From Ornithodoros turicata (Eukaryota; Arthropoda; Arachnida; Ixodida; Argasidae): 64,000 nucleotides of DNA. The notes under the pieces were generated by a model. That model saw only the letters and a program-made list of their open reading frames with translations. It searched no databases and was not told the DNA's origin. The position numbers and the translations under genes are program-made. Shown piece after piece: positions 1 through 64,000 of this stretch; position 1 is the stretch's first letter; each line of letters starts with the position of its first letter. The DNA is taken from the NCBI RefSeq assembly GCF_037126465.1, contig NC_088202.1, positions 121,782,123-121,846,122 on the forward strand. The letters run 5' to 3'.

Positions 1-2
1 CG

Positions 3-1775
3 TTCCGAAAAGCCACTAACTCTGCCTGCAACTCTCTCAATATCATTGAAGCAATCCTTCAGGGTGCTGCACGTTCAACCAAAACTGTCACCATCTCTTC
101 CACCCAACCACGTCCGGACCTCAAGTTCCTCTCCCTACGTGCTTCTCGCAGAAGAGCTCTGAGACGAGCGCAACGGACAGGCTGCTCCGATGACTGGATC
201 TCCTATAAAAAAGTTTCTGCTGCCTTCCGAAGACATGCCCACCGTCTCCGACGCACTCAATGGCATAATTTCACTGCTTCCCTTACGGCTCATTCACCCT
301 CCTCTGCTATCTGGAACATCATCAGATCACTTGAGGGTTCTCCAGCGCCCAAGCGACCACTGGCTGCCCTAGCTCTCGCTTCTAACTGCACTCTATCTGG
401 CCTTGCTGACACTTTCGCCGACTATATTTCTACGACCTCTGTGCCAGTTTCATTCTCTCCTTCAAGTAAGACCGCTACACCTGCCCACTGTGGGCCAGAA
501 GATGACCTTCTCAGCTTAGCTGAACTCGGAGATGCACTCAAGCGCTGCAAGCGCGGGCGCTCCTGCGGAAACGACCACATTACATACCAAATGCTCAAGA
601 ATCTTGACTCACCTGCTCTTCTCCAGCTACTGGATTTCTACAATTCGATCTGGATTTCCGGTGACCTACCTGACTCATGGAAACATGGCACTGTCATTCC
701 CATCCCCAAACGTGGTAAACCAACCTCAAAATTAGAGAACTTCCGCCCCATTACACTCACTTCCTGCGTATGTAAAGTGATGGAGTGTATGGTAAAACGA
801 CGGCTCATATGGGCTCTTGAACAACGCCACATGATTCCTGACCACATGTGCGCCTACCGCCGACATCGGGGAGCGACTGATGCTCTCATCCAACTCACCG
901 CAGCAATACAGCAGGCACTTTCTAAGGACCGTATCTCTCTTGTCTCGTTCCTCGACGTCAAACAAGCGTTTGATACCGTTAAACATGAAGCCATCACTAC
1001 CCCTCTACAACAATCTGGCATCACAGGCAGGCTCGGTGCCTTCATACAAGGATATCTCGAAAGCCGTACAATAGCTGTTGCAATCGAAGGGCAAGTAAGT
1101 TCATCACGTGTTCTCACCCGAGGAGTTCCACAAGGCGGAGTTCTCTCCCCCATCCTTTTCAATATTGCACTCTCCGACCTTCATCTCAACGCTCCCGACA
1201 CTCTTTACACCGCAAAATATCTAATCTATGCAGACGACATCTGCCTCCTCTTTCTCAGTCTCACTCAGTCAGCCACTTCTGTCATAAATCACATCAACAG
1301 CTGCTTCAACACGAACATAGGAAACCTGTGCAAGTTCTACCTCAGAAAAAATTTCAAACTGCAACCTCCCCAAGACGCTGAAAACTCGCCTTCACCGCCC
1401 TGGAGAGATTTCTTCCCTAACACAGTTACCACCATACGGGGCATTCAAGCAAAAAGCATGCGCCAGCAGTCGTCTCACGTCACAAGGCCCTTGACCACAT
1501 TTCTAATCCCTACAGCTGTCACAGTCTCATCTATACCGACGGCTGGGTATCTCAAGACTCTGCCTCTAGCGCCTACTTTGTTCCTTCTACCAACCTGCAG
1601 TGGTCTTCAAGACTTGACTCCCACACCATCTCATCTACTTCTGCTGAACTATGTGCCATCCTACACGCCTCCATCGCTTCGTCTCTTCATAAGCTTAATC
1701 AAGTGGTCATACTCACCGATTCCTCAGCTGCACTTCATAAGTTATCGGATGTTGACAATCAATCAGTACTGGTGA
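3..1775 (+). pseudogene. LINE reverse transcriptase domain, frame broken after the catalytic motif
   Basis: The frame beginning at base 3 has no stop until 1775 and shows RT landmarks in order: a GNDHITYQML segment near 570-600, a VIPIPKRGKP segment near 700, FRPITLTSCVCKVME near 740, LDVKQAFDTV near 950 (motif A), GVPQGGVLSPILFN near 1125 (motif B) and YADD near 1228 (motif C). After about 1250 the translation stops resembling LINE protein and the RNase H homology continues in another frame, so at least one indel lies between. No start codon belongs here, because the protein begins upstream of the window. The enzyme would have copied its own RNA at a nicked target; this copy is inactive. Confidence 0.85.
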
Positions 1776-3420
1776 AGAGCACCCGACGTGCGTTAGAGCT
1801 TGCCCAGAAGCAAGGAATAAACATTACCCTACAATGGATTCCTGCACACGTTGGCCTCCCAGGCAATGAACACGCTGATAAACTTGCCAGGGCAGCTCAC
1901 TCTCTTCCCTCAAAGCCCTTTCCTATCCCGCAAGAATGCCGCCGGAAAACCGCCAGATCCCTTATACAGACATCCAGTTCAGCCACCAGACGTGCAATAT
2001 CCCACGCTCGCCCCCCTCTGTTGTCAGGCACCTGCAGTAGAGCCACTGCCACTATCCTTCACCGAATCCGCACAGGATCCGCCTTCACGCACAGATGGCT
2101 TCATCGGTTCGGACTTACACCGACACCACTATGTCGACAGCAGGGTGTCGGAGCGAACCGAAAACCGAAAAAAACCGCTATTTTGGTGCGAACCGGAATG
2201 GAATCGAAACCGTATACGTTTTTTTCGCTCAGAAGGGAAACCGAAAAATATATTTAACGGTTTTCGGTACAAGAAAAAACTTCATTCATTCATTCATTGA
2301 GCTTCGTGAGACAAGGCGCTGGTCTTTTTTCTTTGTCGGTCGTGTGATTATGCATCTTAATGTTGAAATGCCGTTCATAATGAATCTGTATTCTAATATA
2401 CTGTGTTCTAACGTAATAACATGTACAAATAAAGCGGGAAAGCTGTCCAGATATGTCAGCATTGTGCCACGATTATTTCCGTGTCTAAAAAAAATTCCGC
2501 AAGTGGAACCTTCACCAAGCATACCCCCCCCCCCCCCCTTGAAAGCTCGGCACCCCCTCAGCAGTGAATTTCTGGGGAAATCACTGGACCCAAGAGGGCT
2601 GCATAACGGCTTCTTTATCGGTAATGTCGCGCAACGCGTCCCTTGTTTGAGAGCAGCTAAGTTGAATACATTTACGTATACGCGAGGGCAAGCCCGTGCG
2701 AAGTGGCAACTCTTTTGTGGACAGGACACGAAGAAAATAAAACGGAGCCGTCGAGCGCGTTTGTGAGTGAAGGTGTTCCTCGATTTGCGTCGTACTCGTG
2801 CGGTGGTGCTTGCTGGCTAGACAGTAGCAACAGACGGATGGGACGCGATCGCTCCAACCCAGCAAGAAAGTACTTTACGTATGACATCACGACAAACAAG
2901 TCCGTTTGTAGCATGCGCTTCAAGAAAGGAGAAAGCCCATTTGAACAGACAGTAACCTACAGGAACCAGGAGCTACCACTTTCACAGCTGTCTATTAATA
3001 TTAAATACCATGTATGCGGAATAAACGGGTTTACATTTTGCAACATTGATTTTTTGTTGGAGGGATGAATATTCCCAGCAGAAGCGGAACCGGTTAAAAA
3101 CCGGTATGAACCGTTATTTTTTTGCTCCGGAGCAGAACCGGTACCGGATTGTTTATGATATAACCGGAACGAAAACCGGAACGAAAAACGTTTCGGTTCG
3201 ACACCCTGGTCGACAGTGCTCTTCAAATTCGGAAACCATAAGTCACATCCTGCTCGAATGTCCCACCTACAACGAAGCGCGCAGACGGCTGCTCAACACT
3301 GACCCCAGCATGTCTACACGTGACATCATCTTTGGTGGCAACTCGCCCGGCGAGCGCCGACGCCGGACTGCTGCTCTGGTCGCCTTCCTAAAGGAAACGC
3401 GGCTTATATCGCGCTTATAG
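1523..3420 (+). pseudogene. LINE RNase H domain and C-terminal zinc knuckle, split by a transposon
   Basis: In a frame offset from the RT, bases 1523-2140 encode an RNase H fold: YTDGW near 1532, SAELCA near 1640, LTDSSAALHKL near 1715 and WIPAHVGLPGNEHADKLA near 1840. These are the usual Asp-Glu-Asp and His-Asp neighbourhoods of LINE RNase H. The protein is interrupted at 2141 by an inserted element and resumes after 3209 with a Cys-rich segment ending HILLECP, the C-terminal knuckle common in such LINEs, and terminates at 3420. Taking out the insert and one target duplication restores continuous homology across the join, so the insertion is younger than the LINE. Confidence 0.8.
2141..3208. 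mobile_element. Non-autonomous hAT-like DNA transposon, 1068 bp
   Basis: The element begins CAGGGTGTCGGAGCGAACCG and ends with the inverted counterpart CGGTTCGACACCCTG. The termini are flanked by perfect 8-bp duplications GTCGACAG at 2133-2140 and 3209-3216. CAGGG-type ends with an 8-bp duplication are hallmarks of the hAT superfamily. Sub-terminal regions on both sides are rich in ACCGGA/ACCGAAA words, likely transposase-binding repeats. No transposase-like frame is present, so it must be mobilised in trans. Inside are an ATTC microsatellite near 2282 and a 14-nt C run near 2526. It interrupts the LINE RNase H region. Confidence 0.88.
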
Positions 3421-4242
3421 TGTAGTGTAGGTTTCTTTTTATCTTTTTTTTTCTGCGTTTTAGTCGTGACGCTGCCCGCTTCCAGCGTGGCCAACCACGG
3501 CGAGCAGTTTTCATCTTCACCACCACCACCACCATGTTTTGCAACATGAAGGTCGTCCTAATCTCCCAACGTTGCCCTGGTAATGTCTGACTCATCGCTT
3601 TTTTCAAAAAGCAAAATCGCCAACGTACGAGGCGCAATGCCAGTCACGGCGCGCCCGGTTGAAAAACACTACAGAAAATCTCATAGAAACATAGCATTCT
3701 CTCAGAATTTCTTACAGAAGCGTCTTCGTCTCTCAGAATTTCCTACAGAGGATGCAGATTCGTATACATATCCTCACAGGCACACCAATGAGAAAATATC
3801 CTGTGGAATAATTCAGGGTCTTACCTTGTTATTTCTATGAGAAAACAGCGTGATTCATACAGGACTGACTTTCTCACAAACTTCTCTTCAGTCTTAAGAG
3901 AGATTTTGAAGGATATTTCCCTGTCGGATGAACATGAAGCAAGAACTGGCGGGCCGCAGAGAGTGATATGTCGTCCGTGTTGGAAAGTAGTTCGTGCGAT
4001 TTCGTATGTTTGTGAATATTCCCTTTTAGGTAGAAGTGCCATGGTTGCTCCGTTTTGTCGTTCCTATTGAAACTATCAATTTTATAACCCATTATGATAT
4101 TCCATCGTACATTAGTGGAGGCGTTTGTTCCAACCGCCAAAAAGCTAGTTAGTCTGCTTTGAAACGAGGAAGCGCATGGACGGAGCTACACATCTCAAGC
4201 AAATACCACCTGGCATTCAGGATTTTCGTCGCTTTTGAGGTA

Positions 4243-5529
4243 CGAGGGTGGTTCCATAAGTTTCCGGCCCGACCAACTTTTAATAGTCATAGAGACGAAA
4301 CAAGTGTATCACTTTTCGACATAGTCAATCTTAACTTCGATGCACTTTTGACACCTTTTAACCAGCATTCTTATACCCTTGAAAAAATAGTCTGAAGTTT
4401 TCTCCGCAAAATGCTGGAAAGCTGCCTCTTGCACCTCACTATCGTTTTGAAATCTCCGCCCTCTGAGATCCCTCTTCAAGTTTGAGAACAGGAAGTAGTC
4501 ACTCGGTGCCAAGTCTGGACTGTAGGGTGGGTGGTGGATTTCTTCGAAGCCGCACTCCTTCAGTGCAGCCTTGGCAACAGAAGCCGTGTGGAGAGGGGCA
4601 TTGTCCTGGAGCAACCGGACACCTCGACTCAACCTGCCGCGCCTCCTTGATGGCGTCTCACAGTCGGTGCAGGAGTGAAGCATAATAAGTCGCATTCACT
4701 GTAGTGTTCCTCTCTTTGAAGTCGATGAGAAGGATCCCGTGACAATCCCAAAACATTGTTGCCATGATCTTCTTTGTGGATGGTGTGACCTTGACTTTTC
4801 TTGGGGTGCTTCTCCTGGTTTGCGCCATTCCATCGACTCCTTTTTCCAAAGGGGATCAGAGTAGAGCACCATAGTCTCATGCCCTGTGACAATTGACTTA
4901 AATATTTATTCTTCGTTCTCTTGACAGAGCTCCAAAAACTCTTTGGCACAGACGACGCGCTGTTGCTTTTGAACTCACGAGAGAAGTCGTGGCACCCATC
5001 TCGCACTGACCTTTTTCATGTGAAGGCCCTCGCCGATGATGCGAAAAACGGTTGTTTTGGAAAGCCCCAGCCTTTCTGAGATTTCCTTCACCTTCAGACG
5101 CCTGTCGCTCAGCAATTCCTCCTCGAAAGAGACAAATTTTCTTGTGTCACCACTTGCACTGGACGACCATCGCGTGGATCATCTTCAATGGACTCTCGCC
5201 CCAGTCGAAACTGCTTAGCCCAGTCTTTTACCGTTGTGTACGACGGAGAGGCTTCCCTGTACACGTTGTCCAGTCGCGCTTTAATTTCCTTAGGCGAAAG
5301 TCCCTCTTTTGTCAAGAATTTTATCACAGCGCGGTACTCGATTTTTTCCATTTTAACTGAAGGGTGCACCCTGGCTGTTTGAAATGCCGCTCTCCAACCG
5401 ACAAAAGCATGGAGAGGGTTGAGGGTGGTGCTCCGACCCTCCAACAGATGGCGCTACGCCTCCTTAATCGCATTTTCAAATTCGCGCGCATTTTCTACCT
5501 CGGGCCGGAAACTTATGGAACCACCCTCG
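4243..5529 (-). mobile_element. Tc1/mariner-superfamily element (mariner type), 1287 bp
   Basis: Terminal inverted repeats of about 28 bp begin CGAGGGTGGTTCCATAAG at the left end and are mirrored at 5502-5529. The element sits between TA dinucleotides at 4241-4242 and 5530-5531, the expected TA target duplication. Length and internal gene fit mariner elements (about 1.3 kb). The transposase lies on the minus strand and is broken, so the copy is non-autonomous. Confidence 0.92.
4309..5444 (-). pseudogene. mariner transposase, frameshifted and catalytically damaged
   Basis: Homology is spread over three minus-strand frames. The paired helix-turn-helix N-terminus lies at about 5350-5130 (IEYRAVIKFLTKEGLSPKEI, then DDPRDGRPV). 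The middle segment lies at about 5006-4660. The C-terminal catalytic segment at 4640-4309 contains QDNAPLHTA and HPPYSPDLAPSDYFLF. In mariners the first catalytic Asp lies in a TGDE motif; here the translated motif near 4890 reads TGHE, so that Asp is replaced by His. The second region (FWDCHG) and third (QDNAP) keep Asp. With at least two frame changes plus the His substitution, no active enzyme is expected. Confidence 0.88.
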
Positions 5530-5531
5530 TA

Positions 5532-7700
5532 TGTAGCACGTGTGCGTGTCGTATATAATCGTCCGTGCTATGTATTCCCATTCTTTATGAGTCTTTACCC
5601 CTGTTTGCAGGTATTCTGTGGGTCGGAAGGTAGAATGCTATGAGATCGTTACATCAACTGTGCTTTGGGCAAACGGTATGTTACATATTTCTGTGCCTAC
5701 CTCTCACGCACACACATGTTGTTGTAACCGTGCTTTTTGAAATGCTTTTTCTTCTAGGTTAAACTCGTAAGAAGCGGCAAGCAGCGCGCATCAACACATT
5801 GGGTCCGAGTTCGTGGTCGTAACCCATTCTTGTCTCGAGGAAGTTGGATTGTGCTTTTACACAAGAAAGCCAACGCATTCCCAATGTGCAAAACATAAAC
5901 TTGGCATGGTCACACGAAGAAATTTTTGTTGTTGTCGCATTAGAGATTTAAAGTACGTGCATGCGTTGAACGCTTTTACGGTAGTGTGCGTGGATGGCGC
6001 GCGGATGCCATTTCAAAGGTGCATAACAACTGAGTCAAGTTCCTTGGTTTATTATTTGTGTGACATCTAGCGATGGCTTGATTCATCCATGTTTCGTATT
6101 GAAAGCTGCCCAATTGATCTCAATAAAGAATGGAAAGCACACGTGCTGGATTGTGTGGCTCTTATTCTCCTGGTTTCTCCTGGCAGAAGTCTAAAAGAAA
6201 TCCTGTAAGATTTCTGTAAGAAACTGGGGGGGTGGGGTGGCAATTCTGAGAGATTGCTTTGTGTGAAACGCTGTAAGAAATTCTGTGAGAATGTCCAATT
6301 ATCACTCATAAAATCTCTTGGAATAACGCAAGAGATATTTTGTGAGATTTTCTGTAGAATTTTTCAATAGGGCGGAGAGGCATTGCGAAGCGTCCATGTT
6401 AGCGAAGAAGAGACAGGAAATGGGAAGCGCGAGCGATAAGTGATACGTCACGGAGAGTTCCGGTTCAATCTGCCTATTTTGGCGGAGCAGTCTGGGTTGG
6501 TCCTTGCAGAGTCCTTGGCTTGATGACCGCTCCAAAGCTCCCATTGGAAGATTTCGGCAGTGTTCCCAATCTGTCACTAGAACAGACTTGCTTCCGGCGG
6601 AGCCGCAAAACTTGCTCCGGAAGCGCTGCGAATCTGCCATTGGAATTCATTGGAATTCAACACAAACCAGAGCGCTCCGAGAAAGTCGAAGAAAGAAACA
6701 ACTGCCGAGGTTGTTGCCAGAGCGCCTCGTTTTGATCAGTGAAGGATAGAGCGCACGCTCCTGAGCGCTCTAAAGCGATTGGTAGCTACCAGTCGATGAT
6801 GCCATAAGTGTGTTGTGCTGCGTTTTCCTTTGCTCCCGGAGCGGACGGGCCGACGTCCCGTGTTGTGGGGAATAGTTTCCCACAACTGGCGCCCAACGTG
6901 GGGCCAAACCTACGACACTGAGATTAACTGTCGTATGTAGGCTCCTGACCATGTGTTTCTGTCCAAATGATAATGAACAGCTGTGTGTGTGTGACAGGAT
7001 AGAAAACAGTAGAAATTCACTGGAATGCAGGAAAATAATATAGGCTTGTTGCAAAGCACGGCGCTACATACTTCCAGTTCCAGCCATTTCCGTTCATGCT
7101 ATCTTTCCCAAGGCAGACTGATGGGCGAAGGGCCTTCGTCGTTGCGCCAAATACGCCACGCAAAGTTCTACGTTTCTGGGTGAGCCCAGCCGGACACCAA
7201 GTATCCAAGATCCCATGTTATCGATTTCAGGGCTCGAGCACTCCTCGCAAATCTATCGGCAATCTCGGTCAAAATACTGCGCGTACAAAACACTTATACT
7301 GTACTTACAGTGGTTCCAGTTGCGAGGTCACAAGGAACACGGACTCACAAATAAGGCAGACGCGTAAGTAAATCTTCACGGGGGACAACGTGAACGGTGA
7401 ATTCTTTTTCATTCTCTTCCGTGCCATTCCTGTAATTTATTGACACCGCGTCTGTGCCAGGCACATGTTTACGCGAAGGAGAACGTGATATATTTCGTTC
7501 AAGAACCGTGACAGACAGGAACACAAAAACAACGAAGCATTAATGGGAAGGCTAGACTTATATTAATAGGTACGGGAAGATGTAATACCATATCCCTGTT
7601 TGCGCCAGGGGCTATTATATGCTCCACTGATCGCTCGCGGTGTAGGGCGTAAAAGGCAATGATCTTTCGATCGCAAGTGAAATCAATAACGGATGCCTCT
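5532..7700. other. Mostly unassigned sequence with an isolated LTR-type primer-binding site
   Basis: Apart from the right arm of the candidate inverted repeat (about 6190-6375) and the primer-binding-site-like motif at 6887-6904, I recognise no gene. Open frames here are short and lack family motifs. The stretch 6500-6886 could be an LTR, since it directly precedes the motif, but no second LTR copy is visible to define its boundaries. Confidence 0.5.
6887..6904 (+). promoter_or_regulatory. Primer-binding-site-like motif of an LTR retrotransposon
   Basis: TGGCGCCCAACGTGGGGC begins with the TGG that pairs with the CCA end of a tRNA and follows ...CCCACAAC by one or two bases, the layout expected just inside a 5' LTR. 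The primer tRNA is not identified. No gag or pol follows, so this is at most a relic. Confidence 0.5.
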
Positions 7701-7703
7701 TTT

Positions 7704-7968
7704 TAAACTCCGTGTTAGCGCCGCGAAGCAACTGTTGCTATGAGCGGCGTACAGATGTGGACGGATGGAGAGAGGACATCATGAAGGAGTGGGGGACAGG
7801 GAGATTAGTATGCGTACTAGGCCGATTGCAGGGGGGTGCCGACATTTTATCTGGAAAGTGTGCTGGAAAACTGAGAAAGAACTTCAGACGGCCGGCGCCG
7901 GGATTTGAAACCGCGTCACCTCCTCTCCCAGCGTGGAAAGCGATCTTCCTAACCATTACGCCACGCTA
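7704..7968 (-). mobile_element. tRNA-derived SINE
   Basis: Read on the minus strand from 7968, the head contains an A-box-like TGGCGTAATGG and, about 50 bases later, a B-box-like GGTTTCAAATCCC, as in RNA polymerase III promoters of tRNA-derived SINEs. The body continues to about 7704. Its distal part (plus-strand TTAGCGCCGCGAAGCAACTG and following) recurs at 22255-22350 and 62742-62805, showing a dispersed family. Confidence 0.7.
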
Positions 7969-7969
7969 G

Positions 7970-9450
7970 CTGGTAACTGATATTTGAACAGTAAGCCTAC
8001 GTGATCAGGCTCTACTTCCTCCTGGTGTGCCATTGTTTGCCTTACGCTTGCAGCTTCGGAGCTACTAGAATATAATCGGTTTGAAATATACATGTGTACT
8101 TCATAGCTAAACAGCGCACAGGCAAGACGAGGACCAGCGCTGAGTTCCAACTGAAATTTTATTTAGAAAAACTACAACAATTAATACCAGAGCCACACGG
8201 GAAAGACAAATGACATTATCGTCTAACGACGTTCGGGTTTCGAATGGCATTATTTACGAAGCTGGTACCACACGTCACTTACTAATGACATTAAACGCCA
8301 TGATGTCGATGTGGCCTACTCACTAAATAAAATATGTCATGCTACTTTAAAAAATTAAACATAGTTAAACATGTGGAATACATGTAGCATTCTGAAATAT
8401 GCGGAGCAATTTTAATGTATTTGAATACCATGGTCAGTTAACGTATTTGCCAGCCGATGCCGAATCCAGAACTAGCAATATGGCGGCAGCTTCTTTTGCT
8501 ATTGTCGATGAAAATGCCTAACAACTTGGGACTTCTTTCGTCAAAAGATGTTCAAGAAAGCTCAAATTTTATCGAATCACATTGCGTTGTACTGCGGAAA
8601 GTGGTTTTATGGAAACCAACGTTGCTACTCTGCACTAACAATGGGAGCGACGGTAGGCATTTTGTGGGCGAATGAGTTGTGGCGAACTCAGTACGCAGAA
8701 AATGGCACTAAGACAACTGTCAAGAAAACTGTCCGTGTGGCACCGCACGAATGACTTCACAACTTAACTCACTAAGCATTTAATGGCATTTTGACGTGGA
8801 AACGTCTGTAAACGTCTGCAAAATATACGATGCAAGGAAATTATGCCGAATTTCATAACGCAATAACACGGTGAGTTATAATAAACCGATAGCAACCAAT
8901 TGGCTAAATCCAGATATCTTACACGTTTAAGGTTTTAATTAACTTTGTCATTGCGGTGGCTGACGCAATCTCTAGGTGTGGTGGGCGCGTGCGAGAGAGA
9001 CGGAAATATAGGGGTACGCGTACCTTGGGTGCAGTCTATCTCGCGAACGCGTGTAACTAGGACGCAGATCGAGGTGTCGTTGTAAAGCGCATGCGGGGTT
9101 CTACTTGAGCCTTAAGGATATCGGCGTCAACAACAATAAATAAAATTTTATAAATTTGCAAACTTGAAATATCAAAATTTTGCCAGAACGTCGGCATATA
9201 TGAAACTAAACTATAATCAGAATCGAAGGAAATGGCGATCAGAAGAATAGGGCGACTCGAGAGGAGGGCAAAAAGCCCCTAAAGTCCAGCACGGAGCGAT
9301 CGAGAGAGCAATGGGACCGCCGAAGAAGAATAGCGGCGGATGCAAATTCGACTGCCGATGCGCACAGCGAGGCTTTACCCTCTACCAGCGGGGCAACTTC
9401 TACTTGTGCGAGTGTGTAAGTGACCTACAGAGACGATGGAGTGCATCGAG
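7970..9450. other. No recognisable gene
   Basis: AT-rich sequence with scattered short frames. I see no transposase, RT or conserved-domain motif, no long inverted or direct repeat within it, and no tRNA. Confidence 0.4.
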
Positions 9451-9452
9451 AA

Positions 9453-9560
9453 GTTGAATGATGGGTTATGATATGATCGATTCTGAAGTTGATGTTGAGT
9501 GATGGGCTTGTGATGTGATGGCTTATGATGGTGATGTGATGTGATGGGCTTTGCGGAATC
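9453..9560. repeat. GTGAT-rich simple repeat
   Basis: Imperfect iterations of TGATG/GTGAT words (for example GATGTGATGTGATGGGCTT) fill this interval. It is low-complexity and non-coding. Confidence 0.75.
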
Positions 9561-9647
9561 CGACCATGATGTGATGTTGAATGAATTCTTAGGAAAATGC
9601 CAACCTATGCTTGCGGTGACCACATATATGTGAGCAGCCCAACGCAT

Positions 9648-9880
9648 GTCAACACTTCTTTTTAATCTTTATATAAATGATATTATTCAGCTAGATAGTG
9701 ATAGTGCATATACGCAGACGACACCGTTCTTTGCGTGGAGAGTTAGAAGGCGACGAAATTGCCAAGGCTAATGTAGTACTTCAAAAAATCAGGCTATGAG
9801 TCCCTCGTAATTCCCTACAAGTAAATATAAACAAAACAGAATTAAAACAGAAGTGGTAATTTTTAGACCCAAAGGTAAAC
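9648..9880 (+). pseudogene. LINE reverse transcriptase fragment
   Basis: Translation gives FNLYINDI near 9660 and, after a one-base frame change, YADDTVLCVES near 9712, the motif B/C neighbourhood of a LINE RT. A segment near 9825 reads VNINKTELK. The fragment lacks the rest of the RT and is frame-disrupted. It differs from the LINE at the start of the window (NLYINDI versus NIALSDL), so it is another family, probably CR1/L2/RTE-like. Confidence 0.65.
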
Positions 9881-9899
9881 ATGTACCATTGTCCTGTTC

Positions 9900-10950
9900 T
9901 CTATATATATTCTCCCAAAATGCTGGTTGAAAATGCCGTCCCAAAAAGATTTACTCTCCCAAAAATGGAACTGGATATGTTTACTCGAACGTCGTCTCCC
10001 CCAATCAACACACTTTGTTGGTAGAATGGAAAATTAACCTTGAATATTGCTACACAATGTAGAATGCAATGTAGAATGCGAACGTTGGTTCCACACTGAC
10101 TTTACGTAGTCAATTCAGCACATCAATTGTTATGCGCGAATATAGAGTTCGTAGAATTCGATATATTGTTCGTAGATTTGTCGCACACAAATTAGCAGTA
10201 GATTGACATACGTGAAAACAGCGTCTATTACTATCATGGAAAATCACATAAGGACAGACGTCGAATGTACATAGTTGCTTTTGACTCATACCTTCAGCAA
10301 AACGCAAGTTCAAACAATGTGGATCTGCCGCATAGGCCGCTCAACAGCGCTTTACCAAGGTTGCTTTTGCGTGATCTGCTGCTGTTACTATTGCGGAAGA
10401 TCATACCAAGAAAAGACTAATATGGTAGTGATGCCATATGTCGGAAACCAACAGCTAACGGGAAACCAGTAACTGCTCCACCCAGTCACGCAGACGCAGG
10501 CACTCTATAAAATTCAGAGAATCTTGAAGACTCCACCTACAATCAAATTCCACTCACTTCAAGGAAAAGAAAATTTGGGGCTTGGGACCCCTGTTTTCGC
10601 CGTCGACCGTCCCGACCCTCCACTTTCACCCCATCGTCTTCCCTTCCTCTCTGCCATCTGACTCCCCCGCCGCAGAAGGTGATTTTTTTTTTTTCGCCAG
10701 GCGCAGAGGAGATTAGAATAGAAATACAAATAACAAAAATGGAAACGTAGGTTGCACTGGTGCGACCAGCTGTTCCAGGACATTGACGTGTGAAAGCACT
10801 GAATTATTTAAAAGATTATTTCAGCACGTGTGCGTAAACGTATGCGTATACGTGCGGGCGCAGATGAGAGAACCACGTGATCCCATAGCTCGTTGCAGCG
10901 GATAATTTCAAAACGAGCAGTTGCTGCGAGGAATGAATGGACGGTACCAT
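9900..10950. other. No recognisable gene
   Basis: Only short unsupported frames. A T-rich tract lies at about 10683-10695. From about 10950 to 11030 a sequence including GTCATCAATGACGGCA recurs inverted at about 16060-16165, so part of this region is a dispersed repeat. Confidence 0.4.
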
Positions 10951-11053
10951 TGGTAGATTCTGGTCAAGTAGGTAACGTCATCAATGACGGCATTTTCGGC
11001 GGCGGCAGAAAACACGAAATTTGGCGGCGTTGTTTACGTGTCTTTGTTTGTCT

Positions 11054-11260
11054 GTGTTTACGTTCAGACAATGGTTCGGAGAGCGACGAGCGACTGAGGC
11101 TTGTTTCCGTTGTTTGCATGTTGTGTTTGCTTGTGTTTACATTCGGACAATGGTTCATAGAGCGACGAGGGACTGAGGCTCGATCTCGTTGTTTAAGTGT
11201 TGTGTTTACGCTTGGACAATGGTTCGGAGTGTGACCCTGGGTGAAGGAAATTATGCACAT
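11054..11260 (+). repeat. Three-copy degenerate tandem repeat, period about 69-79 bp
   Basis: The phrase GTGTTTAC followed by an ACAATGGTTC segment starts at about 11054, 11133 and 11202, each followed by CGACGAG(C/G)GACTGAGGCT or a decayed form. Period lengths differ (79 then 69 bp) and copies have diverged. No coding role is apparent. Confidence 0.7.
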
Positions 11261-11264
11261 GTGT

Positions 11265-11469
11265 AGGGACTTTGAATTGTTTACTGAGTGCTTGCATTAC
11301 GAGAAGTGATGCTGGACAGCGTTTGTGGACAGTGTGTGTGAGTGACTGACTGAGAGTCTTTGTCACTCATTGGTTTTATTGTAGATAGCCATTTGTGTTT
11401 TCCTAAGTGTTTTCCTGAGGCCGACAACGGCAAGCCCTATCGCCATCACCACCACCACCACCACCTAAG
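11265..11469 (+). repeat. Dispersed repeat, left half (split by the Ty3 element)
   Basis: Sequence from about 11320 (GACAGTGTGTGTGAGTGACTG) to 11405, then from 14975 (CTAAGTGATCTGGAGTAGCC) to about 15055, matches in order a minus-strand sequence at 19487-19690. It is therefore a dispersed repeat, probably the 3' end of a LINE or SINE family, into which the LTR element inserted. A CAC run at 11447-11464 lies just before the insertion point. Confidence 0.6.
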
Positions 11470-11574
11470 TGTAGTAGTCTACCTAGGCTCGCAGAGAGTC
11501 TCACGTTCTCGTCCCACGTTCGTCCTCATCATCTTCATCAGCTTCATCATCTTGCTCGTGCTCAGTCCACTACA
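11470..11574 (-). repeat. 3' LTR of the Ty3/gypsy element
   Basis: 105 bp, matching the LTR at 14846-14974 except for substitutions and an internal deletion of about 24 bp that removes the TTTATT-containing segment. The purine run GAAGGGAGGAA (minus strand, 11575-11585) immediately precedes it and is a suitable polypurine tract. Confidence 0.88.
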
Positions 11575-12168
11575 TTCCTCCCTTCAAGATGGGACGTATC
11601 GCGACGGAGGTTTGCGATTTCTTTTAGGGTACCGCGGCGGACTGGGAAGGTCCTGTTCTTGGGCTGGCTTCTCTGACATCGCTGTCGTTGTGTCGTTTCT
11701 GGCCAGGGCAATGGTTGAATCGACTTACTTTCTTTCTTTTATTGCTCACAAACAACGAAAAACAACATACAATGATAAACAGGACTGCGAGGGCAAGCAC
11801 TGTGATGCAGTCCAGGCAGGAACACAATTCAAGGAAACACACTGGGCGAGGAGCACTGTCATGAGTACAGTTGGAAACTAGGATACATAAAAAAATACAT
11901 AAAAAATACATTAAAAAATGCATTAACACATCCGAGTCGATGGGGAGAGTGAGGGAAGACAAAGACAGGAAAAACGACAATAACATGTTGCGATCTATTG
12001 AGATGAGCGGAAGTAGTATATAATACTGCGCTTAAAAGCGGTGGAGTTGGTAATTGTGCGCAAGTTTCGGGGCAGATTATTCCAGGTCTGGCTGCCAAAA
12101 CATGCTAATGATAGCTAGCCATAATTAGAGACTTAGAGGATGCTGAGGTTAATCTGACTTTCAGATGG

Positions 12169-14725
12169 TCAGCATGTACTCTGCGTTGCCTGCCATCGGC
12201 TAGCTGTACTTCGTACATGGCTCTGCCAATCCTTGCGGTAACTGTTGCTTTTGTCCAGTGGCACTCCAGACAGCATCCCCAACACTAAAATCGCGTGCTT
12301 GTGATTTACGGTCATAATTTTGCTTCTGTCGGTTTCTCGCTCCCAGGAAACGTTGGTCCAAGCCAAGACGGAGGAGGTCGAGGGCGGAGCGTATTTGTCT
12401 TCCCATGAGAAGCATGGATGGCGTTTGCCCTGTAGTTGCGTGCGGTGTAATGCGATACTGCAGGAGAAACGACTGGATAGCCTCTTTCTTAGTACCTCCT
12501 CTCCGCAAAGCAGTCTTGAATGTCCGCACGAAATTTTACGCTTGACTATTAGATTTAAGATTGTACGGCGGAGTCAGGGTATGCTGAATACCATGCTGCT
12601 GTATCAATTCCTTGAACGTTGAACTCGTGAACTGGGGCCCGTTATCGGTGACGATTTGCTCGGGAAGTCCTTGCCGAACAAATATTTCTTGCAGCGTTGC
12701 TACGGTTGCAGAGGCAGTTGTGGACGGCATATACGCAACCTCGGGCCATTTACTGTAGGCGTCAATGACAATGAGGAAGTGATGGCCTCGAAACTCTGCA
12801 AAATCGCAGTGAATACGGCTCCACGCTGAGTTGGGAGGTTCTCATTTGTGCAGTGGCCCGGGCCGCTTCTGCTCGCTGAATTCTGCACACTGTTCACGGC
12901 CACGGCAGAGTGTCTCGATGTCCTTATCTACTTTAGGCCACCACACGTAGGATCTAGCAAGCATTTTCATATTGGTTTGTCCTGTGTGACCTAAATGTAA
13001 GACATCCAAGATCCTGGGCCGACCCTTGTGAGGAACTAACGTTCGCAAGCCCCAAACGATACAGCCGTTCAGCACCGTAAGTTCTGTTTGGTGGGCTGCG
13101 AAAGGTTCAGCATCCGACGGAACACGTGGGAGCCACGGCCACCCCTCCACAATGTAGCGGTATATCCGTGAAAACAGGGGTTTCTGGCTGTCTCTTTTGC
13201 AATGTCATCGGCGGAAACAGGGAAACCGATGGTGTTAAGATGTACCGCCATAATATCAACCAGATTGACGTCGTCTTGTATGGACTTTTCAAACTGAAGG
13301 TCTGGCCCCATTGATAGACGTGACAAACCATCAGTATTTCCAATTGCAGTGGAAGACTTGTACACAATGTTGTAGGAATAGTTCATGAGGATTAGGGCCC
13401 ACCTCTGTAACCGATTGGCGGAGGTTACCGGAATACCTTTATAGGGACCAAAAATTGTTGTCAGCGGCTTGTGGTCCGTATGGAGGGTGAAATTGCTTCC
13501 CCACAAATACTCATGAAATTTCTTCACGCCGTAAATAATCGCTAATGCCTCTCGCTCAATCTGAGCGTATTTCTTCTCGGTAGGGGATCGAGAGTGTCTT
13601 CGAAGCGCGTGCAATCGGGCGCTCCTTTCCATCAATGTTGTGAAAAATGACTGCTCCCAGTCCCTCCGGCGATGCGTCAGTTGCGAGAAACAGTGGCTTC
13701 GATGTGTCGTAGTGGGCGAGTGACTCAGGCGCAGAAAGTTTACGTTTAACGATCTCCAAGGCTTCGACACATTCAGGTGACCATTTCCAGCGAGTATCCT
13801 TCCGGAGAAGCTCGTGAAACGGAGTACAGATATCTGCGAGCCCAGGTATGTACCGGTTGTAATGCTGAATCATGCCCAACAATGCTCGCAGTTCTGACAC
13901 GTTAGTTGGTTCGGGCATATCCAGTATGGCAGAAATCTTTTTCGGTGAGGGTCGAAAACCATCCTTCGAGACGATCTGTCCTAAGTACACGACCTCGGTC
14001 TCGAAAAACGCGCACTTTTCTTTCTTTAGTGTGAAACCAAAGTCACTGAGGCGCTGGAACACTTTCTCGAGGTTGGACAGATGATGTTCAAACGTAGTGC
14101 CGATCACGATGATGTCGTCCAAATAACATGCTACGTAGTCCAACCCAGCTGTCACTTGCTCCATTACTCTTTGGAAAATAGCGGGTGCCGATGCTATACC
14201 AAAAGGCATCCTATGGAACTGGAATAGACCATTGTGCGTGTTGATGACGAGCACCTTCTTTGCATCATCGTCTAGCTCCATCTGCAGGTAAGCTTCGGAG
14301 AGATCAAGCTTTGAGAAAATAACGCCTCCATTTTGCTTGGGAAACAACTCCTCTGGACGAGGAAGAGGATATTGAGCGATGTCCAGCTGGGGATTCACTG
14401 TCACGCTGAAATCTCCGCAAACGCGTACAGCGACATTTGGTTTGGGTGCGACGACGATGGGTGTAGCCCAAGGAGAAGCTTCAACGGGCGACAGAACTCC
14501 ATTATTGACTTTACGCTCCGAATCTCGCTCGACGGCAGTACGGATGGCGAAGGGTATAGGCAGTGCCTTGAAGAACTTGGGGTGACTGTCCGGCTTGAAC
14601 TGAAGATGAACCTTCGTCTTAGTGCACCTCCCTAGACCATCTCGGAACACGCCTGGATGCTTCTTGAGCAATGTTTCAAGAGTTTTCCCTCGGTCTGTAA
14701 CAGTGTTGGTGACACCCACGAACAT
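12169..14725 (-). pseudogene. Ty3/gypsy pol: RT, RNase H and integrase, frame-broken
   Basis: The first frame (14725-13556, 389 aa) carries the RT: PLPRPEELF, FSKLDLSEAYLQ (motif A), MPFGIASAPAIFQR (motif B) and CYLDDIIV (motif C), then RNase H starting ATDASPEGLGAV. The next frame (to 13069) continues RNase H with YAQIEREALAIIYGVKKF and LHTDHKPL, then the integrase zinc-binding start near 13010 (HLGHTG). Later frames give VTDNGPQFTSSTFKEL (integrase core, about 12645) and the integrase C-terminal part (LLQYRITPHATTG, about 12450). At least three frame changes separate these blocks. The protein would have performed reverse transcription and integration. Confidence 0.9.
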
Positions 14726-14823
14726 CTTGTTCAGATCAATCGCCAGGGCAGAAATCCACGTTCTCCCTAATATATATTGACAGTGGGCGCTTCCGTGAAG
14801 ATGGCTTCCAACAAAAAACCGAT

Positions 14824-14842
14824 GATCCCACCCTTGTCGCCA
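14824..14842 (-). promoter_or_regulatory. Primer-binding site of the Ty3/gypsy element
   Basis: On the minus strand TGGCGACAAGGGTGGGATC starts three bases after the end of the 5' LTR. It begins TGG, as needed to pair with a tRNA 3' CCA. The primer tRNA is not identified. Confidence 0.75.
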
Positions 14843-14845
14843 ATT

Positions 14846-14974
14846 TGTAGTAGTCTACCTATAGGCTTGCAGAGAGCTAGAGCCACAGAGAACATAACCG
14901 TTTATTTCTCGTCCCACATTCGTCTTCATCGTCTTCATAAGCTTCATCATCTTGCTCGTGCTAAGTCCAGTACA
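14846..14974 (-). repeat. 5' LTR of the Ty3/gypsy element
   Basis: 129 bp beginning TGTACTGGAC and ending ACTACTACA on the minus strand. It contains AATAAA (minus strand, near 14905). It is the longer, less deleted partner of the 3' LTR. Confidence 0.88.
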
Positions 14975-15060
14975 CTAAGTGATCTGGAGTAGCCGGCTCT
15001 CGTAATGAGTGCCTATTTCTCCTTTTTTTTTCGTTTCTTATCAACTAAACTCAACTCAAG
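14975..15060 (+). repeat. Dispersed repeat, right half
   Basis: Continuation of the repeat interrupted by the Ty3 element: GATCTGGAGTAGCCGGCT through AACTCAACTCAA matches the inverted copy at 19487-19560. Confidence 0.6.
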
Positions 15061-15257
15061 TGAAGCTGGAATTGTGGGAGAAGCGGTGTTGAATGAATAT
15101 ATGTGTCGAACGTCGTATGTCTTTGTGGTGGCACACCAGAATAGGAGCAGAAAAGACTCCAACGCCCATCCAATGGCACATACTGTCAAAAAACGCGCGA
15201 ATAGGCCGCCGCGGAGTGTGACGCAGCTGTTTGTATGGGGTGTATACGAAATCCACT

Positions 15258-15765
15258 ATTAACAATAAACCGCTTAAGCATAAAACCTTAAAGAATAAAC
15301 CGCTTAAAAAAGTACACGGTTAAAAATAAATCTCCAAAAATAAACTGCTTAAAATCTCCGCTTAAAGACCACCGCTTAATAATCCACCATTAAAAATAAA
15401 CTGTTTCAAACTCCCCCCTTTATCTAGCACGGAGGAGGACTGATTACACTCCGCGTTGGGTTAGATCAGGTTCTGTTAGGTCTGTTAGGTTATGTTAGTT
15501 TAGGCTAGTTTTCTCTTGTGAGGTTTGTTTGAGTCCCTTGCTTGCAGTTCACCATGCTTTGGGCGGGGCGGGCATAAGACTGAGAGGCGGCTTCACCTCA
15601 CTTTCTTAAAGATATATTTTTAAGCGTAGGCTTTTGACGATTTATTAGTAACGGTGGATATTTACGCAGTCTATTTTTATTGTAGATTTATTTAAGCATA
15701 TATTCTGGGCGTTTTATACTTACGCGTTTATCATTTGGAGTGTTTATTTTTAACAGTTTCAAATA
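15258..15765. repeat. AT-rich short-motif array with inverted outer copies
   Basis: Between 15258 and 15410 words of the form AATAAACCGCTTAA recur at least six times imperfectly. At 15740-15765 the inverted form GTTTATTTTTAACAGTTTC appears, and related words such as TTATTTTTAA occur between. The interval could be a foldback element. No target duplication was found. Confidence 0.45.
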
Positions 15766-15769
15766 GGCT

Positions 15770-16990
15770 ACATCCGTTTATATCGGGAGACACCAAGTGG
15801 TCTCGCCTTTTTATGTCCCTTCGAAATGGTCACTGACTGAGGTGTGGGAATATTCGATTGATTACGAAATGGTGTCGCATTTGTTGCGAAAGCAGCACAT
15901 GATTCAAGCATGATTTACGTAGCACACAAACATATATACTGGAAGACTCTCGACCACATGAGATATTACCTAAGAAAGAGCAGCAGTGGAGCTCTTCCTC
16001 GGTTCGGTTATATTAAACTCCAGCTGTCGACAGTATAAGAACACAAGGCATCTGAATCGTCTCCAGTGAGACGCGTTAGAAAAATATTTTTTCCTCAATA
16101 TTTGAGTGCAGCCGCCACCCACAGTGCCGTCATTGATGACGTCACCCACTTGACCACTCACCACTAAGGCAATTGTATCACGAATGCGAAATTGCCTCTG
16201 GACTAGAATAAAAGCGCTCGATGTTGTGTGTGTCTGTGTTCGTCCTGGTTTTAGCGCTTTTACGTTATGGAGGACTAGAATATATGCGCTGTTACAAGAA
16301 TGACATGATCAGGGTCGTGGACACGTCGTTTTAGGTTCCACGCGAAACATGACAGAGGACGACGCGTGACACCGGCCACTGCATAACCAAAGGGTCTATG
16401 ACAGCGCTGATGCGGCCGAGTTGGTTACTAACACACACGACAACACGACATTACACACAACCACCTTCTAACAACTGCGCTTTATTTGGACAAAGTTGGT
16501 TAACCGAACGGTATAGAGGTGAAAGATTAAAAGTGAAAAGAGTGAAAGATTATGATAATTCGTATAATTCGCGTCTCTGCGTCGCATGGTCAGCTATGAT
16601 CATGAGCAAGGGGTGAATTCGGTATATCATATTGTGGTCACCCCATGACTCTTTAACAAGTGCTGAAACCCCAGCACACAAACTAAACAGCCGTTTTAAT
16701 AAGCGCCGTTTTACAATGCTACTATGTCAAATTAAGCTCGCATTCTAATTTCTTTATTTAGCTGTATTCGTACAAAATATAGGATTTCTGGTTATTCTGA
16801 TTTTGAGCAGAAAAGCTTATTTAGGTAATGATATATGCACGGGGCGGAACGCGACGATGTGTCATTTAGAAAGGTATAAGGTAGCAATTAAGTAGCTTTA
16901 TGCTTGTTACTGAATCATCTCTTTTTCATTCGTTTTCATTTCGGTCCATTCGTTCTTCGATGGCTACCACAGAGTAGCAAACAGGCAAAG
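15770..16990. other. No recognisable gene; contains one dispersed repeat fragment
   Basis: The minus strand at 16165-16060 repeats the 10950-11030 sequence (TGACGTCATCAATGACGGCA). A GACTAGAATA-containing phrase followed by GCGCT is duplicated at about 16200 and 16273. Otherwise only short unsupported frames. Confidence 0.4.
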
Positions 16991-16994
16991 AGAC

Positions 16995-17164
16995 TGTGGC
17001 GGCCCGTGTGTGATGACGAGACGTGCCTCTGCTGCCACGCGCTACGGCACTGGCACGGCAGTTCTACCGGCACCGTCCTAGCGTGAGGCCACGACCACCT
17101 GCCCGCTGGGACATTCCATCATCGCCGGTCAGGACTCATGTAGAGGAACACCACCTCCTCTACA
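16995..17164 (+). repeat. 5' LTR of the compact LTR element
   Basis: 170 bp, TGT...ACA ends. It differs from the 3' LTR by a handful of changes (for example GACGAGACG versus GACGAAGACG near 17020). Confidence 0.88.
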
Positions 17165-18007
17165 TTTGGTGACCCGAACAACGAACACCATGTTCGGCAT
17201 AATTCGGCCCAGTACCATCCCAAATTTCTGCAAGCCCACCTCCGAAACCATCTCCGAAGGTACGGTGCATCGTTCTACCGAGGAACCGCTAGGCGACGAC
17301 GTCAATTCGCCGCGGCTGCACTCATCGCAACGCACGGCCGCGCAACACCATGGTTCTACCCAGCTCGCTCATCTACACAGCTCGCATCGCCATGGTCTCT
17401 CACTCTGCGTCACGTCGCCACATGCTTCGCGATGGCACTCCTCGGGCTTTCACAAGTGGCACCTTCACGAGCATCACGCTCCCATACCGGTCCCGGTACG
17501 CCGCTGGCGGCTGCATGGCCCCATCCTCATCGTCGTGCCATTCCCAAGAACCCTGCCCGCCTTTCCTTCCCACCAGGCTTCGATACAGAGTGCTGGCAGC
17601 CCATCCAATGGCGCTCAAGAGGCACCGGGACCAACGTTCCACCGGGGACCCGCACGGAGGTCACCGAGTTCTACTCCCGGTCTCCCCGTGCTTCGCGATG
17701 GTCCTCCCCGCCACTCTCCTTGGTGACAGTACGAGCTCACCGCTCATGAACCGATCGCGGTTCTGTCGCCCCATCCTGCATTACGTCCTGCCTACATGCC
17801 TATTCTGCTCTCCACTTCGGCCCGCCCTTGGAACCCTCCCGGCCAGCTCTTGTCCGCACCGTTCATCCCGCCACTTCTGTCCACTCAGCACAAGACGCAA
17901 GACCAGCCGTCCCTGTTCCACGTGTCGCCCGTCTTCCTCCTCTTCATGTATCGACGCGGACTCCAACCGCTATCTCAACACCGCTCCGCGTCTGAGGGGG
18001 GGAGTGA
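17165..18007 (+). other. Non-pol interior of the compact LTR element
   Basis: GC-rich sequence with overlapping open frames on both strands (longest on the plus strand, from 17350 through the 3' LTR). These proteins are rich in Pro, Ser, Arg and His and show no zinc knuckle, protease or RT motif. The openness is probably a consequence of base composition, although a remnant gag cannot be excluded. Confidence 0.45.
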
Positions 18008-18178
18008 TGTGGCGGCCCGTGTGTGATGACGAAGACGTGCCTCTGCTGCCACGCGCTACGGCGCTGGCACGACAGTTCTACCGGCACCGTCCTTGCGTGA
18101 GGCCACGACCACCTGCCCGTTGGGACATTCCATCATCGCCGGTCAGGACTCATGTAGAGGAACACCACCTCCTCTACA
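18008..18178 (+). repeat. 3' LTR of the compact LTR element
   Basis: 171-bp direct repeat of 16995-17164, directly preceded by a G-rich polypurine tract. Confidence 0.88.
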
Positions 18179-18469
18179 AGACAAACAGATGGTGCGAAGC
18201 GAAATATGGCGAGGTGACGCGCTCGGTCCTGCGTGGTCGCGGTCGAGACGCTCGCCCCGGTGAACTTTTGCGGTGCGCTCGCACCTTCTGTTTTGCAATC
18301 GTACCGTTTCCTTTTTTTGGGGGGAAGCAGAATGCGCTTGCGCAAATTCACCCTCCCCAACCACCAACCAACCATGGCGAGGTGACGATGAAGAAACACA
18401 GAAGCAGCGAGACAAGCGGGCCACGCGCGTCACCAAAGACTGGCAGTGCCCCCCCCTCCTCTTATTTGC

Positions 18470-18690
18470 AAAGGATCAGTGCATCACATGCGGTGAATGG
18501 GCCCATGGGATGGGAGAATGGGATCGATCGCAGGTTCGATCCCGGCGGAGGATGTTAGCAATGTGAGGGAGGTAAACTTTGTTTCCGGTACCGTGTGCCG
18601 GAGATTTCCGGTGCACGTTTAAAAAGACCAGGTGGTACGTCAGAATTATCGGCAGTCCTGCGGCACGTGCAGCATGTAGCCACACAAGAA
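18470..18690 (+). mobile_element. tRNA-derived SINE of tick-like type
   Basis: A B-box-like GGTTCGATCCC at 18534-18544 is followed by GTGTGCCGGAGA, GGTGCACGTTTAAAAAGACC and AGGTGGTACG, ending with GGCAGTCCTGCGGCACG. From memory this 3' order (GTGCACGTTAAAG, CAGGTGGT, then an ATTAT and CGGAG phrase) is common in tick repeats. The head fits a tRNA-like promoter. Family name not assigned. Confidence 0.65.
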
Positions 18691-18699
18691 TAGGCATAC

Positions 18700-21600
18700 T
18701 CACCTTACGTGTTAATCTACATTAATCTGCACCCAATTGCTGTATGGGCGTATCAGCATTGCATTGGGGATCAGGAAGTTCGCAATGGTTGCCTCCATTA
18801 CAAGAACAAAGCTAACTTTGCTAAGCTGTCACTTTTGAATGTCACGGTACGTTTTTGTTTTTGCAATTAGGCTACTGGTTTTGTATTTCAGATTGGGAGC
18901 TCGAGACCCCTAAGAATCATCCAAAAAAAAACGACAGAACTACAACCAAATATTGACGTTCAATTGCAAATTTCTATCTGATCTTGTCCCACTTACCGTG
19001 TATTTAAGCACGTGGTTGCAGTACTGCTGCACCACGACTTTTCAGATAGATGTCGGCACAGTTGAACGTGAAGCCGGCACAGGTGGCACACAAGTCCACT
19101 GGCAAGTGTCCTCTCTCCATATGTAAATGTTGGTACACAGCCCCATAGAAATAGAACAACTGTAAGTAGAAAGAACAATGACATCATAGGAGGGAAAGCG
19201 AGAAGAAAGTAGGAAAAAGGGTGAACATAGCAATCATGACGCATTCCCTTTTTTTTTTCTCAACCCCTATAGCAGATCTCCATCACGTCGCAAGAAATAC
19301 AAGGTGAAGCTTTGCAGACTGGTAGCCATCCGCCTCATGTTGTGTTACAATTTTTGGAAGGAGATACTGTGCTGTAGAAACGAAATAAAGAATCCCGCAG
19401 GATCTTGCCTCGTGCATTCGAATGAATGACCAATCCCAGTCAAAAGCCGTCATTTTTCGTGCGTCTGCTTTACGTTCACCTCAAAGTTGAGTTGAGTTAA
19501 ACTGAGTTAATTAGCCAAAAATGGAGAAATAGGCACTCATTACGACAGCCGGCTACTCCAGATCACTTAGAAAAACAAAAATGCCTGACTACAATAAGAA
19601 CAATGAGCGACAAAGACAGTCAGTCAGTCACACAACACTGTTCACACACACTGTCAGTGACACGGTGTCCACAAACTTACTCAGGCATGGCATGGCTGAA
19701 AGTTGTTCCCGCTAAGTTGGGTCCCAGCACGAGCTAGATTTCTGAAGGCTCTGCAAGATAACAAAAAAAGAAAAGAGAGAAAAAAAGGAGAGAAAAAAAA
19801 AAGATAAATGCCGCCATCAATCCGGACCAAATGTGCTCATGATTGCGGATTTTGCGTCTTTCTGGTGTGCGTTGGGCTCCATAAATAAAAGAATTACTAA
19901 CAGCCGCACTACGGAACTGATAAATGCGCATTTGGAATATTCTGCAAAATGCAAGAGACAAGGCGCATAATCGAATAAGCCATCGTCGGTTGTCTTCGAA
20001 TAAATAATAAATATATGCCCTCCCCATTCTCTGCTTCCACGTCGTCGCCCGCCGCAAATTGTGCGTCGTCCGCCACGAGTTTTCGGGCCGTGAGTTATAC
20101 GAGCTTTGTGTCGTCTACGTCGCGTTTTGTCCTGTCAAGAAGTCTGTCTCCATCGTTATTGCATGGCGCGTAGACGTAGGCGGCGCGGTCTGTGTGCAGC
20201 GATATGAAATTGAAGCAGACACAGGAAGAATAGTAGCTTTGGAGACAGCGATTTAAATGCATGGGGTGCGATTTTGCTACACTTCTAGTTTTCTTTCTAC
20301 GAGAGAATAGCCCTTGCAAAGAAATTGTAATAGAGATTCAGACAGATTGCTGTTAGCCCGCAGAGTTTGAGATGATTTAACCCCCATGTCGTATTTTTTT
20401 CGATGTGGTCGGAACATGCAACGATAGCGACATGTAAAGGAATAGTTAATCAGGAATAGGCCGTCGGGATAGATCCGTAAGGAAATTTTTTATGGAGAAA
20501 TCATTAATAGAATGGTGAGGCTCTGCTTGAAGTAGCGGGAAATGGGAACATCGGTGTTTTTAGTCACATCAGATCAGTGTTAGCCTAATTCCGAAACATG
20601 TTTTCTTTTTGCGCATGTGTTTGGCAGTGGTTACGTTGAACGATATGGGATGGATAACATTGGAGAAGCTGCGGCCATGCTCTGCATTGATTCTAACGGC
20701 CAAAGTGGAATTCCTGATTGGGTGTCTGAATATGTTGCATTATTTCGTATCGAATAATTAGTGGCCTCCCTGCTGATGCAAAGAAGATAATGCGATAGCA
20801 ATCGTTGAACTGCTAAGAAAATGCGGAAATAATTTTAAATTGCGGGTAATGGTTTGCAGATATGACTCAGATGTAGGAGCACAACTGCTGAATGCAACTG
20901 CTTCATCAACGGAATAACAAGGCCGGCGAACAACAGCTCTACTAAGTAGTGTAGTACTAGTAAGTGGTAGTGAACTACTATACATCCGTTATCTGGCGAG
21001 AAGCGACATTGAGATCAGAGCTCACCCTACCTCTTTGAGAGCTGCGCGCAGCATTTTTCGAATGACGAGTTCCCAGTCTGTGAAGAGCACGAGTGTAGAA
21101 CACTGCAGAATACTGTATAGTGTAGAACACTATAGAATACTGCATACAATGTGCCGGTATTCTCCAAGGTAATTCCGTGCAAGGAGAAAAAGCTGAAAAG
21201 AAAAGACTACTTCACGTTTTTCACGCACGTCGTAAAGTCTGTTCAACTCTGCAGTTGCAACGCGTTCAAAATTCTGCACGCGTGATGCAAGAGCAATAAA
21301 ACGCGCGCGAAACATCCACGCTCATTCCTCTGCTTGCTCATACCAGCAAAACATTCTGAACTGCAAAAACGTACTCTACCGCAATATGCAGAGTCTATTC
21401 CCACCACATGTATCAGCCTATGAAGGGGACACCGGAGATCTCTCGCTCTCATTTTCTGCTGTTAGTTCCAACTTCAGCTGTGGAGTAAACAACAAGAACT
21501 ATTGAGACGGTGAGTGTTTACGGGTGCTGGTGAAAGTTTATGCAGCTTTTATGGTAGCGTCGAACTTCCTCGAAACGCATTTAATTCTCGTTCATCCGCG

Positions 21601-22250
21601 CGCGTGGCATGTAAAATGTCGGTTGTATGTGACGGTTCTGTGTAGATGTTGTGAGAGACCGTGAAACATGTAGTATTGAAATGTTAGTGTATTCAGCCGG
21701 CGCAAGAGGATGTGGCCATATGGGAAGCACTGGGTCTTCGAAACGACAAACGGGCGAAGTTATCTTTCTAGTAACACAAAACACGAGGGAAGGCCTAAAC
21801 GATTGGTGGGCTAGGCATAATTTTACCAAGATTAATACGCGCACAGGCGCTGGTACGTGGTTATTCAAACTGCGATACTCTAATTCTAGGCTAGCTTGCT
21901 CAAGCTACCGCCCGTTCCAAAGGGTAAAGTCGCTGGATCCATCCATCCATTGCTACCTCCCCGCCTGCAGCTTGTCCGCAACATGTGTTGTCAATGTCTT
22001 TTTATTCTCACAGACAGTTCCGAGTGGAGTTTTACAGCGATAGTGTAAAGTGGACGTATAAAGGGGGGGGGGGGATTCTGGAGGCAGCGGAAGAGTGTCT
22101 AAAGCACGGTAGTCTGAAGCATCCCGTACAGCGCTTCCACCCGCTCCTCACAGAGGGCGCAACAATCGCACGGTGCAATGTCTGAGGTGGACCTAACAGT
22201 TATCGCTGTTGGTGAAATACCGCGAAGGATTAGCGTTAATTCTGCCATAA
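18700..22250. other. Mostly unassigned; one dispersed repeat copy
   Basis: The segment 19487-19690 is an inverted copy of the repeat split by the Ty3 element. An A-rich tract lies at 19758-19805. No long open frame or domain motif is convincing elsewhere. A G run at 22064-22073 is low-complexity. Confidence 0.45.
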
Positions 22251-22254
22251 TTTT

Positions 22255-22350
22255 TTGATTCAGTGTTGACGTCGCGATGCAACTGTGGCTATGAGCCGCG
22301 TACAGGTGTGGACAGATGAAGAGAGGACAGGGGGATAGCATGCGTACTGG
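22255..22350 (-). mobile_element. SINE 3'-half fragment
   Basis: GTTGACGTCGCGATGCAACTGTGGC and following match the distal part of the SINE at 7704-7968 in the same relative orientation. The tRNA-like head is absent. Confidence 0.55.
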
Positions 22351-22553
22351 GTCGCAAAATAATTGCCGAAAAGTCACCGTGGAGATCATCCACCACCTTA
22401 AACGGTTAGAGGTCACTTATCCGTCTGCCCAGCTATTCATTGTACACAGACATGTGGCACCATATCTCCTTCCCCTTCCCTTTCTTTGTACAGCAGTATG
22501 TTTAGTCGTGTATATGTCTATACTATATATACTTATGTGTGTCACCACTTCAC

Positions 22554-22599
22554 TTTGTACCTGAGGAAGCGTAGACCTCCACGCGAAAACTTGTACAAA
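22554..22599 (+). ncRNA. Hammerhead-ribozyme-like motif, probable relic of a second PLE family
   Basis: A perfect 7-bp stem I (TTTGTAC with GTACAAA) encloses CTGAGGA, which matches the hammerhead CUGANGA core. It is followed by an extra A, a 4-bp stem II (GCGT/ACGC) and GAAA, then ACTT as a minimal stem III and cleavage-site region. This is the same layout, extra A included, as the motif in the large PLE block. Hammerhead motifs in PLE pseudo-LTRs are established. No PLE protein remains here, so the assignment is inferred. Confidence 0.5.
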
Positions 22600-23654
22600 T
22601 TAAACTTAAACAAAAATCTTCAGTGTCGGTTTCTGTATTTTGTTTATGTGATCTACAGGACTTGAATCCCTTCTTCGTATACGCTTCTATCCACCTACAT
22701 AGAACACGCGTAAAGTTGGCTTCACCTGGTTGCATGCATGCGTTAGGTGAAGCCAACTCCTGGGAACAAGCTTAGGATCGTTTTTGCTCATAGTGTGTGC
22801 TTTGGAGTTCAACATAAAAATTGATTTCAATGTTCACCAAGCAGGATGGCAAAGAAAATCTACAAATGATGCTATGGAATGAACATGAAAGAAGATCTTT
22901 CATCGCTGTGGAGTGAAGCGCATTCATTCTTAGAAGCTTAAGAACGAATTTTGTCACAGATATGTCCCCACAACAAAAAACATTTCAATGTTTATTAAGC
23001 AGAGCGCAAATAACTCATCATGATGCTAAGCAGCGAAGTCCACTAGCTCTGCATGCGTTCGAAATAAAAAAAGTTGAGCAGGAAGAAGCACATGATCGAG
23101 AAAGCTTCGATAGTTGTTGCTGTGCAGAGAAAAACAATTTGAATGTTGATCGATCAAGAAACCCTGTAGATCAGTGAAGCTTAGCATCGTTTTTGTTTTA
23201 GACTGTGTTCGTTGCACTTTAACATAAGAAATTAATTAAATCAAGCAGAGTGGCAAAGCATAGTGATGCTATGCGGTGAAGCTCAAGAATGTTTCTCTCA
23301 CTGATACTTCGACGCTCCAACGCTTATTAAACAAAGCGATCGAGTAAATCCACAGTGGTTGGTGCTATGCAGTGAAGCTTCACACGTATTCAATCTTAAA
23401 AAGAAGACTGAAACCAAGCTGAGTATGAAGAAACATAATTTCAGATTGCCTTCAGAGCTCTCCCAGAACATTCTGTGCGTGCACCACAAACATAGCCAGC
23501 GCATATTTCACGCAACACACCTCGCACGCGTTCCTTCTAAACAGAGCACTACTGAACAGTAAGAAGCACCTTTAGAAATAGAAGTTCAGCGTGATCACAC
23601 AAAATGTGCAGTGCTCGTCGCATTATGAACAAGTTCATCTCAGAAACAATATGC

Positions 23655-23824
23655 TCACCTTAAAAGCATCACAGTTACAAATATGACGGATTTCACGTCA
23701 CATAGATTCACAAACTTGTCACGCGACACCATGCAGCAATATCTGAAACACGAATTTCCGGCATCGCATAGACAGCTCACGGGATTTTCCATGTCCGCGC
23801 AATTTTTCACCTCACATGCCGTAG

Positions 23825-23857
<33 letters not shown>

Positions 23858-24031
23858 TGGAATGCATAATCTGCGGATGATCGCGACGCACGGGCCCAAC
23901 ACGCGCCGATATAGACACATCAAAATATCGCGCACCTTCCAGGTCATCACCATGTCGACAACAGGAGAGCTCAACTTACCGTGGTGAATGCCAGCCGCAC
24001 ATAAAACTAGATAGCCGGAACACAGGCGCAT
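23655..24031 (-). CDS. Candidate two-exon small Cys-rich protein gene (left arm)
   Basis: Proposed exon 1 runs 24031-23980 from an ATG about 37 bases beyond a TATA-type motif and ends at a consensus donor (CG then GTAAGTTGA). Exon 2 runs from 23824, after a TG-rich tract ending TAG, to a TGA at 23655-23657. Exon 1 encodes a short, fairly hydrophobic N-terminus that could be a signal peptide. Exon 2 encodes eight cysteines, including one adjacent Cys-Cys pair, and a hydrophobic C-terminal end. The acceptor is weak because the tract is TG- rather than pyrimidine-rich. The right arm carries a second copy disrupted by a transposon. I do not recognise the family and propose no function. Confidence 0.35.
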
Positions 24032-24067
24032 AATACCCCTCCCGGTCCGTGTCCCAACATGTTGGGG

Positions 24068-24083
24068 CCATCTGTTTTATATC
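24068..24083 (-). promoter_or_regulatory. TATA promoter motif GATATAAAACAGATGG, copy 1
   Basis: Sixteen-base motif with a TATAAAA box, 37 bases upstream of the proposed exon-1 ATG of the Cys-rich gene. It is followed by the palindrome CCAACATGTTGG at about 24055-24066. The same motif occurs at 24185, 28112, 33647 and 33764. Confidence 0.6.
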
Positions 24084-24184
24084 AATGCTCGCTTGTTTCC
24101 GCATACTCCCATGGCTGTAAATCACGTTTTTCGAGTCATCGTGCTTTTGAGGATGAGCCCACTTCATGCCACAACATGTTCGAG

Positions 24185-24200
24185 CCATCTGTTTTATATC
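24185..24200 (-). promoter_or_regulatory. TATA promoter motif, copy 2
   Basis: Identical 16-mer, again followed within four bases by an AACATGTT palindrome. It lies about 117 bases upstream of copy 1, suggesting a duplicated promoter. Confidence 0.55.
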
Positions 24201-24617
24201 AAAGCTTCCGAAGTTTGGGGTTGTAACTCATGTTTTCCGAGTCATCGAGCTTACTGCCACTCGTATTAAAACGTATACCATAAGTAAACTGTTCTGCCTG
24301 ATCAGACAACTATATGTGAAGAAAAAAATCCCTATACGAGCCCACGTTAAAGCAGACCACCTATTTTACATCATAGCCTGTTCATTTCCACATGCTGAAA
24401 CAAGCTTTCTGTAACCAAAAACAAAGGGTTCACTTATGCAGTTTGGTTTCCAAGAAGGTCCAAATCAGTTATCAAAGTGCCCCAAACATGTGCGCGTGCT
24501 GCATATCACGGGCTGTTCCTGCGTGATTGAAAGTTTGTATAAACAAAATATGTCCCAACTATCCTACCGCAGTGCGCCACCACTATGCACGGTCTAAAAA
24601 TAACCATCTTCAGGGGT

Positions 24618-24777
24618 GCTTTATATAAAAGTCACGATATATACGACTCATTTGAGTTCCTTGAAGCTACTTGTTCATACGACGGTCGACTCCGGGTCAA
24701 GCGCACAACGAGGAAGGTACGTCTTACTATTGTCTTTAAGGTGAGGAATGTTAGGTAAGAGTTGTTCTCATTTTCAG
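24618..24777 (+). promoter_or_regulatory. TATA promoter and 5'-UTR intron of central unit 1
   Basis: GCTTTATATAAAAGTCACG at 24618 is a strong TATA box. About 95 bases on, AAG then GTACGT could be a donor, and TTCTCATTTTCAG ending at 24777 an acceptor, giving a 61-bp intron before the reading frame. The same TATA phrase occurs at 25934 and the same acceptor phrase near 27870, marking three related units. Confidence 0.55.
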
Positions 24778-24822
24778 CTCATTCGGTGCGTGTAGAAACT
24801 TGCACTGAGAAGTAAGCAGGAT

Positions 24823-25148
24823 ATCTAATCTGTTTTCGAGAAGCTGGATAAACTAAAGAAACCCGGTGATGGGGACATTCAGAAACTGAGCATTGTTTCG
24901 GAGAATGAAAAGCTGGACGTGTTGGACTTACGCAAGGTGGACACTGTGTACGGGAGGCGGTATACGTGGAACTACTGAAGGAAAACGATAAACGCGTAAA
25001 GGTGTACCTACCCAGTAGTTTTAAGCGATTCACAGATGAAGAGTTGCAAGAAATGCGTGAATTACCAGATCTGAAACTAGAGAAGGAGAGACTCATGGAT
25101 GGAGTCGCATCGCCCGAAATCATCTTTACTCCCGCGAAGAAAAAGTGA
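24823..25148 (+). pseudogene. Central gene family 1, copy A (broken)
   Basis: Compared with the copy at 27929, this reading frame has lost its start (ATC in place of ATG at 24823) and has a one-base deletion near 24950 in a GGGGAGG run. Downstream a 60-codon frame (24966-25148) encodes a charged protein with the phrases VKVYLPSSFKRFTDEELQEM and ASPEIIFTPAKKK before the TGA. A polyadenylation signal AATAAA follows at about 25202. The VYLP-F---DEE pattern feels familiar from uncharacterised arthropod proteins, but I cannot name a family. Confidence 0.5.
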
Positions 25149-25209
25149 CGCGTCCCAACGAGACCATCGAAAGTGTGCATGCCATATGTAATCATCAGTA
25201 TAATAAAAA

Positions 25210-25930
25210 TACATGTATTTCCTGTTTTAAGAGAAAAAATGCTGTGTTGTATGATTCGTAGTGACGGATAAGGGAGCTATATAGATAGGATGATACGATA
25301 GGAAGCAATATAGATAGAATTATATGATAGGGAGCTATATAGAAGGATTATAACACATATTTATTTATTTAGAATACTTCTGACATTAAAAATGTCATAG
25401 AAGGAGTGGCATACAAAGTAACAGGTAATACACTGAACAACTGAACAGTGACACTACATTGTTGTAGCTGCAATATGAATAGTAATGTTATAAACAGACT
25501 AAGATGTAGATCAACTAAGCGATGTATAGTTTGCGGAGAGCGATATAGAACAAAGGATACCAGGCTTTTTTAAATGCAATTTTATATCATATGCCAAACG
25601 TAGATTGTTCTGCTCGATCAAACAAGTCAGAGCATTATGGAAAGAAGAAACAGCTCCCCTTTATACAAATCACGGTGCGTGCATGCTAACCATATCATAG
25701 CTTGTTTCAGCGTGCTCAAACAAGTTCTGGCTTTTAGTAGAAATAATCTCCTGTAAAAGAAGTTTTTTACGGAGTTTTGGTTTCCCGGGAGTTCCAACGG
25801 GGTTATCGCACTGCTTATGGCATCCTACCCTTTATATGAGCACCTGTAGCTAACCCTCTCTGCATGGTACAACATGCGCTCATGTGCACGGGCCAACCAG
25901 TTTATGTCAGAGTTTAAAAATAGTCACATC
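25210..25930. other. Spacer between central units 1 and 2
   Basis: Short repeats of ATATAGATAGGA/GGAGCTATATAG type at 25275-25345. From 25362 a TTTATTTATTTAGAATACTTC phrase resembles the 3' end of the LINE at 62893. The stretch 25590-25930 is weakly similar to the sequence preceding unit 1 (24250-24610), consistent with tandem duplication of whole units. No gene is evident. Confidence 0.4.
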
Positions 25931-25933
25931 GAG

Positions 25934-25960
25934 GCTTTATATAAAAGTTGCGATATATAC
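25934..25960 (+). promoter_or_regulatory. TATA promoter of central unit 2
   Basis: GCTTTATATAAAAGTTGCG followed by ATATATAC repeats the unit-1 promoter almost exactly, and the following GAAGCTACTTGT phrase is shared too. Confidence 0.55.
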
Positions 25961-26107
25961 ACAACTCGTTCCAAATGTGCACTTCAAGAAGCTACTTGTG
26001 TGAGATTCCTGAGCAGACTCCAGAGGTTGTGAGGAAACTGAACTATTATTTGTTCTCATTTTGAATACATTCTGTGTGCCTGAGCACTGAAAAATGCAAC
26101 TATTAAT

Positions 26108-26276
26108 GCGTTTGACTTACGCGAGATCGCAACTATGGGGTGGGGTGAGGCGTGGGACTCCTCGCGGTAAATGACACGTATAATGGTGCAGATTTGTAGA
26201 AATTGTCGAATCTAACACTGGAGAGATTCAAGAATGGTAAGAGGTCCCCCGACATAATCTTCACGAAGAAAAGTGA
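26108..26276 (+). pseudogene. Central gene family 1, copy B (degenerate)
   Basis: Traces such as GTTTGACTTACGC near 26120 and a C-terminal segment LERFKNGKRSPDIIFTK near 26220-26270 align with copy A. Stops and frame changes lie between them, so this is a decayed paralogue downstream of the unit-2 promoter. Confidence 0.45.
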
Positions 26277-26364
26277 TGAGCAGCGACTTGACAACTGCAA
26301 AAGTGCGAAGGCCGGTAAATAAATACGCGTATTTGCAATTTTAAAATACAATGTGTCGTGTGAG

Positions 26365-26694
26365 ATGGATCAGCTCGTATGCAAACGCATACCGGCAGAT
26401 TTACAGCGCCTAAACAACTTTTTAAATGGACACGGAGAAGAGAGTGATTTTAGTGACATTTTGAGAGCTATTCCCGTGCGGAGTACTCATAAAATAAGAC
26501 AGTTTGTGCGATACAAGTTGGAACTGTTGGAGCGATATAGAAACGGAGAACCCATCAACGAGACAATCATAAATGCCGGATTTTCCATCCCCGTGATGCG
26601 TGACTACTGGAAAAAGAACCACACGAGCTTGGACATGGAGGGAAAGGAACAAGTTGTCTCCACGTTAGAAGACGTCCTCGCTAAAGTGTTGTGA
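26365..26694 (+). CDS. Hypothetical 109-aa protein
   Basis: The frame is open from a GTG at 26353, but the first ATG is at 26365, giving 109 residues to the TGA at 26694. The protein is charged, without a signal peptide or membrane segment, and reads as helical, with phrases such as KIRQFVRYKLELLERY and PVMRDYWKKN. It is the longest intact frame of the central segment and lies on the same strand as family-1 copies A and B. No family is recognised. It might be expressed as a second exon or cistron of unit 2, since no separate TATA box is obvious immediately upstream. Confidence 0.45.
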   Translation: MDQLVCKRIPADLQRLNNFLNGHGEESDFSDILRAIPVRSTHKIRQFVRYKLELLERYRNGEPINETIINAGFSIPVMRDYWKKNHTSLDMEGKEQVVSTLEDVLAKVL

Positions 26695-26699
26695 ACAAA

Positions 26700-27205
26700 G
26701 GACACCATGTTTCTAAGCCACAAACAACATTTCCATCATCTTCATTGATTTTTAGCTGTGAGATTATTGGAAAACAGGGATACAATGCTTTTCAACCACA
26801 AATCATGAGTTTGCGTTCCCGCATGCATTTACTTACGGAATGAGTCGCACGAATATGTCCATTGTTCACAAAATATCAACTTGACTTGTGGGAAGCGTAC
26901 GCCTTTTTTGTGACATAAAGTTCACACGAAATAAATTATGGAATGGAGCAACCACTATTTTTATGATACAAAACAAATCCCCCTCGCGAACGCGAAGAGA
27001 CCAACTACGTGCGGTAAGCATATTGCCCCTTGGGTAGATAGAAGGTATCTAGTGACAGCGCGAAATCATCATTGTTTACGCACATTGAGTCAGTGATCAT
27101 CCATAGATCTTTTATGCAAAAAAGTTTTTTTGCCGAAGCGTTGTACAGCTTCACTCAATAGTTTTTTGATGCAAATAAACGTTTATTTGCTGAAGCGTTG
27201 TACAG
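26700..27205. other. Non-coding spacer
   Basis: Contains AATAAA near 26930 and a direct repeat with GCCGAAGCGTTGTACAG (about 27133) and GCTGAAGCGTTGTACAG (about 27190). No gene seen. Confidence 0.4.
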
Positions 27206-27207
27206 TT

Positions 27208-27480
27208 TCACACAATCCTTGGACAGATGAACCGGCCGCTCGCTTCGTAAATCATACAACAACATTGATTCCACCGACAGACCAGCATGCGTAGCAGAAG
27301 GAGAGCTTGAAGGATATCTACAGGTACGATGTCTTCGTAGCCCAACCTCTTCAGAACTACATCGAGATTACGCGATATTTTGATTAGAAATGAGACTCCT
27401 TGTTCTCGCTCGATTTCGTAGTACACGCGTAAGATCTTGTCGACGGATGCGTCTGAATCTTTTGTTGATGAAAGCTTCAT
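27208..27480 (-). pseudogene. Central gene family 2, copy A
   Basis: The minus-strand frame contains DKILRVYYEIEREQG and RNLDVVLKRLGYEDIVPVD, then ILQAL. It is paralogous to 28429-28720, which reads DEILRVYHEIALEQG and RDLDVVLKRYGYRDISGID, then ILQAL. Upstream homology (ATGGTCCTCGATGTT, about 27545) is in a shifted frame, so the full-length gene is broken. The family is unknown; the pattern suggests a small helical protein. Confidence 0.45.
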
Positions 27481-27574
27481 ATATATTCCTTCCGCACTTC
27501 CTGTTCAGGTACCGATTTGAAGAAGGTAGCTACAACATCGAGGACCATGTGTCCTACAGAAAATGTGTTTTTCA

Positions 27575-27811
27575 TCAGTTCTGTGAACTGAGGGAAAGAA
27601 AAGAAATCGATTTACCCCTTCTGCTATCGAACACCATACCTTGTCGATGTGCTATCTCGAATGGTGTGCGGTGGGAGCTCGAACTGAATGGCACCTCGTG
27701 TTGCCTATTTATAGATATAGAGGGAGAGTATTTTCGCATCGCTTCCATCAGGCTTCGAAAGTACCTTCTTCCCCATACTTTGTTTTTGGGTTTCTTGATC
27801 GTTTTATCCAT
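27575..27811 (-). CDS. Possible 5' exon of central gene family 2, copy A
   Basis: A basic 78-codon frame starting MDKTIKKPKNKVWGRRYF. Its nucleotide sequence aligns loosely with 28790-29060 upstream of family-2 copy B (shared GAAGCGATG and AGCTCCCACC phrases), which is why I list it. Coding status is uncertain; nothing is recognised. Confidence 0.22.
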   Translation of the reverse strand: MDKTIKKPKNKVWGRRYFRSLMEAMRKYSPSISINRQHEVPFSSSSHRTPFEIAHRQGMVFDSRRGKSISFLSLSSQN

Positions 27812-27928
27812 GTGTGGTTATAGATACGTGATGTCAACGTCCCAAGATGAGGAAAGTTAGGTAACAGTTGTTCTCATTTTCAGTTCATTCGGTATGTGTA
27901 GAAACTTGTATTGAGAAGTAAGCAATAT

Positions 27929-28078
27929 ATGTCATCGGTTTTCGAGAAGGTGGATAAACTGAAGAAACCCGGTGATGGGGACACTCAGAAAATGAACATT
28001 GTTCCGGAGAATGAAAAGCAGGACGTGTTCGACTTATGCATGGTGGACACTGTGTACGGGGAGGCGGTCATGGGATAG
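27929..28078 (+). pseudogene. Central gene family 1, copy C (N-terminal part only)
   Basis: A 49-codon frame from ATG at 27929 to TAG at 28076-28078 matches the first half of copy A with the start codon and GGGGAGG run preserved. It then diverges abruptly after VYGEAV, so only the N-terminal half was duplicated. An upstream acceptor-like TTCTCATTTTCAG ends at 27883 as in unit 1. Confidence 0.45.
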
Positions 28079-28111
28079 GGCAACCCCCACTGGCCATATT
28101 TTTTAGGCTAC

Positions 28112-28127
28112 GATATAAAACAGATGG
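28112..28127 (+). promoter_or_regulatory. TATA promoter motif GATATAAAACAGATGG, central copy
   Basis: The same 16-mer found twice in each arm, here in the centre and pointing right, away from copy C and toward the opposing family-2 copy B. The downstream palindrome is absent. Confidence 0.45.
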
Positions 28128-28428
28128 ATAGCTAGGCGCATGCGCTTTGATGACCATATAAGAGCGTGCAGGAAGCACGGTGCTCGACTTGGATAGCTCA
28201 GAAGGTAACTGTTCTTGTCTATGCATAGTATGCAAAACCCTCACTATACATTGTTGGTAGCACGTGCACAGTGGGGTGATCGTTCGAAACTGTCTGTTCA
28301 TGCATTCAAATTTTTTTGTGTGGGCAAAATAGCTTTATTTTACGTAAGGATTACATAGTTTCACCCGATCTTTGGGGGACAGCTATCCGCTTCGTACATG
28401 ATACGACAGCATTCATTCCAGTGGTAAA

Positions 28429-28720
28429 CTAAGACTGTAGCAGATGGAGAGCTTGAAGAATATCTATGCCCGAGATGTCTCTGTAGCCATATCTCTTTAG
28501 GACTACGTCGAGATCGCGTGATAACCTGGATAGATTCGCATCTCCTTGTTCTAGCGCAATTTCGTGGTATACTCGTAGGATCTCGTCCACAGCATCGTCT
28601 ACCCTATCGATGGTGGTGAATCTTTTCCCGATGAAAGCTTCATAAAGCATCTGCGGTACTGCATCTTCCGGAATTCAACCGAAAAACGCCGTCAGAACAT
28701 CGAGGACCGTTCGCCCTACT
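28429..28720 (-). pseudogene. Central gene family 2, copy B
   Basis: The frame to 28429 encodes EAFIGKRFTTIDRVDDAVDE, ILRVYHEIALEQG and DLDVVLKRYGYRDI, ending LHLLQS. In-frame homology to copy A continues upstream (SVGRTVLDVLTAFF) but is interrupted by a TGA near 28677. The C-terminal half is better preserved than in copy A. Function unknown. Confidence 0.45.
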
Positions 28721-28729
28721 GAAAATAGT

Positions 28730-29518
28730 GCTTTTGATTAGACTTGCTCGGCGAGGATAAAATCGCAATACATTTTCTAATACGGCTGTCAAGTTGCATA
28801 GTGTGTGCCAGGTGAGTGGTGGGAGCTCAAGTGCAACACTACGCACACACTACACTACACCGACGGATAGAGTGCAAATGAGCTGCGCGGTTGAGGAGTT
28901 TCTCAGTTTCCGCTAGATGAAGCTTCAGCTTGCTTGAGCACGTAGAAGAAGCGAGCTGTGTTATAAAACGGATGGCTCCCACGGCCGTCTAGATGAAGTA
29001 GTTTTCACATCGCTTCAAAAGTATTTTATTCCATACGTTTTGTCGCGTGTTTCTTAAAGATTCTTCTTTTTTCCTGCATATTCTGCTGTTTCTGATTGTT
29101 TCTCAGAAAGTGCATGTGACAAGCTCGCGCATGCGTTGAATCTGTGTGTCATTGTCATCCTTACTGTTCTTTTATGCTGGATGTTTTCTTTTTCTGAGAT
29201 GGATGTGTCCATAATGTGACAGATGTGTCCATGTATTGCCTTTTGGCCTTTGGGTTTCTAACAATAAACAAAAAAAAGTTTAGTGCATTTTGAATCCGTA
29301 TTTCTGCGTGTGTGTTCCTCGGACTTGTAAGTACATTGTTTAGTGGGGAGCTATTGGAAAAAATATGTCTTAAGCTTCAGTACATGGCAACTTTTCTCAA
29401 TCATAGATATAGAAAACATTTTCCCCCTATTCTGGTGTAGAGGAAAAAGCTGTTAAGTTTCACAGCATAGCATAGCATCCTCGCGTAGTAAGACTCCGAG
29501 AGGTGGGCTTCACCTAAT
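28730..29518. other. Centre-right spacer
   Basis: Upstream region of family-2 copy B on the minus strand, with T-rich runs at 29060-29100. No other gene seen. Confidence 0.4.
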
Positions 29519-29692
29519 GCTTACGTGCTGGAAACCAAACTGCATAAGCAAACCCTTCGTTTTTGGTTACACACACACACATAGAGATACGATGATGAGA
29601 TGGGCCTGATGCCGGCCAGCAGGCTGGGCGCTGCCCCAGTGCCACTTGTACGTTATGAGAGATGATGATGGATATGATAAGGGGTCCGGTAA

Positions 29693-30712
29693 TCAAAGCA
29701 GGGTGGAGAGGCCTGTTGATGACAATAAGTCCCAAAGGTGACGCAGACCTTGGCGTGTATGAGCTGGACTGGACCATGGGCCCAGCACCTTGCCTATGGT
29801 AAATGGGCGATGATCGATCGCATGCAGTTCGTGCTGCAAGATCGCACGCTCCCGCTGGTAGTTCGGGCAGTCCATAAGTAGGTGGTGCAGGTCTGCACGC
29901 ACACTGCATGCTGCACAAAGGTCCGATGACGCACGGCCAAGACGCTGCCTCATAACTGGTGTGAATGCAACATTCAGCCGCATGCGGTGAAGCAGGGATG
30001 CGTAGTGTCGCGGAAGGCGATGAGGAAGCGACAGTGAAAGAGAAGGATCCATTGCGTGGAGCAGAGAGTAGGGTACAATGTCATGCAGCCACTGTGATCT
30101 TGTCTTGTCTGCAGACAGAGAACGGACGAGGGCCTGACGATCACCTTTGGGCAAGATGATAGAGTGGGCTGAAGCTACATGATGACCCCGCAGGGCCGCC
30201 CGGTCGGCCTCTTCATTGCCGGGTACGCCGACATGACCAGGTACCCGCTGTAATACTATGCAGTGGCCCAGGTCCAGCAGCTCCTTGTAAGTTTCAAGTA
30301 CGTCAGCAACAATGGACATGAGAGGACCTCGAATGCCCATTGTTGCGAGGCATTGGATAGCAGCTTTCGAGTCTGTGTAGAAGACCCATGGCCGAGCTGA
30401 ACACTGCAGGAGCTTGCGCATGGCAAAGAGCAAAGCATGTAGCTCAGCACATGTTGACGACGTCAGATGCGAGAGACGGAAGATACCAGTTATGTCTTCG
30501 GACGGAATAATATAGGCGCATGCAGAGCTGGATTTTGTGGACGAGCCATCCGTAAAAACAGGAGTAAAGCCTGCATACAGCTCGCTCATCATATCCAGTG
30601 TGAGCGCCTTGGACACACCTGCAGCGACATCCTCCTTTCTCTGCAGAACGGGAACGGATAGTGAAGCAGATGGCAGAGGGAGGGTCCAAGGTGGAGTTGA
30701 ACGCGCCTGGGG
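29693..30712 (-). pseudogene. LINE RNase H and C-terminal knuckle (remaining end of ORF2)
   Basis: Residue patterns FTDGSSTKSS (about 30555), CAELHALLFAMRKLL (about 30450), YTDSKAAIQCL (about 30370) and VPGHVGVPGNEEADRAAL (about 30230) form an intact RNase H catalytic set. Then come HYASLLHRMRLN and a C-terminal Cys/His segment (CAACSV, HHLLMDCPNY) near 29870. The open frame extends upstream to 30853, but beyond about 30712 it overlaps the endonuclease fragment in another frame and is not RNase H. Confidence 0.8.
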
Positions 30713-30713
30713 T

Positions 30714-30975
30714 TCAACTTGAAAACGTTTCAGGTGAGGCTTTAGCTGTTGACTTGTGTTGTGTGAACACCAAGGCGGCAGTAAAGTCGTCTCGGACGCA
30801 CAAGATAGTACGACTTCCAGAGGGTTTGCCCAGCGTAAAAACAGTGTATCCACTTAGACGAAAACTGGAAGGAATGTAGGCTTCGCAGATAGCTAGCACA
30901 GGTGTCTGGTACTTCAAGAGGAATGGTTTCAAATCGGGCAGCTTGTTGCGAAGCCCGCGTGGGTTCCACTGGACG
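30714..30975 (-). pseudogene. LINE endonuclease N-terminal fragment
   Basis: The minus-strand frame reads FVQWNPRGLRNKLPDL, then AICEAYIPSS, the typical start of an APE-type LINE endonuclease (QWN and the E of the catalytic pocket). Homology ends at about 30714 and passes into RNase H, so most of EN and all of RT are deleted. Confidence 0.7.
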
Positions 30976-31008
30976 AAGTAGCCGACTTAAAGACCAACTC
31001 CATCCTTA

Positions 31009-33146
31009 CTAGGGAAAGAGGTCCTTCAGTGCTAGGAAGGCCCTCACTTCAGCCAGCTGGGAAGTCCCTGGGAAGGCAGCTACAATCGCAGTCAGCGCAG
31101 ATAGGAACAACGGCAAGAAAGACCTAGTGAGGCCGTCACTCCCAGTGGCTGTTGGGATCGCGTTGGGCTGCACCTGTGCAGGCAAATCAGTCTCTCGGGG
31201 CCGGGCGGCCTCCGCATAACTACGGCGGTTACGTATGCCAGTTGAGGGGACTGTTGAAGAATTCTGGTCAGCGGGCGCAGAGGGGCGGACGGGAGGTCGC
31301 GAGCTTCCGCGTGCACGCTTCACTTCTGAAATGAGTGGCTTCTTTGGCTTGGAGACCGAGGGGCGCTTGAGGTCGCACGACTCATACGGGGCCTGAAACC
31401 GTCTTGAAGCCCTTGCTTTCATGACACAGCGTGTGTCTGAAGCTGCATGAGGTCCACCGCAGTTTGTGCACTTAGGTTGCCGGTTGGCAGCGCAGTCCTT
31501 GATACTATGTGGCCCAGCACACATCTTACAGCGAGATGCGCTACTGCAGTTGTGCGCCAAGTGTCCGAATCTTTGACAGTTGAAGCACTGTACTGGCGCC
31601 CCAGTATATTCTTGTACGTTATACTGATTAAATCCAAGAGGGACTGTCTGTGAAAGCTTCATGTGTGACTGGAATGTCAGGATAACCGTACGAAGGGGGA
31701 AGAACATGTCACTCCCATCCGGCTCGTAAATGTGCCGCACTTGTCGTCTTGCCGATATCACTCCAAACGGTTTCAAATATGTGGAGAGGTCCTCGTCACT
31801 GTAGGGGAGAGAGACATTAGAGGTCTTCCCGAGGTTCATTGTGTAGGATTTTGCCACGTGCACTTCGACGCCTGAGCCAGCCACAGACTTCAAAGCCAGC
31901 AGATTTGCCACGGCTCCCTCGGATGAGACGAAAACGCACATACTGCCATCTTGATTGAGGCGATGCTTCCCGATGGCCTCTTGCGCAGCGGCTTGAATTT
32001 CATGTGCTACGGTGTTTGGGTTCATGTTCCAAAACGACTTGCTCGGTTCTGAGGGTCGAAACACAACAGGAATGCCGTCGGGTCGGTTCTTCTTGTAGGT
32101 GACCAGCTTGAAGGGGTCACCAGAGCTTTCCATTTCGATGTCGGCTCCCTCGGATGAGACGAAAACGCACATACTGCCATCTTGATTGAGGCGATGCTTC
32201 CCGATGGCCTCCTGCGCAGCGGCTTGAATTTCATGTGCTACGGTGTTTGGGTTCATGTTCCAAAACGACTTGCTCGGTTCTGAGAGTCGAAACACAACAG
32301 GAATGCCGTCGGGTCGGTTCTTCTTGTAGGTGACCAGCTTGAAGGGGTCATCAGAGCTTTCCATTTCGATGTCGGCTCCCTCGGATGAGACGAAAACGCA
32401 CATACTGCCATCTTGATTGAGGCGATGCTTCCCGATGGCCTCCTGCGCAGCGGCTTGAATTTCATGTGCTACGGTGTTTGGGTTCATGTTCCAAAACGAC
32501 TTGCTCGGTTCTGAGAGTCGAAACACAACAGGAATGCCGTCGGGTCGGTTCTTCTTGTAGGTGACCAGCTTGAAGGGGTCATCAGAGCTTTCCATTTCGA
32601 TGTCGGCTCCCTCGGATGAGACGAAAACGCACAAACTGCCATCTTGATTGAGGCGATGCTTCCCGATGGCCTCCTGCGCAGCGGCTTGAATTTCATGTGC
32701 TACGGTGTTTGGGTTCATGTTCCAAAACGACTTGCTCGGTTCTGAGAGTCGAAACACAACAGGAATGCCGTCGGGTCGGTTCTTCTTGTAGGTGACCAGC
32801 TTGAAGGGGTCACCAGAGCTTTCCATCTTTCCATTTCGATGTCGGCTCCCTCGGATGAGACGAAAACGCACATACTGTCATCTTGATTGAGGCGATGCTT
32901 CCCGATGGCCTCCTGCGCAGCGGCTTGAATTTCATGTGCTACGGTGTTTGGGTTCATGTTCCAAAACGACTTGCTCGGTTCTGAGAGTCGAAACACAACA
33001 GGAATGCCGTCGGGTCGGTTCTTCTTGTAGGTGACCAGCTTGAAGGGGTCACCAGAGCTTTCCATTTCGATGTCGGCACGGCTGTCCTGTTGGGAGCCGT
33101 CGTAAGACTCCGTGCTAGATGACCATGCAGGTGAATGAGGAGACAA
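31009..33146 (-). pseudogene. LINE ORF1 (gag-like, three CCHC knuckles) with 77-residue repeats
   Basis: The natural start is probably the ATG at 33144-33146. An 8-bp tandem duplication (CTTTCCAT, near 32825) shifts the frame, after which a 620-codon frame (32871-31009) runs to the end. The N-terminal part is a 77-residue block (PFKLVTYKKNRPDGIPVVF, ending MCVFVSSEGADIEME) present five times. The C-terminal part carries three zinc knuckles between about 31610 and 31430 (CFNCQRFGHLAHNC, CKMCAGPHSIKDC, CTNCGGPHAASDTRC). Such proteins bind LINE RNA. The repeat number is abnormal for this family. Confidence 0.82.
31912..33067 (-). repeat. Five tandem 231-bp monomers within ORF1
   Basis: The boundary phrase CATTTCGATGTCGGC recurs at 32131, 32362, 32593, 32832 and 33063, giving spacings of 231, 231, 239 and 231 bp. 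The 239 reflects an 8-bp duplication. Since 231 is a multiple of three, monomers stay in frame and each encodes the same 77 residues with few changes. Monomers include the ATG of the encoded block. Confidence 0.93.
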
Positions 33147-33646
33147 AATGGTTTATAGGTATAGGTATGGTTTAGGAGACAAAAGGAGACAATGGTGGAG
33201 ACAACGTTTGTCGTTGTTGGGGTTTTGGAATCACCGCGGCGGTCCACAGGAGACCGACTGCGACCCAAAGACCTCTGGCCCGTCGGGGAGGGACTACACG
33301 CCCCTCGTACCGGAGGCATTCGTTGGGCGATTGCGCGCCGTGTACTTTAGAATAATAATAATAAACAGTTGAAATTACAGAGCAGAAGAATGTACGACCG
33401 TTTTACTTGGCTTCGTCGTCTTCGTCGTCAGACGTGGTTACAGAAAGCTTGTTTACCATGTGGAAATGAGCAGGCTATGATGTAAAACAGGTGGCCTGCT
33501 TTGACATGGGTTCGTAGGGATTTTTGTCTTCACATAGAGTTGTCTGATCAGGCAGAACAGTTTACTTTTGGTATACGTTTTAATACGAGTGGCAGAAATC
33601 TCGATGACTGGAAAACATGAGTTACGACCCCAAACTTCGGAAGCTT

Positions 33647-33662
33647 GATATAAAACAGATGG
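33647..33662 (+). promoter_or_regulatory. TATA promoter motif, right arm copy 1
   Basis: GATATAAAACAGATGG, followed by GAACATGTT. Mirror of 24185-24200. Confidence 0.55.
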
Positions 33663-33763
33663 CTCGAACATGTTATGCCATGCACTCGGCTCATCCTCAA
33701 AAGCCCGATGAGTCAAAAAACGTGATTTACAACCATGGGAGTTTGCGGAAACAAGCGAGCATT

Positions 33764-33779
33764 GATATAAAACAGATGG
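33764..33779 (+). promoter_or_regulatory. TATA promoter motif, right arm copy 2
   Basis: Same 16-mer, followed by CCAACATGTTGG. It lies 38 bases before the ATG of the right-arm Cys-rich gene. Mirror of 24068-24083. Confidence 0.6.
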
Positions 33780-34045
33780 TCCCAACATGTTGGGACATGG
33801 ACCGGGAGGGGTATATTATGCGCCTGTGTTCCGGATATCTAGTTTTCTGTTCGGCTGGCATTCACCACGGTAAGTTGAGCTATCCTTTTGTTGACATGGG
33901 GGTAGATTTGCGAACCTGGAAGGTGCGCGATATTTTGACGTGTATATATCGGCGCGTGTTGAGCCTGTGCGTCGCGATCATCCCAGATTATGCATTCAAA
34001 ATTGTATTGACTGTTTGTGTGTGCGTGTAGCTACGGCGTGTGAGG

Positions 34046-34939
34046 CATAGGCGCCGACTGCGGGGAGGGGGGGGCGGCGCGGCGGCCCTTGCCCCCCCCC
34101 CCCCCCCCCGGAACATGAACTAGGGGAGGCGCCGCCTCCCCCGGAAGTCCCGCTAAGAGACTGACAACAACCTTTGCGGCTCGGCGCGCCCGGTTCAAGA
34201 GAGCGAAGAGGCACCAACCCCAAAAATGCATCTTGCAATTTGTAAAATATGTATCCACCCACCATACTCATTATCACAGTAGAAGATGAGGCGAAGAAAC
34301 ACAGAGGGTGACACAACACATAGCCTGAATTACGCCCAAAGCAATCAGATCAATGAAACGCAGCAGTCGAAAAGGTACCAGCAGCTGCCAGTGAGGAGTA
34401 ACGGTAGGATCTTCGGAACGCATATCCGTTGGGTTCGGGTTCAACTCCCGCTGCTGCATTTCATTGACCATATTCATTATATTGCGCACATTTCGGGTTA
34501 AACACCGAGGATTCAGTGCATTTTGGTCCTTTTACACTCGGTTTTCCAAGGCATAATATGCCTTCAGTTGTGCACATGTTCACTGTTTACGTTCTCTCTG
34601 TTTTTTTTTTTCGTTTTTTTTTCTGTTCTTCCTTCTTCTTATTTCTATACTAGTTCTGCATACATCATAGGATCTCGCCAGAGTGTGTGATTCTTCAGCT
34701 TTAGTTTTGTGTTCTTCATTTTTGTTTTCCTTTTTTTTCCCTTCTTTTTGTTTTCTTTTCGTTTCTTCTTTTCTTTTCTTCCCCTTTCACTTTTTTTTTT
34801 TGGCATAACAAGCCGACGTCCATCTGGCTTACCTTTTCTTTCTTTTTTTTCTTAATAAAAATATCCCCCCACCCCGCCGGAGCATTTACTTCGCGGTGCG
34901 CCCTTGCCCCCCCGGGAAAATGAAAACTCTCCGCCTATG
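34046..34939. mobile_element. Non-autonomous hAT-like element, 894 bp
   Basis: Ends CATAGGCGCCGAC and, inverted, CATAGGCGGAGAG, flanked by a perfect 8-bp duplication GTGTGAGG at 34038-34045 and 34940-34947. The right-arm homology is continuous across it. The interior has long G/C runs near both ends (34060-34112; 34865-34920), T-rich tracts at 34595-34860 and a tRNA-like segment at 34390-34465. No transposase is visible. Different ends from the element at 2141-3208, so another family. Confidence 0.85.
34390..34465 (+). other. tRNA-like segment inside the hAT-like element
   Basis: GGAGTAACGGTAGGATC followed 30 bases later by GGTTCGGGTTCAACTCCCG resembles the D- and T-arm (A/B box) pattern of a tRNA or SINE head. 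The cloverleaf is imperfect, so a SINE remnant is likelier than a functional tRNA. Confidence 0.4.
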
Positions 34940-36049
34940 GTGTGAGGTGAAAAATTGCAATATACGCGGGGACATGGCAAATCCTGTGAGCTGTCCACGC
35001 GCCGCCGGAAATTCGTGTTTCAGATATTGCTGCATGGTGTCGTGTGACAAGTTTGTGAATCTATGTGGTGTGAAACCCGTCATATTTGTAACTGTGATGC
35101 TTTTAAGGTGAGCACATTCTTTCTGAGATGAACTTGTTCATAATGCGACAAGCATTGCACATTTTGTGTGATCATCCTGAACTTATATTTCTAATGATGC
35201 TTCTTGCTGTTCAGTAGTGCTCTGTTTAGAAGGAACGCGTGTGAGGTGTGTTGGGGGCGTGAAGTATGCGCTGGCTATGTTTGTGGTGCACGCACAGAAT
35301 GTTCTGGGAGAGCTCTGAAGGCAATCTGAAATTGTTTTTCTTCATACTCAGCTTGGGTTGCGTCTTCTTTTTAAGATTGAGTACGAGCGAAGCTTCACTG
35401 CATAGCCCTAACCACTATGGATTTACTCGATCGCTTTGTTTAATAAGCGTTGGAGCGTCGAAGTATCAGGGAGAGAAACATTCTTGAGCTTCACCGAATG
35501 GCTTCACTATGCTTTGCCACTCTGCTTGATTTAATGAATTTCTTAGGTTAAAGTGGCAACGCACACAGTGTAAAACAAAAACGATCCTAAGCTTCACTGC
35601 TCTACAGGGTTTCTTGATCGATCAACATTCAAATTGTTTTTCTCTGCATAGCAACAGCTATCGAAGCTTTCTCGATCATGTGCTTCATCCTGCTCAACTT
35701 TTTTTATTTCGAACGCGTGCGGAGCTAGTGGACCTCTCTGCTTAGCATCACGATGAGTTTTTTGCGCTCTGCTTAATAAACATTGAAATGTTTTTTGTTG
35801 TGGTGACATATCTGTGAAAAAAATCGTTCTTAAGCTTTTAAGAATGAATGCGCTTCACTCCATAGCATCATTTGTGGATTTTCTTTGTAATTCTGCTTGG
35901 TAAACATTGAAATCAATTTTTATGTTGAACTGCAAAGCACACACTATGAGCAAAAACGATCCTATGCTTGTTCCCAGGAGTGGGCTTCACCTAACTCACG
36001 CATGCAACCAGATGAAGCCCACTTTACTCGTGTTCTGTGTAGGTGGATA

Positions 36050-36868
36050 TAGGATATATATATATAGGTGGATATATCGTACCCTGAACACGTTTTTTAA
36101 AGGGACCGAAAACTGTATATAAACCTATCGAAACTTTATGTTCAGCGAAAAGCTTGAACCTTCAAAAGTTCAAATATCAAAGAACTCCGCTGAAGTCGCT
36201 GTAGTTTTTCTGTAATCGAATTTTCCATAATTGCATGTCCAGGGACCTAGTAGGAAACCGTGCAGTCTGTCAACAATTGCATGACCCTGCGCCATCTGTC
36301 GACGACTCATGTAATACGCGCACTTCCGGGCGCTAATCCGGCGAAAACGAAAATGGCAGTGGGCATTTGTGACCACTTTCTACGTCGAGAATATCGAGCC
36401 TCTTGAACATGGGTGCGCTGGAATTCCGCATTCGAGAACTGTCGCTCACACAGAACTGTTGTTCGTGCGTTAGCGTGCTGGAAAGTGTGTTCTTCGCAGC
36501 AGAAGATTCCTCGTCCAGAGATTAATCGGAGTCACATTCGTCCTCAGCAGTAGCTCACCGCGCCGTGCCAAACAAGCGGTGTTTTTCGTCGTGCAGGCGT
36601 TCATGTGTGAAATGCAAACCGACGGATACTACGGATGGATACTACGGTTTTTGCTGCCGAGAGGTAGAGAATGCGTGTGAAAAGCAGACAGACGATTGCA
36701 TCAGAACTAACGAATATTTCGAAATACTGTGCCTTGACACCGAAGTACTGCAAGTGTCTTTTACATACATCCGAGAAACCGAAGAGCATGGCAACATACA
36801 CGGCAGCGCCGTGTGGTCTTTACGCGCTACTTGAACGGCAAACTGGACGGAAAACCCTTATTTCTGCA
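36050..36868 (+). other. Pre-insertion flank left of the PLE block
   Basis: Begins with an AT-dinucleotide run, then TTAAAGGGACCGAAAA at about 36101, a sequence found inverted at about 62722-62738. Short plus-strand frames at 36565-36871 contain several cysteines but no recognisable domain. The last 13 bases (36856-36868) form the left target duplication of the PLE insertion. Confidence 0.45.
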
Positions 36869-37279
36869 TAGATGGGTAGAAATCCAGCGAGCCGGTAGAG
36901 ATGTAGGAAGGGAGTTGCCTCAGGACAGAAGCCGCCGATATTTCGAACAGAGACTGTTCTTCTTCTGGGCACCGTCCTCATCATTGGCATGGTATTTAAA
37001 GGGTTAGGTGTGACGTGTTTAAAGGTTCATGCGAATTGTGGGTCAACAGCCCGGAGGGAAGAAAGGTCCCTACGGGTTTTTACGGCGGGAGTGAATGGCT
37101 GCTTTGTTAGAGTGTGGAGGGGATTATGTGAACGTAGTGATCTAGGCTACAGACCGGTTGCAGAAAAATGGAAGGTTCACGAACACGTGGACGAAACGGG
37201 ACAACAGACAAGAATTCGCAAGCATAGCGAAAGATAAGGAGGTTAGTGGTTACGTGGGGAAAATTCCAGAACGAGCAAA
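36869..37279 (-). repeat. Terminal pseudo-LTR piece, minus side
   Basis: 411 bp matching the start of a unit (after the A tract) up to ...CTACCCATCTA, ending about 20 bases short of the ORF1 ATG. It directly abuts the left target duplication. Confidence 0.9.
36922..36978 (-). ncRNA. Hammerhead-like motif 1 (minus, terminal)
   Basis: Same 57-nt motif as described at 47322-47378. Its 3' end lies 53 bp from the left insertion boundary. Confidence 0.55.
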
Positions 37280-37402
37280 TTTTTTTTTTTTTTTAAATAT
37301 ATATTTGTAATACAAAGTTGTGGCATGCAATAAAGAGAGCAGAAAGTAGTGGCCATGCAGAACATAACAGATGATAATGGAGGTAGATGGGAAAAGCATA
37401 TT

Positions 37403-40111
37403 TTATTTGTGAAGTGTTTCTAGGGTGCCTTGTGATTTGTTGATACCGGACGGGTGAAGAGCGTTGAACTTGTATATGAGATAAGACTCCCTATCACGTC
37501 TGTCACGTGTGGATCTAAACCCGGTTTCTAGAATATATAGTTTAATGTTGTCAAAATTGTGACCAGGAACGTTAAAGTGTTCGGCGACTGCTTTGGGGAG
37601 TTTGTTGGACGTGTCGGTTCTGTGTCCGGTAAGGCGGTTGTTCATTTGTTGGCCGGTTTCACCAATGTATTGCATAGAGCAGTCGCCGCATTCAATGCAG
37701 TATATAACATTGGAGCTTGTGCATGTGAATGCGTGGTTAACGGGGTGGGTGTAATTGCTCGCAGTGCTTTTGATGGAGTTAGCGTGTTGAACGTGCTTGC
37801 ATGTTTTGCAGCGCGGGAGGTTGCAGGGTCGTGTTCCCGTGTACGGGGCGCTCGTTTTGCTTATTTTGGCATTGACCAAGGAGTCTGCCAGGTTTCTTGC
37901 GCGTCGGTATGTCACCTGTATGGGATTTGTGAATATGTTGTTAAGTCGGTCACTGCTTTGGAGGAGGGGCTCGTGCTTCTGTAGAATGGCTTTGATGTTT
38001 GGAAGTGCGTTGGAATATCTTGTGATGAAGCTTATTTGGCACGCGTCGGGATTTTTTCGGTTTTCCAGAACCTCGTTTCGATCGAGTGTGAGTGCCTTGC
38101 GACGGAATTCGGTTAGGAGGGAGTCTGGATAGTCCCTTTGGGCAAGTGTACTGCAGAGTTCGTCAAGCTTCTCAGCGTAATCTGTGTCGTTTGAACAAAC
38201 TCTGCGTAGTCTTACACTCTGCCCATTAGGAATTCCAACCTTACAGTGACGCGGGTGGTGACTCTTGAAGTGAAGGTATTGTTGTTTGTCAGTTGGCTTT
38301 TTGTACAGGGTTGTGACGAGGTTGCCGTTGTCTAGTGATATCGTGGTGTCGAGGAAGTTAATTAAGTGAGTTGACTGTTGTGATGTGAACTTTATGTTGC
38401 TATGCGCGGTGTTCAGTAGATCTACGAACTTTTGAAATTCATGTTCCCCGTGTTCCCATATTATCAGTATATCATCGATGTATCGAAGGTACACCGTGGG
38501 TTTTAATGAGAGGGCGCTGAGAACTTTGTTTTCTAGGAACCCCATGAAGATATTTGCGTATGTGGGTGCAACAGGTGTGCCCATACTTGTACCGTGTACT
38601 TGTAGGTAGTATTCACCATTGAACTCGAAGTAGTTCAGTTTAAGAACCAAGTCCATTAGAGCGAGTATGGTTTCCGTGTCTTTTCTGGTGTTTGTAGTAG
38701 AAAGGGTATTGCAGAGGGCTGTGATTCCGTCGTTGTGTGGGATGTTAGTATACAGTGATGTCACATCCAGCGTGGCTAGTATTGTGTCGCTACCAAATGT
38801 ACGAGTGTTGTTTATATCTCTGATTATTCTGAGGAGGTGGGGTGTGTCTTGTACATGCGATGGCAGTGTTGTCGGAATATGGTTTAAATAGTGGTCCAGG
38901 AATTTCGAGAGTCTTTCTGTTGGTGTGTTGTTATTAGATACAATTGGCCTGCCGGGGATGTCAGCCGTATAGAGCTCGTTGGCGTGTACTTTGTGGATTT
39001 TGGGCAGTAAATAGAAACGACCTGCGTCTGTGTTTGATGGGGTGAGATATCTGAGGTCATCACGTGTGATGAGCTTTCGTTCGTGGAGGTCCTGTATGGT
39101 ATGGGTTATTAGCGCCGTGTACTCCTTTGTTGGGTCATGGTCCAGTTTGAGGTAGTGTTGCGTATTGTTGAGTTGCCTATGTGCTTCAGAGATATATTTA
39201 TCTGTGGGCCAGATGACGATACTCCCACCCTTATCTGCGGGCTTGATAATGATATCATCTCTGTCAGCTAGCGCATTGATGATGTCACGTTGTGTTTTAG
39301 TGAGGTTGTGACCACGCGAGCTTTGGGAAATACCGCGAAGGATGTCGTTGCTTACTTGTTTAATGTACAGGTCTAGTGCGGGTTCTCGGCCGTGATTTGG
39401 TGTCCAGGTTGATGGTAGTCGGAGGTCGTTGTTGTTTTCTTGTGTTGTATGAGCGAAGAATTCTCTAAGGCGTAGCCGTCTCGCAAAGTCTGATATGTCT
39501 TTGTGGATTTCGTATTCGTTAACAGAATTGAGTGTAGGGCAGAATGTTAACCCCCTAGAGAGGACTTGTAGTTCGTCGCTGGTTAGTGAGCGTGATATAT
39601 CTATTACGGTGCTTGCGTCAACGTTTTCTCGGGGTGGCTCAGCGATGTTGCGGAGAGTTGTGGTTGTGGTGCTGGAAATGATTTGTTCGGCTGCTGCGTG
39701 TGTCGTGTTAGTGCGTCCGGTATCCGTGTCGTTGTTGCAATTAGGTTTTCCGAGTTTTGAGTGTTCCTTGTTAGCTAGCTCGCGGTTGAGTTGTTGAATG
39801 TGTAGTTCGAGAGTGTTTGCCTCCGCGTCGGTGAGACTGATATTGTTCATATGGGCTTGGATCGTAGCGAGTTGCGCGTGGCACTGTTTCTTTAATATTT
39901 CAAGAAACGTACGGGCTGTGTTGTTAAGGGCTGATGCCCACTCTAGCTCTAGTTCAGGTGTCAGTTTTCCTAATGCAGGAACTGTTTTAGGGGTGAGGCC
40001 TTTAGGTACTGTGTTGTGAGCCAGGTGGTAGGTGTAGATCCGTAGATGATGTAGGTATCGGCTACGTTTCTCCATGAGTTTTCGCATTCGTAGAAAGTTC
40101 GTTGACTGCAT
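37403..40111 (-). CDS. PLE ORF2, unit M: reverse transcriptase with GIY-YIG endonuclease, 902 aa
   Basis: Intact frame. It is identical in length to the plus-strand copies and carries every RT and GIY-YIG motif described for unit B. The start ATG lies 21 bases after the ORF1 stop in the same frame. At base 38990 it shares the variant codon AAA (third base) with unit A, while B, C and D have AAG. Confidence 0.93.
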   Translation of the reverse strand: MQSTNFLRMRKLMEKRSRYLHHLRIYTYHLAHNTVPKGLTPKTVPALGKLTPELELEWASALNNTARTFLEILKKQCHAQLATIQAHMNNISLTDAEANTLELHIQQLNRELANKEHSKLGKPNCNNDTDTGRTNTTHAAAEQIISSTTTTTLRNIAEPPRENVDASTVIDISRSLTSDELQVLSRGLTFCPTLNSVNEYEIHKDISDFARRLRLREFFAHTTQENNNDLRLPSTWTPNHGREPALDLYIKQVSNDILRGISQSSRGHNLTKTQRDIINALADRDDIIIKPADKGGSIVIWPTDKYISEAHRQLNNTQHYLKLDHDPTKEYTALITHTIQDLHERKLITRDDLRYLTPSNTDAGRFYLLPKIHKVHANELYTADIPGRPIVSNNNTPTERLSKFLDHYLNHIPTTLPSHVQDTPHLLRIIRDINNTRTFGSDTILATLDVTSLYTNIPHNDGITALCNTLSTTNTRKDTETILALMDLVLKLNYFEFNGEYYLQVHGTSMGTPVAPTYANIFMGFLENKVLSALSLKPTVYLRYIDDILIIWEHGEHEFQKFVDLLNTAHSNIKFTSQQSTHLINFLDTTISLDNGNLVTTLYKKPTDKQQYLHFKSHHPRHCKVGIPNGQSVRLRRVCSNDTDYAEKLDELCSTLAQRDYPDSLLTEFRRKALTLDRNEVLENRKNPDACQISFITRYSNALPNIKAILQKHEPLLQSSDRLNNIFTNPIQVTYRRARNLADSLVNAKISKTSAPYTGTRPCNLPRCKTCKHVQHANSIKSTASNYTHPVNHAFTCTSSNVIYCIECGDCSMQYIGETGQQMNNRLTGHRTDTSNKLPKAVAEHFNVPGHNFDNIKLYILETGFRSTRDRRDRESYLIYKFNALHPSGINKSQGTLETLHK

Positions 40112-40132
40112 GGTAGGCTGGTGATTAGATAG

Positions 40133-41035
40133 TCAACGGTGTTTTCTGCGTGATGTGCGCGTGCGTCGTGTCTGTGGGGTCGGTGGCTGTGGGGTCAGTG
40201 GCTGGGGAGACTCGCTGTGTTCCTGGATGTCATCTGTCTGTGTTTGCGTGCTTGTGGTTTTCCGTGTCACAGTTTGCGTGAACTTTGTGTGTGTGCGGGT
40301 TGTGTTTGGAGTGTTGTCGTTTGCCGCGTGTGTATGCGTGGGTGCAGTGGTCGTTGTGGTCCCCTTTGATGCCATCGTGTGTTCTGGCGTGTTTGCGGTG
40401 CTGGCACTTGAAGTGTAAGCTGGTTGAGGATGTTGTGTTTGAGCGTTTGTCAGTGCAGGACGGCATCTATGGACCATTAGGTGTTTGATGTTGTGTGCCA
40501 TAGCTCGTACGCCTGCGTGGTTTGGGTGGATGCCGTCCCGAGCGAGATGTGCTTCAGCGTGGTATTCGAAAGCTGCGTGTGTGATAACCATAACGTTGGT
40601 GTGTACCTGACGCATGTGGATGAGGTGGTTGTTGACAGCTCGCGCCTTCCTGTCGAACTCGTGTAGCCATGTGTCCTGGTATATGTATGTTCGGTGTTTG
40701 TTCTGTCTTCGGGGAAGTATCGTTGTCAGTACTATTTCAGCGCCTGGTCTGTTGTTTGTGATGAAGGAAACTAGTGTTTCGAATTCCTGGATGACATGTT
40801 GTGCTGTCGAGCGTGCGATGTCGTTGGTCCCTACGTGGAGTATGAAGTGCGTGATGTTCGGTGGGGCGGCGGTTACGTGTGTCATGATGTCTCGTATTCT
40901 TGCGCCGCTTGAGAAGTGTATGTGAGGTCCGTGTTCTCCGTGCGGGATGTGTTCGTGTATGTACTTGTAACAGCTACCCCCTAGGAGTGCGACATGTGAG
41001 AAAGAGAGGACGGGTTGCTTACCTCCTGAGGCCAT
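40133..41035 (-). CDS. PLE ORF1, unit M: SGNH-hydrolase-like, nucleophile motif altered
   Basis: Intact 300-residue frame, but the nucleophile motif GDS at residues 19-21 reads GGS: the Asp is replaced by Gly while the catalytic Ser is kept. All plus-strand copies have GDS. GTND (69-72) and DGIH (167-170) are unchanged. Whether it retains activity is uncertain. The stop is TGA followed by CTA, in frame with ORF2. Confidence 0.85.
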   Translation of the reverse strand: MASGGKQPVLSFSHVALLGGSCYKYIHEHIPHGEHGPHIHFSSGARIRDIMTHVTAAPPNITHFILHVGTNDIARSTAQHVIQEFETLVSFITNNRPGAEIVLTTILPRRQNKHRTYIYQDTWLHEFDRKARAVNNHLIHMRQVHTNVMVITHAAFEYHAEAHLARDGIHPNHAGVRAMAHNIKHLMVHRCRPALTNAQTQHPQPAYTSSASTANTPEHTMASKGTTTTTAPTHTHAANDNTPNTTRTHTKFTQTVTRKTTSTQTQTDDIQEHSESPQPLTPQPPTPQTRRTRTSRRKHR

Positions 41036-41108
41036 CGGATCGTCAGTAGCGAACGTAGATGGGTAGAAATCCAGCGAACCGGTAGAGATGTAGGAAGGGA
41101 GTTGCCTC

Positions 41109-41165
41109 AGGACAGAAGCCGCCGATATTTCGAACAGAGACTGTTCTTCTTCTGGGCACCGTCCT
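41109..41165 (-). ncRNA. Hammerhead-like motif 2 (minus, unit M pseudo-LTR)
   Basis: Same 57-nt fold as at 47322-47378, in the pseudo-LTR upstream of ORF1 of unit M. Confidence 0.55.
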
Positions 41166-41466
41166 CATCATTGGCATGGTATTTAAAGGGTTAGGTGTGA
41201 CGTGTTTAAAGGTTCATGCGAATTGTGGGTCAACAGCCCGGAGGGAAGAAAGGTCCCTACGGGTTTTTACGGCGGGAGTGAATGGCTGCTTTGTTAGAGT
41301 GTGGAGGGGATTATGTGAACGTAGTGATCTAGGCTACAGACCGGTTGCAGAAAAATGGAAGGTTCACGAACACGTGGACGAAACGGGACAACAGACAAGA
41401 ATTCGCAAGCATAGCGAAAGATAAGGAGGTTAGTGGTTACGTGGGGAAAATTCCAGAACGAGCAAA

Positions 41467-42769
41467 TTTTTTTTTTTTTTAAATATATATTTGTAATACA
41501 AAGTTGTGGCATGCAATAAAGAGAGCAGAAAGTAGTGGCCATGCAGAACATAACAGATGATAATGGAGTTAGATGGGAAAAGCATATTTTATTTGTGAAG
41601 TGTTTCTAGGGTGCCTTGTGACTTGTTGATACCGGACGGGTGAAGAGCGTTGAATTGTATATGAGATAAGACTCCCTATCACGTCTGTCACGTGTGGATC
41701 TAAACCCGGTTTCTAGAATATATAGTTTAATGTTGTCAAAATTGTGACCAGGAACGTTAAAGTGTTCGGCGACTGCTTTGGGGAGTTTGTTGGACGTGTC
41801 GGTTCTGTGTCCGGTAAGGCGGTTGTTCATTTGTTGGCCGGTTTCACCAATGTATTGCATAGAGCAGTCGCCGCATTCAATGCAGTATATAACATTGGAG
41901 CTTGTGCATGTGAATGCGTGGTTAACGGGGTGGGTGTAATTGCTCGCAGTGCTTTTGATGGAGTTAGCGTGTTGAACGTGCTTGCATGTTTTGCAGCGCG
42001 GGAGGTTGCAGGGTCGTGTTCCCGTGTACGGGGCGCTCGTTTTGCTTATTTTGGCATTGACCAAGGAGTCTGCCAGGTTTCTTGCGCGTCGGTATGTCAC
42101 CTGTATGGGATTTGTGAATATGTTGTTAAGTCGGTCACTGCTTTGGAGGAGGGGCTCGTGCTTCTGTAGAATGGCTTTGATGTTTGGAAGTGCGTTGGAA
42201 TATCTTGTGATGAAGCTTATTTGGCACGCGTCGGGATTTTTTCGGTTTTCCAGAACCTCGTTTCGATCGAGTGTGAGTGCCTTGCGACGGAATTCGGTTA
42301 GGAGGGAGTCTGGATAGTCCCTTTGGGCAAGTGTACTGCAGAGTTCGTCAAGCTTCTCAGCGTAATCTGTGTCGTTTGAACAAACTCTGCGTAGTCTTAC
42401 ACTCTGCCCATTAGGAATTCCAACCTTACAGTGACGCGGGTGGTGACTCTTGAAGTGAAGGTATTGTTGTTTGTCAGTTGGCTTTTTGTACAGGGTTGTG
42501 ACGAGGTTGCCGTTGTCTAGTGATATCGTGGTGTCGAGGAAGTTAATTAAGTGAGTTGACTGTTGTGATGTGAACTTTATGTTGCTATGCGCGGTGTTCA
42601 GTAGATCTACGAACTTTTGAAATTCATGTTCCCCGTGTTCCCATATTATCAGTATATCATCGATGTATCGAAGGTACACCGTGGGTTTTAATGAGAGGGC
42701 GCTGAGAACTTTGTTTTCTAGGAACCCCATGAAGATATTTGCGTATGTGGGTGCAACAGGTGTGCCCAT
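41467..42769 (-). mobile_element. 5'-truncated PLE unit (minus strand, 1303 bp)
   Basis: Begins inside the RT at motif B and runs to an A tract (plus-strand T run 41467-41480), followed directly by unit M. Its truncated end meets unit A at the head-to-head junction, with at most one base of overlap. Confidence 0.92.
41606..42769 (-). pseudogene. PLE ORF2, truncated minus copy
   Basis: Homology starts at MGTPVAPTYAN (residue 510 of the full protein) and continues through YIDD and GIY-YIG. A one-base deletion near 41653 replaces the last ~25 residues with an unrelated tail. The open frame extends upstream through the junction into antisense pseudo-LTR sequence, creating a fortuitous N-terminus. 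Non-functional as a full RT. Confidence 0.88.
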
Positions 42770-43068
42770 TGCTCGTTCTGGAATTTTCCCCACGTAACCA
42801 CTAACCTCCTTATCTTTCGCTATGCTTGCGAATTCTTGTCTGTTGTCCCGTTTCGTCCACGTGTTCGTGAACCTTCCATTTTTCTGCAACCGGTCTGTAG
42901 CCTAGATCACTACGTTCACATAATCCCCTCCACACTCTAACAAAGCAGCCATTCACTCCCGCCGTAAAAACCCGTAGGGACCTTTCTTCCCTCCGGGCTG
43001 TTGACCCACAATTCGCATGAACCTTTAAACACGTCACACCTAACCCTTTAAATACCATGCCAATGATG

Positions 43069-43125
43069 AGGACGGTGCCCAGAAGAAGAACAGTCTCTGT
43101 TCGAAATATCGGCGGCTTCTGTCCT
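43069..43125 (+). ncRNA. Hammerhead-like motif 3 (unit A)
   Basis: Same 57-nt motif as at 47322-47378; predicted cleavage after 43110. Confidence 0.55.
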
Positions 43126-43198
43126 GAGGCAACTCCCTTCCTACATCTCTACCGGTTCGCTGGATTTCTACCCATCTACGTTCGCTACTGACGATCCG

Positions 43199-44169
43199 AT
43201 GGCCTCAGGAGGTAAGCAACCCGTCCTCTCTTTCTCACATGTCGCACTCCTAGGGGATAGCTGTTACAAGTACATACACGAACACATCCCGCACGGAGAA
43301 CACGGACCAATCCAGAAGATGTGGGTTCGATCCCTACAGCTGGCTAACCTTTTCAGTGACTTTCATCTTTCATCGCTCACATACACTTCTCAAGCGGCGC
43401 AAGAATACGAGACATCATGACACACGTAACCGCCGCCCCACCGAACATCACGCACTTCATACTCCACGTAGGGACCAACGACATCGCACGCTCGACAGCA
43501 CAACATGTCATCCAGGAATTCGAAACACTAGTTTCCTTCATCACAAACAACAGACCAGGCGCTGAAATAGTACTGACAACGATACTTCCCCGAAGACAGA
43601 ACAAACACCGAACATACATATACCAGGACACATGGCTACACGAGTTCGACAGGAAGGCGCGAGCTGTCAACAACCACCTCATCCACATGCGTCAGGTACA
43701 CACCAACGTTATGGTTATCACACACGCAGCTTTCGAATACCACGCTGAAGCACATCTCGCTCGGGACGGCATCCACCCAAACCACGCAGGCGTACGAGCT
43801 ATGGCACACAACATCAAACACCTAATGGTCCATAGATGCCGTCCTGCACTGACAAACGCTCAAACACAACATCCTCAACCAGCTTACACTTCAAGTGCCA
43901 GCACCGCAAACACGCCAGAACACACGATGGCATCAAAGGGGACCACAGCGACCACTGCACCCACGCATACACACGCGGCAAACGACAACACTCCAAACAC
44001 AACCCGCACACACACAAAGTTCACGCAAACTGTGACACTGAAAACCACAAGCACGCAAACACAGACAGATGACATCCAGGAACACAGCGAGTCTCCCCAG
44101 CCACTGACCCCACAGCCACCGACCCCACAGACACGACGCACGCGCACATCACGCAGAAAACACCGTTGA
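43199..44169 (+). pseudogene. PLE ORF1, unit A, disrupted by a 68-bp SINE-like insertion
   Basis: The first 37 codons match ORF1 of the other units (with GDS intact). Then 68 extra bases (about 43309-43376) shift the frame and cause an early stop. The remaining 250 residues reopen from the ATG at 43417, keeping GTND and DGIH but not the GDS block. The normal TGA-CTA end is retained, in frame with ORF2. A full SGNH protein cannot be made from this unit. Confidence 0.88.
43309..43376 (+). mobile_element. 68-bp insertion with tRNA B-box-like motif
   Basis: Absent from all other units. Contains GGGTTCGATCCC, close to the pol III B box, followed by CTTTTCAGTGACTTTCATC, resembling a SINE tail region. 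No target duplication is evident. It may be a SINE scrap picked up by template switching during reverse transcription. Confidence 0.5.
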
Positions 44170-44190
44170 CTATCTAATCACCAGCCTACC

Positions 44191-46899
44191 ATGCAGTCAA
44201 CGAACTTTCTACGAATGCGAAAACTCATGGAGAAACGTAGCCGATACCTACATCATCTACGGATCTACACCTACCACCTGGCTCACAACACAGTACCTAA
44301 AGGCCTCACCCCTAAAACAGTTCCTGCATTAGGAAAACTGACACCTGAACTAGAGCTAGAGTGGGCATCAGCCCTTAACAACACAGCCCGTACGTTTCTT
44401 GAAATATTAAAGAAACAGTGCCACGCGCAACTCGCTACGATCCAAGCCCATATGAACAATATCAGTCTCACCGACGCGGAGGCAAACACTCTCGAACTAC
44501 ACATTCAACAACTCAACCGCGAGCTAGCTAACAAGGAACACTCAAAACTCGGAAAACCTAATTGCAACAACGACACGGATACCGGACGCACTAACACGAC
44601 ACACGCAGCAGCCGAACAAATCATTTCCAGCACCACAACCACAACTCTCCGCAACATCGCTGAGCCACCCCGAGAAAACGTTGACGCAAGCACCGTAATA
44701 GATATATCACGCTCACTAACCAGCGACGAACTACAAGTCCTCTCTAGGGGGTTAACATTCTGCCCTACACTCAATTCTGTTAACGAATACGAAATCCACA
44801 AAGACATATCAGACTTTGCGAGACGGCTACGCCTTAGAGAATTCTTCGCTCATACAACACAAGAAAACAACAACGACCTCCGACTACCATCAACCTGGAC
44901 ACCAAATCACGGCCGAGAACCCGCACTAGACCTGTACATTAAACAAGTAAGCAACGACATCCTTCGCGGTATTTCCCAAAGCTCGCGTGGTCACAACCTC
45001 ACTAAAACACAACGTGACATCATCAATGCGCTAGCTGACAGAGATGATATCATTATCAAGCCCGCAGATAAGGGTGGGAGTATCGTCATCTGGCCCACAG
45101 ATAAATATATCTCTGAAGCACATAGGCAACTCAACAATACGCAACACTACCTCAAACTGGACCATGACCCAACAAAGGAGTACACGGCGCTAATAACCCA
45201 TACCATACAGGACCTCCACGAACGAAAGCTCATCACACGTGATGACCTCAGATATCTCACCCCATCAAACACAGACGCAGGTCGTTTCTATTTACTGCCC
45301 AAAATCCACAAAGTACACGCCAACGAGCTCTATACGGCTGACATCCCCGGCAGGCCAATTGTATCTAATAACAACACACCAACAGAAAGACTCTCGAAAT
45401 TCCTGGACCACTATTTAAACCATATTCCGACAACACTGCCATCGCATGTACAAGACACACCCCACCTCCTCAGAATAATCAGAGATATAAACAACACTCG
45501 TACATTTGGTAGCGACACAATACTAGCCACGCTGGATGTGACATCACTGTATACTAACATCCCACACAACGACGGAATCACAGCCCTCTGCAATACCCTT
45601 TCTACTACAAACACCAGAAAAGACACGGAAACCATACTCGCTCTAATGGACTTGGTTCTTAAACTGAACTACTTCGAGTTCAATGGTGAATACTACCTAC
45701 AAGTACACGGTACAAGTATGGGCACACCTGTTGCACCCACATACGCAAATATCTTCATGGGGTTCCTAGAAAACAAAGTTCTCAGCGCCCTCTCATTAAA
45801 ACCCACGGTGTACCTTCGATACATCGATGATATACTGATAATATGGGAACACGGGGAACATGAATTTCAAAAGTTCGTAGATCTACTGAACACCGCGCAT
45901 AGCAACATAAAGTTCACATCACAACAGTCAACTCACTTAATTAACTTCCTCGACACCACGATATCACTAGACAACGGCAACCTCGTCACAACCCTGTACA
46001 AAAAGCCAACTGACAAACAACAATACCTTCACTTCAAGAGTCACCACCCGCGTCACTGTAAGGTTGGAATTCCTAATGGGCAGAGTGTAAGACTACGCAG
46101 AGTTTGTTCAAACGACACAGATTACGCTGAGAAGCTTGACGAACTCTGCAGTACACTTGCCCAAAGGGACTATCCAGACTCCCTCCTAACCGAATTCCGT
46201 CGCAAGGCACTCACACTCGATCGAAACGAGGTTCTGGAAAACCGAAAAAATCCCGACGCGTGCCAAATAAGCTTCATCACAAGATATTCCAACGCACTTC
46301 CAAACATCAAAGCCATTCTACAGAAGCACGAGCCCCTCCTCCAAAGCAGTGACCGACTTAACAACATATTCACAAATCCCATACAGGTGACATACCGACG
46401 CGCAAGAAACCTGGCAGACTCCTTGGTCAATGCCAAAATAAGCAAAACGAGCGCCCCGTACACGGGAACACGACCCTGCAACCTCCCGCGCTGCAAAACA
46501 TGCAAGCACGTTCAACACGCTAACTCCATCAAAAGCACTGCGAGCAATTACACCCACCCCGTTAACCACGCATTCACATGCACAAGCTCCAATGTTATAT
46601 ACTGCATTGAATGCGGCGACTGCTCTATGCAATACATTGGTGAAACCGGCCAACAAATGAACAACCGCCTTACCGGACACAGAACCGACACGTCCAACAA
46701 ACTCCCCAAAGCAGTCGCCGAACACTTTAACGTTCCTGGTCACAATTTTGACAACATTAAACTATATATTCTAGAAACCGGGTTTAGATCCACACGTGAC
46801 AGACGTGATAGGGAGTCTTATCTCATATACAAGTTCAACGCTCTTCACCCGTCCGGTATCAACAAATCACAAGGCACCCTAGAAACACTTCACAAATAA
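44191..46899 (+). CDS. PLE ORF2, unit A: RT with GIY-YIG endonuclease, 902 aa
   Basis: Intact. It differs from unit B by Arg to His at residue 21 (HHLRI versus RHLRI) and by a synonymous third-base change at 45312 (AAA versus AAG). All RT and endonuclease motifs are present. AATAAA overlaps the TAA stop. Confidence 0.95.
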   Translation: MQSTNFLRMRKLMEKRSRYLHHLRIYTYHLAHNTVPKGLTPKTVPALGKLTPELELEWASALNNTARTFLEILKKQCHAQLATIQAHMNNISLTDAEANTLELHIQQLNRELANKEHSKLGKPNCNNDTDTGRTNTTHAAAEQIISSTTTTTLRNIAEPPRENVDASTVIDISRSLTSDELQVLSRGLTFCPTLNSVNEYEIHKDISDFARRLRLREFFAHTTQENNNDLRLPSTWTPNHGREPALDLYIKQVSNDILRGISQSSRGHNLTKTQRDIINALADRDDIIIKPADKGGSIVIWPTDKYISEAHRQLNNTQHYLKLDHDPTKEYTALITHTIQDLHERKLITRDDLRYLTPSNTDAGRFYLLPKIHKVHANELYTADIPGRPIVSNNNTPTERLSKFLDHYLNHIPTTLPSHVQDTPHLLRIIRDINNTRTFGSDTILATLDVTSLYTNIPHNDGITALCNTLSTTNTRKDTETILALMDLVLKLNYFEFNGEYYLQVHGTSMGTPVAPTYANIFMGFLENKVLSALSLKPTVYLRYIDDILIIWEHGEHEFQKFVDLLNTAHSNIKFTSQQSTHLINFLDTTISLDNGNLVTTLYKKPTDKQQYLHFKSHHPRHCKVGIPNGQSVRLRRVCSNDTDYAEKLDELCSTLAQRDYPDSLLTEFRRKALTLDRNEVLENRKNPDACQISFITRYSNALPNIKAILQKHEPLLQSSDRLNNIFTNPIQVTYRRARNLADSLVNAKISKTSAPYTGTRPCNLPRCKTCKHVQHANSIKSTASNYTHPVNHAFTCTSSNVIYCIECGDCSMQYIGETGQQMNNRLTGHRTDTSNKLPKAVAEHFNVPGHNFDNIKLYILETGFRSTRDRRDRESYLIYKFNALHPSGINKSQGTLETLHK

Positions 46900-47321
46900 A
46901 ATATGCTTTTCCCATCTACCTCCATTATCATCTGTTATGTTCTGCATGGCCACTACTTTCTGCTCTCTTTATTGCATGCCACAACTTTGTATTACAAATA
47001 TATATTTAAAAAAAAAAAAATTTGCTCGTTCTGGAATTTTCCCCACGTAACCACTAACCTCCTTATCTTTCGCTATGCTTGCGAATTCTTGTCTGTTGTC
47101 CCGTTTCGTCCACGTGTTCGTGAACCTTCCATTTTTCTGCAACCGGTCTGTAGCCTAGATCACTACGTTCACATAATCCCCTCCACACTCTAACAAAGCA
47201 GCCATTCACTCCCGCCGTAAAAACCCGTAGGGACCTTTCTTCCCTCCGGGCTGTTGACCCACAATTCGCATGAACCTTTAAACACGTCACACCTAACCCT
47301 TTAAATACCATGCCAATGATG

Positions 47322-47378
47322 AGGACGGTGCCCAGAAGAAGAACAGTCTCTGTTCGAAATATCGGCGGCTTCTGTCCT
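47322..47378 (+). ncRNA. Hammerhead-ribozyme-like motif 4 (unit B), reference description
   Basis: The fold has an outer stem I, AGGAC with GTCCT (47322-47326/47374-47378), an internal loop, then an inner stem I, GCC/GGC. The core CAGAAGA (hammerhead consensus CUGANGA) is followed by one extra A, a perfect 6-bp stem II GAACAG-TCT-CTGTTC, GAAA, then TATC, a minimal self-complementary stem III. Cleavage would fall after C at 47363. The internal loop in stem I could contact loop II, as in natural hammerheads. The core U at position 4 is A in every copy in the block, which should strongly reduce activity. Confidence 0.6.
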
Positions 47379-47451
47379 GAGGCAACTCCCTTCCTACATC
47401 TCTACCGGTTCGCTGGATTTCTACCCATCTACGTTCGCTACTGACGATCCG

Positions 47452-48354
47452 ATGGCCTCAGGAGGTAAGCAACCCGTCCTCTCTTTCTCACATGTCGCAC
47501 TCCTAGGGGATAGCTGTTACAAGTACATACACGAACACATCCCGCACGGAGAACACGGACCTCACATACACTTCTCAAGCGGCGCAAGAATACGAGACAT
47601 CATGACACACGTAACCGCCGCCCCACCGAACATCACGCACTTCATACTCCACGTAGGGACCAACGACATCGCACGCTCGACAGCACAACATGTCATCCAG
47701 GAATTCGAAACACTAGTTTCCTTCATCACAAACAACAGACCAGGCGCTGAAATAGTACTGACAACGATACTTCCCCGAAGACAGAACAAACACCGAACAT
47801 ACATATACCAGGACACATGGCTACACGAGTTCGACAGGAAGGCGCGAGCTGTCAACAACCACCTCATCCACATGCGTCAGGTACACACCAACGTTATGGT
47901 TATCACACACGCAGCTTTCGAATACCACGCTGAAGCACATCTCGCTCGGGACGGCATCCACCCAAACCACGCAGGCGTACGAGCTATGGCACACAACATC
48001 AAACACCTAATGGTCCATAGATGCCGTCCTGCACTGACAAACGCTCAAACACAACATCCTCAACCAGCTTACACTTCAAGTGCCAGCACCGCAAACACGC
48101 CAGAACACACGATGGCATCAAAGGGGACCACAACGACCACTGCACCCACGCATACACACGCGGCAAACGACAACACTCCAAACACAACCCGCACACACAC
48201 AAAGTTCACGCAAACTGTGACACGGAAAACCACAAGCACGCAAACACAGACAGATGACATCCAGGAACACAGCGAGTCTCCCCAGCCACTGACCCCACAG
48301 CCACCGACCCCACAGACACGACGCACGCGCACATCACGCAGAAAACACCGTTGA
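47452..48354 (+). CDS. PLE ORF1, unit B: SGNH/GDSL-type hydrolase, 300 aa
   Basis: Residues 10-190 have the four SGNH blocks: LLGDS at 17-21 (nucleophile Ser21), Gly44 in FSSGARI, GTND at 69-72 (Asn71), and DGIHPN at 167-172 (Asp167, His170). SGNH hydrolases cleave ester bonds, and related esterase domains are known in ORF1 of CR1/L2-type LINEs. The tail (190-300) is Thr/His/Gln/Pro-rich and ends in a basic TRRTRTSRRKHR segment, possibly for nucleic-acid binding. No signal peptide is seen. The ATG has a favourable context (CCGATGG). The stop TGA is followed by CTA and six more sense codons before the ORF2 ATG, all in one frame, suggesting readthrough. Substrate unknown. Confidence 0.85.
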   Translation: MASGGKQPVLSFSHVALLGDSCYKYIHEHIPHGEHGPHIHFSSGARIRDIMTHVTAAPPNITHFILHVGTNDIARSTAQHVIQEFETLVSFITNNRPGAEIVLTTILPRRQNKHRTYIYQDTWLHEFDRKARAVNNHLIHMRQVHTNVMVITHAAFEYHAEAHLARDGIHPNHAGVRAMAHNIKHLMVHRCRPALTNAQTQHPQPAYTSSASTANTPEHTMASKGTTTTTAPTHTHAANDNTPNTTRTHTKFTQTVTRKTTSTQTQTDDIQEHSESPQPLTPQPPTPQTRRTRTSRRKHR

Positions 48355-48375
48355 CTATCTAATCACCAGCCTACC
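48352..48375 (+). promoter_or_regulatory. Predicted UGA-CUA stop-codon readthrough site between ORF1 and ORF2
   Basis: TGA CTA TCT AAT CAC CAG CCT ACC precedes the ORF2 ATG with no other in-frame stop. UGA followed by CUA is the best-known leaky termination context. The same eight codons occur in all five ORF1-ORF2 junctions (units M, A, B, C, D). Confidence 0.6.
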
Positions 48376-51084
48376 ATGCAGTCAACGAACTTTCTACGAA
48401 TGCGAAAACTCATGGAGAAACGTAGCCGATACCTACGTCATCTACGGATCTACACCTACCACCTGGCTCACAACACAGTACCTAAAGGCCTCACCCCTAA
48501 AACAGTTCCTGCATTAGGAAAACTGACACCTGAACTAGAGCTAGAGTGGGCATCAGCCCTTAACAACACAGCCCGTACGTTTCTTGAAATATTAAAGAAA
48601 CAGTGCCACGCGCAACTCGCTACGATCCAAGCCCATATGAACAATATCAGTCTCACCGACGCGGAGGCAAACACTCTCGAACTACACATTCAACAACTCA
48701 ACCGCGAGCTAGCTAACAAGGAACACTCAAAACTCGGAAAACCTAATTGCAACAACGACACGGATACCGGACGCACTAACACGACACACGCAGCAGCCGA
48801 ACAAATCATTTCCAGCACCACAACCACAACTCTCCGCAACATCGCTGAGCCACCCCGAGAAAACGTTGACGCAAGCACCGTAATAGATATATCACGCTCA
48901 CTAACCAGCGACGAACTACAAGTCCTCTCTAGGGGGTTAACATTCTGCCCTACACTCAATTCTGTTAACGAATACGAAATCCACAAAGACATATCAGACT
49001 TTGCGAGACGGCTACGCCTTAGAGAATTCTTCGCTCATACAACACAAGAAAACAACAACGACCTCCGACTACCATCAACCTGGACACCAAATCACGGCCG
49101 AGAACCCGCACTAGACCTGTACATTAAACAAGTAAGCAACGACATCCTTCGCGGTATTTCCCAAAGCTCGCGTGGTCACAACCTCACTAAAACACAACGT
49201 GACATCATCAATGCGCTAGCTGACAGAGATGATATCATTATCAAGCCCGCAGATAAGGGTGGGAGTATCGTCATCTGGCCCACAGATAAATATATCTCTG
49301 AAGCACATAGGCAACTCAACAATACGCAACACTACCTCAAACTGGACCATGACCCAACAAAGGAGTACACGGCGCTAATAACCCATACCATACAGGACCT
49401 CCACGAACGAAAGCTCATCACACGTGATGACCTCAGATATCTCACCCCATCAAACACAGACGCAGGTCGTTTCTATTTACTGCCCAAAATCCACAAGGTA
49501 CACGCCAACGAGCTCTATACGGCTGACATCCCCGGCAGGCCAATTGTATCTAATAACAACACACCAACAGAAAGACTCTCGAAATTCCTGGACCACTATT
49601 TAAACCATATTCCGACAACACTGCCATCGCATGTACAAGACACACCCCACCTCCTCAGAATAATCAGAGATATAAACAACACTCGTACATTTGGTAGCGA
49701 CACAATACTAGCCACGCTGGATGTGACATCACTGTATACTAACATCCCACACAACGACGGAATCACAGCCCTCTGCAATACCCTTTCTACTACAAACACC
49801 AGAAAAGACACGGAAACCATACTCGCTCTAATGGACTTGGTTCTTAAACTGAACTACTTCGAGTTCAATGGTGAATACTACCTACAAGTACACGGTACAA
49901 GTATGGGCACACCTGTTGCACCCACATACGCAAATATCTTCATGGGGTTCCTAGAAAACAAAGTTCTCAGCGCCCTCTCATTAAAACCCACGGTGTACCT
50001 TCGATACATCGATGATATACTGATAATATGGGAACACGGGGAACATGAATTTCAAAAGTTCGTAGATCTACTGAACACCGCGCATAGCAACATAAAGTTC
50101 ACATCACAACAGTCAACTCACTTAATTAACTTCCTCGACACCACGATATCACTAGACAACGGCAACCTCGTCACAACCCTGTACAAAAAGCCAACTGACA
50201 AACAACAATACCTTCACTTCAAGAGTCACCACCCGCGTCACTGTAAGGTTGGAATTCCTAATGGGCAGAGTGTAAGACTACGCAGAGTTTGTTCAAACGA
50301 CACAGATTACGCTGAGAAGCTTGACGAACTCTGCAGTACACTTGCCCAAAGGGACTATCCAGACTCCCTCCTAACCGAATTCCGTCGCAAGGCACTCACA
50401 CTCGATCGAAACGAGGTTCTGGAAAACCGAAAAAATCCCGACGCGTGCCAAATAAGCTTCATCACAAGATATTCCAACGCACTTCCAAACATCAAAGCCA
50501 TTCTACAGAAGCACGAGCCCCTCCTCCAAAGCAGTGACCGACTTAACAACATATTCACAAATCCCATACAGGTGACATACCGACGCGCAAGAAACCTGGC
50601 AGACTCCTTGGTCAATGCCAAAATAAGCAAAACGAGCGCCCCGTACACGGGAACACGACCCTGCAACCTCCCGCGCTGCAAAACATGCAAGCACGTTCAA
50701 CACGCTAACTCCATCAAAAGCACTGCGAGCAATTACACCCACCCCGTTAACCACGCATTCACATGCACAAGCTCCAATGTTATATACTGCATTGAATGCG
50801 GCGACTGCTCTATGCAATACATTGGTGAAACCGGCCAACAAATGAACAACCGCCTTACCGGACACAGAACCGACACGTCCAACAAACTCCCCAAAGCAGT
50901 CGCCGAACACTTTAACGTTCCTGGTCACAATTTTGACAACATTAAACTATATATTCTAGAAACCGGGTTTAGATCCACACGTGACAGACGTGATAGGGAG
51001 TCTTATCTCATATACAAGTTCAACGCTCTTCACCCGTCCGGTATCAACAAATCACAAGGCACCCTAGAAACACTTCACAAATAA
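48376..51084 (+). CDS. PLE ORF2, unit B: reverse transcriptase with GIY-YIG endonuclease, 902 aa
   Basis: Domains in order: an N-terminal region (1-285) with a short coiled-coil-like stretch near 95-120; PADKGGSIVIW (291-301) and LLPKIHK (368-374), typical of Penelope RTs; motif A LDVTSLYTNIPH (448-459); motif B GTSMGTPVAPTYAN (507-520); motif C YIDD (544-547); NFLDTTIS (585-592); a Cys/His linker CNLPRCKTCKHVQH (763-776); and GIY-YIG endonuclease from IYCI (803-806) through QYIGET (814-819), Arg826, His845 and Glu875. The endonuclease nicks target DNA and the RT copies RNA from the nick. Residue 21 is Arg, where other units have His. Confidence 0.95.
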   Translation: MQSTNFLRMRKLMEKRSRYLRHLRIYTYHLAHNTVPKGLTPKTVPALGKLTPELELEWASALNNTARTFLEILKKQCHAQLATIQAHMNNISLTDAEANTLELHIQQLNRELANKEHSKLGKPNCNNDTDTGRTNTTHAAAEQIISSTTTTTLRNIAEPPRENVDASTVIDISRSLTSDELQVLSRGLTFCPTLNSVNEYEIHKDISDFARRLRLREFFAHTTQENNNDLRLPSTWTPNHGREPALDLYIKQVSNDILRGISQSSRGHNLTKTQRDIINALADRDDIIIKPADKGGSIVIWPTDKYISEAHRQLNNTQHYLKLDHDPTKEYTALITHTIQDLHERKLITRDDLRYLTPSNTDAGRFYLLPKIHKVHANELYTADIPGRPIVSNNNTPTERLSKFLDHYLNHIPTTLPSHVQDTPHLLRIIRDINNTRTFGSDTILATLDVTSLYTNIPHNDGITALCNTLSTTNTRKDTETILALMDLVLKLNYFEFNGEYYLQVHGTSMGTPVAPTYANIFMGFLENKVLSALSLKPTVYLRYIDDILIIWEHGEHEFQKFVDLLNTAHSNIKFTSQQSTHLINFLDTTISLDNGNLVTTLYKKPTDKQQYLHFKSHHPRHCKVGIPNGQSVRLRRVCSNDTDYAEKLDELCSTLAQRDYPDSLLTEFRRKALTLDRNEVLENRKNPDACQISFITRYSNALPNIKAILQKHEPLLQSSDRLNNIFTNPIQVTYRRARNLADSLVNAKISKTSAPYTGTRPCNLPRCKTCKHVQHANSIKSTASNYTHPVNHAFTCTSSNVIYCIECGDCSMQYIGETGQQMNNRLTGHRTDTSNKLPKAVAEHFNVPGHNFDNIKLYILETGFRSTRDRRDRESYLIYKFNALHPSGINKSQGTLETLHK

Positions 51085-51508
51085 AATATGCTTTTCCCAT
51101 CTACCTCCATTATCATCTGTTATGTTCTGCATGGCCACTACTTTCTGCTCTCTTTATTGCATGCCACAACTTTGTATTACAAATATATATTTAAAAAAAA
51201 AAAAAAATTTGCTTGTTCTGGAATTTTCCCCACGTAACCACTAACCTCCTTATCTTTCGCTATGCTTGCGAATTCTTGTCTGTTGTCCCGTTTCGTCCAC
51301 GTGTTCGTGAACCTTCCATTTTTCTGCAACCGGTCTGTAGCCTAGATCACTACGTTCACATAATCCCCTCCACACTCTAACAAAGCAGCCATTCACTCCC
51401 GCCGTAAAAACCCGTAGGGACCTTTCTTCCCTCCGGGCTGTTGACCCACAATTCGCATGAACCTTTAAACACGTCACACCTAACCCTTTAAATACCATGC
51501 CAATGATG

Positions 51509-51565
51509 AGGACGGTGCCCAGAAGAAGAACAGTCTCTGTTCGAAATATCGGCGGCTTCTGTCCT
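51509..51565 (+). ncRNA. Hammerhead-like motif 5 (unit C)
   Basis: Same 57-nt motif as at 47322-47378; predicted cleavage after 51550. Confidence 0.55.
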
Positions 51566-51638
51566 GAGGCAACTCCCTTCCTACATCTCTACCGGTTCGC
51601 TGGATTTCTACCCATCTACGTTCGCTACTGACGATCCG

Positions 51639-52541
51639 ATGGCCTCAGGAGGTAAGCAACCCGTCCTCTCTTTCTCACATGTCGCACTCCTAGGGGATAG
51701 CTGTTACAAGTACATACACGAACACATCCCGCACGGAGAACACGGACCTCACATACACTTCTCAAGCGGCGCAAGAATACGAGACATCATGACACACGTA
51801 ACCGCCGCCCCACCGAACATCACGCACTTCATACTCCACGTAGGGACCAACGACATCGCACGCTCGACAGCACAACATGTCATCCAGGAATTCGAAACAC
51901 TAGTTTCCTTCATCACAAACAACAGACCAGGCGCTGAAATAGTACTGACAACGATACTTCCCCGAAGACAGAACAAACACCGAACATACATATACCAGGA
52001 CACATGGCTACACGAGTTCGACAGGAAGGCGCGAGCTGTCAACAACCACCTCATCCACATGCGTCAGGTACACACCAACGTTATGGTTATCACACACGCA
52101 GCTTTCGAATACCACGCTGAAGCACATCTCGCTCGGGACGGCATCCACCCAAACCACGCAGGCGTACGAGCTATGGCACACAACATCAAACACCTAATGG
52201 TCCATAGATGCCGTCCTGCACTGACAAACGCTCAAACACAACATCCTCAACCAGCTTACACTTCAAGTGCCAGCACCGCAAACACGCCAGAACACACGAT
52301 GGCATCAAAGGGGACCACAACGACCACTGCACCCACGCATACACACGCGGCAAACGACAACACTCCAAACACAACCCGCACACACACAAAGTTCACGCAA
52401 ACTGTGACACGGAAAACCACAAGCACGCAAACACAGACAGATGACATCCAGGAACACAGCGAGTCTCCCCAGCCACTGACCCCACAGCCACCGACCCCAC
52501 AGACACGACGCACGCGCACATCACGCAGAAAACACCGTTGA
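51639..52541 (+). CDS. PLE ORF1, unit C: SGNH-type hydrolase, 300 aa
   Basis: Identical protein to unit B. All catalytic blocks are intact, and the TGA-CTA junction with ORF2 is preserved. Confidence 0.85.
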   Translation: MASGGKQPVLSFSHVALLGDSCYKYIHEHIPHGEHGPHIHFSSGARIRDIMTHVTAAPPNITHFILHVGTNDIARSTAQHVIQEFETLVSFITNNRPGAEIVLTTILPRRQNKHRTYIYQDTWLHEFDRKARAVNNHLIHMRQVHTNVMVITHAAFEYHAEAHLARDGIHPNHAGVRAMAHNIKHLMVHRCRPALTNAQTQHPQPAYTSSASTANTPEHTMASKGTTTTTAPTHTHAANDNTPNTTRTHTKFTQTVTRKTTSTQTQTDDIQEHSESPQPLTPQPPTPQTRRTRTSRRKHR

Positions 52542-52562
52542 CTATCTAATCACCAGCCTACC

Positions 52563-55271
52563 ATGCAGTCAACGAACTTTCTACGAATGCGAAAACTCAT
52601 GGAGAAACGTAGCCGATACCTACATCATCTACGGATCTACACCTACCACCTGGCTCACAACACAGTACCTAAAGGCCTCACCCCTAAAACAGTTCCTGCA
52701 TTAGGAAAACTGACACCTGAACTAGAGCTAGAGTGGGCATCAGCCCTTAACAACACAGCCCGTACGTTTCTTGAAATATTAAAGAAACAGTGCCACGCGC
52801 AACTCGCTACGATCCAAGCCCATATGAACAATATCAGTCTCACCGACGCGGAGGCAAACACTCTCGAACTACACATTCAACAACTCAACCGCGAGCTAGC
52901 TAACAAGGAACACTCAAAACTCGGAAAACCTAATTGCAACAACGACACGGATACCGGACGCACTAACACGACACACGCAGCAGCCGAACAAATCATTTCC
53001 AGCACCACAACCACAACTCTCCGCAACATCGCTGAGCCACCCCGAGAAAACGTTGACGCAAGCACCGTAATAGATATATCACGCTCACTAACCAGCGACG
53101 AACTACAAGTCCTCTCTAGGGGGTTAACATTCTGCAATACACTCAATTCTGTTAACGAATACGAAATCCACAAAGACATATCAGACTTTGCGAGACGGCT
53201 ACGCCTTAGAGAATTCTTCGCTCATACAACACAAGAAAACAACAACGACCTCCGACTACCATCAACCTGGACACCAAATCACGGCCGAGAACCCGCACTA
53301 GACCTGTACATTAAACAAGTAAGCAACGACATCCTTCGCGGTATTTCCCAAAGCTCGCGTGGTCACAACCTCACTAAAACACAACGTGACATCATCAATG
53401 CGCTAGCTGACAGAGATGATATCATTATCAAGCCCGCAGATAAGGGTGGGAGTATCGTCATCTGGCCCACAGATAAATATATCTCTGAAGCACATAGGCA
53501 ACTCAACAATACGCAACACTACCTCAAACTGGACCATGACCCAACAAAGGAGTACACGGCGCTAATAACCCATACCATACAGGACCTCCACGAACGAAAG
53601 CTCATCACACGTGATGACCTCAGATATCTCACCCCATCAAACACAGACGCAGGTCGTTTCTATTTACTGCCCAAAATCCACAAGGTACACGCCAACGAGC
53701 TCTATACGGCTGACATCCCCGGCAGGCCAATTGTATCTAATAACAACACACCAACAGAAAGACTCTCGAAATTCCTGGACCACTATTTAAACCATATTCC
53801 GACAACACTGCCATCGCATGTACAAGACACACCCCACCTCCTCAGAATAATCAGAGATATAAACAACACTCGTACATTTGGTAGCGACACAATACTAGCC
53901 ACGCTGGATGTGACATCACTGTATACTAACATCCCACACAACGACGGAATCACAGCCCTCTGCAATACCCTTTCTACTACAAACACCAGAAAAGACACGG
54001 AAACCATACTCGCTCTAATGGACTTGGTTCTTAAACTGAACTACTTCGAGTTCAATGGTGAATACTACCTACAAGTACACGGTACAAGTATGGGCACACC
54101 TGTTGCACCCACATACGCAAATATCTTCATGGGGTTCCTAGAAAACAAAGTTCTCAGCGCCCTCTCATTAAAACCCACGGTGTACCTTCGATACATCGAT
54201 GATATACTGATAATATGGGAACACGGGGAACATGAATTTCAAAAGTTCGTAGATCTACTGAACACCGCGCATAGCAACATAAAGTTCACATCACAACAGT
54301 CAACTCACTTAATTAACTTCCTCGACACCACGATATCACTAGACAACGGCAACCTCGTCACAACCCTGTACAAAAAGCCAACTGACAAACAACAATACCT
54401 TCACTTCAAGAGTCACCACCCGCGTCACTGTAAGGTTGGAATTCCTAATGGGCAGAGTGTAAGACTACGCAGAGTTTGTTCAAACGACACAGATTACGCT
54501 GAGAAGCTTGACGAACTCTGCAGTACACTTGCCCAAAGGGACTATCCAGACTCCCTCCTAACCGAATTCCGTCGCAAGGCACTCACACTCGATCGAAACG
54601 AGGTTCTGGAAAACCGAAAAAATCCCGACGCGTGCCAAATAAGCTTCATCACAAGATATTCCAACGCACTTCCAAACATCAAAGCCATTCTACAGAAGCA
54701 CGAGCCCCTCCTCCAAAGCAGTGACCGACTTAACAACATATTCACAAATCCCATACAGGTGACATACCGACGCGCAAGAAACCTGGCAGACTCCTTGGTC
54801 AATGCCAAAATAAGCAAAACGAGCGCCCCGTACACGGGAACACGACCCTGCAACCTCCCGCGCTGCAAAACATGCAAGCACGTTCAACACGCTAACTCCA
54901 TCAAAAGCACTGCGAGCAATTACACCCACCCCGTTAACCACGCATTCACATGCACAAGCTCCAATGTTATATACTGCATTGAATGCGGCGACTGCTCTAT
55001 GCAATACATTGGTGAAACCGGCCAACAAATGAACAACCGCCTTACCGGACACAGAACCGACACGTCCAACAAACTCCCCAAAGCAGTCGCCGAACACTTT
55101 AACGTTCCTGGTCACAATTTTGACAACATTAAACTATATATTCTAGAAACCGGGTTTAGATCCACACGTGACAGACGTGATAGGGAGTCTTATCTCATAT
55201 ACAAGTTCAACGCTCTTCACCCGTCCGGTATCAACAAATCACAAGGCACCCTAGAAACACTTCACAAATAA
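52563..55271 (+). CDS. PLE ORF2, unit C: RT with GIY-YIG endonuclease, 902 aa
   Basis: Intact; one distinguishing change, Pro to Asn at residue 192 (TFCNTLNS), caused by two adjacent base substitutions at 53136-53137. RT and endonuclease motifs are unaffected. Confidence 0.95.
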   Translation: MQSTNFLRMRKLMEKRSRYLHHLRIYTYHLAHNTVPKGLTPKTVPALGKLTPELELEWASALNNTARTFLEILKKQCHAQLATIQAHMNNISLTDAEANTLELHIQQLNRELANKEHSKLGKPNCNNDTDTGRTNTTHAAAEQIISSTTTTTLRNIAEPPRENVDASTVIDISRSLTSDELQVLSRGLTFCNTLNSVNEYEIHKDISDFARRLRLREFFAHTTQENNNDLRLPSTWTPNHGREPALDLYIKQVSNDILRGISQSSRGHNLTKTQRDIINALADRDDIIIKPADKGGSIVIWPTDKYISEAHRQLNNTQHYLKLDHDPTKEYTALITHTIQDLHERKLITRDDLRYLTPSNTDAGRFYLLPKIHKVHANELYTADIPGRPIVSNNNTPTERLSKFLDHYLNHIPTTLPSHVQDTPHLLRIIRDINNTRTFGSDTILATLDVTSLYTNIPHNDGITALCNTLSTTNTRKDTETILALMDLVLKLNYFEFNGEYYLQVHGTSMGTPVAPTYANIFMGFLENKVLSALSLKPTVYLRYIDDILIIWEHGEHEFQKFVDLLNTAHSNIKFTSQQSTHLINFLDTTISLDNGNLVTTLYKKPTDKQQYLHFKSHHPRHCKVGIPNGQSVRLRRVCSNDTDYAEKLDELCSTLAQRDYPDSLLTEFRRKALTLDRNEVLENRKNPDACQISFITRYSNALPNIKAILQKHEPLLQSSDRLNNIFTNPIQVTYRRARNLADSLVNAKISKTSAPYTGTRPCNLPRCKTCKHVQHANSIKSTASNYTHPVNHAFTCTSSNVIYCIECGDCSMQYIGETGQQMNNRLTGHRTDTSNKLPKAVAEHFNVPGHNFDNIKLYILETGFRSTRDRRDRESYLIYKFNALHPSGINKSQGTLETLHK

Positions 55272-55696
55272 AATATGCTTTTCCCATCTACCTCCATTAT
55301 CATCTGTTATGTTCTGCATGGCCACTACTTTCTGCTCTCTTTATTGCATGCCACAACTTTGTATTACAAATATATATTTAAAAAAAAAAAAAAAATTTGC
55401 TCGTTCTGGAATTTTCCCCACGTAACCACTAACCTCCTTATCTTTCGCTATGCTTGCGAATTCTTGTCTGTTGTCCCGTTTCGTCCACGTGTTCGTGAAC
55501 CTTCCATTTTTCTGCAACCGGTCTGTAGCCTAGATCACTACGTTCACATAATCCCCTCCACACTCTAACAAAGCAGCCATTCACTCCCGCCGTAAAAACC
55601 CGTAGGGACCTTTCTTCCCTCCGGGCTGTTGACCCACAATTCGCATGAACCTTTAAACACGTCACACCTAACCCTTTAAATACCATGCCAATGATG

Positions 55697-55753
55697 AGGA
55701 CGGTGCCCAGAAGAAGAACAGTCTCTGTTCGAAATATCGGCGGCTTCTGTCCT
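55697..55753 (+). ncRNA. Hammerhead-like motif 6 (unit D)
   Basis: Same 57-nt motif as at 47322-47378; predicted cleavage after 55738. Confidence 0.55.
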
Positions 55754-55826
55754 GAGGCAACTCCCTTCCTACATCTCTACCGGTTCGCTGGATTTCTACC
55801 CATCTACGTTCGCTACTGACGATCCG

Positions 55827-56729
55827 ATGGCCTCAGGAGGTAAGCAACCCGTCCTCTCTTTCTCACATGTCGCACTCCTAGGGGATAGCTGTTACAAGTA
55901 CATACACGAACACATCCCGCACGGAGAACACGGACCTCACATACACTTCTCAAGCGGCGCAAGAATACGAGACATCATGACACACGTAACCGCCGCCCCA
56001 CCGAACATCACGCACTTCATACTCCACGTAGGGACCAACGACATCGCACGCTCGACAGCACAACATGTCATCCAGGAATTCGAAACACTAGTTTCCTTCA
56101 TCACAAACAACAGACCAGGCGCTGAAATAGTACTGACAACGATACTTCCCCGAAGACAGAACAAACACCGAACATACATATACCAGGACACATGGCTACA
56201 CGAGTTCGACAGGAAGGCGCGAGCTGTCAACAACCACCTCATCCACATGCGTCAGGTACACACCAACGTTATGGTTATCACACACGCAGCTTTCGAATAC
56301 CACGCTGAAGCACATCTCGCTCGGGACGGCATCCACCCAAACCACGCAGGCGTACGAGCTATGGCACACAACATCAAACACCTAATGGTCCATAGATGCC
56401 GTCCTGCACTGACAAACGCTCAAACACAACATCCTCAACCAGCTTACACTTCAAGTGCCAGCACCGCAAACACGCCAGAACACACGATGGCATCAAAGGG
56501 GACCACAGCGACCACTGCACCCACGCATACACACGCGGCAAACGACAACACTCCAAACACAACCCGCACACACACAAAGTTCACGCAAACTGTGACACGG
56601 AAAACCACAAGCACGCAAGCACAGACAGATGACATCCAGGAACACAGCGAGTCTCCCCAGCCACTGACCCCACAGCCACCGACCCCACAGACACGACGCA
56701 CGCGCACATCACGCAGAAAACACCGTTGA
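55827..56729 (+). CDS. PLE ORF1, unit D: SGNH-type hydrolase, 300 aa
   Basis: Catalytic blocks intact. It differs from unit B only in the low-complexity tail: Thr to Ala from the 56508 variant, which is shared with unit A, and Thr to Ala near residue 265. Confidence 0.85.
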   Translation: MASGGKQPVLSFSHVALLGDSCYKYIHEHIPHGEHGPHIHFSSGARIRDIMTHVTAAPPNITHFILHVGTNDIARSTAQHVIQEFETLVSFITNNRPGAEIVLTTILPRRQNKHRTYIYQDTWLHEFDRKARAVNNHLIHMRQVHTNVMVITHAAFEYHAEAHLARDGIHPNHAGVRAMAHNIKHLMVHRCRPALTNAQTQHPQPAYTSSASTANTPEHTMASKGTTATTAPTHTHAANDNTPNTTRTHTKFTQTVTRKTTSTQAQTDDIQEHSESPQPLTPQPPTPQTRRTRTSRRKHR

Positions 56730-56750
56730 CTATCTAATCACCAGCCTACC

Positions 56751-59459
56751 ATGCAGTCAACGAACTTTCTACGAATGCGAAAACTCATGGAGAAACGTAG
56801 CCGATACCTACATCATCTACGGATCTACACCTACCACCTGGCTCACAACACAGTACCTAAAGGCCTCACCCCTAAAACAGTTCCTGCATTAGGAAAACTG
56901 ACACCTGAACTAGAGCTAGAGTGGGCATCAGCCCTTAACAACACAGCCCGTACGTTTCTTGAAATATTAAAGAAACAGTGCCACGCGCAACTCGCTACGA
57001 TCCAAGCCCATATGAACAATATCAGTCTCACCGACGCGGAGGCAAACACTCTCGAACTACACATTCAACAACTCAACCGCGAGCTAGCTAACAAGGAACA
57101 CTCAAAACTCGGAAAACCTAATTGCAACAACGACACGGATACCGGACGCACTAACACGACACACGCAGCAGCCGAACAAATCATTTCCAGCACCACAACC
57201 ACAACTCTCCGCAACATCGCTGAGCCACCCCGAGAAAACGTTGACGCAAGCACCGTAATAGATATATCACGCTCACTAACCAGCGACGAACTACAAGTCC
57301 TCTCTAGGGGGTTAACATTCTGCCCTACACTCAATTCTGTTAACGAATACGAAATCCACAAAGACATATCAGACTTTGCGAGACGGCTACGCCTTAGAGA
57401 ATTCTTCGCTCATACAACACAAGAAAACAACAACGACCTCCGACTACCATCAACCTGGACACCAAATCACGGCCGAGAACCCGCACTAGACCTGTACATT
57501 AAACAAGTAAGCAACGACATCCTTCGCGGTATTTCCCAAAGCTCGCGTGGTCACAACCTCACTAAAACACAACGTGACATCATCAATGCGCTAGCTGACA
57601 GAGATGATATCATTATCAAGCCCGCAGATAAGGGTGGGAGTATCGTCATCTGGCCCACAGATAAATATATCTCTGAAGCACATAGGCAACTCAACAATAC
57701 GCAACACTACCTCAAACTGGACCATGACCCAACAAAGGAGTACACGGCGCTAATAACCCATACCATACAGGACCTCCACGAACGAAAGCTCATCACACGT
57801 GATGACCTCAGATATCTCACCCCATCAAACACAGACGCAGGTCGTTTCTATTTACTGCCCAAAATCCACAAGGTACACGCCAACGAGCTCTATACGGCTG
57901 ACATCCCCGGCAGGCCAATTGTATCTAATAACAACACACCAACAGAAAGACTCTCGAAATTCCTGGACCACTATTTAAACCATATTCCGACAACACTGCC
58001 ATCGCATGTACAAGACACACCCCACCTCCTCAGAATAATCAGAGATATAAACAACACTCGTACATTTGGTAGCGACACAATACTAGCCACGCTGGATGTG
58101 ACATCACTGTATACTAACATCCCACACAACGACGGAATCACAGCCCTCTGCAATACCCTTTCTACTACAAACACCAGAAAAGACACGGAAACCATACTCG
58201 CTCTAATGGACTTGGTTCTTAAACTGAACTACTTCGAGTTCAATGGTGAATACTACCTACAAGTACACGGTACAAGTATGGGCACACCTGTTGCACCCAC
58301 ATACGCAAATATCTTCATGGGGTTCCTAGAAAACAAAGTTCTCAGCGCCCTCTCATTAAAACCCACGGTGTACCTTCGATACATCGATGATATACTGATA
58401 ATATGGGAACACGGGGAACATGAATTTCAAAAGTTCGTAGATCTACTGAACACCGCGCATAGCAACATAAAGTTCACATCACAACAGTCAACTCACTTAA
58501 TTAACTTCCTCGACACCACGATATCACTAGACAACGGCAACCTCGTCACAACCCTGTACAAAAAGCCAACTGACAAACAACAATACCTTCACTTCAAGAG
58601 TCACCACCCGCGTCACTGTAAGGTTGGAATTCCTAATGGGCAGAGTGTAAGACTACGCAGAGTTTGTTCAAACGACACAGATTACGCTGAGAAGCTTGAC
58701 GAACTCTGCAGTACACTTGCCCAAAGGGACTATCCAGACTCCCTCCTAACCGAATTCCGTCGCAAGGCACTCACACTCGATCGAAACGAGGTTCTGGAAA
58801 ACCGAAAAAATCCCGACGCGTGCCAAATAAGCTTCATCACAAGATATTCCAACGCACTTCCAAACATCAAAGCCATTCTACAGAAGCACGAGCCCCTCCT
58901 CCAAAGCAGTGACCGACTTAACAACATATTCACAAATCCCATACAGGTGACATACCGACGCGCAAGAAACCTGGCAGACTCCTTGGTCAATGCCAAAATA
59001 AGCAAAACGAGCGCCCCGTACACGGGAACACGACCCTGCAACCTCCCGCGCTGCAAAACATGCAAGCACGTTCAACACGCTAACTCCATCAAAAGCACTG
59101 CGAGCAATTACACCCACCCCGTTAACCACGCATTCACATGCACAAGCTCCAATGTTATATACTGCATTGAATGCGGCGACTGCTCTATGCAATACATTGG
59201 TGAAACCGGCCAACAAATGAACAACCGCCTTACCGGACACAGAACCGACACGTCCAACAAACTCCCCAAAGCAGTCGCCGAACACTTTAACGTTCCTGGT
59301 CACAATTTTGACAACATTAAACTATATATTCTAGAAACCGGGTTTAGATCCACACGTGACAGACGTGATAGGGAGTCTTATCTCATATACAAGTTCAACG
59401 CTCTTCACCCGTCCGGTATCAACAAATCACAAGGCACCCTAGAAACACTTCACAAATAA
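56751..59459 (+). CDS. PLE ORF2, unit D: RT with GIY-YIG endonuclease, 902 aa
   Basis: Intact, the same protein as unit A by inspection, but carrying the AAG variant at 57872 shared with B and C. Confidence 0.95.
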   Translation: MQSTNFLRMRKLMEKRSRYLHHLRIYTYHLAHNTVPKGLTPKTVPALGKLTPELELEWASALNNTARTFLEILKKQCHAQLATIQAHMNNISLTDAEANTLELHIQQLNRELANKEHSKLGKPNCNNDTDTGRTNTTHAAAEQIISSTTTTTLRNIAEPPRENVDASTVIDISRSLTSDELQVLSRGLTFCPTLNSVNEYEIHKDISDFARRLRLREFFAHTTQENNNDLRLPSTWTPNHGREPALDLYIKQVSNDILRGISQSSRGHNLTKTQRDIINALADRDDIIIKPADKGGSIVIWPTDKYISEAHRQLNNTQHYLKLDHDPTKEYTALITHTIQDLHERKLITRDDLRYLTPSNTDAGRFYLLPKIHKVHANELYTADIPGRPIVSNNNTPTERLSKFLDHYLNHIPTTLPSHVQDTPHLLRIIRDINNTRTFGSDTILATLDVTSLYTNIPHNDGITALCNTLSTTNTRKDTETILALMDLVLKLNYFEFNGEYYLQVHGTSMGTPVAPTYANIFMGFLENKVLSALSLKPTVYLRYIDDILIIWEHGEHEFQKFVDLLNTAHSNIKFTSQQSTHLINFLDTTISLDNGNLVTTLYKKPTDKQQYLHFKSHHPRHCKVGIPNGQSVRLRRVCSNDTDYAEKLDELCSTLAQRDYPDSLLTEFRRKALTLDRNEVLENRKNPDACQISFITRYSNALPNIKAILQKHEPLLQSSDRLNNIFTNPIQVTYRRARNLADSLVNAKISKTSAPYTGTRPCNLPRCKTCKHVQHANSIKSTASNYTHPVNHAFTCTSSNVIYCIECGDCSMQYIGETGQQMNNRLTGHRTDTSNKLPKAVAEHFNVPGHNFDNIKLYILETGFRSTRDRRDRESYLIYKFNALHPSGINKSQGTLETLHK

Positions 59460-59581
59460 AATATGCTCTTCCCATCTACCTCCATTATCATCTGTTATGT
59501 TCTGCATGGCCACTACTTTCTGCTCTCTTTATTGCATGCCACAACTTTGTATTACAAATATATATTAAAAAAAAAAAAAAA

Positions 59582-59956
59582 TTTGCTCGTTCTGGAATTT
59601 TCCCCACGTAACCACTAACCTCCTTATCTTTCGCTATGCTTGCGAATTCTTGTCTGTTGTCCCGTTTCGTCCACGTGTTCGTGAACCTTCCATTTTTCTG
59701 CAACCGGTCTGTAGCCTAGATCACTACGTTCACATAATCCCCTCCACACTCTAACAAAGCAGCCATTCACTCCCGCCGTAAAAACCCGTAGGGACCTTTC
59801 TTCCCTCCGGGCTGTTGACCCACAATTCGCATGAACCTTTAAACACGTCACACCTAACCCTTTAAATACCATGCCAATGATGAGGACGGTGCCCAGAAGA
59901 AGAACAGTCTCTGTTCGAAATATCGGCGGCTTCTGTCCTGAGGCAACTCCCTTCCT
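59582..59956 (+). repeat. Terminal pseudo-LTR piece, plus side
   Basis: 375 bp of pseudo-LTR after the last A tract, ending ...CTCCCTTCCT at the right target duplication. It is 36-41 bp shorter than the piece at the opposite end. Confidence 0.92.
59883..59939 (+). ncRNA. Hammerhead-like motif 7 (plus, terminal)
   Basis: Same 57-nt motif as at 47322-47378. It ends 17 bp before the insertion boundary. Confidence 0.55.
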
Positions 59957-59966
59957 TATTTCTGCA

Positions 59967-62740
59967 GTTATATGCAGTTTAGTTATGCAGAAATTCCGTT
60001 ATACCAGCTGTCGGCCATTCACAAGAAGGATATGGGGTGCTCCGAGAAAATGCAATAGAAAGTACTCCACTGGATCTCGATCTGCGTCATGCATGCTATT
60101 AGGGATGCTTTCCCATCAGTGCGCTGACCTGTAGAAATGTTGTCAGCATATTTTCATTTCTTGTTTGCTACAAGTTTTTCTCATTGCTTTTTCTTTACTG
60201 TCACAGCATATTATAATTACTAGTTTGTTCCTGGAGGGTTAAATAACCTGTGGGCATAGATGTATTTGTCGGTTATACTCATGTCTCAATCGTATATGTG
60301 AGGAGTAAGTAAGATAATTTTCATCAGTCATTCAGCTGAACTGTGTTCATAACCTTTTAGTATACTTCTTAGTGACCACGTTTCCACATGTCTACTAATA
60401 ATTGAACCAAGATTAGAATTTAACACTTAATTAACTCTGTTTTGCTAAACGGAGTACTTGTAACTGATTCATTATCACGTCACCAACTAACATTTGTAAA
60501 GAAGGACTTGAGGGCTGACTTCAAGTATTATTAACCCTTGATCTGGGTTCAAAGTCAACTATGCACCATTGGTGTGCATAGTACTCCAAAATGGCTAAAT
60601 AATTTATTGCATAAGTTACTGTAATTGAGATGTACTTTTGTAAAGTACTTTTGACAGCCCTGCAAATTCAAACTGGCTTCACCAACATTTTGCAACATTC
60701 AAGCAACATTTTGTCACAACTCAAACTATATCTTTCTTTTTTATTGTCCGGGGATTTAGCAAACAGAGTAGGACTTCCTGCCCTCTGATGTTTTGACGTA
60801 CTTGATAGAGTTGTAAAACCTGCAACAAAATAAACAAGAGAAGTATAAACAGTTTTGTCTTCCCCTTTTGAATTTAACAAGCTAGTTACATTTTGCCATT
60901 TGTTCACTTTTGTATTCTCTGTTGGTGAAAAGATTACAGGAACGGTAATGCTGCAGATCGAACAATGACCTGTCATCTTGATGAAGATCAGAACATTTCT
61001 TCAGGCATGCTAAGTGAGACAAAAGAAATGTACAATGTACAAAAACAGCAAATCTCCGTCGACTAAAACTTTCTATATGTGGATGTTACCACATCGTGTA
61101 GTTTCCATCCAAAAGTAGGACTAGGCAAGGTTGTTTGATAGGTTGTTGGCATGTTGATGTGCTATACCGTTACAGCACATCAATATTGTTGAGGGGCAAA
61201 CACAGTATACAGCGTGATGGCTGCAAACTCAAGTGAAGATTTATTCAACAGAACAAGAAACCGAAAGCATGAGTATAGAGAAAGGCAGTGCCATGCAGTG
61301 TATGGTGAACCACGTTAATCTCCGAGAAGGTAGGATCGGAAAAGCAATAAAGAGAAATTACAGTTGCGTCCTAGATAGGGGAACTCTGCAAATTTAGGAC
61401 CAATATGATGTGGTAACCTTGCATGGCTCACTGCAGCTCTGACACACATTGAACAATTTCAGTAGTGGGGCTTCAAAGACAACGAACGTTTGCTGTTTCA
61501 CTGGGCATTCAACTGTAGAGGATGCATCTCTAGAAAATTAATTAGCGTTCCTTAGTCATAACGTCATAACTACATCTCAACAGGAAGTATTCTTGTACTC
61601 TTCAAACAACCTAGTAGTTCTGATCGGTTTTTTCTCCCCTTGTTGTCATACTAATGTTCTGCACCTGTCCAAAGACTAAAAAAATGTCACAAAGTCTGCA
61701 ACCCGTAACAAATCTAGTGCTTCCATCTGTGGACTTTGCATACTTGCTTTCAGCTATTTCTGTCATGTCAACTTGAGTGTCTGGATCACACACACACGAA
61801 GCAGTCTTGCGCCACTTCAACACTGGAAGGCCCCTAAAATTAAATTTGTTGATGTTGACAATGTTGGGTACGGGACAAGTAGGATAACATAAGTGAAATG
61901 GAATACGTCGTCGCTATATTATAATTTATACATGTGTGACGCCTGTACATACCTAAGACGTTGTGTTGAACTCGTCACCTCGGTGAAGCAAAATCACTGG
62001 GTACTGAGTATCAGTGTGCTTCGGACGTCTTCGCAATTCGCCTTCTACGGCATCTTTGTAGTCATCGGCAGCAAAATGAGAACAGCACACACGACACGAC
62101 TGCTACATCTAATAACCGAGTGTTTCGAACTACATTCGCTTTCGCGCACTCTCCTGTTGAATCTTGTGGTAAAAAACGCGCGCCGCCGATGGTGAACGAA
62201 CATGATTTTTGCATCCCCGAACACCAAACCTACACCAGGCATATGTAGGTCTCTCGAATAATTGACTCAACAACCACGAACATGCCATTCACTTCTCTTC
62301 GCGCGACCAACACGACCACCCACGACGTAAACAATAAACGCAATAACACAGACGGCCTTGCAGATGGCGCGGCGGATCGTAGCTCGTAGCGGCGAAGTAG
62401 CTGAATGCTTTTATTAACGTAAAAGCTATGGAAGTGAGTGTCATTTTTAAAATGGCGTTTAGCTGTAAGATAATGTGCGTCAGCTTTGTTCTCTACAAAA
62501 TGAACTCTCACGTAGTGAGAGTTGACCAATCCCTGGGAGCCCTGGACCTGAAACCCAAGTTGCTCTTTTTCCCCGTTCGCTGGCAGCACCGTCCATGTTC
62601 CGGCAATCTTCAAAATATTTATATGTAAAAAATATGCCGAACTGAGAAGTAATGCTTTCTGTATCTTATCAAACAACGATATTGTGCACGACAGTGGTAA
62701 AAAATATGGGGGTTATTTTTCACTTTTCGGTCCCTTTAAG
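59967..62740. other. Right flank of the PLE block; no gene confidently assigned
   Basis: Minus-strand frames at 60668-60976 (102 codons, N-terminal CSICS) and 61611-61823 (70 codons, Cys-containing) could be exons of an unrecognised gene or transposon, but no domain is evident. The interval ends with the inverted partner (62722-62738) of the TTAAAGGGACCGAAAA phrase at 36101. Without the PLE block, those two copies would be about 3.5 kb apart. Confidence 0.4.
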
Positions 62741-62741
62741 T

Positions 62742-62805
62742 CTCCCGTTAGCACCACGAAGTGGCTGTGAGCAGTGTGAACAGCAGGAAGGACTTCAGGC
62801 GGCGG
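62742..62805 (-). mobile_element. SINE 3'-half fragment
   Basis: CCGTTAGCACCACGAAGTGGCTGTGAG resembles the distal part of the SINE at 7704-7968 and is followed by a GGAAGGACTTCAGGCGG phrase, also shared. Confidence 0.45.
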
Positions 62806-62892
62806 TATGTTGATGTAAGCTGTGTTATTCATGTTTTGTGTTGTTCAGCCTACCAACGCTGGCTTTTAGAAGTATGAACCAGTTGGGTAGAA

Positions 62893-63330
62893 ATGAGTGC
62901 CTTTATTTTATTTTATTTATTTTCGAATACTGTTAGTCTCAAGTGGGACCGTTAAAGGGGGGTTCAATACTACCACAATCACCAATCATAACACTAATCA
63001 TAAAAAAAAGAACTAACAAACCAAATAATCTCATGGGGGAACCACAATACATAGTAGCGCTAACATTAGCATAACATTATATTAAATCAGTATTGCTCAG
63101 GGCTTCAATGAAGGCAGATTCATTTTGCACAGATATTATATGTTCAGGTAATGCATTCCAGATTGTGATTGTGTGTGGGAAATATGAATATTTGAACAAG
63201 TCTACCCTTGCTTCGTATGGTTTCACAGCCTTACTATGTCGTGCACGTAAGGACCGCGATGACAAAGATTCTAAGTACATCTGGCTATTGAGCTTTAGTT
63301 TATTATGATATAGCAGAAAGAAGAACTTTA
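62893..63330 (-). mobile_element. CR1/L2-like LINE 3' end
   Basis: Contains the C-terminal end of a LINE ORF2 (63077-63280) followed on the minus strand by a 3' UTR and a TAAAA-type tail at 62893-62922. Confidence 0.6.
63077..63280 (-). pseudogene. C-terminal fragment of a CR1/Jockey-like LINE ORF2
   Basis: The minus-strand frame reads ARVDLFKYSYFPHTITIWN followed by LPEHII, the conserved tail of CR1- and Jockey-type ORF2 proteins (usually ...YSFFPRTI..WN.LP). The RT core is not present, so this is a 5'-truncated copy. Confidence 0.65.
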
Positions 63331-63559
63331 ATTTAGCTAACCTACGTCTGCTTTTAGGCTTTCTAATTGCAAGGCTTGTAACATGTTAGATACAGAGTCA
63401 GAGTTAGAGTTAGAATGGACGTTTTTCACACTAGCTTCGCAGCTGTCCAGCGAAACATGATGGACAGCCTCAGCCTTCATTGCAAAGAGGGCGCAAGTAT
63501 CGAAGCAGGCGCCATCTATTGAATATGTAGGGAACCTTCTGTGGCACCGTCAGAGCATG

Positions 63560-64000
63560 CACAGAAGCATACTGAACCAATGAGCAGCAGGGTGAGAGGT
63601 GAGTGGCATGCAGTGAGCATGGGCCAATAGCATTTGGAGCCTATGAGGGAGCTCTAGAGATGACCGTCTCAAAATGTGAACGAATTTGGTAGAAAGTTCG
63701 AATAACCTTGGCTAAACTTGTCTCATCTAGAGGTGAGTGACCAATGCAGTGAGGTGCTTGCAGCTCAATGGAGCAATAGCAGTTGGGTGAGTGACCACTT
63801 GCAGTTAGATGCACCAATCGCAGTTGGAGCCTACGAGGGAGCTCTAGAGATGTGTGACTGGCTAGAAGTAGGAACCAATAAGCAGTTGGGTGAGTGACCA
63901 CTTGCAGTCAGATGGGCCAACGAGCAGTTAGGGGTAACCACATGCAGTTAGATGAACCAATAGCAGTTGGAGTCTACCGAGGGATCTGAAGACCGGCTAG
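63560..64000 (+). repeat. Complex minisatellite reaching the window end
   Basis: Phrases GCAGTTGGGTGAGTGACCACTTGCAG and GAGGGAGCTCTAGAGATG recur (the latter near 63645, 63835 and, decayed, 63980), with irregular spacing of about 190 and 145 bp and shorter units of about 35-45 bp built on AGCAGTTGG(G/A). No coding potential is evident. Confidence 0.65.

Follow-up and report, generated by a model that had tools for sequence, protein, structure and literature searches.

A block of tandem and inverted Penelope-like units

The window, that is, the whole 64-kb stretch of the Ornithodoros turicata genome analyzed here, contains a block of Penelope-like element (PLE) units at 36869-59955, with units in both orientations. 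The 11-mer TTATTTCTGCA occurs exactly twice in the 64-kb window, at 36858 and 59956, i.e., at both block ends, and these occurrences represent the left (36858..36868) and right (59956..59966) copies of an 11-bp target-site duplication (no strand assigned; the first base of the right copy is ambiguous with the element end). The unit is ~4187 bp long and the spacing between units is 4185-4188 bp, except for one step of 4253 bp, which spans a 67-nt insert in the first plus-strand unit. BLASTN of one unit against the window resolved the minus arm into one complete, one 5'-truncated, and one terminal partial unit reaching down to 36869, and the plus arm into four units followed by a terminal partial unit ending at 59956. 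Specifically, the minus arm consists, from left to right, of the terminal partial unit (36869..37299; unit positions 1-429), which is the pLTR-like end of this arm, the complete inverted unit (37298..41485; 99.9% identity to the unit at 47003-51189), with ORF2 (902 aa) at 37403..40111 and ORF1 (300 aa) at 40133..41035, and the 5'-truncated unit (41484..42769; unit positions 2901-4187), all on the minus strand. The two arms are joined head to head at 42769, where the first plus unit (42769..47004) begins at unit position 20. On the plus strand follow the complete unit with the reported ORF1 (47003..51189, delimited by BLASTN and unit spacing), two further complete units (51188..55376, with ORF1 at 51639-52541 and ORF2 at 52563-55271; and 55383..59564, with ORF1 at 55827-56729 and ORF2 at 56751-59459), and the terminal partial unit (59569..59956; unit positions 6-393) that forms the pLTR-like end of the plus arm. 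In the unit at 47003..51189, ORF1 (300 aa) occupies 47452..48354 and ORF2 (902 codons) 48376..51084, the latter beginning 21 nt after the ORF1 stop. Tandem and inverted units, terminal partial repeats, and a short target duplication, a hallmark of PLEs, are all present here, and tandem and inverted units with pLTRs have been reported for Penelope elements (PMC3846280). The simplest reading is that the block, a near-identical array inside one target duplication, represents a single insertion event, or one insertion that was amplified afterwards.

The copies apparently form a well-preserved and recent set. Complete ORF2 is present in five units, with 1-3 base differences from the reference unit in the other four, and the ORF1 frame is intact in four of these five. 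In the remaining one, the first plus unit (complete ORF2 at 44191-46899), the ORF1 frame is broken by the 67-nt insert (43309-43375), and the intact ORF1 of the inverted unit carries a D20G change that adjoins the catalytic Ser. The position of ORF1 is equal in all five units, and the variation between copies is too small for selection on ORF1 to be measurable from the window. The 67-nt insert contains GGTTCGATCCC, which we take to resemble a tRNA B box, and is perhaps a truncated SINE. Elsewhere in the window, retroelement remnants were found at 441-2257 (RT and RNase H), 13069-14725 (RT and RNase H of LTR type), and 29693-32871 (RNase H, together with a weak zinc-knuckle ORF in which a 77-residue repeat occurs four times).

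Element class and the SGNH-like ORF1

ORF2 matched the reverse transcriptase family RVT_1 (E 1.4e-11) and, in its C-terminal part, GIY-YIG (PF01541; E 1.3e-4), the latter with 22.6 bits, i.e., exactly at the cut-off of 22.6. The GIY-YIG block aligns with that of the homologues, some of which (e.g., P0012, P0049, and P0051) have the domain precomputed; PF01541 is not precomputed for P0004 and P0005, the closest full-length ORF2 relatives among the matches listed. Homologues at E <= 0.001 numbered 2294, and P0004 is 76% identical to ORF2 over the region searched. An RT tree was built from 62 homologues, taken from the 113 of at least 600 aa among those listed (best 120 of 2294), plus four rows from the window and the loci described below; it holds no references labelled Penelope, Poseidon, or Neptune, and the PLE sub-clade is therefore left unnamed. 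Here, P0004, P0005, and P0012 form a group with the window ORF2, next to a 35-member set that contains the named Ixodes proteins entered in the tree. The first named match by E-value among those listed, from the newt Pleurodeles (58% coverage), is placed elsewhere. Judged from these relations, the host is likely to be a tick or a related animal. By the sequence of its ORF2, then, the element is Penelope-like with GIY-YIG, and the predicted element class is borne out by the two Pfam matches, the homologues, the RT tree, and the array with its target-site duplication.

Two other assignments were considered and rejected. CR1/L2 LINEs have a LINE-type RT and an APE endonuclease; no APE-type domain was found in ORF2 at Pfam E up to 1, and LINE identity is ruled out by an ORF2 of Penelope type with GIY-YIG. 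Membership in Athena/Terminon, which is defined by an endonuclease-deficient RT, does not apply either, since ORF2 carries GIY-YIG. An Rfam scan of the window at the gathering threshold gave no match, and no hammerhead ribozyme, which is reported in the terminal repeat of many but not all PLEs, was found in 46800-51700 up to E 10. No SGNH fusion to ORF2 was seen at E up to 0.1 in the seven proteins scanned of the best 120 of 2294 homologues, and viral contigs yielded no relatives with ORF1, ORF2, the ORF2 alignment, or the L002-type ORF1 alignment (see below for L002). Two of these seven long Penelope-like ORFs, P0115 (1326 aa) and P0122 (1311 aa), show an N-terminal match to an OTU cysteine protease, below the Pfam cut-off for P0122, which may represent a further accessory enzyme on the PLE class.

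ORF1 matched the Pfam family Lipase_GDSL_2 (E 3e-9, above the curated cut-off), and its residues ~14-190 correspond to an SGNH hydrolase-like domain, followed by a Thr/Pro-rich tail with an Arg-rich stretch at the end. All four SGNH sequence blocks (S, G, N, and D/H) are present, and Ser21, Gly44, Asn71, Asp167, and His170, which are invariant in a 10-sequence alignment, are at the positions that the original prediction gave, so that the claimed 300-aa ORF with SGNH residues is confirmed. A predicted structure (pLDDT 80.3, pTM 0.77) adopts the SGNH fold and matches SGNH structures by both Foldseek and VIA-align. The top matches of the model are PAF-AH and bacterial esterases, and the esterase of the zebrafish L2 LINE ZfL2-1 (4c1b) is not among the best 50 matches of either fold search. 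By sequence, 4c1b is the nearest solved chain (E 1.3e-8, 38 bits), ahead of PAF-AH, which supports the proposed likeness to the ORF1 esterase of CR1/L2 LINEs; identity to the LINE enzyme is only 25%, with all catalytic residues kept. Two positions of ORF1 esterases, H191 and S228 of ZfL2-1, are transposon-specific (PMC3905857). The His is kept as H67 of ORF1, within ILHVGTND, and the Ser corresponds to Thr104, an equivalence that was counted by hand from the alignment. A coiled coil generally lies ahead of the esterase in esterase-bearing ORF1 proteins (PMC3905857); judged from the domain start at ~residue 14, there is no room for one here. ORF1 residues 1-195 are also unusually rich in histidine (24 His in 195). 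Based on the model, ORF1 would encode a putative esterase of the SGNH fold.

A homologue search with ORF1 returned one protein, P0003, at E <= 0.001 of 1606 candidates, and this top-scoring match (29% identity, 46 bits) lies above the LINE enzyme with its 38 bits. Scanning GTDB contigs with the ORF2 alignment gave four loci (L001-L004), which represent animal-type retroelement DNA in deposited bacterial genomes and are likely host contamination of symbiont or metagenome assemblies. L002 contains a distant PLE in two tandem units, whose 611-aa ORF1 has an SGNH-like C-terminal domain; this ORF1 matches no Pfam family at E up to 1, and its assignment comes from its relatives and from the way the catalytic blocks align. 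In L003, the RT/GIY-YIG ORF2 is preceded by an ORF1 that matches PF13472 weakly (E 0.0041, short of the cut-off), and no SGNH-like ORF1 was seen at the L001 locus. Thus, SGNH-like ORFs upstream of other PLE RTs, which had been proposed as a check, do exist in L002 and L003, the RTs of which form a separate deep branch of the RT tree. A five-row profile (A2) recovered 39 proteins at E <= 0.01 of 4033 candidates; 37 of them matched the L002 or L003 ORF1 best, including several named from fish (Channa, Liparis, Larimichthys, and Oryzias), and two, P0003 and P0160 (Saccoglossus, 36 bits), matched the window ORF1 best. P0006, with a window-like RT, and P0153, an L002-type ORF1, are each on a 3417 bp contig.

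The ORF1-ORF2 junction

At the junction (48352..48378, plus strand), the ORF1 stop TGA is followed by CTA, and the frame then stays open over seven sense codons to the ORF2 ATG, an arrangement shared without change by all five units. The high-readthrough consensus in human is UGA CUA, and UGA CUA U (CACNA2D4) is among the high-readthrough contexts in human cell lines (PMC4359377). The chance of an in-frame UGA followed by CUA is ~0.2%, a rough figure reckoned after the fact. Readthrough of UGA-CUA could operate in the window element. Alternatively, ORF2 may be translated solely by reinitiation at its own ATG, with the in-frame UGA-CUA being coincidental. The ATG lies 21 nt past the stop in a good context (ACCATGC), P0004, the closest ORF2 relative among the matches listed, likewise has a Met start in the matching region, and no significant stimulatory RNA structure was found 3' of the ORF1 stop (z -1.1; 25 of 200 shuffled sequences fold equally well or better). 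Set against the match to the human consensus and its low, post hoc chance expectation, this evidence gives reinitiation alone about an even prospect in our view; reinitiation would be the slightly likelier route to ORF2, and UGA-CUA readthrough the bolder one. Leaky scanning to ORF2 is unlikely because ORF1 has 11 ATGs past its own start, spread over three frames.

The distant PLEs show a different arrangement. L002 has its ORF2 in the -1 frame, overlapping ORF1 by 85 nt (3056-3140; 8497-8581 in the second copy), and no ATG occurs between the frame opening and 150 nt beyond the ORF1 stop. Inside the overlap and in the ORF1 frame is TTTAAAC (at 3119, and at 8560 in the second copy); no other canonical slippery heptamer occurs at any of the 609 codon positions of this ORF1. 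The site encodes an LN dipeptide, which is found close to the C-terminus of 25 of the 32 ORF1s aligned, L002 included, the others being judged from protein rather than DNA. L003 also has ORF2 in the -1 frame (1045-1096), with an ATG at 1090 that overlaps the ORF1 stop, and neither LN nor a slippery site at its junction. It is conceivable, if somewhat doubtful, that esterase-bearing PLEs make their RT in a Gag-Pol-like manner, with abundant ORF1 protein and a minority product of recoding, by UGA-CUA readthrough here and by a -1 slip at UUUAAAC in L002. A literature search on recoding returned no Penelope-like case among the matches listed, and recoding at the junction may best be regarded as a lead, not a result.

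Origin and possible role of the predicted ORF1 esterase

The original prediction regarded the pairing of a PLE with an SGNH ORF1 as undescribed and itself named prior cataloguing as grounds to refute this. Such pairings are in fact in print: Schneider et al. (2013) found SGNH ORF1 proteins even in Penelope-like elements of RepBase (PMC3905857), and Rodriguez et al. (2017) described GDSL ORFs that accompany Terminons and Penelope-like families of the Athena type (PMC5408684), as was likewise reported for Terminons elsewhere (PMC6431247). The idea of a first case is therefore rejected, and since these pairings have been published from 2013 onward, the window element represents a well-preserved new example. 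It shares with the RepBase PLE esterases a PLE-encoded SGNH domain with conserved active-site residues (PMC3905857); in the window ORF1, the esterase domain sits at the N-terminus without a preceding coiled coil. With ZfL2-1 it shares the ORF1 position and the His of the LHVGTND block, whereas ZfL2-1 has a LINE RT, a coiled coil before the esterase, and Ser228 in place of Thr104. The Athena/Terminon PLEs of bdelloid rotifers also combine a Penelope-class RT with GDSL esterase/lipase ORFs but are endonuclease-deficient and telomere-associated, with Terminons of up to 40 kb (PMC5408684, PMC6431247), as opposed to 4.2 kb and GIY-YIG here. In the L002/L003-type PLEs, too, an SGNH-like ORF1 immediately precedes an ORF2 with RT and GIY-YIG, but these PLEs have the SGNH domain at the C-terminus of a longer ORF1, GLN instead of GTN, and ORF2 in the -1 frame. 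Finally, the GIY-YIG Penelope of Adineta vaga shares the RT and GIY-YIG, tandem and inverted units, pLTRs, and a short target-site duplication but is described with one ORF, and the main text describing it does not use the words esterase or ORF1 (PMC3846280).

With respect to where the esterase came from, a tree of 20 chosen SGNH rows (13 L002-like proteins, L002, L003, the window ORF1, the LINE enzyme, P0003, P0160, and one cellular enzyme) paired the window ORF1 with the LINE esterase (90/81), although this pairing is unstarred and on long branches. The tree placed the window ORF1 far from the L002/L003-type ORF1s (starred split, 95/90), and one clade of all PLE ORF1s was not rejected (p-AU 0.214). 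Previous work has favored a single transposon-wide esterase origin with exchange between elements (PMC3905857) and has also argued for independent capture, given that LINE esterases do not cluster with the GDSL ORFs of rotifer Athena/Vesta (PMC5408684). Such independent capture would, for the window element, mean that the SGNH ORF1 was taken from a host gene alone, apart from the LINE esterases and the other PLE ORF1s, which fits the latter study, the starred distance from the L002/L003-type ORF1s, and the possibility that the nearest collection proteins, P0003 and P0160, are cellular. We consider this scenario unlikely: the LINE enzyme is ahead of PAF-AH in sequence, it pairs with ORF1 in a tree that includes, as noted, a single cellular enzyme, and both P0003 and P0160 have 4c1b as their first match among solved chains. 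Probably, the ORF1 esterase was drawn from a shared retroelement esterase pool and was not a fresh host capture. That is, of the convergent or horizontal capture originally proposed, a sharing of the same enzyme across classes of retroelement is somewhat favored because the nearest solved sequence is a LINE esterase, while the tree is weak and leaves a single PLE ORF1 clade unrejected.

As for function, we propose with moderate confidence that the element is a GIY-YIG PLE with two genes, the first of which, ORF1, encodes a predicted SGNH-fold esterase that likely takes the RNA-protein particle to membranes, a role that has been proposed for esterase-bearing LINEs. By analogy with ZfL2-1, whose esterase hydrolyzes substrate and binds anionic lipids (PMC3905857), the N-terminal enzyme domain would bind a lipid or acylated substrate at membranes, and the tail, rich in Thr/Pro and ending in Arg, would attach to the element RNA in place of the arginine-rich motif of LINE ORF1 proteins. 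The ORF1 protein would thus coat or escort the RNA by its basic tail and tether it to membranes by its SGNH domain, the ORF2 protein would be produced in a lesser amount from the same RNA, and the RT and GIY-YIG would carry out insertion at a nicked target site, which would account for the 11-bp duplication and for units in tandem and inverted arrangement. The proposal is also favored by the SGNH-like ORF1s that accompany the PLE RTs of L002 and L003. It is weakened by the missing coiled coil, Thr104 for Ser, and fold searches led by PAF-AH and bacterial esterases; by P0003 scoring above the LINE enzyme and a GIY-YIG match exactly at the cut-off; and by the broken ORF1 of one unit, the lost Asp20 of another, and the finding that the ZfL2-1 ORF1 protein is dispensable in HeLa cells (PMC3905857).

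The damage to ORF1 in two of the five units could also mean that ORF1 is a passenger SGNH gene that was spread by recent amplification and has no role in transposition. PLEs can hold unrelated DNA between repeats (PMC3846280), and in near-identical units the intactness of ORF1 reflects recency. However, a passenger would not be expected to keep every catalytic residue at such low identity to the LINE enzyme, nor to have SGNH-like counterparts at the equal upstream position in PLEs as distant as L002 and L003, and we regard this explanation as less likely still than a separate host capture. Lastly, near-identical long tandem and inverted arrays are difficult to assemble, but an assembly artefact, or an ORF1 of another element that landed in a PLE, is highly improbable given the equal position of ORF1 in five of five units, the single 11-bp duplication that flanks the entire block, and the tandem and inverted units known from PLEs (PMC3846280).

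In conclusion, the predicted membrane-directed esterase of this two-gene PLE bears on a question, the role of the esterase in retrotransposition, that has been left open (PMC3905857), and its intact, near-identical units make the element a practical source for asking it. Further, if the ORF1-ORF2 junction is recoded, the PLE class would set its structural-to-enzyme ratio by translation, much like retroviruses do, with recoding signals that differ by lineage.
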